Origin: Clostridiaceae bacterium
GTDB lineage: Bacteria > Bacillota > Clostridia > Saccharofermentanales > DTU023
Direction of reading: 5' to 3'
Assembly (NCBI GenBank): GCA_012838795.1
Contig: DUOO01000040.1
Span: 1 to 42,220 of the forward strand
Length of the DNA stretch: 42,220 nucleotides
A model generated the notes under the pieces. The model had not been told where the DNA came from. It saw only the letters and a program-made list of their open reading frames with translations, and searched no databases. This document shows, piece by piece, positions 1 to 42,220 of the stretch; the first letter of the stretch is position 1; each line of letters starts with the position of its first letter. The position numbers and the translations under genes are program-made.

Positions 1-21
1 AGTGACCGGCTTGCACTTTAA

Positions 22-97
22 GCCTGGTTAGCTCAGTCGGTAGAGCAGGGGACTGAAAATCCCCGTGTCGTTGGTTCGATTCCGACACCAGGCACCA
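22..97 (+). tRNA. tRNA-Phe (anticodon GAA)
   Basis: The 76-nt cloverleaf can be folded by eye. The acceptor stem is GCCTGGT with ACCAGGC, the D arm is GCTC...GAGC, the anticodon stem is GGGGA/TCCCC around a loop reading CTGAAAA (anticodon GAA), and the T arm is GTGTC/GACAC-like with TTCGATT. The CCA tail is encoded. It lies 5 nt upstream of a second tRNA, so the two are probably co-transcribed. Confidence 0.97.
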
Positions 98-102
98 TAT
101 GT

Positions 103-178
103 GGGAGTTTAGCTCAGCTGGGAGAGCATCTGCCTTACAAGCAGGGGGTCACAGGTTCAAGTCCTGTAACTCCCACCA
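103..178 (+). tRNA. tRNA-Val (anticodon TAC)
   Basis: This is a 76-nt cloverleaf with acceptor stem GGGAGTT/AACTCCC, anticodon stem CTGCC/GCAGG around TTACAAG (anticodon TAC), T arm ACAGG/CCTGT with TTCAAGT, and an encoded CCA end. It is the second gene of a Phe-Val tRNA pair. I saw no integrase and no copy of its 3' end elsewhere in the window, so there is no direct evidence that it served as an integration site for the locus downstream. Confidence 0.97.
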
Positions 179-312
179 ACATGAAAAGCACTGGGATCAA
201 ATAGTTTCAGTGTTTTTTTGTGCCGACAAGGTACCGGAAAATGTCATTTTGTTGCATTTGTTAGAAATTCACGCAAATATCTTTGTTAATATGTTAAAAT
301 AACAAACAGATG

Positions 313-341
313 TTGATTATTAGTAATAGTCTCATTATTGT
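313..341 (+). promoter_or_regulatory. candidate promoter of the VWA/tubulin-like operon
   Basis: TTGATT (313-318), a 17-bp spacer and TATTGT (336-341) lie just ahead of the ribosome binding site at 359-368. The boxes are imperfect and the leader would be only about ten nucleotides. A TTGCAT further upstream (252-257) is an alternative -35. The rest of 179-371 is AT-rich with nothing else recognisable. Confidence 0.3.
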
Positions 342-371
342 CAGCAATTATTGTATAGAAGGAGGGAGTAT

Positions 372-2981
372 GTGAAGAGGGTGTTTTTAGCGTTACTTGC
401 TATTCTCTTGATATCCTCGGTGCTGATTAGCGTGCCTGTTTCTGCAGAATCGCTTTATATTCGCAAAATAGTTTCGGTTGTTTATGATGATTCCGGAAGT
501 ATGAAAGGTAAGAAATGGGCATATGCGAACTATGCAATGCAAGCTTTTTGCGGGATGCTCAACAGTGATGATCAGCTATTCATTACGTACATGAGTCATT
601 CGAAACAAAGAGAAAATTATAATCCTGAAACAATTGATTTATCAGCCGAGGGAATTCAGGGTTCAATTGATTCAATCAGTAAACATTCTGACAGTGATTC
701 CACCCCCTATACTGCTGTGGAAACAGCATATAACAAACTGAAGAGCGTTAATGATTCCAATCATAATACACAGTACTGGTTAGTTGTAATTACTGATGGT
801 GAATTTGATGAATGCGTTTCTATGAATGATGCAGATCAGAAACAATTTTTGAACGAGAACTTTAAAGATTATTCAGAAAGTGTCATGTCAAACGGGACTA
901 ATCCTCAGGTCATTTTTCTGGGTATCGGAGGGATTGTTTCTCCTGACGAAAACCAAAGTAAAGGTATTTATACTTATTCAGCATCTGATGCAGACGATAT
1001 TACAGATGCAATGGCAAAAATGGCAGACAGAATATCCGGCAGAACTCGTTTGCGTAATGATGATGTAAAAAAGATCGATGATAATACGATGCAGGTTTCC
1101 TCGTCTATCCCGCTGCTGAATATTGTGGTTTTTGCACAAGGGTCTGATGCGAAAATCACGCAAGCTGTTTATAGCAATGAATCCGATATACCGATAAGTC
1201 GCGAGGTTTCACTGAGCTACCCGGATTATTCTGATATGGTAGGAGGTGCCTTTTTGCTGGGTGATTCACAAAGTGTCATCGGCTCCGGTACATATGACAT
1301 AACGTTCGACCAAAAAATCGATTTAGACGATGTGGTTATTTTATTCGAACCGGCATTAGAAATGCGGATGACCATTACTGTGAATGAAAAATTGATTTCC
1401 GACTACAGTGAACTTGACGGTGTGATGGAAGGTGATAAAGTATCTGTTTCGTGTAAGATATTTGAAATGGGCACGGATATGGAAATTGACCCTTCCTTGA
1501 TGCCGCCGGGCACAAAATTTGAAGTGTACGTTTATGAGGATGGGCAAGAAGCAGAACGAAGTTCTGAGAAGGAAATGCAGCTGTCCGATTATGTGTTGAA
1601 AAATATCTATACGGAGATACTGGGATCTGTAACCATTGAAGGTTTTAATCCCATTAAGTACTCGGCGAAGTTTACTCCGGCCAAGTACGTCCCTAAAATA
1701 TCTTATACTATTTCTACTTCGTTCAGCAGTGATGTGAAGAGCATTAAGTTTGACAATATTGCTGACAACGAAGATCTTTCGCTCTGCTTTACGGTGTATG
1801 CTGACGGAGTTCTGATTACAGATCCCGATACAGTTAAAAGATTGAATCCTGTGATTAGTGTTTCGCCACAAGGGAATGACGGTTTATTAACATATTCGGA
1901 TGACGGACAAATCATCTTCACACCAAATACAGCTGCCATGCTGACTTCTGATGAAGGCAGTTTTGATGTTGAGGTTAAGTGTACAATTGATGACGGTACT
2001 GCTTCCTCTGAAGTATATACTGTTTTGCTGGCAACATACCAGGTGATCCCGATGGATACCGATCAGGTAATCAAAAAAACGGAATTTTTTGATAACCAAG
2101 TGTCTGCGTCCTTTTACATTACAAAAGACGGGATTAAACTTGATAAAGAAACTGTTGAAAAACATATTTCTGTATTATTAAATGAAGAGTATGCTGACCT
2201 AAAATCTAATATAGCGGTTTCTGCTGACGGTACTATTACAATTACTCCGTACAGTGAAGAAGAACACGTTTTGAATTTCTGGAATTGGTGGACTAATTGG
2301 GCGTATTATTTCGGTCTTGAGGGTGAAGATATTACGGTTACATTGAATCATGCATTTGGTTCGGCAGACAGCACGATCAATGTGGTTGCTGCTGATACAA
2401 AGTATTTGATCCTTAATGTTTATTTGCCTTTGCTGATCGAAATCTTGATTTTAGCAGCAATCATCGCATATATCGTTCGTTATATTACAAAGGCACGGTT
2501 TGTTTCCAACGCAGTGCTCTATGTAGGATCTATTGCTCGAAATAGAGGAATTCAAGGTGACCACAGACTCGAACTAATTGAAGTACATCTCAAGCAGTTC
2601 AATAAATTTAAGAATTTGTGGAATCCTTTCAAAGAACTCACCGTTTCAGCGAACGGTGTTAGTATAACAGCTGCGAAAGGAAACCGAATTCTCTGTAATG
2701 AGCCGTTCCCGTGGTATTCCGATGCAATCAGACCAAGGGCCAGAACTATCCGAATAGATTCCCCGAAGGATGTTGTGAATTATTGTCAAGAACATGACGA
2801 ACTTGTCATTCACGAGATCAGGCCGGCTCGTGTTATGGATGAACAGAATAGAATAATTTCACAGGATGATTCGGTTTATTATTTTGCGAGAGCTGATATA
2901 ACATATAAAAAAGTCGGAACAAAACAAACTGAAGTAATTGATAGCGCGGTTGCTTTCTGTTACTCAACGATACAAAATTAA
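372..2981 (+). CDS. membrane-anchored extracellular von Willebrand factor A (VWA) protein
   Basis: The 869-residue protein is read from GTG 372, which sits 7 nt after AGGAGG (359-364). A longer reading frame from TTG 351 would run through that ribosome binding site and spoil the signal peptide. Residues 1-25 are a clear signal peptide ending VSA before ES. A VWA domain starts at once: the metal-ion-dependent adhesion site is DDSGSM (D39, S41, S43), with a later ITDGE (D142). Long beta-rich regions follow, then one strong transmembrane helix at about 680-706 and a basic cytoplasmic tail of about 160 residues. The predicted topology is VWA outside and tail inside. VWA domains bind protein ligands through the metal. 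The inference is that this is the external sensor or adhesive arm of the complex encoded by the next genes, with the tail touching the tubulin-like protein. It is the first gene of the operon; the next starts 17 nt downstream. Confidence 0.88.
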   Translation: MKRVFLALLAILLISSVLISVPVSAESLYIRKIVSVVYDDSGSMKGKKWAYANYAMQAFCGMLNSDDQLFITYMSHSKQRENYNPETIDLSAEGIQGSIDSISKHSDSDSTPYTAVETAYNKLKSVNDSNHNTQYWLVVITDGEFDECVSMNDADQKQFLNENFKDYSESVMSNGTNPQVIFLGIGGIVSPDENQSKGIYTYSASDADDITDAMAKMADRISGRTRLRNDDVKKIDDNTMQVSSSIPLLNIVVFAQGSDAKITQAVYSNESDIPISREVSLSYPDYSDMVGGAFLLGDSQSVIGSGTYDITFDQKIDLDDVVILFEPALEMRMTITVNEKLISDYSELDGVMEGDKVSVSCKIFEMGTDMEIDPSLMPPGTKFEVYVYEDGQEAERSSEKEMQLSDYVLKNIYTEILGSVTIEGFNPIKYSAKFTPAKYVPKISYTISTSFSSDVKSIKFDNIADNEDLSLCFTVYADGVLITDPDTVKRLNPVISVSPQGNDGLLTYSDDGQIIFTPNTAAMLTSDEGSFDVEVKCTIDDGTASSEVYTVLLATYQVIPMDTDQVIKKTEFFDNQVSASFYITKDGIKLDKETVEKHISVLLNEEYADLKSNIAVSADGTITITPYSEEEHVLNFWNWWTNWAYYFGLEGEDITVTLNHAFGSADSTINVVAADTKYLILNVYLPLLIEILILAAIIAYIVRYITKARFVSNAVLYVGSIARNRGIQGDHRLELIEVHLKQFNKFKNLWNPFKELTVSANGVSITAAKGNRILCNEPFPWYSDAIRPRARTIRIDSPKDVVNYCQEHDELVIHEIRPARVMDEQNRIISQDDSVYYFARADITYKKVGTKQTEVIDSAVAFCYSTIQN

Positions 2982-2998
2982 TTTCGGAGGAGAATATT

Positions 2999-5900
2999 AT
3001 GGCACAAACTTTATTGTTAGGATTGGGCGGAACAGGTAGCCGTATTGTCAATTATGTTGCTGCGGATCTGAAAAAGAAGGGAATCAGTATTAATGACGGC
3101 AAAATCTGTTGCGCTGTTCTTGATACAAATGAAAACGATCGCAAAAGGATCAAAGATATGGGTGTCGGAATCCCGGTAATTCCAACCAGTAAGGATAGAA
3201 TTATTGAAGATTATCTGAGAATGTATTCTAATAAAGGTGTTAGCGCCTGGATGCCCGAATCACCTGCTTTGCTGAAAGAAAGCATGATGGATGGTGCGGC
3301 TCAGATGAGAGTCAAGTCCAGACTCGCTTTTATGGATACTATAGAGGATAGAACTATTTATCAACTCGAGACCCAGATTAACAAGCTGTTTGATAAGAGA
3401 ACTGATGCTAAAATAAGAGTAATGGTTGTTTCTTCTCTTGCCGGCGGTACCGGTTCAGGTATGTTTATTCAAACGGCATTGTGGCTTAGACAATATTTTT
3501 CTAAGAGAAAATGCAGTGTAACACTCAGAGGAATTTTCATCCTCCCGGATGTTTTTATTAATACTATTGAAGATATTCGTACCGATGATACTGAAATTCA
3601 GAGCATGTATGCCAATGCTTATGGAGCAATTCGCGAGCTGAATGCAATCACTAAGATTAAGACAAAAGGAATGGTACCGCTTCTTCCTGTTAAGATTGAC
3701 AATCTTTTCGATAGTGAAAACGGTCAGCCGGATGGTCAGCCTGTTTACGATTACGCTTTCTTTATTGACGATATATCGGAGAGAGGTTCCGTCCTGTCTC
3801 AAATTGATCATTATGAGCAAGTCGTTGCTCGCCTCGTGTATATGCAACTTTATGCACCTATGCACGATGACTTGTACTCTGAAGAAGATAATTTATTTAA
3901 GCGTTTCCAGAAAAGCAGGGAACCAGTTTTCGGATCATGCGGAACTGCTAAAGCTGTTTATCCCACCAATGATGTGCTGCGTTATTGCGCATTAAGAGCT
4001 GCTCAAGATTCACTTTCTACCGGATGGAGAAGAATCGATGACGAAATAGATGCTAAGCAGCGCAAGGAAGATGAAAGGGAAAAGAGCGGTGTTATTTTGT
4101 CACAGCGTATTAATCCTCGACACGAATATATTCGCTTGTTTGATGCTAAGTCTGAAAAAACCGGTGATCAGATAGGTAGAGACAGATTGTTTGTCAATAT
4201 TGCCAATGACATTAAGAATGAAGAACGTATTCCGGGCGAAGATGGTGCAGTTGAAATAAATTATACCGATAAAGTTGAAGATTTCATTGAAAAGCTTGAC
4301 GAAAATATTGCCTTCAAAGTTGATACCGCTGATCCCGGTAATTTGAGCAGCATTAGACTCAAAAAGACGTGGATTGATCAAACAACGGATACAAAAGATA
4401 CATTAATTTCACTCGTAGAGAAGAAGAACAAGGATGTGGGGAGATTCATTGATGACACGGATGCTTCTGTAGATGCTCTTGCTGAGGAGATTTTAGACAT
4501 AGTATGCCCGGCTGATATGGGTGATATCAATCAAGAAAATTCAGCATCCGTTTTTGGGTTCCTCACAAAAAAAGATAATAATAACGAAACCTATTTTGTA
4601 CATCCGATTGCTGTAAGATACTTACTGTACAAACTTTTATCCAGACTTGAGGAAATCAAGGGTACTATTATTGTTGATACGGCACGTCAGTGTGCAGAAA
4701 AGGGCTATGGTGACGGAAAGCCGAAGATCAGTTTTGATAATCCGCGAACCCGTAAGGTTGAAGATGATGCCATTAATTATCTTAAGAGTAAAAAAGTTTT
4801 ACAGAACGAAGAAAAGTTTATCAAATACTTCAAAGATTTGTATGCACAGCACAACGACGGACAATTTGAATTATGCAGAGTATATGCGATTAAATCCTTG
4901 AAACTCAGACTTGCTATTATTCTTTCACAGAGACTTGAAAAGCTCATAAAAGTTATTGAAAGTTTCTTCAGGAACCTTGTGAAGGTATCAAATTCTTTAG
5001 CTGATGCTGTTTCTGAGAATATCCGAAAGAATAATCAGACAAATCAGAAAATTATTTATGTTTGTGCTTCCGGAGAAGAAAAGGAAGCCTTGTACCAATC
5101 TCTTCGATTCAATATTGATAATAGCGATGCTAACGTAAACAGAATTTTAGTACGTTCCTTGTATGGACAGTTCTGTTCAAAAGAAAATCCTGAAGCTGAA
5201 AACAACGAGAAGTATAAAGGGAAGAGTGTTGAAAATACGTTCTTCAAAGAAGTAATTTCTACATATAACAAGCTTATATTTGCGAATAATAAAGATGATA
5301 TTGATCTCGATATCTATTCTGCTATTTGCAAGAGTGCAGATATTGAATACGAAAAGAAACAGGCAGATGAGACGGATAACTTCTCCGATCGTCTTGATAT
5401 TGATCTTGAAACAGGTGAGGCTTTTGTTGATGATACAAAACATCAACGTCATGTTGGAGCAATGAAGGAGATGGCCGATAGATTGTTTGCTCTCGGTGCA
5501 CCTTTCTTAATCAGTGATGAGGAACAGCCTGAGGATCATAACGAGCATCTTATGGATATGGGTGAATATGATGATGAATTTGACTTCACGCCGATCAAGA
5601 CACGTAAGACTTTCTGGGGCTTTAATCCTGTTATTACGGAGAAATGTCCCGAATTGGCGATGATTCTCGGTGTAAACGTTATGACACAGCAGAATCAAGC
5701 CTATGCTAAGAATGAGTTGGATTGTTATCGTGCTGTTTATGGAATCCAAGCCGGCTATGTGGAAAAGTTCAATGAACTCAAGAACGGTGATTATTACAAA
5801 AATTATCGTCAAGTTGTTCGCGAGATGGTTGCCGGTGTTGCTGCAGGACGTCCTGAGGAGCTGGTCCACACACCTCATTTGGATAAAACATGGCACCTGT

Positions 5901-6577
5901 TCCTGCCTTATATCACTCCTGAAAAACAATTAATGGAAGATGGTAAATTCTTTCGTTTATTCTGGTTGGCACTTGCCTACGGTATGATCTCATTGGGAAG
6001 TGACGGAAAATATCAGGTTGCAAGAATGAGAAAAACTGCTACCGGACAGTATCAAAGGAACGAACCTGTATTGTACAAAGGTGAAAAAGTTGGCAAAGCA
6101 AATATTCTTGAGTTATTAGCCGCCTTAAAACTCGATGGTTTATTTAAAATTGAAGCAGCAGGTCTTGAAAACAGATTTGCCGAAGAGTGTGAAAAGCATG
6201 AGAGCTATGAGAGCACAGAGTTCTTGCGCGGAAGAGTATTTGAAGAAAGCACGGGCAAGGCTGACAGCGAAATAATAGAGAAAACGCTTGGCGGTTTGGC
6301 TTCTAAGCAAGATAATAATGCGGTTACAATTATTGCCAGATACCATAACACTCCGAGACACGATGATGATGTAACAGCAATGTTGATTCAGTCTCTTGAG
6401 AAGCTTTGTTGTGATCTTATTGCCAATAATTATGAACTTAGCGAACAAACTAAAATCAAGAATAAGGGATATGAACTTTGCAAGCATATTTACGAAGCGT
6501 CTGACATTCGAAACAAAGATATTGAGTTGATCCATCATTGGAAAGAAGCATGGTCAAGAAATAACTCTGATGATTAA
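2999..6577 (+). CDS. large tubulin/FtsZ-superfamily protein (Tubulin_2-like)
   Basis: The 1192-residue protein starts at ATG 2999 behind GGAGGAG. The N-terminus has a nucleotide-binding turn, LLGLGGTGSRIVNY, like the first glycine loop of FtsZ. At 148-154 is AGGTGSG, the tubulin signature loop that contacts GTP phosphates, in VVSSLAGGTGSGMF. This pair of motifs matches the 'tubulin like' family (Pfam Tubulin_2) and the FtsZ-like groups described from comparative genomics, in which VWA genes are neighbours. FtsZ is about 380 residues long. Here the GTPase-like part is followed by roughly 700 largely helical, charged residues with no transmembrane segment and no domain I recognise. It is probably a cytoplasmic GTP-dependent polymer-former or scaffold. 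Polymerisation and GTP hydrolysis are inferred; the motifs are seen. Confidence 0.85.
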   Translation: MAQTLLLGLGGTGSRIVNYVAADLKKKGISINDGKICCAVLDTNENDRKRIKDMGVGIPVIPTSKDRIIEDYLRMYSNKGVSAWMPESPALLKESMMDGAAQMRVKSRLAFMDTIEDRTIYQLETQINKLFDKRTDAKIRVMVVSSLAGGTGSGMFIQTALWLRQYFSKRKCSVTLRGIFILPDVFINTIEDIRTDDTEIQSMYANAYGAIRELNAITKIKTKGMVPLLPVKIDNLFDSENGQPDGQPVYDYAFFIDDISERGSVLSQIDHYEQVVARLVYMQLYAPMHDDLYSEEDNLFKRFQKSREPVFGSCGTAKAVYPTNDVLRYCALRAAQDSLSTGWRRIDDEIDAKQRKEDEREKSGVILSQRINPRHEYIRLFDAKSEKTGDQIGRDRLFVNIANDIKNEERIPGEDGAVEINYTDKVEDFIEKLDENIAFKVDTADPGNLSSIRLKKTWIDQTTDTKDTLISLVEKKNKDVGRFIDDTDASVDALAEEILDIVCPADMGDINQENSASVFGFLTKKDNNNETYFVHPIAVRYLLYKLLSRLEEIKGTIIVDTARQCAEKGYGDGKPKISFDNPRTRKVEDDAINYLKSKKVLQNEEKFIKYFKDLYAQHNDGQFELCRVYAIKSLKLRLAIILSQRLEKLIKVIESFFRNLVKVSNSLADAVSENIRKNNQTNQKIIYVCASGEEKEALYQSLRFNIDNSDANVNRILVRSLYGQFCSKENPEAENNEKYKGKSVENTFFKEVISTYNKLIFANNKDDIDLDIYSAICKSADIEYEKKQADETDNFSDRLDIDLETGEAFVDDTKHQRHVGAMKEMADRLFALGAPFLISDEEQPEDHNEHLMDMGEYDDEFDFTPIKTRKTFWGFNPVITEKCPELAMILGVNVMTQQNQAYAKNELDCYRAVYGIQAGYVEKFNELKNGDYYKNYRQVVREMVAGVAAGRPEELVHTPHLDKTWHLFLPYITPEKQLMEDGKFFRLFWLALAYGMISLGSDGKYQVARMRKTATGQYQRNEPVLYKGEKVGKANILELLAALKLDGLFKIEAAGLENRFAEECEKHESYESTEFLRGRVFEESTGKADSEIIEKTLGGLASKQDNNAVTIIARYHNTPRHDDDVTAMLIQSLEKLCCDLIANNYELSEQTKIKNKGYELCKHIYEASDIRNKDIELIHHWKEAWSRNNSDD

Positions 6578-6591
6578 TCTATGGCTTCATG

Positions 6592-6621
6592 GTATAGGAA
6601 GACGCTAATGTCTTCCTATAC
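6592..6621 (+). terminator. perfect 12-bp hairpin within the operon (attenuator or processing site)
   Basis: GTATAGGAAGAC (6592-6603) and GTCTTCCTATAC (6610-6621) pair perfectly around a 6-nt loop, GCTAAT. The hairpin is followed by GTATTTTAC, a weak U-tract, and then the ribosome binding site of the next gene. It sits exactly between the tubulin-like gene and the membrane genes, so partial termination or transcript stabilisation there could set their relative expression. Confidence 0.6.
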
Positions 6622-6642
6622 GTATTTTACAGAGGATTATTT

Positions 6643-8913
6643 ATGCATACCTTTTTTATCAATACAACCGGGAAAGAGTTGAAAAAATACTCGGATATTC
6701 TCGAAGTACAGCATGAAACAAGACGACTGGTATCCCTTGAGTGCCCTCTTGCGGAATGGAATGACGCAAAAAAGGGTTACAAGGCCTGTGTGCGCAGAAT
6801 GGGCGAGTTGATTGATAGTTATAAGGACATCAACAATGATTTTAATCTTATACTGTACATAGATTTGCTCGCATATGAAGAGTATACATCTATTCCCATG
6901 AACAAGCATCTGGAGAGGCATGCTTGTCTGAAGGCATTACGTTCAATACTGAAACACTATATAAAAGCTACTATCGTTGATGAAATGAATAACTGGGGTC
7001 GAGTTCCTCGGGAGATTTTACTGATTTTTGAAGAAAATCAACAACCGATGGATGAGGACGAAACAACAGATGAAGGTAAGGATCGTATTCGAAAGTATGC
7101 ACGTATCTTCTTAGGAATTCCTGCTGATTTTGAAATTGATGAAATCCTGAATAAATACATCGATGTAAACGCTGAGACGAGTATTTCTCCGGAGCAGTTT
7201 ATCGAAGAAGCAGAGGCTTGCAGAACCTCTTCTATAGGGAGAAATATCTTGGATAAATATAAAGACCAGATTGACCTGTTTTTAGAAGAAATACAGAATC
7301 GTGATACTTTTGAAATACCGCTTAAACTATTATTGGACAGGATAATTGATAGTTCCTCTGAAGATGATAAAACGATCGCTTCTGTTTCCTTCGTAACAAA
7401 TAGACGTGCAGGAATAGCTAACAAACAGGAAAATACGCGTCGTATTCTGAGACTGTGCTTTTATGTCTTGGAATGTATTAATGCTGAAACAGTTTTTGAA
7501 AATACACCATTAAATGATTACGATCCTCCAACCGTAAAAGACTTTCCGGATCTTGATTGGGAAAAGGCAGCAACTGGATTGATCGCTAAAGGTTCAATAT
7601 TTCAAAAAAAATATCATGAGACTGATCGGCTTTCTGATAGTTATTCTGAGCTGAAGCTTGCTCCCACTTTGTACTCTTTTGATAATCAGCGTTTTGCGCT
7701 TGATGAGCATGGACAAAAAAGAAAGATATTCAGTATTGTCGATGCAGGAGAATCAAAAGATGAAGTTCAGGAAGCAAAAGACATCGATGAAGGAATTGTC
7801 AGATCAAATGTAAAAAAAGCTGTTGAAATAAATGAAGAACATGCTCGCAACTTGTTTAACGATAAATATCCTGCTTTTAATTATAAAGGTGATGATTTCG
7901 ATGACAGCCTGTTAAGTTCTAAGGCAACTGCTGAGCAGTATATAGAAGAAGCGCAAAAACTGCGGCAACATCACTTGGATTATTTGAAACGCTTGAAAGT
8001 CCATGTGTCGGAAAGATTATCCAATTATGCCGGACGCTCGGCTGAAAACAAGCCTGCTTTGCTGCGCAAAAGAAAAGTTAGTGTAGGGGAAGAGGATTTT
8101 GAAGATACGGAAAGAGATTACAGATATGCCGAGTCGACAAAAAAGGAAGAAACAAAACCTCTGGAAACTGTTGAGGAGATTTCGAGAATGGCGTATACAT
8201 CTACTCTTGTAAATTATATGGAGTTTTGTTCGGGGAGATCTGTAGCAGTCACAGATATCGAGGAACAGTGTAATTGGTTTATTACCAGAGTGCATCAAAT
8301 CAAGGAAAGCTTGAGAAAGATCAAACTGGTGGCTATCGGCTTGTTGATCGCAATAATCATTTTGTATGTTCCGTTCGTAGTCATACAGTGGGAATCCATA
8401 ACCAAGAATGTGATAACACTTAACGTTGCATTAGTATCTATAGCTATTCCGCTCATCTTGCTCTATATCATATTTTTGATTGTTTCTCTGATTCAACGCA
8501 AGAAGTACCGTAAGGTGTGGAAAGAATTCAAAGAAAAGTCAGATATGACTTTAAAGGAAAATGCAGTAGCTGCTGAAAAGTATGATCATTTTCTGTCTGT
8601 TTATGTTCCGGGATTAAGATGGGTATATGAATATAAGCTTGATGTGGAATTTTATGCAGATTGTTGTAAGATGGCCAGAGCCAAAATTGAACATCATCTG
8701 CAAAAACTTCGTGACAGAGTCATTACTGTAGGCAATATTATTGAAGATTTGGAGGCCGACGCCTCTGAACGTGAACAGGGACAAATTACAGCAAGAGCAA
8801 GGAATAATATAAATGATGAAATTGATTATAACGTATCGTTCTGTACCGGAGAGAATAACAGAGCGTTTTATTCAATAATTGATACACATTTTTTGGAATC
8901 AGTACATAGATAA
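6643..8913 (+). CDS. membrane protein of the VWA/tubulin-like locus, function unknown
   Basis: The 756-residue protein starts at ATG 6643 after AGAGGA. I do not recognise a named domain. Residues 1 to about 550 are hydrophilic, acidic and mostly helical, with runs suggestive of coiled coil around 380-510. Two strong transmembrane helices follow at about 562-583 and 592-617, separated by a short loop. About 135 further hydrophilic residues have a helical, coiled-coil look. This gives a helical hairpin in the membrane with both large ends on the same, probably cytoplasmic, side. It lies downstream of the operon hairpin and 18 nt before the next gene. Its likely role, from position and topology only, is a membrane receptor or anchor for the tubulin-like protein. 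Confidence 0.8.
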   Translation: MHTFFINTTGKELKKYSDILEVQHETRRLVSLECPLAEWNDAKKGYKACVRRMGELIDSYKDINNDFNLILYIDLLAYEEYTSIPMNKHLERHACLKALRSILKHYIKATIVDEMNNWGRVPREILLIFEENQQPMDEDETTDEGKDRIRKYARIFLGIPADFEIDEILNKYIDVNAETSISPEQFIEEAEACRTSSIGRNILDKYKDQIDLFLEEIQNRDTFEIPLKLLLDRIIDSSSEDDKTIASVSFVTNRRAGIANKQENTRRILRLCFYVLECINAETVFENTPLNDYDPPTVKDFPDLDWEKAATGLIAKGSIFQKKYHETDRLSDSYSELKLAPTLYSFDNQRFALDEHGQKRKIFSIVDAGESKDEVQEAKDIDEGIVRSNVKKAVEINEEHARNLFNDKYPAFNYKGDDFDDSLLSSKATAEQYIEEAQKLRQHHLDYLKRLKVHVSERLSNYAGRSAENKPALLRKRKVSVGEEDFEDTERDYRYAESTKKEETKPLETVEEISRMAYTSTLVNYMEFCSGRSVAVTDIEEQCNWFITRVHQIKESLRKIKLVAIGLLIAIIILYVPFVVIQWESITKNVITLNVALVSIAIPLILLYIIFLIVSLIQRKKYRKVWKEFKEKSDMTLKENAVAAEKYDHFLSVYVPGLRWVYEYKLDVEFYADCCKMARAKIEHHLQKLRDRVITVGNIIEDLEADASEREQGQITARARNNINDEIDYNVSFCTGENNRAFYSIIDTHFLESVHR

Positions 8914-8931
8914 AAGGAGACAAGTATTCAA

Positions 8932-11900
8932 ATGGTTTTTTTGAAAGTATTGTTCATACTTGCTTCTGTCATATTGATGATGGCACCTCTTGCGTTGGAA
9001 TTCTTAACTTTTCGACGTGACAAAAAAAAGAAGATTACATATAAGCGGTTGAGATTGGTGATCTATACATTAGTATATGTAATTGCTGTTACAATCGCAC
9101 TTTACCTGTTAAAAGAATTTGTTTTACGGTTGACCGGACTTTCATTTATCCGATGGATCGCCAATCTGGTTGCATTAAACCGCAGGATTATTTATTTTGG
9201 AAAAGTTATGGCCGTAATCATTATTAATTTTATTATTGGCCTACTTTATAGATTTTTCAGTAAATTTGTCAGAATCGGTTTAAAAAAGAAAGATCTCATC
9301 ACACCGAAGAAGAAAAACGGTGAATTCAATTGGCGACAGAAATTAGAACGTAAAGTCATAAAGTTTTTTCATACGGAAACATGGTTTTTCGTGGGGAATA
9401 TTTTGAAGTACTTGAGCATTGTTTTAACGGTGACATATGGCATTATGTTTGTGGTTTATCAAGTACCTGCGATATTCGGAGCAAATTGGATTCCTTATAA
9501 TTTTATTTCAATGCTGTTCAGTGCAGGATATATTTATCCGATGATTACCCTGTTAGTACTGTGGGAGGTGTTTTTCTTTTTAGAGGGAATCAAGCGTCTC
9601 GAAGATGAATGTCCTGAAATTTTGACGGATGACGCAGCTAAACTTGAACAAGATGCGATTGATTTCGAAGCAATAGATGCAGAGGTACGCAAACAATTCA
9701 AGGATTATTATGTGTGCGACATTGATTTGTCAAAAACTCTTCAAGAAGAAATTACTTCTTCACATCACCATGAGATAACGAAATTTATCGGACATGCGGT
9801 GGAAAATGATAAAAGAAATCCTCAGAAGAATAAAGAAATATATCTTAATTGCCTGGATAAAATAATTGAGTGTGATGAGAGTATTCTTATTAACGGATCA
9901 TTTTTTTCTGAATTCTCAATGTATTTTCTGAGACTTCTTTCCGTTATCGTTGCACGCGGTGACAATATTGTTTTTGTATGTAATAACGATTTGCAAATTG
10001 AAGAAGTTTATCAGTATTTACAGGAAGGATTTTCGCAACTGTCAAGTTTATATTGCAAGGGATTTCGAAGTGATGCCATAGATTATGATGATCCTGTGTG
10101 GAGAATCGTTAAGATTAGCGGTGAAATAGATGTTATTGAAGAAGCAGCTATTGATGATCACAGTATACTTGTAACGTCACTCAGCTATTTATGTTCTGCA
10201 GATTTTGAAAGCAATCACAGAAAGTTTATTCATCTGTTGGATACCGTTGTTTTTGTGGATGTTCTTAAAACCGTTAATTCATATAATCGGCAATTGGCAA
10301 TGCTTAACACAAGATTTAAATATATTACAAAAAACAATGCTCTCCTGTCCAAAAACGCAAGGGTGAATAAGGGATTTAACGTTAGATATATGTCCAAACA
10401 AGTCAGGTACATTTGTTTTGACGATACGAGAACTCCCGGCCTTGACAAAGTGCTCAAAAACTTGTTAGCAGTTGAATTCGATTCTGCTGATGCCATGAAT
10501 TTTAACTTGAATACTATTGTACGTTGTTATAATTATGAAGGCAGGCCAGATGAAACCGGCCGTCGTGTTTGTCCGCAATTCATTGATTCAGATGAAGAAA
10601 TTGGTCCTTTAATGAACATAGCCGTGCTGTGTTTAGCTAAAGGAGCTTCGAATGTAACCATATTTGCTGATGATTCTATCCCTTATGCAAATATTGAAGA
10701 AACTATTTCTGCGAATATGGGAAGAGTTTCGATCAAAGCCGACGGAAGTAATATTCACTTGAATTCTCCTTTCTATAATCCCGATGATTATTCAGTGCTG
10801 ATTGCAATGGACTCCGGAGATAATCTTCCTGCTGTTTTAAGAAGATATATTTCTCAAGTTTCTGATAAGCCGACATTGATTATTGTGTTCTCCAGACCTT
10901 ATATGATGCGCGATTACTACGTAGACAATATTGATGAAATATGGAGTAGCACACAAATTCAAAGAATCCCTGTTGAGGAGGGTATTAAGAAAGATATTGC
11001 ACAGCGTATTTTGATAAAGGCAAATGCCGGCGGTATATCAGAAGAAAATATCTTAATGCTAGCGTCTAACCATCCTCAGTGGGTTTCTTATGTCCAAAAT
11101 GGAGATATTAATTCGATACTTAGAGAAGTGGTTTTGGAGATTCAAGGATCCGCTGAAAATAATGAAATTAATTTATTTGACTATTTTGAGTATTCATCGA
11201 CCAGAGATTTTGATGAAAATGGTGTCTATAGTCCTGAAGATAAGGTCTTACTCAGACGCCAAGGTACATTGTTTGATATGATAAATGGCCGAGATATGGT
11301 TATCATGTCTAACAATGGCAAAGAAATTGTTCTTCCGTTACCGAGAATGAGGTTGACTCAGAACTATATTGTTGGTCAGAATATGTTGCATAACGGCAAC
11401 ATCTATCACATCAATAGAATAGATACAGCATCGGGACGTGTCTATACTCACCTGGCGACAGGCGGAAAAAATGTTGAGGCATATCAATATATCCAAGATC
11501 GTGAATACCGTGTTGAATTAAATCCGGAACAAATAGAAACTGTTTTTCCGACAAAACATGTTATTTTAAATCGTTCGGAAGAAGATATTTCGGTGAACGA
11601 TGTTTATATATCTGTTTTCAGAGCCCCGACCGAAGTTATTACAAAAGGATATTTTGAAGTTGACCCGCACACGTTGGCGGTTAATTCCGGAGAGAATAAG
11701 TATCATAATATAAGTGAACCGGGTAATGATAGTTTAGCTAAACAGACTTATCGTCGTTATGATTCTGTCACTACGCCTCTATATTCATCAGATACTGTTA
11801 TAGAATCGACAGATTTGGTTGCTGAGGAAAAAGGTGCACAGATGATGTTGATTCGTATTAGCGGGCAGTTTGGCAGTGATAAAAATAAAACAGTATTACT

Positions 11901-14130
11901 GGCTGCTGTTATGTTGAACGAGTTACTTCGTTCTATGTTTCCGTCTGTTTCTGATTCTGTTGTGGTATGCCCGGTCCTTCAGGGAGAAATAACAGATGAA
12001 GAGTCACAAATAATTCTTCAAAAACAGCCTAAGATTACTATAATAGGGGAAAATGAGTTGTTTTCTTCTGAAGATTTTGAACTGTTAATAATTGAGGATT
12101 GTTCAACGGATCTTGGTGTTATTTCTGTCTTCAGTTCTGCCGGTGACAATGTACTTAACACATTATTTAATCCTATATTTAATTATTTGAAATGGTACTT
12201 GGAAGCTGATGAGAAAAGTGCTTATCTCTATTATGGGCTTGATCATGAACCGACTTGCTTTGATTTTGCTTCTTTATATAAAATTTCAACGCTGTTAGGT
12301 GATGATAAACATGATCTGAATTTTATTGCTCTGGATTCTGTTATGGAATATGCTTTTTGTGACTTTTGCGGGAAGAGGTATGCAAAGGGCGATGATTTGG
12401 TTGGGCTGGATGACGGCAGAAAAATGTGCAAATCTTGTGCCGAAAATCTGGTCGGTTATAATAAAAAGAATTTAAAGGCACATCTTGACAGTGCCAAGAT
12501 TTTCCTGGAAAGCACATATGGTATTACTTTAGGAGATGATTACGAATTTTGTTTTGAATCGACAATCAAGATTGCTAATACATTAAAGCAAAACCGTAAT
12601 CTGATAAAAAGAGGATCGGATATCCCGCTAAAATCTTATGTAGATGAGAAGAAGAAGGTTCACATAGAATATTCCATCCCGTCTGTAAATCTTTCCGAAC
12701 TGCTGGTTCGGGAATTAACGTATACTTGGCAATTAAAACATCTTCCTGATCTTGCTGAAGACTTAGCTGAAGGTCATATTGCTTTAGTTGCCATCCAGTA
12801 CTTAAGATTCTTGAACCAAAATTCTTTGGCGACTGTCAGGACAAGATATTATGAGAGTACCGGTAATTCCTCCGGTGAGGGTTATAGGAAACTTGTACGA
12901 GAGCTGTTGTTAAACCCACAGTTTAACAACAATCCTTTCCGATATTTACTTGAGCAATCCGGGACGATCATTGAAGATGAGATTATTCCTCCAGGTCCCC
13001 GGATTATTGAAACCGGAGATTATGGTTTGCCGTATACACCGGAACAGCTTGACCGTGTGTCAGATGGTCATCTTAATTATTTCTATTATTCCCGACTAAC
13101 TGCAACCTGCCAAAAAGCGTATGATGTTCTTTTATCCGCAATTCAAAATCACGAGAACAAAGTAGTTGTAGAGGGCTGCACTTTTAGTGATATCGAAAAG
13201 GTAACGGATGCGATTGAGTACGATCATCCTGAATTGTTTTGGTACAAGAATTTCTCTATGGCGGGGGCGGAAGTTAATCTGTTCTATGGAGCCTCAGCTG
13301 AAGAAGTTGTTGTCTTACAGAAGCGAATTGATGAAGTTGTTCCCAAATACCTTAACGATATAGATGATTCTATGAGTGCATATGATGTTGCGCTCAGAAT
13401 ACATGTAAAAGTTATAGCTTCGGTTGATTATGATACGATTGCCTTAAACAAGCAAAAGCAAGAAGGCGGACCTGTAAAAGATAAGATTGATTATCTCAGA
13501 ACAATCTGCGGTGTATTCCTTGACGGTAAAGCAGTTTGTGAAGGATACGCACGTGCTGTGCAATATCTTTTGCAAAAATGCGGTGTCGAATGTGCAGAAG
13601 TTGCAGGGTATATTCGAAAAGAAACCGGAGAACGCGGTGAAGCACATGCATGGAATATTCTTAAAATAGATGGAGATTATTACCATTTGGATACAACTTG
13701 GGATGACAGTTCCAATACCGTTCAAACTGTAAATAATAATGATCTCGGATTTGACTACTTTTGTATTACGACCGATGAAATAACGAGAACCAGAGATGTG
13801 GATCTGTGCCCGACTGAAGTTCCGAACTGTGATGCAATAAGAGGAAATTACTATTATCACAATGATCTTGTTCTTGATTCGTATGACTTGAATAAAATCA
13901 AGCTGATTGCACAAAATGCAGCTGAAAATCAAAGCAAATCGTTTATATTCAAGTGCAAGACCAAGTCTCTCTTCGACCGTGCTTTATCTCAGTTATGTGC
14001 TGTTGGCCGAGATTGTTATGATGCTTTGAAAGCTGCTGCAAAAATCAACAGACAGATTCGCACGAATACTTATTCTTACTCATATGACAAGAATATATGG
14101 ACGATTACAGTAAAATTTAAGTTCAAGTAA
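8932..14130 (+). CDS. 1732-residue membrane protein with zinc ribbon and transglutaminase-like domain
   Basis: It starts at ATG 8932; AAGGAG lies 12 nt upstream, a slightly long gap. There are five transmembrane segments at about 4-26, 41-60, 90-110, 158-182 and 192-218. A very long cytoplasmic part follows. Residues about 290-720 have the alternating strand/helix look of a helicase-type alpha/beta domain (for example VVFVDV near 443), but I find no Walker A lysine loop, so any such domain is degenerate. A zinc ribbon is visible: CDFC (1143, 1146) and CKSC (1166, 1169). Near the C-terminus is a transglutaminase-like core with the full triad: C1536 in AVCEGYA, H1572 in EAHAWN, and D1587 in HLDTTWDD. 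This fold acts as a cysteine peptidase or cross-linking enzyme. Its placement inside the cell next to a tubulin-like polymer suggests that it modifies a partner; the substrate is unknown. Confidence 0.82.
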   Translation: MVFLKVLFILASVILMMAPLALEFLTFRRDKKKKITYKRLRLVIYTLVYVIAVTIALYLLKEFVLRLTGLSFIRWIANLVALNRRIIYFGKVMAVIIINFIIGLLYRFFSKFVRIGLKKKDLITPKKKNGEFNWRQKLERKVIKFFHTETWFFVGNILKYLSIVLTVTYGIMFVVYQVPAIFGANWIPYNFISMLFSAGYIYPMITLLVLWEVFFFLEGIKRLEDECPEILTDDAAKLEQDAIDFEAIDAEVRKQFKDYYVCDIDLSKTLQEEITSSHHHEITKFIGHAVENDKRNPQKNKEIYLNCLDKIIECDESILINGSFFSEFSMYFLRLLSVIVARGDNIVFVCNNDLQIEEVYQYLQEGFSQLSSLYCKGFRSDAIDYDDPVWRIVKISGEIDVIEEAAIDDHSILVTSLSYLCSADFESNHRKFIHLLDTVVFVDVLKTVNSYNRQLAMLNTRFKYITKNNALLSKNARVNKGFNVRYMSKQVRYICFDDTRTPGLDKVLKNLLAVEFDSADAMNFNLNTIVRCYNYEGRPDETGRRVCPQFIDSDEEIGPLMNIAVLCLAKGASNVTIFADDSIPYANIEETISANMGRVSIKADGSNIHLNSPFYNPDDYSVLIAMDSGDNLPAVLRRYISQVSDKPTLIIVFSRPYMMRDYYVDNIDEIWSSTQIQRIPVEEGIKKDIAQRILIKANAGGISEENILMLASNHPQWVSYVQNGDINSILREVVLEIQGSAENNEINLFDYFEYSSTRDFDENGVYSPEDKVLLRRQGTLFDMINGRDMVIMSNNGKEIVLPLPRMRLTQNYIVGQNMLHNGNIYHINRIDTASGRVYTHLATGGKNVEAYQYIQDREYRVELNPEQIETVFPTKHVILNRSEEDISVNDVYISVFRAPTEVITKGYFEVDPHTLAVNSGENKYHNISEPGNDSLAKQTYRRYDSVTTPLYSSDTVIESTDLVAEEKGAQMMLIRISGQFGSDKNKTVLLAAVMLNELLRSMFPSVSDSVVVCPVLQGEITDEESQIILQKQPKITIIGENELFSSEDFELLIIEDCSTDLGVISVFSSAGDNVLNTLFNPIFNYLKWYLEADEKSAYLYYGLDHEPTCFDFASLYKISTLLGDDKHDLNFIALDSVMEYAFCDFCGKRYAKGDDLVGLDDGRKMCKSCAENLVGYNKKNLKAHLDSAKIFLESTYGITLGDDYEFCFESTIKIANTLKQNRNLIKRGSDIPLKSYVDEKKKVHIEYSIPSVNLSELLVRELTYTWQLKHLPDLAEDLAEGHIALVAIQYLRFLNQNSLATVRTRYYESTGNSSGEGYRKLVRELLLNPQFNNNPFRYLLEQSGTIIEDEIIPPGPRIIETGDYGLPYTPEQLDRVSDGHLNYFYYSRLTATCQKAYDVLLSAIQNHENKVVVEGCTFSDIEKVTDAIEYDHPELFWYKNFSMAGAEVNLFYGASAEEVVVLQKRIDEVVPKYLNDIDDSMSAYDVALRIHVKVIASVDYDTIALNKQKQEGGPVKDKIDYLRTICGVFLDGKAVCEGYARAVQYLLQKCGVECAEVAGYIRKETGERGEAHAWNILKIDGDYYHLDTTWDDSSNTVQTVNNNDLGFDYFCITTDEITRTRDVDLCPTEVPNCDAIRGNYYYHNDLVLDSYDLNKIKLIAQNAAENQSKSFIFKCKTKSLFDRALSQLCAVGRDCYDALKAAAKINRQIRTNTYSYSYDKNIWTITVKFKFK

Positions 14131-14154
14131 TTTTTGATAGAAAGAAGACTACAT

Positions 14155-14493
14155 ATGCGAAAGATTTTGATTTTTTTAGTACTTGTTTTGATGATATTAA
14201 GTTTTTGTGCTTGTAGCAAACCGGAAAAGTCAATTGTAGGAACATGGAAAAACAAAAAAACAGTTTTCAGTGTTGTAACTGAGACAACATATACCTTTAA
14301 TGAGGATGGAACCGGCACGAAATCCGGTATTCTGGATATTGACTTTACCTATTCATTCTCAGAGGAAAAGCTTCTGATCACAACATCAATCCTTGGTGTT
14401 AAGACTACGGAAGAGTATTCCTATGATTTTGACGGAGACAAACTTGTGCTGACCGGAGAGAAAGGTTCGATCGATTTAGAAAAAGTAAAATGA
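14155..14493 (+). CDS. small lipoprotein, lipocalin-like
   Basis: The 112-residue protein is read from ATG 14155 after AGAAAGAAG; an in-frame upstream start at 14134 would leave no room for that site. The first 20 residues are a lipoprotein signal ending SFCAC, so lipidation at the second of the two cysteines is expected. The remainder is a small beta-sheet domain with GTWK, FNEDGTG and KLVLTG, a pattern common in lipocalin-like or DUF5640-type extracytoplasmic proteins that begin 'GTW'. It follows the large transglutaminase-like gene by 24 nt and probably belongs to the same transcript. It may sit outside the membrane beside the VWA domain. The function is unknown. Confidence 0.78.
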   Translation: MRKILIFLVLVLMILSFCACSKPEKSIVGTWKNKKTVFSVVTETTYTFNEDGTGTKSGILDIDFTYSFSEEKLLITTSILGVKTTEEYSYDFDGDKLVLTGEKGSIDLEKVK

Positions 14494-14507
14494 TTATTTG
14501 AGTTACC

Positions 14508-14559
14508 GGACAGACATTATTTCAAGCTGTTGAAGCTTAAACGATGACCTGTCTTTTTT
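14508..14559 (+). terminator. possible intrinsic terminator or attenuator after the lipoprotein gene
   Basis: GACAG (14509-14513) pairs with CTGTC (14549-14553), which is followed by six T. An inner hairpin, TTCAAGCTGTTGAA, lies within the loop. The outer stem is short, so termination is likely to be partial. If real, the next gene would need its own promoter or readthrough. Confidence 0.45.
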
Positions 14560-14628
14560 GAAGGATATGCAGCCGCTGGAATCGCAAGTACTTAATAGTT
14601 GATTTTGACTAAAGAAAGGACAAATATT

Positions 14629-16890
14629 ATGGGAAAATACCAGGTAGGCCTTATCATCACTCTGCTTTGCTTATCTGTGGTCATATTGTTTGTTCCTGCA
14701 GTAATTTTTTGTGTTCGCAGAATTAATACAAAAGCATCGCGCTGTACCCGCAAAAGATCAGGTTTAAGCCGTATGTTTGTGTTTTCTGCGTGTCTTATCG
14801 GAGCAGTGTGGTGTTTGAGATATGCAGTCGGATACTTCGCGATAATTTCTTCCGATGCTGATTTAATCACTTTGACCTGGTGGGAAGAAATATTCAACAG
14901 TATGGTACATGCTCTGCAAACGTTTAGCATGGATGAGGAATATACAGAATATATAATCAACGGGAAATTGATGCTTAGTGAAATATGCGGCGCGGATTCC
15001 GTATGGCCGGCAGTATATGGAGTGTATACATCAGTGTTGAATTTTATTGCACCTATAGCCGGCGGTGCAATTATATTCGAAATGATTGCCAGCATTTTCC
15101 CGAAAGTTAAACTTCATCTTTCGCAACTCGCATTTTGGAAAGAGAAGTATTACTTCAGTGAATTAAATGAAGCGTCTTTGGCACTTGCAAAAAGCATCAG
15201 AAGTGAACGATTTTTTTCTTTTAAAAGACCGGTTATAATTTTTACGGATGCTTATGTTGATGATAAGGACGAAAAAGGATCGGAAATATTTCTTGAAGCG
15301 AAGCTTTTGGGAGCAATATGTATCAGAGATGACTTGTCGCATATCCGGAAGAATAAATTTGGCAGGAAAAGTTTTTTCTTGATCGATGAGGATGAATCAG
15401 GAAATCTTCAGACTTTGGCGGAACTTTCAAATTCCGATAACAGCATATATCTGAAAAAGTCTGAAATTTTTCTTTTTACAAATGAGGATGCCTATGTCCA
15501 GGTTGAAAAAAGACTACATAATAAATTAAGTTCTGATTTGAATTTCGCTGATGAAGAACTTCCTGTATTTATCCCTGTTCAGAGTTATCGTAATATGATA
15601 TCTAATTTGCTTGTGGATATTCCTTTGTATGAGCCGTTAACAGGTAAGAAGAGAAACGCTGACGATACTCAAGATTTAGTTGTTACGATATTTGGTACCG
15701 GAGACATTGGCAAGGAAATGTTTTTATCTGCTTATTGGTTTGGTCAGATATTAAACTGTAATCTTAAAATTAATGTTCTTTCTGAGGAAACGGAAGCTGA
15801 ATTTTGGAGCAGGATAGACTATGTGAATCCGGAGATAAAGCATACAACTATTGAAGGAGATCCTATTTTACGCATTAATCGAAAAGGTGATATGGCAAAA
15901 GTATATTGCGATGTCGAATATTATCAGTGCAATGTTAAATCTTCTGAATTTATTTCATATTTAACGAATCACGATAAGCATATTTTGAACACGGATTACT
16001 TCTTTGTTTCGTTAGGTTCTGATGAAAACAATATTTCTGTTGCAAATACTGTACGGCAATATATCGGTCAATATCGTATTATGACGAATTCTCCGTCAAG
16101 GACGGTAATAACATATGTTGTTTATAATCCGGAATTGTCAAAAATACTAAACAGGAAAAAGTTCTTCAACTTTGTTAATGACAAAATCGATGTATTTATG
16201 CAAGCAGTAGGAAGTTTACACGATGTCTACAGTGTGAGAAATGTATTTTTAACAGAACACAATCCGTTTGCTCAAAAAGTTCATGAGTCATATATGGCGG
16301 TCCAACACAGAAAACAAAGAGCTGATACCCATAAAAAACGAATGAATGATGACTACAACCATTGGGCAAATCTGGCAAGAGCAATGCATAACCAATATAA
16401 GGTTTACTCAATGGGAATGATAAATATATCATTGTTCGATTATCCGAATTCGCAAGAAGCTTATCGTGAGGAATTAAAGAAAATATACGACGAGTATAAG
16501 CAAAAAATTTCCGGACAGAATGAACTTAAGAGTGATGACCTTACATTACTTCATAAGATGGCATGGTTAGAACATAGAAGATGGAATGCCTTCACACGTG
16601 TGAAAGGTTTCCGCAGTACAACGGATTATGACAGATACGCGGTTCGCGGAGTTATGGGATCCTACAAACAAATGGACCTGAAACTTCATCCGTGTCTTGT
16701 TGAATGCGATCAGAGAGGGATACGAGCAGATATCAGTTCGAAAGGCGTGATTGATAAGAATTCATTGTTTCAATGTTCTGATCATGCTGATTTTGATTTG
16801 TTAGATGATTTGTCATACGATCTTCATGAAAAGCAATATAATGATTATGACTTTAAACAGTATGACTATCCGATAACATATTTCAATTAA
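14629..16890 (+). CDS. channel-like membrane protein with Rossmann (TrkA-N-like) and RyR-like domains
   Basis: The 753-residue protein is read from ATG 14629 behind AAAGGA; the frame opens earlier at 14599 without a ribosome binding site. Transmembrane helices lie at about 5-29, 48-74 and 127-156, with an acidic, pore-loop-sized stretch between the last two. A soluble region of two alpha/beta domains follows. The second begins VVTIFGTGDIGKEM, a dinucleotide-binding GxGxxG turn at about 356-361, as in TrkA/RCK domains that gate potassium channels. The C-terminal part contains HKMAWLEHRRWNAF, near residue 645. This resembles the 'LEHxRW' core of bacterial RyR (ryanodine-receptor repeat) domains. 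Ion conduction or ligand-gated signalling is inferred. It ends 8 bp inside the convergent deacetylase gene and closes the locus. Confidence 0.78.
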   Translation: MGKYQVGLIITLLCLSVVILFVPAVIFCVRRINTKASRCTRKRSGLSRMFVFSACLIGAVWCLRYAVGYFAIISSDADLITLTWWEEIFNSMVHALQTFSMDEEYTEYIINGKLMLSEICGADSVWPAVYGVYTSVLNFIAPIAGGAIIFEMIASIFPKVKLHLSQLAFWKEKYYFSELNEASLALAKSIRSERFFSFKRPVIIFTDAYVDDKDEKGSEIFLEAKLLGAICIRDDLSHIRKNKFGRKSFFLIDEDESGNLQTLAELSNSDNSIYLKKSEIFLFTNEDAYVQVEKRLHNKLSSDLNFADEELPVFIPVQSYRNMISNLLVDIPLYEPLTGKKRNADDTQDLVVTIFGTGDIGKEMFLSAYWFGQILNCNLKINVLSEETEAEFWSRIDYVNPEIKHTTIEGDPILRINRKGDMAKVYCDVEYYQCNVKSSEFISYLTNHDKHILNTDYFFVSLGSDENNISVANTVRQYIGQYRIMTNSPSRTVITYVVYNPELSKILNRKKFFNFVNDKIDVFMQAVGSLHDVYSVRNVFLTEHNPFAQKVHESYMAVQHRKQRADTHKKRMNDDYNHWANLARAMHNQYKVYSMGMINISLFDYPNSQEAYREELKKIYDEYKQKISGQNELKSDDLTLLHKMAWLEHRRWNAFTRVKGFRSTTDYDRYAVRGVMGSYKQMDLKLHPCLVECDQRGIRADISSKGVIDKNSLFQCSDHADFDLLDDLSYDLHEKQYNDYDFKQYDYPITYFN

Positions 16891-17977
16891 GCCCTAATTC
16901 ATCTGCCGGTGAATTGTGCAGTCCGTGTGGAACCAGCGGAACTCCATAAATTTGATACAATTCAGAAACCGTAACAAAACGATAACCTTGTTCGTATAAA
17001 ACGGGGAGGCTTTGTTCTAAAGCTTGAAGTGTTTCGGGATATAAAGAATGCATGAGGATTACGGATCCGGGTTGTGTGTTCTCAATGGATTGGCTGATTA
17101 AATTTGCATCTTTTAATCTCCAGTCTTCAGTATCATGATTCCAATTGATAAGCGGATAAGGTAAAGATTCCAGAACGAAATCGTTACATGCACCATATGG
17201 CGGACGAATCATAGTGGGAGTTATACCTGTACACTGTTTTATTTTTTCATTAGTCAAATTAATTTCCGAAAGTAATTGCTCATAGGATAATGTTGTAAGA
17301 TCCGGATGATTAAACGAGTGATTGGCTATTTCCGAACCTTGTTCTGCGATTGCTTTTACAGTATCAGGATAATAATCTATTCTGCTTCCCACCAGGAAAA
17401 AAGTGGCATGCGCATCGTATTTATTTAATAAATCCAGAATACCTAAGTCAACCAGATCGTAAGGTCCGTCATCAAAAGTCAGAGCGACATAATTATATTC
17501 GGATAAAGAGTGAATGGGGATCTCTGAAGTGGTAGTTTCGGCAGGTTTGCCGGTTTGATTGTTTCCAGATACTGACGTATCTGAATCTGAATCAGGTTTG
17601 GACTCTCCTGTATCATTTGAATCGGGATTAGTTTTTTCTGAAATTGCAGGGTCTGAATCAGAAGGTTTGTTTGAAGTTGCTTCAGAAGTCGAATCTTGAG
17701 CTTTCTCATTTTCTTTGCCGGTTTCCGTATTAATATTAGATAAATTAATGGTCGGATGTTGATTGTTTGCTGAAATTTGTTCATCTGTCGGATCGATAGG
17801 ATTCTCCGAGTTACTGTCGACTTGAGAATCTGAAGCGTTTTGTGCGACAAATTTGGCTGAGTTCTTCGTATTTTGTGAAATTATAAGAGTTAAACCGATA
17901 ATTGTGACAATTAATAATCCGATGAGTACTATGGCGATATTTTTCGGGATATTCCTTTTTTGATTTTCTTTATTCAT
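16883..17977 (-). CDS. membrane-anchored polysaccharide deacetylase (NodB family)
   Basis: The 364-residue protein removes acetyl groups from a cell-wall or capsular polysaccharide such as peptidoglycan N-acetylglucosamine. Residues about 12-34 form a single N-terminal transmembrane helix. Residues about 35-155 are a low-complexity Ser/Asp/Asn/Glu/Thr linker, then comes the NodB domain. All catalytic motifs are present: TFDDGP (D169 base, D170 metal), HSFNH (H220, H224 metal), RPPYG, the DTEDW motif and a late VILMHS. It is an extracellular zinc enzyme held to the membrane by a flexible arm. It is convergent with the channel-like gene and overlaps it by 8 bp, so there is no room for a terminator between them. 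The start is ATG 17977, with AAGG ten nucleotides upstream. Confidence 0.93.
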   Translation of the reverse strand: MNKENQKRNIPKNIAIVLIGLLIVTIIGLTLIISQNTKNSAKFVAQNASDSQVDSNSENPIDPTDEQISANNQHPTINLSNINTETGKENEKAQDSTSEATSNKPSDSDPAISEKTNPDSNDTGESKPDSDSDTSVSGNNQTGKPAETTTSEIPIHSLSEYNYVALTFDDGPYDLVDLGILDLLNKYDAHATFFLVGSRIDYYPDTVKAIAEQGSEIANHSFNHPDLTTLSYEQLLSEINLTNEKIKQCTGITPTMIRPPYGACNDFVLESLPYPLINWNHDTEDWRLKDANLISQSIENTQPGSVILMHSLYPETLQALEQSLPVLYEQGYRFVTVSELYQIYGVPLVPHGLHNSPADELGLN

Positions 17978-18017
17978 ATTTCAACCTTGTTTTACAATAT
18001 AATTATATCTATATGTT

Positions 18018-18046
18018 AAAATAAATAAGCTTAACTGTTAAGTCAA
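18018..18046 (-). promoter_or_regulatory. deacetylase promoter with an embedded palindrome
   Basis: On the minus strand, TTGACT (complement of 18041-18046) and TATTTT (complement of 18018-18023) are spaced by 17 bp. A 13-bp palindrome, CTTAACTGTTAAG (18030-18042), covers part of the spacer and touches the -35, which is where a repressor could sit. Confidence 0.55.
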
Positions 18047-18142
18047 ATAATTAAATGTAAGCAAATCTTAAGAATAAACAGTTGTTTCATAATTAGAAAA
18101 AACAAATAAATATAAACATTTGACTTATTGTAGGAGAATCAG

Positions 18143-20068
18143 ATGAATGCGTTGGTAGGAGTATTGAGACAAAACGGCCAACATGGAATTGTTGAATTGG
18201 ACCGTAGAGATAATGAACTGGGTATGCGAATAAGTATACCGCGAAAATTTTTGAATGGTGCTCCGTTCAATATGAAAGTAGTTTGCGACTACAAAGGGAC
18301 GGATTCCTCGGGCGAACCTTGGGGTTCGATAGTTGAAGTATTGGGAGAAGAAGGAAATTCTGATGCTGCGATTTTAGGGATAATCAAACATTATAATTTA
18401 CCTTTGGAATTTCCGGCAGGAGTCATAGAACAAGCGGAATCTTTTGGTGCAAGTATATCTGAAGAGGAGATTACTGAAGAAATAAATCGAGGCAGAATCG
18501 ATTTGCGTGACTTTAAGACAATAACCATCGATGGTGAAGATGCTAAAGATTTAGATGATGCAATTGATATAAAAAGATTAGAAAACGGAAATTATTTGCT
18601 TTATGTTCATATAGCAGATGTAACACATTACGTAACTGATAAATCCGCATTAGATCAGGAAGCCCTTAAAAGAGGCAATAGCGTGTATTTGGTTGATCGA
18701 GTTATTCCAATGTATCCGCCGCAATTATCCAACGGAATTTGCAGCTTGAATCCGGATCAAGATCGTTTTGCTTTAACAGCGGAAATGGAAATCAACCATC
18801 GTGGAATAATTGTTAAAGGAAAACTATATCCTTCTGTTATTTGCAGTAAAGTCAGGACTTCATATAATGAAACTCAGGCAATTCTGAATGGTGAGGATGT
18901 AGGTGAAGACCGACCGGATTGGCTCAGGTCTCAGCTGCTTTTGATGCAGGAACTGACTGATATTCTGCAAGCAATGCGTAGAAAACGAGGAGCTTTAGAA
19001 TTTGAATTTCCCGAAATGAAAGTTGAATTGGATAATGACGGCAATCCTACAGATATTTATCCGGAGCCGGATCTTTATACCAATCATATGATTGAATCTT
19101 TTATGATTGCTGCGAATGAGTATGTGGGTGATTTAGCGCAAAAACACAAAATACCGATTATTTACCGTGTACATGAATTACCTGATCCCGAAAAGTTGAG
19201 TGTTTTTACTGCGTTGGCAAGACGATTTAATATAAGGATACAAATTGATTATGAAAAACCGGAACCGCAAGAATTGGCAAAAGCACTTGAAATAATGAAA
19301 GATGAACCGTATGGCCCCACCCTTTCGACAATGTTGTTAAGATCGTTGGCCAAGGCTCGTTATTGTGAGAAAAACTTGGGGCATTTCGGTTTGGCTTCAA
19401 AAAATTACTGTCATTTTACAGCACCGATCAGAAGATATTCAGATACTTTTACTCATCGTAGTTTAAAACGCTGGTTGAACGGCCAAATAAAAACCGGCAA
19501 AAAACCTTTGAAACATGCCAATCTAATAGGAGATCATGTTTCAGATACTGAACGAATAGCTATTGATGCAGAACGTGATACCGTGAATCAAAAAGCAGCG
19601 GAATATTATGCTGATAAAATTGGTGAAATATATGATGGGAAAATTTCCGGTTTTTCACCGGCAAGCCTGTTTGTGCAACTGGAATCTCTAGTTGAAGGAG
19701 CAGTATTTTTTCGAAGTCTTGACGGATATTATGAATATGATATCGATCAGTTTATTGCAATAAATCGTGATACCGGAGATATATTATCTTTAGGTCAAAA
19801 AGTAAAGGTCCAAATTGCATCAGTTGATACAAATCGTCGTTTTATCGATTTTCATTTATTGGAACATGCGACTGCTGTAGCAAATAATGACGATAAAGCT
19901 CGGAACATACGAAAGAAGCGGGATTACAAACTTAATACAAAACGAGAAATGACGACAAAAGCTTATCGTAAAGTTAATAACAAAAATTTTTCCAAGGATG
20001 AATTCAATCCTTATTCAAGAAGAAAACGCTCAATAACGAAAAAAATGCGTAAAGGCAGAAGGAGATAA
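18143..20068 (+). CDS. rnr: ribonuclease R
   Basis: The 641-residue processive 3'-5' exoribonuclease degrades structured RNA, including rRNA and tmRNA-tagged messages. The N-terminal 70 or so residues are cold-shock-like. The RNB catalytic domain follows with the acidic metal-binding stretch in DGEDAKDLDDAIDI (about residues 132-145) and the downstream NSVYLVDRVIPMYP and FTAPIRRYSD motifs. An S1 domain and a very basic tail (RRKRSITKKMRKGRRR) close the protein. It is shorter than the usual 700-800 residues because the N-terminal helix-turn-helix region is missing. The start ATG 18143 has TAGGAG upstream. It ends 2 nt before mtaB, so the two are translationally linked. Confidence 0.93.
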   Translation: MNALVGVLRQNGQHGIVELDRRDNELGMRISIPRKFLNGAPFNMKVVCDYKGTDSSGEPWGSIVEVLGEEGNSDAAILGIIKHYNLPLEFPAGVIEQAESFGASISEEEITEEINRGRIDLRDFKTITIDGEDAKDLDDAIDIKRLENGNYLLYVHIADVTHYVTDKSALDQEALKRGNSVYLVDRVIPMYPPQLSNGICSLNPDQDRFALTAEMEINHRGIIVKGKLYPSVICSKVRTSYNETQAILNGEDVGEDRPDWLRSQLLLMQELTDILQAMRRKRGALEFEFPEMKVELDNDGNPTDIYPEPDLYTNHMIESFMIAANEYVGDLAQKHKIPIIYRVHELPDPEKLSVFTALARRFNIRIQIDYEKPEPQELAKALEIMKDEPYGPTLSTMLLRSLAKARYCEKNLGHFGLASKNYCHFTAPIRRYSDTFTHRSLKRWLNGQIKTGKKPLKHANLIGDHVSDTERIAIDAERDTVNQKAAEYYADKIGEIYDGKISGFSPASLFVQLESLVEGAVFFRSLDGYYEYDIDQFIAINRDTGDILSLGQKVKVQIASVDTNRRFIDFHLLEHATAVANNDDKARNIRKKRDYKLNTKREMTTKAYRKVNNKNFSKDEFNPYSRRKRSITKKMRKGRRR

Positions 20069-20070
20069 AT

Positions 20071-21429
20071 TTGCCGAATTTATACATACACACGTTAGGT
20101 TGTAAAACAAATCATTATGAAACTCAGGCAGTGGCCCAGCAATTATCAGATCATGATTTTACTTTAGTAGACAATATGCAGGAAGCAGATGTCGGAATAT
20201 TAAATACTTGTACGGTTACTGCCGAAGCAGGCAGAAAATCCAGACAATTCTTACGCAGAATGAAAAAACAAAATCCGTCAGCTCTGATCGTCGCAATGGG
20301 TTGTTACTCTCAATTATATGATGTTTCAGCAGATTGTGACATTAGTGTCGGAACAAGTAAGAGGAATTCAATTGTTGATATTATTTTGAAAAAATTGGCA
20401 ATTCGCGGTCAAAATAATTCTGAAAATATGGTTTTGACACAAAATAATAATCTGTCTTCAACAAACGGCATTCAAAAACAAACTGAACTTGTGACTGCAG
20501 GTAAGAAGAGTAATGAAACTGAATATGAAGAATTGGGGATTGTTGATCGGCAACAGGAAACCAGAGCCTTGATTAAAATTCAGGATGGCTGCAATGAATT
20601 CTGTACTTATTGTGCTATTCCCTTGGCACGAGGCAGAATTCGCAGCAGAACAAGACAAAACATCATAAAGGAAGCAGAACAGCAGGTTAAAAACGGTTAT
20701 AAAGAAATTGTATTAACCGGTATACATATCTGCTCATTTGAGAGAGAATCGGGTCGCAACAGTGATGCTTTAGCCGAGCTTTGTCTTGAGCTGAACAGTA
20801 TTGCAGGTTTATCCAGAATCAGATTAGGTTCATTGGAACCTCTGTCCATTACAAGATCGTTTCTCAATATTTTGCGCCAAGCGAATAAAGTTTGTCCGCA
20901 TTTTCACCTTTCGTTACAATCAGGAAGTGATGGTGTATTAAAAAGAATGCATAGAAAATACGATTCTGAACAATATAAATTAAGAGTTGAGCTTTTACGT
21001 GAATTATATTCTGATCCTGCGATAACTACAGATATCATGGTAGGATTTCCGGAAGAAACAGAGGAAGAATTTGAACAAAACATGGCATTTGTTAATAAAA
21101 TTCGTTTTAGTCGGATTCATGTTTTTCCCTATTCGATCAGACCGGATACCTTGGCTGCCAAAATGCGACAAGTTCCGCAAGATATAGTTAAAGCCAGAGT
21201 ACAGCAAATGTTGATGACAGGTAATAATTTAGCTGCAAAATATGCTGAGCAATTCAAAAGCAAAACAGTTGAAGTGTTAATGGAAGATGAAACCGAATCG
21301 TTTATCAGGGGTTATACAGAGCACTACATACGTACTCTAATCCCGAAAAATCAAGGAAAAACCGGTGAAATTAAAAAGGTTTTAATAACAGATACACAAA
21401 ATGATGAATTAATTGGTCGAATTGTATGA
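20071..21429 (+). CDS. mtaB: tRNA t6A37 methylthiotransferase MtaB
   Basis: The 452-residue radical-SAM enzyme adds a methylthio group to N6-threonylcarbamoyl-adenosine 37 of ANN-decoding tRNAs. The UPF0004 domain supplies cluster cysteines C11, C47 and C78. The radical-SAM motif is CNEFCTYC (C174, C178, C181), and residues around 390-450 form a small TRAM-like domain. A hydrophilic insert at about 112-155 is longer than I would expect between the two domains. The start is TTG 20071, supported by AGAAGGAGA just upstream, 2 nt after the rnr stop. The MtaB subgroup, rather than MiaB, is assigned from the opening YIHTLGCKTNHYE. Confidence 0.9.
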   Translation: MPNLYIHTLGCKTNHYETQAVAQQLSDHDFTLVDNMQEADVGILNTCTVTAEAGRKSRQFLRRMKKQNPSALIVAMGCYSQLYDVSADCDISVGTSKRNSIVDIILKKLAIRGQNNSENMVLTQNNNLSSTNGIQKQTELVTAGKKSNETEYEELGIVDRQQETRALIKIQDGCNEFCTYCAIPLARGRIRSRTRQNIIKEAEQQVKNGYKEIVLTGIHICSFERESGRNSDALAELCLELNSIAGLSRIRLGSLEPLSITRSFLNILRQANKVCPHFHLSLQSGSDGVLKRMHRKYDSEQYKLRVELLRELYSDPAITTDIMVGFPEETEEEFEQNMAFVNKIRFSRIHVFPYSIRPDTLAAKMRQVPQDIVKARVQQMLMTGNNLAAKYAEQFKSKTVEVLMEDETESFIRGYTEHYIRTLIPKNQGKTGEIKKVLITDTQNDELIGRIV

Positions 21430-21472
21430 TAATATATACTTTACAGTTAGCAGAAAAGAAAGAGGTAATCCA

Positions 21473-21739
21473 ATGGCTAATCAAGAAACAGCAAGATTTG
21501 TAACCAGTGTCAATCGCAAAGCAGAAGCGGCGGCTATCATGACACAAGTTATGGCAGCATTAAAGGAAAAAGGGTACAATCCGAAGAATCAATTGGTAGG
21601 CTATTTTATTTCCGGTGACCCTACTTATATTACGAATCATCAAGGAGCAAGAGCAATTATCAGTAAAATGGAACGTGATGAATTATTGGAAGTTATCTTA
21701 ACTGATTATTTAGATAATCTGGAAAAACAATCATCATAA
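21473..21739 (+). CDS. ireB: IreB-family regulatory phosphoprotein (UPF0297)
   Basis: The 88-residue protein is read from ATG 21473 with AGAGG upstream; the frame opens earlier inside mtaB but lacks a site there. It matches the small UPF0297/IreB family, which in enterococci is phosphorylated on threonine by the PASTA kinase IreK and tunes cephalosporin tolerance. Family features are ATARF-like start residues (here ETARFVTSVN), a central GYNPKNQLVGYFISGDPTYI and the closing RDELLEVILTDYL. It sits 19 nt ahead of ruvX, a conserved pairing in Clostridia. Confidence 0.92.
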   Translation: MANQETARFVTSVNRKAEAAAIMTQVMAALKEKGYNPKNQLVGYFISGDPTYITNHQGARAIISKMERDELLEVILTDYLDNLEKQSS

Positions 21740-21758
21740 ATAGTTAAAGGTAATTGTG

Positions 21759-22181
21759 ATGCAAAGATTTCTTGCGATTGACTATGGAACTGTGCGAGTG
21801 GGTTTGGCAATAAGTGATCCTTTGGGTTTGATTGCAACGGGATTTAAGACCCTTAACCATAAAGCAAAAACAATGGATGAAGTTGCATTTGAAATTGCAG
21901 AAATAGTCAAGGATCAAGAAGTTACGGATTTAATTCTGGGCTTACCTCAACGTACAGATGGTATTATTGGTGAGAGAGAACAATTGACCAGAGAATTTGC
22001 GAAAGTACTTGAGAATGTGACAGGATTAACGCCGATTTTATATGATGAGCGATATACAACAGTGATTGCACACCGATTTATGAACAAAACAGGTGTAAAG
22101 GCTAAACGTAAACGAGAGATTGCAGATCAGGTTGCTGCTGAAATTCTTTTGCAAAATTATTTAGAGAAACACTATAAATGA
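21759..22181 (+). CDS. ruvX: RuvX/YqgF putative pre-16S rRNA nuclease
   Basis: The 140-residue RNase H-fold protein opens LAIDYGTVRVGLAISD, carrying the catalytic aspartate of the family. Later motifs are LILGLPQRTDG, LYDERYTTVIA and a final ADQVAAEILLQNYL with the last acidic residue. It is thought to process the 5' end of 16S rRNA and was formerly called a Holliday-junction resolvase. ATG 21759 is chosen over GTG 21756 because it lies 8 nt from TAAAGG. Confidence 0.93.
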   Translation: MQRFLAIDYGTVRVGLAISDPLGLIATGFKTLNHKAKTMDEVAFEIAEIVKDQEVTDLILGLPQRTDGIIGEREQLTREFAKVLENVTGLTPILYDERYTTVIAHRFMNKTGVKAKRKREIADQVAAEILLQNYLEKHYK

Positions 22182-22198
22182 TATTATAAAATATTATT

Positions 22199-22224
22199 AA
22201 TAGTTTTAGTTAATAGTTTTAGTT
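22199..22224 (+). repeat. tandem 13-bp duplication
   Basis: AATAGTTTTAGTT occurs twice head to tail (22199-22211 and 22212-22224) in the 85-bp gap between ruvX and the first DUF1292 gene. It is probably a simple replication-slippage duplication. Confidence 0.8.
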
Positions 22225-22266
22225 GTCTAATATAAAAATATTAATTCAAAACTAATTGGAGGATTT

Positions 22267-22656
22267 ATGTATACAAATATATTATTTTTTCTTAATGATG
22301 AAACAGATGCAGGTTGTGCATGCGGACATGACCATAATCATGATGATAACAGTGATTACACTGAGTACGATGAATATGATGAAGAGCATGAATTTGATGA
22401 AGATGCGATAATAGAACTGGTAGACCCGGAAACCGATGAGATTTATCAATTTTATCTGGGGGATGAGTTTGACTATCAAGGTGATCTTTATTATGTATTA
22501 GTAACAGTCGACGAAGATGATCCTGTTTATGTAATAGCCCGTGTGGTTGAACAAGATGGTGAAGCTTATATTGAAACCCTAAATGATGAAGAAAACGAAG
22601 TAATATATGAGGTTTATGATAAAATTTTAGAAGAAATTTTTGAAGATGAGGAATGA
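22267..22656 (+). CDS. DUF1292 protein (acidic, His-rich N-terminus)
   Basis: The 129-residue protein starts at ATG 22267 behind GGAGG. It has a very acidic N-terminal third containing a CACGHDHNHDD cluster that could bind metal. The DUF1292 core (IIELVDPETDEIYQFYLGDEF...YVLV) follows. This family almost always follows ruvX in Firmicutes, and its function is not known. It overlaps the next DUF1292 gene by 11 nt. Confidence 0.85.
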   Translation: MYTNILFFLNDETDAGCACGHDHNHDDNSDYTEYDEYDEEHEFDEDAIIELVDPETDEIYQFYLGDEFDYQGDLYYVLVTVDEDDPVYVIARVVEQDGEAYIETLNDEENEVIYEVYDKILEEIFEDEE

Positions 22657-23095
22657 TAATTCACAAAAACCGTTACAAGGTGTAGAACCAAAATCTTTTC
22701 CGGTAAGAAAAAAAGCTGCTTCCCGAAGAAAATCATCTCAGGCAGAACAACAGAGTACTGCGGGCAAAAAAAAATCTCGGATCGGTTTCAGGAAAAAAAC
22801 TGTCAGAAAAAGCAGTGCTGATTCCCTGAATGATGAAATCCTCGGAATAATAGTTGATGAGCGCAGCGGACAAACATTTTACATTTCTTTAATTGACAAT
22901 TTTATCTATAAAGGAAAAGAGTATGCAGTGATGTATCATTATCGTGTTGAAGATGGTATCAACAGCATGCCTGAAATGATAATCATGCGTTCTTATCGTG
23001 ATAAAGACAAACAATATTTTACCTCAATACGTGATAAACATGAATTAAATACTATTTTTGATGTGTTTTACGATCGTTTCCAACAATTAGTATAG
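22646..23095 (+). CDS. second DUF1292-like protein with basic N-terminus
   Basis: The 149-residue protein is read from ATG 22646, inside the end of the preceding gene; TTG 22640 is an alternative. The first 55 residues are strongly basic (KKAASRRKSSQ, KKKSRIGFRKK), and the rest resembles the DUF1292 core of its neighbour (LGIIVDERSGQTFYISLIDNFIYKGKEYAV). It looks like a divergent tandem duplicate with a swapped N-terminal tail, basic here and acidic there. The opposite charges could let the two proteins pair, which is inference. Confidence 0.75.
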   Translation: MRNDNSQKPLQGVEPKSFPVRKKAASRRKSSQAEQQSTAGKKKSRIGFRKKTVRKSSADSLNDEILGIIVDERSGQTFYISLIDNFIYKGKEYAVMYHYRVEDGINSMPEMIIMRSYRDKDKQYFTSIRDKHELNTIFDVFYDRFQQLV

Positions 23096-23105
23096 CGGAG
23101 GATTC

Positions 23106-24026
23106 ATGGATTTTCGTTCACTTCAGCCTTTCACTATAGAGTTAGCTGAAAAATACACAGAATATTTCAACCGGAGCAAGACCAGATTAGCAGATGCTTG
23201 TCCTAACAGCAGATTTGCATGGAATGCAGGTTATTCTTATCGATATTTAATCTTGGAAGATTGTTTTTGCTTAATTTCAGATGGCGGAATTTTTACCGAA
23301 CCACATTTTGCTTTGCCTTTAGGTAATTTGAATTCAGAGAAATTGCAAATTATTCTTCAACAAATTGAACCGATTTTTGAAAAGGAGAATTGGCAGTTTG
23401 TCGGCATGTTTATAGATCAGAAGTATACTGATTTGTTTTCAAGCCTTTCGGCATACAATATGGAAATTTCATATGAAGATGATTTTGCCGATTATGTTTA
23501 TCGAACTTCTGATTTAGCTAACTTAAAAGGCAAAAAATATCGTGCCAAACGTAATCATGTTAACAGATTCATTCGAGATTACGCCGGATTCACTTACAGA
23601 TCTTTAGCTAAATCCGATCAGGAAAAAGCAGTAGAATTGGTCAGAACATGGTGCCAGGACAAAGAGGTAGATTGTTCGGATCCTTTAGCAAGCGATTGCG
23701 GCCCGATTAATAATTTGTTTGATTATTGGGATTATTTAGATGTGCGTGGCGGTACGATTTATTTTAATTCTGATTTGATTGCGTTTTCGATGGGTTCGGT
23801 CATCAGAGATGGTCAAGAAGCAGTAATTCATTTTGAAAAAGCCCATCCTGATTATGAAGGTTTATATGCTGTGATTAATCAGTTGACAGTAATCGGTGAA
23901 TTCCCGGAATCTGAATTGATCAATCGTGAAGAAGATATGGGTGAAGAAGGCATCCGTATTGCAAAAGAATCCTATTTACCTAAGGAAAAATTGAGAAAAT
24001 ATCGAATAGCATTAACAAAAAAATAA
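23106..24026 (+). CDS. DUF2156 (phosphatidylglycerol lysyltransferase C-terminal-like) protein
   Basis: The 306-residue protein starts at ATG 23106 after GGAGG. It matches soluble DUF2156 proteins, which share the double GNAT fold of the MprF catalytic domain but lack its flippase part. Supporting stretches are the opening FAWNAGYSYRYLILEDCF, the KGKKYRAKRNHVNRF segment and a late HFEKAHPDYEGLYAVINQ. An aminoacyl- or acyl-transfer activity is likely by family; the substrate is not known. No membrane segments are present. Confidence 0.85.
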   Translation: MDFRSLQPFTIELAEKYTEYFNRSKTRLADACPNSRFAWNAGYSYRYLILEDCFCLISDGGIFTEPHFALPLGNLNSEKLQIILQQIEPIFEKENWQFVGMFIDQKYTDLFSSLSAYNMEISYEDDFADYVYRTSDLANLKGKKYRAKRNHVNRFIRDYAGFTYRSLAKSDQEKAVELVRTWCQDKEVDCSDPLASDCGPINNLFDYWDYLDVRGGTIYFNSDLIAFSMGSVIRDGQEAVIHFEKAHPDYEGLYAVINQLTVIGEFPESELINREEDMGEEGIRIAKESYLPKEKLRKYRIALTKK

Positions 24027-24064
24027 ACACGATTTTTGATAAATGATGAAGAGAGATATTGTTT

Positions 24065-25102
24065 ATGCAGAATAATGAAGATAAATTACAGCAGAAAAAC
24101 CAGTCACAATTTTCTGAACAGCCACAATATTCATTTCAAACTTTTCAGCAACCTTCGGATATGCCATCTGTTCAATTTGTCCATTATCAACAAATACAGA
24201 ACCCGGAATTTAATCAAAAATTATACAAGCCTGTTTCATATTGGAGAATTTGGCTCATTTCATTTGCTTTTTTGGCAATTCATTTTGTTGTATTGAGTTT
24301 GAGCGGAATCCTTGCAGGAATAATCAAAATTGCAACTAATCCGGTGAGAACACCGGAAGAAATAATGAATCTTCTAATGACTGCCGATGTTCAAAACTGG
24401 GCATGTGTATTTATGGGGATTATCTGCATACCGATTTATCTTGTATTTTTGAAAAAACGGAATAACAAATATAGAGGAAGTTTAGGTTGGCATAAATTAA
24501 GAGCAGGATCCGTTTCAAGTATGATAGTAGCGGCATTCGGCTCATTAGGCTTGGTTACGGGTCTGCTGTTGTTGTTGCAGGAATTAAGTAAGAATGTAGC
24601 CTATATTGATCAAAAGCTGCAAGAATATCAAAAATTATCTGAATCAATTGTTTCCTCAGAAAGTAATATAATATTGCAAATTGCAGCAACTGCAATTATT
24701 GTTCCGATTGCAGAAGAACTATTGTTTAGAGGAATTGTTTTGGGTGAACTCAATTTTCGTTATTCTCCACGTACGGTTGTCCTGATTCAAGCGGTATTAT
24801 TCGGTTTGTTCCATATGAATTTTGTTCAATCACTATATACATTCATTCCGGGATTACTGTTGGGGATCGCATATTACTACACCGGAAATATTATTGTACC
24901 GATCATCATGCATATGACATTTAATTTATTCGGCGGTGTTCTATCCGTCTTTATGTCGGAGAGCGTCTTAAACTATCTTACTTATATCGAGTTGGCTGTA
25001 GGTCTGTTTTCGCTGATTATAATAATAATATTCTTTATTAAAGTGAAACCTGATACAAAGCATAAACTTCAATGGGAGCATTATTATCCGTACAATGTTT
25101 AA
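24065..25102 (+). CDS. CPBP-family intramembrane metalloprotease
   Basis: The 345-residue protein is read from ATG 24065 (TTG 24059 is possible). A Gln/Ser-rich cytoplasmic N-terminus of about 55 residues precedes several transmembrane helices. The CPBP/Abi signature is complete: EELLFRG (E217, E218, R222), H250 in FHMNF, and HMTFN (H283, N287). Members are Rce1-like glutamate intramembrane proteases used in peptide maturation or self-protection. The stop codon overlaps the start of the next gene by 8 nt, so the two are translationally coupled. Confidence 0.88.
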   Translation: MQNNEDKLQQKNQSQFSEQPQYSFQTFQQPSDMPSVQFVHYQQIQNPEFNQKLYKPVSYWRIWLISFAFLAIHFVVLSLSGILAGIIKIATNPVRTPEEIMNLLMTADVQNWACVFMGIICIPIYLVFLKKRNNKYRGSLGWHKLRAGSVSSMIVAAFGSLGLVTGLLLLLQELSKNVAYIDQKLQEYQKLSESIVSSESNIILQIAATAIIVPIAEELLFRGIVLGELNFRYSPRTVVLIQAVLFGLFHMNFVQSLYTFIPGLLLGIAYYYTGNIIVPIIMHMTFNLFGGVLSVFMSESVLNYLTYIELAVGLFSLIIIIIFFIKVKPDTKHKLQWEHYYPYNV

Positions 25103-28100
25103 GCAAAAATATGGCAGAATCAAAAAAAGAAATTTTGTTGTATTGGCTATCTGTTTGATAGTTGTTTTAATTCCTGTATTGGCATTGTATTTATTTTCAG
25201 CTAAAAAAGTTGAATCCGGAAATATTGCCGATTTTTCAGTTAGTGATCAGGCTTCACGTCAAGTAGTGCAAGGTTTAGGTTTTGATGTTACTGCAATTGA
25301 TGATGGCAATCTGATAAAAAACAACTCTTTTGAACCTTTAGTATATAAGCAAAACTTATTAATCGACTCGGGAAGTGATGAGATTATTAAAGTTGCAATG
25401 CCAAATGATTCGACAACCAGAATTTTTGAAGAAAATTTTTTTATTGATGCAAATGCCGAAGTATTTGCCACAGATTCTAAAGGCCACCGCACTTTGAAAA
25501 AAAGCGGTAAGGTAAAAGAATATTTATCTGATCAAATTGATGATTTTCGGCCGCTTAGTTTACCGTCTGATTTGCCGCGCAACATTCGATGGAATAGCAT
25601 TGCAGAACTGGATGAAAAAGTAGTTTTAGGCGGAAGCAAAGGGTACATTCTTAGTATAGATTCATTCTCGAATACAACATTAAGCCGTTTACCAAGTGAA
25701 GAACAAGTGATCGGCGTTTGTGTTTTTACAGACTTCTTTTTAGCTCTTGATGAAAACGGAAATTTTTATAAATCTTCTGATTCGCTTAAATGGGAATTGG
25801 TTTTTCGGGCTTCCGATCATTTCTTGCTGATACAATCAGAAAAAAATTCAGATGATGAGATAATAGCATCGACAAGCGAAACTGAGGATGCAGTCACATC
25901 TGATAATGAGAAATCGACAGACGTAATAACGGATGATACAACAGAGGTGGTTGCTTTAGAGGATATAACTCCTGATGATGTTACAGAAAAGACTGAAACT
26001 GAGGAAAAACCATCAGGGGATATCAAATGGCTGGACTTAAGTTCAAGAGTTGATGATCAAGGCAATTCAATATTCATGGCGGTTGGCGAAAATGGTTTTA
26101 TAATATATGGAAATTTAGAAGAAAATCATGTAAAACAACTTAAAGCTGCACAGAATATTAATGCGGTAACTTCAAATTCCGATGGTTTTTATTTGGCAGG
26201 TAACAATTCATTAGCATTTTATTCATATGACGGTGAAAACTATCGATATTTGGATGTCCCTCAAAAAGCCAATTGGCAGACAGTATCCTCACTTGGTAAT
26301 CAGATCATGATTGCCGGCGATCAAGGTCAGGTGGTTTTCAGCAAAGATGGTTATTCTTTTGATTCTCTGAACAATGAAACGATTAGTGAACTTTCTTTGC
26401 GTTATTCTGAACAAAACTATGGAAATCAGGAAATCATCGTTATTAAACCACACTTTATTTCTTGCAGCATTTTGAGCAACGATCAATTTGTCTTGCTTGA
26501 TTCGCGTGGGATGTTGTTTTTTTCTGATAATCTGGGGGAAACCTGGAAAAGCTTGGATGATCTTGCTGCAAAAAATTTCAATTTAGTAAAAAGACTTCCA
26601 AGTGGCAGACTGATGATGACAGGATTTGACGGCAGCGTGGAATATGCCATGATGGGTTTAGTGATAAAACTTGACAGCAAACTTGAACAGGGAGAATATG
26701 TTAACGGTGATTCTTTGGTTTTAGAGCAGGTTTCTGCTTCACCGGTTATGCAACCGAGAATAGAAGAATCTGAAACATTGACAGGTGATTGGTATATCAG
26801 TAATCCGTCCGCTGCGAAAATTCAATTAAATCATAATGCGCCGGGCGGAGGCAGAGCTGCCCTTGAAATAGATTTGTCTCAATCATCAAATGCCGAAAAT
26901 GAATTTACAGGTATATTTAGTCAACAGATTATTGAACAACAAATTCCGCAAAATTCAGGTTTAATCATTCAACAAAAATTAGACGATACTGCATTTTCAA
27001 GTATTAAAAAGAATACAATTTTTAATTTTGAGTTTTGGGCGAAAGCTTATACAAATGACTTCATTAACCTGAATCTTTCATTTGCAGGGTTAAATTTACC
27101 AATTGAGCAGATGAATAAAAATATTATTGGTGACTGGAAGAAATATCAAGGCTTTTTTGTGATTCCGAAAAATTCGATCAGAGATGATAAACCGTTGTGG
27201 TTGCAAATTGAACTCAAAGGTTCAGGTAAACTGTATTTGGATAATTTATGGTTCGGAACAGCAGATAATTCAGGTAAAAATATACTGGCCAATTTTTCGG
27301 ATGATACTCCGAAAAGTTCAATTTTGCGTTTGGATTTTATTCAGATCGGCAGTAAAGAATATCATTCTGAGAGTTGGTTATCTTCAGAAAGATTTTATAC
27401 GGTTTATCATCAGAACCAAACTGAAATAAAGCTTCAAGGTCAAGCAAATTTGGCAAAAAGCATGGAACTGTGTAATTCGTTTAACGCCAATCCTTGGCTG
27501 GTAATTGATTCTCAGGCATCTGACAGCGAACTGAAACATTTAATGCAGTATTTATTCGGTCAACAGAATACACCTCTGGGAGAATTACGTACTGAACATG
27601 GTGCCATAAGCCGTTATAGTGATATTTTTAATCAGATATATATTGAAATCAGTGATAAAAACGGGCTTTTTGAGAATGATTGGCAACGTAAATCATATGT
27701 AGATTGGGTTATTCAAGTTTTGTCTGAAACACCTGAATATTCACAAGTAAAGAAAAATTTAATTTTTGTAGACGGTATGCAGTATAAGGAAAATATAATT
27801 TTATCTGATGCAGATTATCATGCTTCGGATTTTAATTTAGATTATTCAATCAACAATTTAACTGATTTAGAACAGTTTAATTCCGGATTTTCTGAATCAC
27901 TGCCCAGAGATCCGGGGCGAGGTACAGCAATTCGTTCAGAACTGATTCGTCAGACCAATCAAAATTTTGCTGAAATCAGATTGGCCGATGTAATTGTAAC
28001 AGCTTTAAGCATGATGGGTGATGAAATTGATGCAACCTTATTGAATCTTGAATTGGCTACAGATTCGGTAAAAAGTCCTTATGCCCATTGTTATGGTAAT

Positions 28101-28397
28101 ATCGGCAAGGCCATCTCCGGTATGAATCAATATACATTAAATTCCGGCTTTGAGCAGGAAAACATAGCAGCGTATGCTTATGGTTCCGGAAACAAGCGGA
28201 CGATAGTACTGATAAATTTGTCTGAAATGTCCGCAAGTTGTCAGATCTTCAATGTTAATCTTAAAGGATTCAGGCAATCTGTTTATGATGGAAAAGGCTT
28301 ATTGCTTGAACAATCCGAGGTTAGACATCGTAAATCTGTATATTCACTTTTGCCCGGTGGAGTGATTGTGCTCGAAGGAACGTTGGAAACAGAATAA
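25095..28397 (+). CDS. membrane-anchored beta-propeller and glycosidase-like surface protein
   Basis: The 1100-residue protein has an N-terminal transmembrane anchor (about 14-36) with the remainder outside. Residues about 130-510 contain repeated blades with BNR/YCF48-like turns (GENGFIIYG, GDQGQVVFSKDG, SDNLGETWKSLDD), interrupted by an acidic Thr/Asp/Glu-rich linker at about 250-310. A jelly-roll, carbohydrate-binding-like domain follows at about 555-720 (GDWYISNP, FEFWAKAY, LYLDNLWFG). The C-terminal 370 residues resemble GH51-type arabinofuranosidases: a MELCNSFNANPWLVID segment, LGELRTEHG, then a C-terminal beta-domain. Where those enzymes have the acid/base Asn-Glu after a strand, this protein reads YIEISDKNG, so catalysis is doubtful. 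It is coupled to the CPBP protease gene upstream. The exact substrate is unknown. Confidence 0.72.
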   Translation: MFKQKYGRIKKRNFVVLAICLIVVLIPVLALYLFSAKKVESGNIADFSVSDQASRQVVQGLGFDVTAIDDGNLIKNNSFEPLVYKQNLLIDSGSDEIIKVAMPNDSTTRIFEENFFIDANAEVFATDSKGHRTLKKSGKVKEYLSDQIDDFRPLSLPSDLPRNIRWNSIAELDEKVVLGGSKGYILSIDSFSNTTLSRLPSEEQVIGVCVFTDFFLALDENGNFYKSSDSLKWELVFRASDHFLLIQSEKNSDDEIIASTSETEDAVTSDNEKSTDVITDDTTEVVALEDITPDDVTEKTETEEKPSGDIKWLDLSSRVDDQGNSIFMAVGENGFIIYGNLEENHVKQLKAAQNINAVTSNSDGFYLAGNNSLAFYSYDGENYRYLDVPQKANWQTVSSLGNQIMIAGDQGQVVFSKDGYSFDSLNNETISELSLRYSEQNYGNQEIIVIKPHFISCSILSNDQFVLLDSRGMLFFSDNLGETWKSLDDLAAKNFNLVKRLPSGRLMMTGFDGSVEYAMMGLVIKLDSKLEQGEYVNGDSLVLEQVSASPVMQPRIEESETLTGDWYISNPSAAKIQLNHNAPGGGRAALEIDLSQSSNAENEFTGIFSQQIIEQQIPQNSGLIIQQKLDDTAFSSIKKNTIFNFEFWAKAYTNDFINLNLSFAGLNLPIEQMNKNIIGDWKKYQGFFVIPKNSIRDDKPLWLQIELKGSGKLYLDNLWFGTADNSGKNILANFSDDTPKSSILRLDFIQIGSKEYHSESWLSSERFYTVYHQNQTEIKLQGQANLAKSMELCNSFNANPWLVIDSQASDSELKHLMQYLFGQQNTPLGELRTEHGAISRYSDIFNQIYIEISDKNGLFENDWQRKSYVDWVIQVLSETPEYSQVKKNLIFVDGMQYKENIILSDADYHASDFNLDYSINNLTDLEQFNSGFSESLPRDPGRGTAIRSELIRQTNQNFAEIRLADVIVTALSMMGDEIDATLLNLELATDSVKSPYAHCYGNIGKAISGMNQYTLNSGFEQENIAAYAYGSGNKRTIVLINLSEMSASCQIFNVNLKGFRQSVYDGKGLLLEQSEVRHRKSVYSLLPGGVIVLEGTLETE

Positions 28398-28420
28398 TAA
28401 TGATTTGATGAGGTAACATA

Positions 28421-29605
28421 ATGGTAGATAATTTTGGACAATTATTTTATGCAGATCCATATCAAAGTGAATTTACAGCAGAAATCATATCTGTAAAATC
28501 AGAGAAAAATAAATTGTGGTTGGCTTTGTCACAGACATGTTTTTATCCGGAAGGCGGAGGTCAGCCCGGTGATCAGGGGATTTTACAAGTGATAGGTCAG
28601 GACGAACAAATTGTAAAAGTGTTTGACACAATCGGATCTGATTCTGAGATATGGCATCAGGTTGATCAATTGTTGCCTGAAGGTACTCCGATTGTCGGTC
28701 AAATTGATTTTGCCAGGCGATATGATTTAATGCAGCAACATAGTGGTGAACATATTTTTTCCGGTATAGTAAATCGTGAATACAAATATACAAATGTCGG
28801 TTTCAATATTAATGCGACTGAGATGACTTTTGATTTTGACGGAGATTTAACTTGGACACAGATAGCTCAAGTGGAGAAGGAAGCCAATCAAGCCATTTAT
28901 GAGAATATTCCGATTGAGATTCGTTATATAACTAAGTCAGAACAAGATAAATGGACATATCGCAGTAAATTGGAACTCGATCAAAATATCAGATTAGTTA
29001 TTATTCCGGGATATGATACATGTGCGTGTGCCGGTACTCATCTTGCCCGTACCGGAGAAATCGGTCAAATTAAGATTGTTAAACGTGAATCATATAAAGG
29101 TGGAGTCCGCTTAACGGCTCTATGCGGAGCCAGAGCTTTATCTTATTTTCAAAATATTCTTCAAGTTATGCGTAATGCCGGTGAAATAATGTCTGCCAAT
29201 CCAAATAATCTGATAGAAAAAATCAACAATCAACAATCTGAGATTTCCAATTTGAAATTTCAGATAAACAAGAAGAATAAAGCATGGCTGGATCTTTTTG
29301 CAGAGAAACTGCAGCCAAATACCAAAAGAATTATCTTATGTAATCCGGAATTCGAAAAACAAGAATGGAAATATGTCTGTCGCTATTTGATTGGACATGC
29401 AAGTGATTTTGTCTGCATCTTAAGATCGGAAAATCAACATGATCATATTATCTTTTTATATTCGGAAAAATTTGATTTAAAAACATTAATTCCTGCTTTA
29501 AAAGCAAAATTTGATTTTAGAGGAGGAGGGAATCAAAAGTTGATCCAAGGCAAATTGCAGGGTCAATTAAGAATAATCGAAGGGTTTTTAAACGAAATAA
29601 CTTAA
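28421..29605 (+). CDS. alanyl-tRNA editing protein (AlaX-L type, with DHHA1-like domain)
   Basis: The 394-residue trans-editing factor hydrolyses mischarged Ser-tRNA(Ala) or Gly-tRNA(Ala). The editing-domain zinc ligands are visible as H107 and H111 in QQHSGEHIF and C203 and H207 in CAGTH. The N-terminal TCFYPEGGGQPGDQG motif is typical of the AlaRS second-domain fold. A coiled-coil segment (about 265-290) and a DHHA1-like C-terminal domain ending in a glycine-rich FRGGGNQKLIQG make it the long AlaX form. It starts at ATG 28421 with GAGG upstream and is the last gene before the non-coding region. Confidence 0.9.
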   Translation: MVDNFGQLFYADPYQSEFTAEIISVKSEKNKLWLALSQTCFYPEGGGQPGDQGILQVIGQDEQIVKVFDTIGSDSEIWHQVDQLLPEGTPIVGQIDFARRYDLMQQHSGEHIFSGIVNREYKYTNVGFNINATEMTFDFDGDLTWTQIAQVEKEANQAIYENIPIEIRYITKSEQDKWTYRSKLELDQNIRLVIIPGYDTCACAGTHLARTGEIGQIKIVKRESYKGGVRLTALCGARALSYFQNILQVMRNAGEIMSANPNNLIEKINNQQSEISNLKFQINKKNKAWLDLFAEKLQPNTKRIILCNPEFEKQEWKYVCRYLIGHASDFVCILRSENQHDHIIFLYSEKFDLKTLIPALKAKFDFRGGGNQKLIQGKLQGQLRIIEGFLNEIT

Positions 29606-29703
29606 AAATAGCTTTTTCAGGCAGGCCATTTGTACACATAGCACAATAATATTAAGTGTTTATAATCAATTATCCAAATTTACTAAAAAGAGCAACTGAT
29701 GGC

Positions 29704-29732
29704 TTGACCTGAAACAATACTGTGCATATACT
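29704..29732 (+). promoter_or_regulatory. strong promoter for the candidate RNA
   Basis: TTGACC (29704-29709), a 17-bp spacer and TATACT (29727-29732) are close to the sigma-A consensus. They predict a transcription start at about 29738-29740. No open reading frame follows, so it appears to serve an RNA. Confidence 0.65.
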
Positions 29733-29738
29733 TTAGTC

Positions 29739-30369
29739 AAGCTTCAGGGAATTCTTAAAAGACCTTGATCGAAAACCTAACACCATGTAAATGGTTCGGG
29801 ATGGCAGTAACTTGATAACTGAACATTTAACCGGCAAAAGAAGGATTAAATTACTTAAAAGTAAAATGATCGTGTAAGAGGTTTAATGGTATAAATAACA
29901 ATTACTATAAACTGTAAACTGACTAATATAAGAAGAAATATAAGATAGTTAAGAACAGTAAAAGAAATAGTAAAATATTCAACTTATTATCGAATACCAT
30001 GTTCTAGATTCTACACCCTTACAAACTAAGATCAAAAACACAGGTAAATCATTGATTGATCAGAAACACAATGATTGAATTATAGAAATAGATTGCCGGT
30101 GTGAACGACTATCATTAAGAAAGTAATAAAAAAATGAATGTTAAGTTACGTATCGGAAATGCGAAGTTAGAAAGAGTATTGCAAGTCAAACAATTGAATA
30201 AAAACATAGGGTTCAACAGAATACGGGAATGTTAAAAACGTCAGAAGTACTGTTGGTAAAATGTAAAGTCATAGCCTGGAATGTGATCAGTTCAAGCGTT
30301 AGATAAAAAAAGTTCCGTTAATGAAGTAGAGTACCGATCAAAAAGTCAGCAGGTTCGCTGAAGCTTTTT
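29739..30369 (+). ncRNA. candidate large structured non-coding RNA (about 630 nt)
   Basis: The stretch 29606-30496 has no credible reading frame on either strand. Between a good promoter and a terminator-like hairpin, the two ends are complementary: 29739-29751 pairs with 30354-30366, 12 of 13 positions. The helix begins at the predicted transcription start and ends just before the T-tract. Internal helices include ACCAT-GTAA-ATGGT with a GNRA-type loop (29782-29795), an 8-bp hairpin at 30047-30054/30069-30076, and a GC-rich 8-bp long-range match at 29830-29837/30093-30100. Internal 8-bp matches can occur by chance at this length. The plus strand is rich in A over T. I do not recognise RNase P, tmRNA, 6S RNA, SRP RNA or a group II intron domain V. 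Alternatives are a decayed gene, or a mobile element bounded by the inverted ends. Confidence 0.5.
30342..30369 (+). terminator. terminator-like hairpin of the candidate RNA
   Basis: CAGC (30347-30350) and GCTG (30357-30360) pair across AGGTTC. Flanking AAAG/CTTT can add four pairs, and CTTTTT follows (30364-30369). This fold competes with the terminal helix of the candidate RNA, since GCTGAAGCTT is used in both. Confidence 0.45.
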
Positions 30370-30441
30370 AATTGCACTAAAACAGTCATGGAAAATAATG
30401 TTATTCCCTACTGATCCCCGAAAAAGTTTAAGTAACGAAGG

Positions 30442-30480
30442 TCAGTATTTTTTGGAAATTTTGATTTGCCTTAATACTGA
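30442..30480. repeat. inverted repeat downstream of hpt-like gene
   Basis: TCAGTATT (30442-30449) and AATACTGA (30473-30480) are perfect inverted copies separated by 23 nt. They lie 17 nt past the stop of the minus-strand phosphoribosyltransferase gene. The loop is large and no T-run follows on the minus strand, so this is at best a weak transcription stop. Confidence 0.35.
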
Positions 30481-30496
30481 TTATTGAATTTTGATT

Positions 30497-31024
30497 TTAT
30501 TCAACCATTTTTTTTATATAGCTGAGATTACGATACTGCTCTTTATAATCAAGCCCATATCCGACTATTCTCGTATAGTCGATTTCAAATCCGATATAAT
30601 TAAGAGGCAGATTGATCATTAACTGATCAGGATTAGCAAACATAGCAACAAGATTGATACTTGCGGGCTTAAATTTTTCTAAATGCTCAAGCATATAATG
30701 AGTAGTAAGTCCGGAACGAACTATTTCCTCAACAACTAAAACGTCATTTCCTGCTATATCGATTTCGATGTCGCGTGTGACCTGGACAATTCCTGTTGCC
30801 GATTTAACTTGGCTGATTGCCATAAAATCAAATTTTAACGGAAGTTTAATTGCACGAGTGAGGTCAGCTAAAAAATAGGTTGAACCTTTGAGCATAGCTA
30901 TCGCGCTTAAAGGCCTGTTGGAATTTTGATAATCTTGAGTGATTTGTTGTCCGAGTTCGATAATTCTTTGAGAGATTTGTTGTTCAGTAAAGATAACATC
31001 ATTATTTTCCTGATTTTTTTGCAT
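30497..31024 (-). CDS. hypoxanthine phosphoribosyltransferase-like protein with altered active site
   Basis: The 175-residue protein has the size and fold of HPRT. It has the LKGSTYFLADL pyrophosphate loop and a nearly perfect end, IGFEIDYTRIVGYGLDYKEQYRN. The PRPP-binding motif, normally VEDIIDSG, reads VEEIVRSG: E99, E100, and R103 where the catalytic aspartate belongs. The Ser-Tyr of the flexible loop is also changed, reading FMAISQ. The family salvages hypoxanthine and guanine with PRPP. This copy may be inactive, altered in base use, or a sensor. The start ATG 31024 has AAGGAG upstream. It follows the cytidylate-kinase-like gene by 9 nt and is surely co-transcribed with it. I give no symbol because catalysis is in doubt. 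Confidence 0.85.
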   Translation of the reverse strand: MQKNQENNDVIFTEQQISQRIIELGQQITQDYQNSNRPLSAIAMLKGSTYFLADLTRAIKLPLKFDFMAISQVKSATGIVQVTRDIEIDIAGNDVLVVEEIVRSGLTTHYMLEHLEKFKPASINLVAMFANPDQLMINLPLNYIGFEIDYTRIVGYGLDYKEQYRNLSYIKKMVE

Positions 31025-31033
31025 AAAAACTCC

Positions 31034-32071
31034 TTATTCGAAACGTTGAATCAGCGATAAGAAATCTCGCCGGTAAATAATTTTTACATTAACTCCCGGA
31101 TAAAGTTCTTTTAGTTTTTCAAGTTTTTTCTTTTTGGCACTGACATAGCGTTGATTCATTGTGGTTAATTCCAAATACAAGTCGAACTTGGGCAAATAGA
31201 AGTCCGGACTGAATGCCATGGTCACTCTGCCATCTTCATCCCATTCAACCGGGAAAAATTTCGGTTCATAACGCCATTCAACTTGATATATATTGAGTAA
31301 TCTGGCAAATTCTTTTTCTGACTCGTTTTTGAAATCAGGGATATTCGTACTTTGTAAAATTGCTTGGTCACTATCACCTTGTTTTGCTAAATGACGATTG
31401 ATTCCATAGTCTTCAATTAATGCATTGGTTACACTTAAACAAGCATCAAGAGATAATTTTTCTGTATTTAAAATTAAATGGAAAGAATCAAATTGATTAT
31501 CATCGGCTTGGAAGAGCGTGCTGATAAAACGACGATATTGGCGATCGATCCTCTGAGCTAAATCGCCGGGTGATATCTCAGCAATTTGAGCAGCGGAAAT
31601 AAATTTTTCCATGAATTTTAATTCGTGTAAAGAATCAATAGATGTAGAAAAATCCTTATTGTTTTCCAGGTATTTCAAATAATTACGATATTGCTCCTGA
31701 GAATTTTCTATTCGTTGTTCACGTATTTCTAAAGGTGAGACGGTTCGCAAATGAATTGCTCTGGGATGATCTTTTAAAAAATAATTGGCGCCGCAACCAA
31801 GCATTATTGCATCATGGTTTTTTGCCCAATCTTGGATTGAACCCTCCAAATATGCTTTAAAATTCATCTGTTGGTCTGTAGTAATCGGCTCGAAAAAATA
31901 TTTGGCACTTACTTCGAGCATTTGTTTTTCATGTTCACTGGCTATCGGCTTGAGAAATTTATTGATCATTTTGTCAAAATCGATTAGAGTATATCCGCTT
32001 TTATTCGATAAGCGTTCAGCGAATTCATCTCCAAAACTGCCGGCCTCTCTGGAAATAGTTATAATAGGCAC
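31034..32071 (-). CDS. cytidylate-kinase-like protein fused to a nuclease-like C-terminal domain
   Basis: The 345-residue protein starts at GTG 32071, preceded by AGAGG. Residues 1 to about 200 match the cytidylate-kinase-like family (Cytidylate_kin2): ITISREAGSFGDEFAERL is its degenerate phosphate-binding loop, and an IMLGCGANYFL segment follows. That family has an unclear substrate. Residues about 255-345 form a separate alpha/beta domain. In it, FSPDFYLPKFDLYLELTTMN followed by lysines, and then VKIIYRRDF, recall the PD-(D/E)XK nuclease core, although the usual lysine is a threonine. The fusion is unusual for a nucleoside-monophosphate kinase and suggests a regulatory or nucleic-acid-linked role. 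It is the first gene of a two-gene unit with the altered HPRT. Confidence 0.75.
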   Translation of the reverse strand: MPIITISREAGSFGDEFAERLSNKSGYTLIDFDKMINKFLKPIASEHEKQMLEVSAKYFFEPITTDQQMNFKAYLEGSIQDWAKNHDAIMLGCGANYFLKDHPRAIHLRTVSPLEIREQRIENSQEQYRNYLKYLENNKDFSTSIDSLHELKFMEKFISAAQIAEISPGDLAQRIDRQYRRFISTLFQADDNQFDSFHLILNTEKLSLDACLSVTNALIEDYGINRHLAKQGDSDQAILQSTNIPDFKNESEKEFARLLNIYQVEWRYEPKFFPVEWDEDGRVTMAFSPDFYLPKFDLYLELTTMNQRYVSAKKKKLEKLKELYPGVNVKIIYRRDFLSLIQRFE

Positions 32072-32109
32072 TTGAACCTCTTTTCAGAAATGATCAGAAA
32101 CTATAAAAT

Positions 32110-32138
32110 ATTATATCATGAAATGCATTTTGAATGAA
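32110..32138 (-). promoter_or_regulatory. promoter of the kinase-like/HPRT-like unit
   Basis: On the minus strand TATAAT (complement of 32110-32115) is preceded by TGA, giving an extended -10. A weak TTCATT -35 (complement of 32133-32138) lies 17 bp upstream. It points away from aroE in the 169-bp divergent gap. Confidence 0.6.
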
Positions 32139-32240
32139 CTGAAACAGAAAGAATTATTATCGAAAACTAATTAGAATGACAGATAAAGTTGAAATACTAA
32201 AATACAAAATAAACTGATATTTATGTACAAGGAGACTTAA

Positions 32241-33176
32241 ATGGCAAATAAAAATATTATTAAATCAGGTCTTATCGGATATCCGTTAAACTATTCTATT
32301 TCACCGGATATTCATAATTTTTTGTATGAACAGGCCGGCAGACAAGGTGAGTATAAGTTATTTAGAATTCGGCCGGAAGTTTTTGCGGAAAGAATGGATA
32401 CTATTCTGAAAGAATATCCTTATTTGAATGTTACAATTCCATATAAAAAAGAAATTATATCGCACTTGCAAGGAACCTCCGACAGTGCGAGGGTTTTGGG
32501 TGTTGTGAATACTGTAGCTTATGAACTGGGTTACAATACGGACGGTATAGGGCTGGAATTGGCTTTGGCGGAATGGCCGAAACCTGACCATGCAATGATA
32601 ATAGGTGCAGGTAATACCTCGCGAACAGCCCTCTATACTTTGCTCGATCTGAAGATACCGAATATTTCTTTGATTCACAGAAATATCAATACTATTAAAA
32701 AATTAAAACTGGAATTTGCCGGAATTATTAAAGTAAAAGCATTGTCCGCAAGGACATTTGAAAGCATCCCGACCGGTCAAATAATTACATTTCTAAATAC
32801 TCCTGAAGAAATTTTTGATTTTGATAAAAAAATCGATTTGCTGATTGATACAACTTCAGCCGGTATGTATCCGGAGCTTGATCAAATTCCTTTGCCAAAT
32901 GAGATTATCGAACATATTTTAATTGAATCTAAACCGAAAGTGTTTGATGTCGTATATAATCCGATCCGCACCAAATTGTTGAAGATGGCGGATGAAATAG
33001 ATTTGACTGCAAAAAATGGACTTTCAATGTTGTTTTATCAAGCGTATGCTTCTCATTCAATTTGGTTTGAAGAAGAATATTCTGTTGAAAAAGCAGAAAA
33101 ACTTTGGAGAAATTTTGTTAAGAAATTTAATCCCGAAAAATTTATTGTTGAACATTGGCCTGATCCGGCAGATTAA
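32241..33176 (+). CDS. aroE: shikimate dehydrogenase
   Basis: The 311-residue enzyme reduces 3-dehydroshikimate with NADPH in aromatic amino acid synthesis. The N-terminal substrate domain has GYPLNYSISPDIHN and NVTIPYKKEI, with the catalytic lysine. NTVAYELGYNTDGIG carries the conserved NTD. The Rossmann turn is MIIGAGNTSRTALYTL. The late NGLSMLFYQA motif matches the closing helix. It starts at ATG 32241 behind AAGGAG. It stands alone rather than in an aro cluster and overlaps the convergent metzincin gene by 4 nt. Confidence 0.92.
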   Translation: MANKNIIKSGLIGYPLNYSISPDIHNFLYEQAGRQGEYKLFRIRPEVFAERMDTILKEYPYLNVTIPYKKEIISHLQGTSDSARVLGVVNTVAYELGYNTDGIGLELALAEWPKPDHAMIIGAGNTSRTALYTLLDLKIPNISLIHRNINTIKKLKLEFAGIIKVKALSARTFESIPTGQIITFLNTPEEIFDFDKKIDLLIDTTSAGMYPELDQIPLPNEIIEHILIESKPKVFDVVYNPIRTKLLKMADEIDLTAKNGLSMLFYQAYASHSIWFEEEYSVEKAEKLWRNFVKKFNPEKFIVEHWPDPAD

Positions 33177-34045
33177 CTTCTTTTACGAAATAGCCGGAAT
33201 ATTTTCTTGAAATAAAACTTAATTTCTTGATAAAATCCTTTGGAAAAACGACGCAAGTTGAATTTTCGAGGGAAGAATTGAGCTTTATTCTTGACATAGG
33301 CGCGTATCAACATCGCAATTTCCTGCGGATGAACTTGAGTATTGTAATGCATCATATATTCTTTTGTACCGGGTGCAGCATAGAAAAAACGATACCAAGC
33401 GTCATATGCATCACCGATACCGAATAAATGACCTGCTTCATGTGCCGAGACTTGTCTCAAACGATGTGAATTACGAAAGTCATTGATTACGGCAAAACCC
33501 GGAAAATTCCGGCTCCAATTATAACCCATACTTTCAATTTGTCCGGTCCGAAAAATTCCCCAAAATCTGCGAAAAAGACCGCTTGCAACATGTGACGGTA
33601 AAATTGTGGTTTTTTTGACAAAAATCGGTATTGGTCGAGGTTCACCTTGAAATAATCTTTTGAGAAAAACAATTCTCGGATTTTGCAGACCGGAAAGAGG
33701 ATCTTCTTCCAGTTTTACATCTAACGGTAATTCAGTCAGATGTTGCTCGGACAGTTGAAAAACAATATTTTTTGCGTGTTTGCATTCAGATAATTTTCCG
33801 GAATCTTGTTTGAACAGGCGATTATTTGTTTTTTGCCAAGAGAAAAAATTTGAACATGCCTGCTTAAGTTCTGAATCCATCTGATAAATACCGGACCAAT
33901 TTTGCTCAATTCCTTCAATTATATAAGATTTATATGTTTTGTTCTGCGTGAAAAGATTGAGAGAATCTTTATTAAAAGCGACTTTAACTGAAAGATGAAA
34001 GCCGTCATGCGAATCATAACTCAATTGTAAAGGGGAACAACTCAT
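33173..34045 (-). CDS. metzincin-like zinc metalloprotease, HExxHxxGxxD type
   Basis: The 290-residue protein contains HEAGHLFGIGD (H202, E203, H206, D212), the extended zinc motif of metzincins with aspartate as third ligand, as in snapalysin. A methionine-turn-like YMMHY lies about 25 residues later. No signal peptide or membrane helix is seen. The N-terminal 190 residues match nothing I know. It follows the membrane-protein gene by 13 nt without an obvious ribosome binding site, so the two are probably coupled. The substrate and export route are unknown. Confidence 0.68.
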   Translation of the reverse strand: MSCSPLQLSYDSHDGFHLSVKVAFNKDSLNLFTQNKTYKSYIIEGIEQNWSGIYQMDSELKQACSNFFSWQKTNNRLFKQDSGKLSECKHAKNIVFQLSEQHLTELPLDVKLEEDPLSGLQNPRIVFLKRLFQGEPRPIPIFVKKTTILPSHVASGLFRRFWGIFRTGQIESMGYNWSRNFPGFAVINDFRNSHRLRQVSAHEAGHLFGIGDAYDAWYRFFYAAPGTKEYMMHYNTQVHPQEIAMLIRAYVKNKAQFFPRKFNLRRFSKGFYQEIKFYFKKIFRLFRKRS

Positions 34046-34058
34046 AAAGAATAATAAA

Positions 34059-34868
34059 TCAATTTTGTTTAATATTATTCTTTAACCAAGATTTCAAGCT
34101 GATCAAATTGAATTTCCGAGCTAAACGCTTATACCACGGAAATAAAGAAATATCCTGAGGATAAAATAAATGTGCATGATTCATATCGAGAAATATCGGA
34201 TAGAGAAAAGAGGTTTGTTCAGTACTTACATAATTTACAATTCCTGCTCCGGCGGAAAGAATCTCTTCTTCGTTTTTCATATCAGTAATTAAAATCAGAT
34301 TATTTTGGCTAACCGGTTTTTTCTGACTTTCCGATTCGATAAACTGCAAAGTTTCCGACAGAATATTATCGATAATTAAGACATTAAGCAGAGGGCGATA
34401 TAGTAAAAATATTCGATGATATTTATTTTGAAATTTATGATTAATGAAATTGGTCTTTTTTTCGAAAATCAGACCTAAACGATGTTTGGCTACTTGTTGA
34501 TAATTGTGTTTGTTAAACCAATCGATGATCAATTGAACAACATTACCTTGTTGATTCAGTTGGCTCAGCAATACGGTGTCCAGTTTATATTTCTTAACTT
34601 TTGCCAATTTGGCTAAGCTTTTAGGGTCGGCAGGATTATATGGTTGAATTATGTGACTGGCTATCATATTGTTAATACTGCTAATGCAGAGAATGAAATA
34701 TAAAATCGCCAAAAAGGCAAAAATCAGATTGAGCCATTTCATGGCAAGTAAAGGCTGTAAATGTTGAATATTGCTTCTAATCCAGAGCAATCCAAATCCA
34801 AGTAACAATAGAATAAGGATTTGGCCGATAATGTTACGGATTTTCCAACGTTTTTGTATCACACTCAA
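34059..34868 (-). CDS. membrane protein of unknown function, two helices
   Basis: The 269-residue protein has a basic N-terminus, transmembrane helices at about 12-29 and 44-66, and a soluble C-terminal domain of about 200 residues. Part of that domain, QLIIDWFNKHNYQQVAKHRLGLIFEKKTNF, is predicted alpha/beta. I recognise no family. It is transcribed with the metzincin gene from the promoter at 34886-34913, which makes it a candidate partner or inhibitor that tethers the protease. Confidence 0.7.
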   Translation of the reverse strand: MSVIQKRWKIRNIIGQILILLLLGFGLLWIRSNIQHLQPLLAMKWLNLIFAFLAILYFILCISSINNMIASHIIQPYNPADPKSLAKLAKVKKYKLDTVLLSQLNQQGNVVQLIIDWFNKHNYQQVAKHRLGLIFEKKTNFINHKFQNKYHRIFLLYRPLLNVLIIDNILSETLQFIESESQKKPVSQNNLILITDMKNEEEILSAGAGIVNYVSTEQTSFLYPIFLDMNHAHLFYPQDISLFPWYKRLARKFNLISLKSWLKNNIKQN

Positions 34869-34885
34869 CTCCTGATTTTTTTCTC

Positions 34886-34913
34886 ATTGTAACATTAACA
34901 AGGACATTTTCAA
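34886..34913 (-). promoter_or_regulatory. promoter with ATGTTACAAT half-site
   Basis: On the minus strand TTGAAA (complement of 34908-34913), a 16-bp spacer and TACAAT (complement of 34886-34891) make a good promoter for the membrane-protein/metzincin pair. The -10 is embedded in ATGTTACAAT, the same ten bases that form the inverted repeat ahead of the XRE gene at 35519. Confidence 0.65.
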
Positions 34914-34924
34914 ACTTGAGTTTT

Positions 34925-35220
34925 GCCAGGTGGCAACATAACAGCTTTTGCTACAGATTGTTTTGGATTCAAGCTCGAGCTTAATGTGCCAATAATTACG
35001 GCAATGTGGCTATTCGATTTACAGTACCGGAGCTTTTCGCACAGAGGACTTTGTTTTGAGCGGTTTCGTGCCAAAAAAGCCTGCTGTGCGGATTGCAATT
35101 CACAGCGCCGGCTTTTCTGACACAGAAACTATCTGAAAATGGGCTTTTGAGCCAAAAAATTCGGTCATGCGGATCCGAATCGGAAGCAAACCCACGGACA
35201 CGTAATTTTTGGCATAAAAC
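34925..35220 (-). repeat. array of four diverged tandem repeats, 63-82 bp each
   Basis: Read on the minus strand the units are 35220-35151, 35150-35069, 35068-34988 and 34987-34925. Each ends in a variant of ATTTTTTGGC, and three share a centre like CTGTGCGAAAAGCT. The array is visibly richer in G and C than its surroundings. Short frames cross it on both strands. In one minus-strand frame the copies give repeated peptides ending in RIFW or RLFW, but there is no ribosome binding site and the frame is not kept through all units. Confidence 0.65.
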
Positions 35221-35237
35221 CATCGAAAAACATACTA

Positions 35238-35519
35238 TTATTTTTTTTCGTCAGAATAAGGATTGCAAATATCAGCTACTCCAAGAGTGTTTTCCTGAGA
35301 TTCAATAAAAGCACGATCAAAGTCATTTCCGATTAAAGCATCCAGACTTATCTTAAAGTAAGAGCTGATTTTTTTAACAACAGCCAAGCTGGGAGTTCTT
35401 TCACCATTTTCGTAATGTGAAATTAAACTGCGGGAAATACCAAGTTCTTTCGACAACATTAATTGAGTTAAATTATTTTGCTTGCGTAATTGTTTGAGAT
35501 TATTTGAAAAATCTGTCAT
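35238..35519 (-). CDS. XRE-family transcriptional regulator
   Basis: The 93-residue protein is read from ATG 35519, which has AGGTGG just upstream; the frame opens earlier at 35615 but would then include the operator region. The N-terminal HTH_3 domain has LTQLMLSKELGISRSLISHYENGERTPS, a textbook Cro/C1 helix-turn-helix, followed by a dimerisation helix and an acidic tail. A perfect inverted repeat at 35546-35580 overlaps its probable -10 and suggests autorepression. Confidence 0.88.
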   Translation of the reverse strand: MTDFSNNLKQLRKQNNLTQLMLSKELGISRSLISHYENGERTPSLAVVKKISSYFKISLDALIGNDFDRAFIESQENTLGVADICNPYSDEKK

Positions 35520-35545
35520 ATAGCCACCTGAACTAAAAGAAAATA

Positions 35546-35580
35546 ATGTTACAATCAGCAACTGTTTCTTATTGTAACAT
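35546..35580. promoter_or_regulatory. candidate XRE operator: ATGTTACAAT-n15-ATTGTAACAT
   Basis: Perfect 10-bp arms at 35546-35555 and 35571-35580 surround a 15-bp centre upstream of the minus-strand XRE gene. The distal arm contains TACAAT on the minus strand, so bound repressor would block RNA polymerase. A single arm recurs at 34886-34895 in the promoter of the next unit. Confidence 0.65.
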
Positions 35581-35772
35581 ATTTTGAAATTAAGTAGTTG
35601 ATGAGTCAAAACCATAATAGGGATTTTTTATATTATTTTAGATTTTAAACAATAATGTACCGTAATTTTTAATATAAGATGAAGAATCCCAAAATTCGTG
35701 ATACAATAAGTAACATTAAATTATCTATAAGTCAGTGAAAATAATTCATTAATCATAATAAGGAGTAACAAG

Positions 35773-35961
35773 ATGCGTGATTGGTTAAAGGAACTACGCT
35801 TAGCATCAGGTTATACTCAATCTGATATTGCAGACTCATTGAAAATATCCCGTTCTTACTATACACAAATTGAGTTGGGGAATAGAAACCCTTCTCCCAA
35901 AGTTGCAATTGAATTAGGTAAATTATTATCTTTTGAATGGACTCGTTTTTTTGAGTCATAG
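35773..35961 (+). CDS. small XRE-family regulator
   Basis: The 62-residue protein is little more than one HTH_3 domain: YTQSDIADSLKISRSYYTQIELGNRNPS. ATG 35773 lies 8 nt after AAGGAG. It is divergent from the larger XRE gene and precedes the ctsR promoter. A TACAATAAGTAACAT element at 35702-35716 upstream resembles the operator half-sites, so the two regulators may cross-regulate. Confidence 0.85.
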   Translation: MRDWLKELRLASGYTQSDIADSLKISRSYYTQIELGNRNPSPKVAIELGKLLSFEWTRFFES

Positions 35962-36040
35962 CTACAATTTCGGGTAATAAATAATTTGGAAATCAACAAC
36001 TTATTGCTAACTTAATTTCACAATTGTTCATTTTAATGTC

Positions 36041-36068
36041 TTGAAGATATTTATCGGGATGCTATAAT
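36041..36068 (+). promoter_or_regulatory. ctsR operon promoter
   Basis: TTGAAG (36041-36046), a 16-bp spacer and a perfect TATAAT (36063-36068) place the start of transcription near 36075, immediately before the CtsR box. A second TATAAT at 36110-36115 has no convincing -35. Confidence 0.75.
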
Positions 36069-36077
36069 AACCTTGAA

Positions 36078-36094
36078 AGTCAAAGATAGTCAAA
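36078..36094 (+). promoter_or_regulatory. CtsR operator (heptad repeat)
   Basis: AGTCAAA-GAT-AGTCAAA is the direct heptad repeat with 3-bp spacing bound by CtsR dimers (consensus A/GGTCAAA-n3-A/GGTCAAA). It lies at the predicted transcription start, so bound CtsR would silence the operon until heat releases it or arginine phosphorylation by McsB marks it for removal. Confidence 0.9.
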
Positions 36095-36188
36095 GTCGAA
36101 ATAATGTTCTATAATAATGAAATCAAAAGGTAAGTAACAGACAAAACAATTATTAAATAAGCGTAGAATGTGACAAGGAGTGAGGTTA

Positions 36189-36671
36189 GTGTCAAAAATT
36201 AGCGATTCAATAGAAGCGATTTTGAAGCAAATGTTAGATGAGAATGAGGGAATTGCAGAATTTACCCGTAATGAATTGGCGGAAAAAATGAATTGTGTAC
36301 CTTCACAAATTACCTATGTTCTCCAGACGCGGTTTACTAACGGTATGGGTTATCTCAAAGAGAGCAGACGTGGTGGCGGAGGCTCGATCACAATCAGAAG
36401 AGTTGAGTTCTCTTCGCCTAAACAACAACTGGCTCAGCAAATCAAATCTATCCCGAAGAGTCTCAGTCAGCAAAAAGCATATTTGATATTAGATAATTTA
36501 AGTGAACAAGATGTTATTGATGAGAGTATTTCGAAAACAGTCAAATCTGCAGTTTCACATCAAGCTCTGCATAAAGTGCCGAACATGATTGTCGATCAGG
36601 TTCGTTCAGATATTTTTGTGAATATCTTACTGGCTCTTTATCAACAAAGAAATGAAAGAGGGAATAAATAA
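36189..36671 (+). CDS. ctsR: CtsR, repressor of class III heat-shock genes
   Basis: The 160-residue protein is read from GTG 36189, which gives the family's opening SKISDSIEAIL and a proper distance to AAGGAG (36174-36179). GTG 36180 would touch that site. The winged helix includes FTRNELAEKMNCVPSQITYVLQ and the glycine-rich wing SRRGGGGSITIRR that reads the heptad operator. The C-terminal half is the dimerisation and McsB-recognition domain. Its stop overlaps the mcsA start by one base. Confidence 0.95.
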   Translation: MSKISDSIEAILKQMLDENEGIAEFTRNELAEKMNCVPSQITYVLQTRFTNGMGYLKESRRGGGGSITIRRVEFSSPKQQLAQQIKSIPKSLSQQKAYLILDNLSEQDVIDESISKTVKSAVSHQALHKVPNMIVDQVRSDIFVNILLALYQQRNERGNK

Positions 36672-37255
36672 TGATATGTGATAAATGTCATAAAAATGAA
36701 GCAAATATTTCAGTTAAAACAATGGTTAACGGTATTGCGGAGAACTATTATCTTTGTCCGGAATGTGCCCGGAAACAAGGATTGTTCCAATCCGGATTCG
36801 GTTTTGAAAAATTACCTGTGTCAAATTTTCTTGGTCAAGCATTATTTAATTTTCCGTTTGCTTCCATGAGCAATCAACCGACATCTATCGGAACAAAAAG
36901 TAATAAGTCTGTACGCTGCCCGGGCTGCGGTCAAGATTTTGCCGATTTGAGAAAAACCGGTCTGTTCGGTTGTCCTGAATGTTACACAACATTTCACGAT
37001 TTAATTCGTTCCATGTTGGATCAAATTCATGGCGGACATATTCATCATGTAACACAAATTGCATCGGCTGATGTAGTGATCGAAGAGATGAAACCTCTAA
37101 CGGAAATAGAAAAATTAAGATCCGAATTACAAGAGAAAATTAAATTAGAGCAATATGAAGAAGCTGCTTTAATCAGAGACAAAATAAAAGATTTAACTGC
37201 TGCTGAAACAGACGAAACAACAAATAACAGTGAAACTGAAGGAGAAGCGGAATAA
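36671..37255 (+). CDS. mcsA: McsA, zinc-binding activator of McsB kinase
   Basis: The 194-residue protein has paired CxxC motifs: CDKC and CPEC in the first 35 residues, then CPGC and CPEC around 79-100. It also has a C-terminal UVR motif (LREKLQ-like, here LRSELQEKIKLEQYEEAALIRDKI) followed by an acidic tail. McsA stimulates the arginine kinase McsB and links it to ClpC. It is the second gene of the CtsR operon and starts within the ctsR stop codon. Confidence 0.94.
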   Translation: MICDKCHKNEANISVKTMVNGIAENYYLCPECARKQGLFQSGFGFEKLPVSNFLGQALFNFPFASMSNQPTSIGTKSNKSVRCPGCGQDFADLRKTGLFGCPECYTTFHDLIRSMLDQIHGGHIHHVTQIASADVVIEEMKPLTEIEKLRSELQEKIKLEQYEEAALIRDKIKDLTAAETDETTNNSETEGEAE

Positions 37256-37256
37256 T

Positions 37257-38285
37257 ATGAGTTGGTACGAAGAGCATGGACCTGATCAAGATGTAGTAAT
37301 CAGTACGCGAGTACGTTTTGCTCGTAATATTAAAGGCTATAAATTTCCTCATTTGCTTGACAGAGAAGAAACTTCAGAATTAATAAATATAATAGTTGAA
37401 GCTGTACAAAGGCTTGACCCTAAGTCTTTTCATTTAGTCGAGCTGAATAGTTTGAATCTGACTGATAAACAAAGTTTGGCGGAAAGACATTTAATCAGCC
37501 CGCAATTGATCAATTCTCAACAAAACAAATGTTTATTAATCAATCGGGAAGAATATTTAAGCGTATTAATATTAGATGAAGACCATATGAGAATCCAAGC
37601 TATAAATGCCGGATTTAATCCGGATCAGGCTTTTGAACAAGCAAAAAATTTGGCGGTTGCTTTGGAAAGTGTTTTAGAAATAGTCTATGATCAAGAATTT
37701 GGCTACTTAGCAGCTTGTCCGACCAATGTAGGTACGGGTCTGAGAATTTCTGCGCTCTTGCATGTTCCCGGTTTGGAATATTTAAATCAATTAAAGTATA
37801 TGATTGATTCTTTGCGCAGATCGGGTTTTACAGTTAGAGGTTACTATGGCGAGGGCAGTTCCGAGCAAGGTCAAATGCTGCAAATTTCAAACCAAATTAC
37901 ATTAGGCAAGTCAGATCTGGATTTAGTCAATCAATTTAAAACGATATTGAGTGTTTTTATAAAACAAGAACGTGAAGCCAGAAAACATTGGTTTGAACAC
38001 GAGAAGATTAAATTGCAGGATAGAATTTATCGCTCTAAAGCAATATTGAGCAATGCATATTTGATCGGACATGAAGAGGCTTTTAATTGTCTGAGCGATG
38101 TACGTCTGGGTCGAGCTTTAGGTTTTGTCGGATTTCCGGATTATACCGATATTTTAAGCCTTATATATTTAATCGGCGTAGGATCAATTCAGAAAAAAGA
38201 AGGGCAGATCTTGAATAGTGAACAAAGAGATATTGCCAGAGCAAAGTTGATCAAAAAACATTTTGCCGATTTAATCAATAATTAA
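37257..38285 (+). CDS. mcsB: McsB, protein-arginine kinase
   Basis: The 342-residue phosphagen-kinase-fold protein phosphorylates arginines on CtsR and on aggregated proteins, marking them for ClpC-ClpP. ATG 37257 follows GGAGAAG and is preferred to a start inside mcsA at 37230. ATP-binding arginines appear in VVISTRVRFARNIKGYKFP, and the nucleotide loop in CPTNVGTGLRIS. The late RIYRSKAILSNAYLIGHEE segment is also conserved. No truncation is seen. Confidence 0.95.
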   Translation: MSWYEEHGPDQDVVISTRVRFARNIKGYKFPHLLDREETSELINIIVEAVQRLDPKSFHLVELNSLNLTDKQSLAERHLISPQLINSQQNKCLLINREEYLSVLILDEDHMRIQAINAGFNPDQAFEQAKNLAVALESVLEIVYDQEFGYLAACPTNVGTGLRISALLHVPGLEYLNQLKYMIDSLRRSGFTVRGYYGEGSSEQGQMLQISNQITLGKSDLDLVNQFKTILSVFIKQEREARKHWFEHEKIKLQDRIYRSKAILSNAYLIGHEEAFNCLSDVRLGRALGFVGFPDYTDILSLIYLIGVGSIQKKEGQILNSEQRDIARAKLIKKHFADLINN

Positions 38286-38316
38286 GAAGAATTAATATTT
38301 ATTTGAAATGATTTAA

Positions 38317-38336
38317 GATTCTAATGAGTCAGAATC
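38317..38336 (+). other. small hairpin between mcsB and clpC
   Basis: GATTCT (38317-38322) and AGAATC (38331-38336) pair around an 8-nt loop in the 94-bp gap. There is no T-run, so it is more likely an mRNA-processing or stability element than a terminator. Confidence 0.35.
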
Positions 38337-38379
38337 GATATAGATAAATTAACAATATTTGAAATTGGAGGAAATAAAT

Positions 38380-40935
38380 ATGATAATAAGATTATCCGAA
38401 CGTTCCGGCAAAGTGCTTGCCGAAGCATATAAAACAGCAAGATCATATAGTATAGATTATATTGGAACGGAGTATCTGTTAAAAGGTATTCTGGTGGAAA
38501 ACGGCAAGGCCGGTCAAATTCTGAACAAGTATAATTTAACTGTCGAGAACATAACAGAAGTCTTGAATCAATTCAACAAACAAGAACCGAAGGATTTCTC
38601 TGGTGACAGCAATATCAGTGGTGATCAAATTTTTCAAATGATGACACCCAGAACCAAGCAGGTTATGAATTTGGCTGCGAGAGAGGCAAATGCACGGAAT
38701 GCACCTGCAGTTGAACCTGAACATCTGTTATTAGGAATTTTAAGAGAAGGTGATAGTGTTGCGGTAAGAATTCTCCGTAGTGCCAATATCAGTATCCAAA
38801 AACTATATGCCGAGATTATTCAAAGTTTTGGCGGTTCTTTTTTCGGCAGCCTTTTCAGTCAGTTTGCAAATAATCCTGAAGAACCTGATTTAGCAGGTAA
38901 AGCCGGTTCATCCGGACAAGCCGGATCAAAGAAGAGTTCTACACCGACTTTGGACCAATTCGGGATTGATTTTACGGAAGTGGCAAGAAACGACGGATTT
39001 GATCCGATCATCGGTCGTGATGAAGAGATCATGCGCTCAATGCAAATTCTTTGTCGCAGAACTAAAAACAATCCGGTACTGATCGGTGAACCCGGTGTTG
39101 GAAAAACTGCTATTGCAGAAGGCTTAGCTCAAAAAATCGCTGCAGATGATGTACCTGATATTTTGAAAAATAAACGACTCTTTTCGCTGGACCTTTCAGG
39201 TATGCTGGCCGGTGCAAAATACAGAGGTGAATTTGAAGAACGCCTGAAAAACGGTATTGATGAAGCAGTAAAAGCCGGCGATGTAATACTGTTTATCGAT
39301 GAGTTACATACGATTATCGGTGCCGGAGCGTCTGAAGGAGCCATGGACGCTTCGAACATCTTGAAACCGATGCTGGCAAGAGGTGAAATGCAGGTAATCG
39401 GGGCAACGACAATTGATGAATATCGCAAGAATATAGAAAAAGATGCTGCCTTAGCCAGAAGATTCCAACCTGTGATGATTGATGAACCGAGCGAAGAAGA
39501 ATCAATTCGTATTTTAATCGGTTTAAGAAAAAAATATGAGGATCATCATAAAGTTGTAATCACTGATCAAGCAATTGAAGAAGCGGTTAAATTATCAAGT
39601 CGTTACATTACGGATCGATTTTTGCCGGATAAGGCAATTGACTTAATTGATGAAGCTTCATCAAAAGTCAGAATGAGTATTGCGGAAGAACCGCAAGATT
39701 TGAAAGACAAAGAAGAAGCATTGACAAAGATTATCGAGGAGAAAGAAACAGCGGTAAAAAACGAAGAATTTGAACAAGCTGCAAAACTTCTGAAAGAAGA
39801 GAACAAATTAACAGACGAGATAAATGCAGCAAAAGCAGAAAAAAGTGATAAGGAAACGGCAGAACGTCCTGAAATAAAAATTGACGATATTGCAGAAATT
39901 GTAGCTGCCTGGACCGGAATTCCTGTAATGAAATTGACTGAAGATGATCATGAGAAAATGAAGAATCTGGAAGCTGAACTCAAAAAACGGGTAATCGGTC
40001 AAGATGAAGCGGTGACTGCAGTTGCTAAAGCTATCCGCAGAGGCAGATTGGGTCTCAAAAATCCGAATCGCCCGACCGGTTCTTTTGTTTTCTTAGGAAC
40101 GACCGGTGTCGGCAAAACCGAACTGGCAAAAGCTTTAGCAGATACGATGTTCGGTGACGAAAATGCAATGGTCAGAATCGATATGTCGGAATATATGGAA
40201 AAATTTGATGTATCAAAGCTGATCGGATCTCCTCCGGGTTATGTCGGCTATGACGAAGGCGGGCAGCTAACGGAAAAAGTCAGGAGAAGACCGTATACGG
40301 TAATCTTATTTGATGAAATTGAAAAAGCCCATCCGGACGTATTTAATGTTTTGTTACAAGTCTTGGAAGACGGTCGTTTAACCGACGGACAAGGTCGCAC
40401 AGTCGATTTTAAGAATACGATAATAATTATGACATCGAATATCGGAGCTCGTTTATTAACTTCCAGCAGCGGCGGCAAGATCGGTTTTGCAGTACCTGTG
40501 AACGATAATAAAGAAGACAATTCTCAAATTGATCAAAATTTATATGGCGGCAGAAGCTATGAAGAAGCCAAAGAATTAATAATGCAGGAAGTAAAAAACA
40601 CTTTCCCGCCTGAATTCTTGAATAGAATTGATGAAATGATTTTCTTTACGATGTTGTCGCAAGAAGCATTATTGCAAATTGTGAATATTATGCTGGGGCA
40701 ACTTGAAAAGAGAATTGCCGATATCGGTATTCAAATTGAAGTCACCGATCAGACAAAAGATTGGCTGGTCAAAAACGGCTATGAACCGCAATATGGTGCC
40801 AGACCGCTACGTCGTTTGATTCAATCTGCAATTGAGGATAAATTCTCGGAAGCGATGTTGGACGATATCATTGCAGAGGGTGATACGGCTTTAATTGATG
40901 TACAGGATGACCAAATTGTAATCAGTAAAAAATAA
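38380..40935 (+). CDS. clpC: ClpC, AAA+ unfoldase of the Clp protease
   Basis: The 851-residue protein is read from ATG 38380 with GGAGG 9 nt before; an upstream ATG at 38359 lacks a site. The N domain has two Clp repeats, which bind McsB and phosphoarginine. The first AAA+ module has GEPGVGKTA and ILFIDELHTIIGAG. A middle coiled-coil carries a UVR-like stretch (NEEFEQAAKLLKEENKL). The second module has GTTGVGKTE and VILFDEIEKAHPDVFN. A Clp-loop for ClpP docking is expected near 670-690 but was not verified. It closes the operon, ending at 40935 with a hairpin terminator downstream. Confidence 0.96.
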   Translation: MIIRLSERSGKVLAEAYKTARSYSIDYIGTEYLLKGILVENGKAGQILNKYNLTVENITEVLNQFNKQEPKDFSGDSNISGDQIFQMMTPRTKQVMNLAAREANARNAPAVEPEHLLLGILREGDSVAVRILRSANISIQKLYAEIIQSFGGSFFGSLFSQFANNPEEPDLAGKAGSSGQAGSKKSSTPTLDQFGIDFTEVARNDGFDPIIGRDEEIMRSMQILCRRTKNNPVLIGEPGVGKTAIAEGLAQKIAADDVPDILKNKRLFSLDLSGMLAGAKYRGEFEERLKNGIDEAVKAGDVILFIDELHTIIGAGASEGAMDASNILKPMLARGEMQVIGATTIDEYRKNIEKDAALARRFQPVMIDEPSEEESIRILIGLRKKYEDHHKVVITDQAIEEAVKLSSRYITDRFLPDKAIDLIDEASSKVRMSIAEEPQDLKDKEEALTKIIEEKETAVKNEEFEQAAKLLKEENKLTDEINAAKAEKSDKETAERPEIKIDDIAEIVAAWTGIPVMKLTEDDHEKMKNLEAELKKRVIGQDEAVTAVAKAIRRGRLGLKNPNRPTGSFVFLGTTGVGKTELAKALADTMFGDENAMVRIDMSEYMEKFDVSKLIGSPPGYVGYDEGGQLTEKVRRRPYTVILFDEIEKAHPDVFNVLLQVLEDGRLTDGQGRTVDFKNTIIIMTSNIGARLLTSSSGGKIGFAVPVNDNKEDNSQIDQNLYGGRSYEEAKELIMQEVKNTFPPEFLNRIDEMIFFTMLSQEALLQIVNIMLGQLEKRIADIGIQIEVTDQTKDWLVKNGYEPQYGARPLRRLIQSAIEDKFSEAMLDDIIAEGDTALIDVQDDQIVISKK

Positions 40936-40999
40936 TGTAAAAACACTAATTAATTCGGAATTAATCAGAATAAAATTTTATATTTAATTAATTAAAAAT

Positions 41000-41068
41000 A
41001 TTGTCTCGAAAATTTGAGCTATGCAAATTTTGATTTGCTGAACCTCGATTTTTGAGACAATTTTACTT
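41000..41068 (+). terminator. terminator of the ctsR-clpC operon
   Basis: ATTGTCTCGAAAA (41000-41012) pairs with TTTTTGAGACAAT (41049-41061) with one mismatch. An inner GCAAAT/ATTTGC hairpin (41023-41038) adds a branch. It is followed by TTACTTTT. The stem reads similarly on both strands. Confidence 0.6.
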
Positions 41069-41069
41069 T

Positions 41070-41625
41070 TAAACTCCTATTTCTACTCAGAATATGTAGG
41101 TATGCAATATTTCATTTGCATTGATCGGATTATTGCTGAAGATTTGTAAAAATCGTTGTTAATAATCTAAACACACTGGTTTGATGAACTCGGCACTGAA
41201 AAAGTATCGAGGTTTTTTTCATATAGCCTGTTAAATTGATTGAAAAAGACTCGAAATCTGCAAAATAATTTAAAATAGTGATAAAATGTCACTCTGCAAA
41301 GATACTATTATTTATTATAATTAGGTTAAGATTTATTCCTTCTCTAAGAAGACTATTTAAATCTAAAGACGACCTGATTTGACAGGTAAGAGATTGGCAT
41401 GACTGTGTTTGATAAGTGAGCATAGGCAATGCAATTCGCTCACTTTGAGTATGAAGCTAAAGATTACCACATATCGCTTCGGAGCGTTTTTCGAGCCCAC
41501 TACCTTTGACGATATGGATACGGTCGGAAGTTTCGTTCATCGGTAGAAAGATAGAATGAAAGTACCAGAGTTAGGATTTTGAGAAATCATAAAGATGATG
41601 TTTAAAGAAACAAAAAGGAGAAACT
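41070..41625 (+). other. non-coding leader region before the BspA-like gene
   Basis: These 556 bp contain no credible gene. Hairpins seen are AACTCG/CGAGGTT with a T-run (41187-41219), AGTGA/TCACT (41277-41293), AAGTGAGC/GCTCACTT (41414-41445), and a CGCT/AGCG hairpin followed by five T (41475-41491). A TATAAT at 41316-41321 could be a -10, without a good -35. The segment from about 41380 to 41600 looks like a structured 5' leader, but I recognise no known riboswitch. Confidence 0.5.
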
Positions 41626-42220
41626 ATGAAGAAAAAACTACACTTGAGAATTCAGGCATTGGTCCTGGTATTGTTGCTTGCCTTGGGAACGTTTGTTATC
41701 GCCCCTGAACAGGTTCTGGCTGATACGAAAGTTGCTGCAAACGAAGAAACGCCACAAGTTGCAGCGGACGAAGAAGTGGTTGAAACGTCTGAAGCGGAAC
41801 AAGTGGCGGAAGAAGTAGTTGCAGACAATCCGGATGACCAAAATGACGATCTTATGGTACCAAATAACGCTGAACGTAGCAGAGGTATAAGAGAATATAC
41901 ACCGGAGGGGGATTTTTTATTTGCTGAGGAGACTCAAACCATCACGGGTTACATAGGAACGAGCAAGAATGTTAATATCCCGCCCACTATAAATGAATTT
42001 GATGTTAAGCATATCGGAGACGAGGTATTTACATTTAAAGATCTGGAGAGTGTAACAATACCGAACGGAGTCGAAACAATCGGAGACAAGGCGTTTCATA
42101 ATAACTTGCTCATGGAAATCGTAATTCCGGGTAGTGTCACAGAGATAGGGGAAAATGCATTTTCTAATAATAAGTTCACTAGTGTCATTATCCCTGGTTC
42201 TGTAACAAGTTTAGGTCATG
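41626..42220 (+). CDS. BspA-like leucine-rich-repeat surface protein (partial)
   Basis: ATG 41626 follows AAGGAG, and the frame is open to the window edge (198 codons seen). A signal peptide of about 32 residues ends VLA before DT. An acidic Glu/Ala/Val-rich spacer follows. From about residue 110 come repeats of the LRR_5/BspA type: SVTIPNGVETIGDKAF, EIVIPGSVTEIGENAF, SVIIPGSVTSLG. Such proteins coat Clostridia and Bacteroidetes cells and mediate adhesion. The C-terminal anchor is not in view. Confidence 0.9.
   Translation, partial: MKKKLHLRIQALVLVLLLALGTFVIAPEQVLADTKVAANEETPQVAADEEVVETSEAEQVAEEVVADNPDDQNDDLMVPNNAERSRGIREYTPEGDFLFAEETQTITGYIGTSKNVNIPPTINEFDVKHIGDEVFTFKDLESVTIPNGVETIGDKAFHNNLLMEIVIPGSVTEIGENAFSNNKFTSVIIPGSVTSLGH

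What the first reader, a model, noticed from the sequence alone, without database searches (positions are those of the whole stretch)
372..16890. Six-gene envelope/cytoskeletal locus built on a tubulin-like protein
Seen: six same-strand genes encode a secreted VWA protein with one membrane helix, a 1192-residue protein with both tubulin-type glycine loops, a two-helix membrane protein, a five-helix protein with zinc ribbon and complete transglutaminase triad, a lipoprotein, and a channel-like protein with RyR-like tail. Known: comparative genomics has described FtsZ-like families next to VWA genes and proposed a membrane-remodelling system. The partners here (transglutaminase-like giant, RyR channel-like protein) are not ones I know from that description. 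Inference: a transenvelope machine in which an outer VWA sensor is coupled to an inner GTP-driven polymer. Immune, remodelling and secretion roles all remain open.
Basis: partly seen in the sequence, partly recalled or inferred. Interest (0 to 1): 0.9.

Follow-up and report, generated by a model that had tools for sequence, protein, structure and literature searches.

The report
Tubulin–VWA membrane protease-like island
A movable block of genes in a gut clostridial bacterium encodes a surface sensor, a tubulin-like protein and a giant membrane enzyme; relatives keep the same four-gene core, some of them beside antiviral genes, so it may be a tubulin-based bacterial immune machine, though no function has been shown.

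Summary
Gene 2 is a strong Tubulin_2/FtsZl1 protein (E=6e-47); VWA, zinc ribbon, transglutaminase triad, lipoprotein and RyR-like tail are present. The six genes are not one fixed unit. Four (VWA, tubulin, two-helix protein, giant) form a core found in order in three close relatives (63-76% tubulin identity) and four distant clostridial loci; the lipoprotein and RyR protein are optional. The ~16.7-kb block is absent from the matching tRNA-Val site in congeners, so it is a genomic island. In three distant loci the giant ends in a zinc ribbon plus intact HELTH metallopeptidase motif; in the window's clade the motif is broken (RELTY/RELTH/RQLTH) and a transglutaminase-like domain with intact Cys-His-Asp is appended: an apparent swap of catalytic unit. 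Three core loci sit beside CARF–PD-(D/E)xK (Card1-like) nucleases; RyR-tail proteins lie beside TIR genes or are fused to a Card1-like nuclease. Best reading: a GTPase-gene-less variant of tubulin/vWA conflict systems, in which a VWA sensor and GTP-dependent assembly control a membrane-tethered protease. The immune role rests on context only (~0.4); the window itself has no CARF, TIR or nuclease gene. Structure predictions failed. New variant of a known kind.

The parts
218..16891 (.). genomic island, inserted between tRNA-Val (103-178) and the polysaccharide deacetylase gene (16883-17977, - strand); limits approximate
   Evidence: In congener G037 the flanks matching window 1-217 and 16892 on are 141 bp apart; G036 and G034 also carry the tRNA array without the block
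372..2981 (+). gene 1: secreted VWA protein (869 aa), signal peptide, VWA with DDSGS metal site at 486-500, one membrane helix, cytosolic tail of about 165 aa
   Evidence: orthologues 49-66% identical
2999..6577 (+). gene 2: tubulin-like (Tubulin_2/FtsZl1) protein, 1192 aa; T1 loop at 3017-3040, T4 loop at 3440-3460
   Evidence: PF13809 E=5.7e-47; loops invariant in nine relatives
6643..8913 (+). gene 3: 756-aa protein with a two-helix membrane hairpin; no known domain
   Evidence: orthologues 35-67% identical
8932..14130 (+). gene 4: 1732-aa giant; five N-terminal membrane helices, zinc ribbon (about 12358-12438), degenerate HExxH metallopeptidase-like domain (about 12457-12891), transglutaminase-like domain (about 13366-13692)
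   Evidence: solved-structure match 9crn E=2.8e-24 over the C-terminal part
14155..14493 (+). gene 5 (accessory): small lipoprotein, DUF5640
   Evidence: PF18692 E=7.6e-10; orthologues in L005 and L006, none found in the L004 flank
14629..16890 (+). gene 6 (accessory): membrane helices, Rossmann-like region, RyR-like tail (about 16546-16728)
   Evidence: A shared E-H-x-R-W...G...K-x-H pattern and an hhalign match to RyR domains, 97.2%; relatives

Best explanation
The locus is a mobile, membrane-anchored stress or immunity machine: a relative of the tubulin/vWA conflict systems that lacks their GTPase gene. Shown by sequence: a four-gene core (surface VWA protein, tubulin-like protein, two-helix protein, multi-helix giant) kept together over large distances and inserted as an island here. 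Inferred: (1) the outer VWA domain senses envelope damage or a bound particle; (2) its cytosolic tail nucleates GTP-dependent assembly of the tubulin-like protein at the membrane; (3) assembly clusters or unlocks the giant, whose cytosolic enzyme end cuts a target protein and stops growth. In several relatives that enzyme would be a HExxH metallopeptidase; in this clade it would be the transglutaminase-like thiol domain, with the old metallopeptidase kept as a dead scaffold. The RyR-tail protein, like the CARF nuclease of related loci, would be an optional second arm, probably gated by a nucleotide signal.
For: Conserved core in order in three close loci and four distant ones. Island absent from congeners; found in 2 of 38 family genomes and, for this wider tubulin family, 9 of 391 class genomes, a patchy spread. 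CARF-PD-(D/E)xK nuclease beside the core in L006, L047 and L049 (PADLOC E=3.2e-34 and 6.5e-39 for L006 and L049; Pfam 9.7e-6 for L047). L049 also carries AAA, ClpP, a stand-alone RyR (E=5e-35) and a TIR gene. RyR-tail relatives lie next to TIR genes in L065 and L066 and are fused to a kinase and a Card1-like nuclease in L067. Tubulin/vWA loci with GTPases have been proposed as conflict systems (PMC7159879). Catalytic residues intact in every orthologue.
Against: No activity or phenotype is known. No core protein matches the PADLOC library. The window, L004, L005, L048 and L051 have no recognised defence gene beside the core within the flanks read. Genome-level co-occurrence of tubulin and Card1-like genes is not significant (P=0.066). 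The T7 loop needed for GTP hydrolysis was not identified. Both structure predictions had low confidence.
Confidence: 0.4

Rival explanations
1. A membrane-remodelling or vesicle-forming cytoskeleton, as first proposed for FtsZl1: the tubulin-like filament works with the membrane proteins to bend or bud the membrane, and the enzyme domain processes envelope proteins.
For: The same tubulin family beside a vWA gene, with several membrane proteins; published proposal (PMC2875224).
Against: Patchy island distribution and immune-type neighbours fit a housekeeping role poorly. The enzyme end is predicted to be cytosolic. No remodelling protein was identified.
Confidence: 0.25
2. A surface-assembly or secretion machine: the VWA protein and lipoprotein build or load a surface structure, driven from inside by the tubulin-like protein and processed by the transglutaminase-like domain.
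For: Signal peptide, lipoprotein and membrane helices; secreted transglutaminase-like proteins are common in the order.
Against: The transglutaminase-like domain is predicted to be inside the cell; the lipoprotein is missing in L004; no secretion component was found.
Confidence: 0.12
3. The core and the RyR-tail gene are unrelated passengers that share an accessory region; only the four-gene core is a system and the RyR link is hitch-hiking.
For: A gap of 135 bp before the probable start of gene 6; the gene is absent from the held flanks of L004 and L005, and its relatives also occur without the core in L065 and L066.
Against: It lies beside the core in three places, two of them far apart in sequence: window, L006 and L049.
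Confidence: 0.2

Closest known systems
FtsZl1/vWA loci (Makarova and Koonin 2010, PMC2875224; Pfam Tubulin_2)
   Same: Tubulin-like N-terminal domain with T1 and T4 loops, a long C-terminal extension, and an adjacent vWA gene.
   Different: No P-loop GTPase, kinase or OmpA gene in the window locus; the giant with zinc ribbon and enzyme end is not named in the main text read here. The paper's additional files could not be read, so one of its unnamed partner families may be this one.
GAP1-N2 GTPase-centred conflict systems with tubulin and vWA (Kaur et al. 2020, PMC7159879)
   Same: Firmicute tubulin-domain proteins beside a membrane protein with extracellular vWA; proposed conflict role.
   Different: No double-GTPase or GAP1 gene here. 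L054, whose neighbour matches DO-GTPase2 (E=6.4e-9), falls with L053 and L055 outside the window's group in the tree, though on long branches.
Card1/Can2-type CARF nucleases
   Same: Neighbours of the core in L006, L047 and L049 match CARF-PD-(D/E)xK models.
   Different: No such gene in the window's genome. In G500, which bears L049, no Cas10 palm domain was found, so its activator may not be type III CRISPR.
LIM/DA1-type zinc-ribbon peptidases (recalled, a lead only)
   Same: Distant giants have a zinc ribbon followed by HELTH and a downstream EG motif.
   Different: DA1 kinship was not tested; Pfam gave only weak putative-metallopeptidase hits below cut-off. In the window both His of the motif are lost.
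Rossmann/TrkA_N-RyR proteins beside TIR or other immune genes
   Same: Gene 6 has the same order of parts; L081 carries a TrkA_N-RyR protein next to a TIR-like gene (by reading).
   Different: Gene 6 is far diverged: Pfam RyR and TrkA_N do not reach it, and no TIR gene lies beside it in the window.

Membership tests
Tubulin_2/FtsZl1 | Match over the whole Tubulin_2 profile above cut-off | tested here: met
   161 bits against 27; profile 1-354 of 356
Tubulin_2/FtsZl1 | T1 and T4 nucleotide loops | tested here: met
   GLGGTGS and GGTGSG conserved in nine relatives
Tubulin_2/FtsZl1 | GTP hydrolysis and polymerisation | not testable with these tools
   T6-H7 region reported as unidentifiable in the family (PMC2875224); structure models unusable
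vWA/FtsZl1 operon | Adjacent vWA gene | tested here: met
   Gene 1 VWA, DxSGS intact, 2 bits under the Pfam cut-off
GAP1-N2 GTPase-centred conflict systems | Double-GTPase (DO-GTPase) gene in the locus | tested here: not met
   No GTPase match in any of the six proteins; the same search detects one in L054
GAP1-N2 GTPase-centred conflict systems | GAP1 gene | tested here: not met
   No GAP1 match in any of the six proteins or in gene 3 relatives
LIM/DA1-type metallopeptidase | HExxH zinc site | tested here: not met
   RELTY in the window, RELTH or RQLTH in orthologues; HELTH in L047, L049, L051
Transglutaminase-like thiol enzymes | Core-domain match with Cys-His-Asp triad | tested here: met
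   PF01841 32.9 bits against 23; triad invariant in four orthologues
RyR domain (gene 6 tail) | Pfam RyR match above cut-off | tested here: not met
   No match for P0006; L065 relative at E=0.08
RyR domain (gene 6 tail) | Profile-profile similarity to RyR domains | tested here: met
   97.2%, E=3.7e-11, shallow profiles
Card1/Can2 CARF nuclease partner | Such a gene in the window's locus or genome | tested here: not met
   No match in G000
Known anti-phage defence systems (PADLOC 2023) | Match of any of the six window proteins | tested here: not met
   No hit at E up to 1

The most novel reading that the evidence does not exclude
A bacterial immune machine built on a tubulin-like protein: an outer VWA sensor triggers GTP-dependent assembly that switches on a membrane-tethered protease, with interchangeable catalytic ends (metallopeptidase or transglutaminase-like thiol peptidase) and optional nucleotide-gated arms (CARF nuclease, RyR membrane protein).
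Probability: 0.3. Interest if true: 0.88.

Novelty: new variant of a known kind. Interest (0 to 1): 0.6.

Why it matters
FtsZl1 proteins were described in 2010, and I found no report of an established function for them in the papers searched here. This core ties them to an enzyme-bearing partner with testable active sites and, in relatives, to genes of nucleotide-based immunity. If true, assembly of a tubulin-family protein would be a switch in bacterial immunity.

Tried and rejected
AlphaFold on P0006 alone (mean pLDDT 34) and on the giant's residues 231-1383 with four sequences (pLDDT 40) gave unusable models, so no fold search was run. From reading, I suspected a degenerate helicase in the giant's middle; a profile search of solved structures found nothing and the claim was dropped. 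Profile searches of the tubulin protein against solved structures also found no relative. Viral contigs: no relative. The one phage-labelled record with a relative (MT836542) holds a VWA-tubulin pair and, by reading, a purC-like gene; I take it for bacterial DNA. Plasmids hold only distant tubulin-like proteins. No att-type repeat at the island ends beyond an 11-bp chance-level match. Searching with the whole giant found mostly unrelated transglutaminase-like proteins, so the search was repeated without that domain. Literature searches for a tubulin-like antiphage system found none.

Full report
Observation. Six same-strand ORFs lie at 372-16890. Gene 2 is a Tubulin_2 protein (PF13809 E=5.7e-47 over almost the whole profile; PF00091 E=3.8e-5), the only PF13809 match in its genome. 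The T1 (GLGGTGS) and T4 (GGTGSG) glycine loops are conserved in nine relatives. Gene 1 has a signal peptide, a VWA domain with invariant DxSGS and one membrane helix near the C-terminus; gene 3 has a two-helix hairpin; gene 4 has five hydrophobic helices at its N-terminus. By the positive-inside rule the remaining 1500 residues of gene 4 are cytosolic; this is inference from hydropathy, not from a dedicated topology predictor.

Four-gene core. Close orthologues of genes 1-4 lie in the same order in L004, L005 and L006, with tubulin identity of 76, 71 and 63%. The lipoprotein is in L005 and L006; the RyR protein only in L006, cut by the contig end. A profile search of 391 genomes of the class found the tubulin in 9. 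Four distant loci (L048, L049 and L051 from that search, L047 from the family search) show the same order: a VWA gene of 699-887 aa, a tubulin of 1126-1221 aa, a protein of 653-700 aa and a membrane giant of 996-1465 aa. BLAST links the distant VWA and tubulin proteins to the window's directly (tubulin E from 3.6e-35 to 7e-63, L051 at 1e-31). The L047, L049 and L051 giants match the window's giant at E=6.7e-6, 1.9e-9 and 2.1e-8, that of L048 only at 0.003. The gene 3 equivalents show no BLAST match to the window's gene 3 and are linked by position, length and layout. The tree puts the window and its three orthologues in one clade with 100/100 support.

Catalytic swap. In L047, L049 and L051 the giant ends in a zinc ribbon followed by HELTH and a downstream EG motif, the layout of a metallopeptidase; Pfam gives only weak putative-metallopeptidase hits there. 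L048's giant lacks this end. In the window's clade the aligned motif is RELTY (window), RELTH (L004, L005) or RQLTH (L006), and a transglutaminase-like domain with Cys1536, His1572 and Asp1587 follows. The simplest reading is loss of one active site and gain of another. The direction is inferred: the tree leaves the order of the three main groups open, and only three HELTH loci are known.

Island. In congener G037 the flanks of the block are 141 bp apart, between tRNA-Val and the deacetylase gene; G036 and G034 carry the tRNA array without the block. None of the six congeners searched has the tubulin gene. In G033 a type I restriction system and a Schlafen AlbA_2 gene lie upstream of the same deacetylase gene, but the tRNA-Phe-Val pair was not found in the stretch read upstream, so a shared hotspot is only suggested.

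Immune links. L006, L047 and L049 have a CARF-PD-(D/E)xK nuclease beside the core; a profile of these three finds VC1899 and Can2 among solved proteins at E=0.0024 and 0.0051. L049 reads: RyR-tail protein (opposite strand), CARF nuclease, AAA, ClpP, the four core genes, a stand-alone RyR (E=5e-35), a TIR protein. RyR-tail relatives lie directly beside TIR genes in L065 and L066; in L067 one 1412-aa protein joins a kinase, a region similar to gene 6 and a Card1-like nuclease end, with ClpP and TIR genes near by.

Statistics. All four other class genomes with a relative of gene 6 also have a Card1-like gene (P=2e-4), but tubulin and Card1-like genes co-occur by genome only at P=0.066. Three of eight core loci with a Card1-like gene within about 7 kb would be very unlikely if genes were placed at random (P about 2e-8); that model ignores the clustering of accessory genes, and the test was chosen after seeing the data. 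Of the 30 Card1-like loci fetched with about 1.5 kb on each side, only L087, which is the L049 locus, touches any of these families.

What is known. FtsZl1/vWA loci were described in 2010 and read as membrane remodelling (PMC2875224). Kaur et al. 2020 (PMC7159879) describe firmicute and actinobacterial tubulin/vWA loci centred on GTPases and propose a conflict role. The window's locus lacks the double-GTPase and GAP1 genes, so it is not filed there, though it may work alike. I found no paper describing the giant or this combination, in a library that misses most subscription journals; the additional files of the 2010 paper could not be read.

Verdict. A real, conserved, mobile four-gene core with two accessory genes: a new variant of a known kind. 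The mechanism is inferred, and the immune role is supported by neighbourhood only.

Noticed in passing
L085:5626-10026 (own genome, G000:C36): A stand-alone RyR domain protein (PF02026 E=1.5e-36) is followed by a 213-aa ORF without a match and a 1118-aa protein rich in TPR repeats; possibly another conflict locus in the same genome.
   Followed up: partly
L067:9014-13252 (G492): One 1412-aa protein joins a protein kinase, a region similar to gene 6 and a Card1-like nuclease end; ClpP, TraG-like ATPase and TIR genes are near by.
   Followed up: partly
L126:1430-8830 (G033, congener): Type I restriction system (HsdM, HsdS, HsdR) and a Schlafen AlbA_2 gene upstream of the same deacetylase gene that borders the island in the window.
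   Followed up: partly
L081:4610-8461 (G182): A TrkA_N-RyR protein of 780 aa is followed by a 501-aa gene that reads as a TIR protein (the TIR reading is by eye).
   Followed up: partly
L048:3595-4134 (G251): A DUF84 NTPase (PF01931 E=6.6e-44) lies shortly upstream of the core in this locus; other ORFs near by look like HAM1-type enzymes by eye.
   Followed up: no
MT836542.1 (L139), 4710-9794: A record deposited as a bacteriophage carries a VWA-tubulin gene pair 51% identical (tubulin) to L047; the record looks like bacterial chromosome.
   Followed up: partly
window 25095-28397: 1100-aa ORF with no Pfam match, between a CAAX-protease-like gene and an alanyl-tRNA-synthetase-like gene.
   Followed up: no
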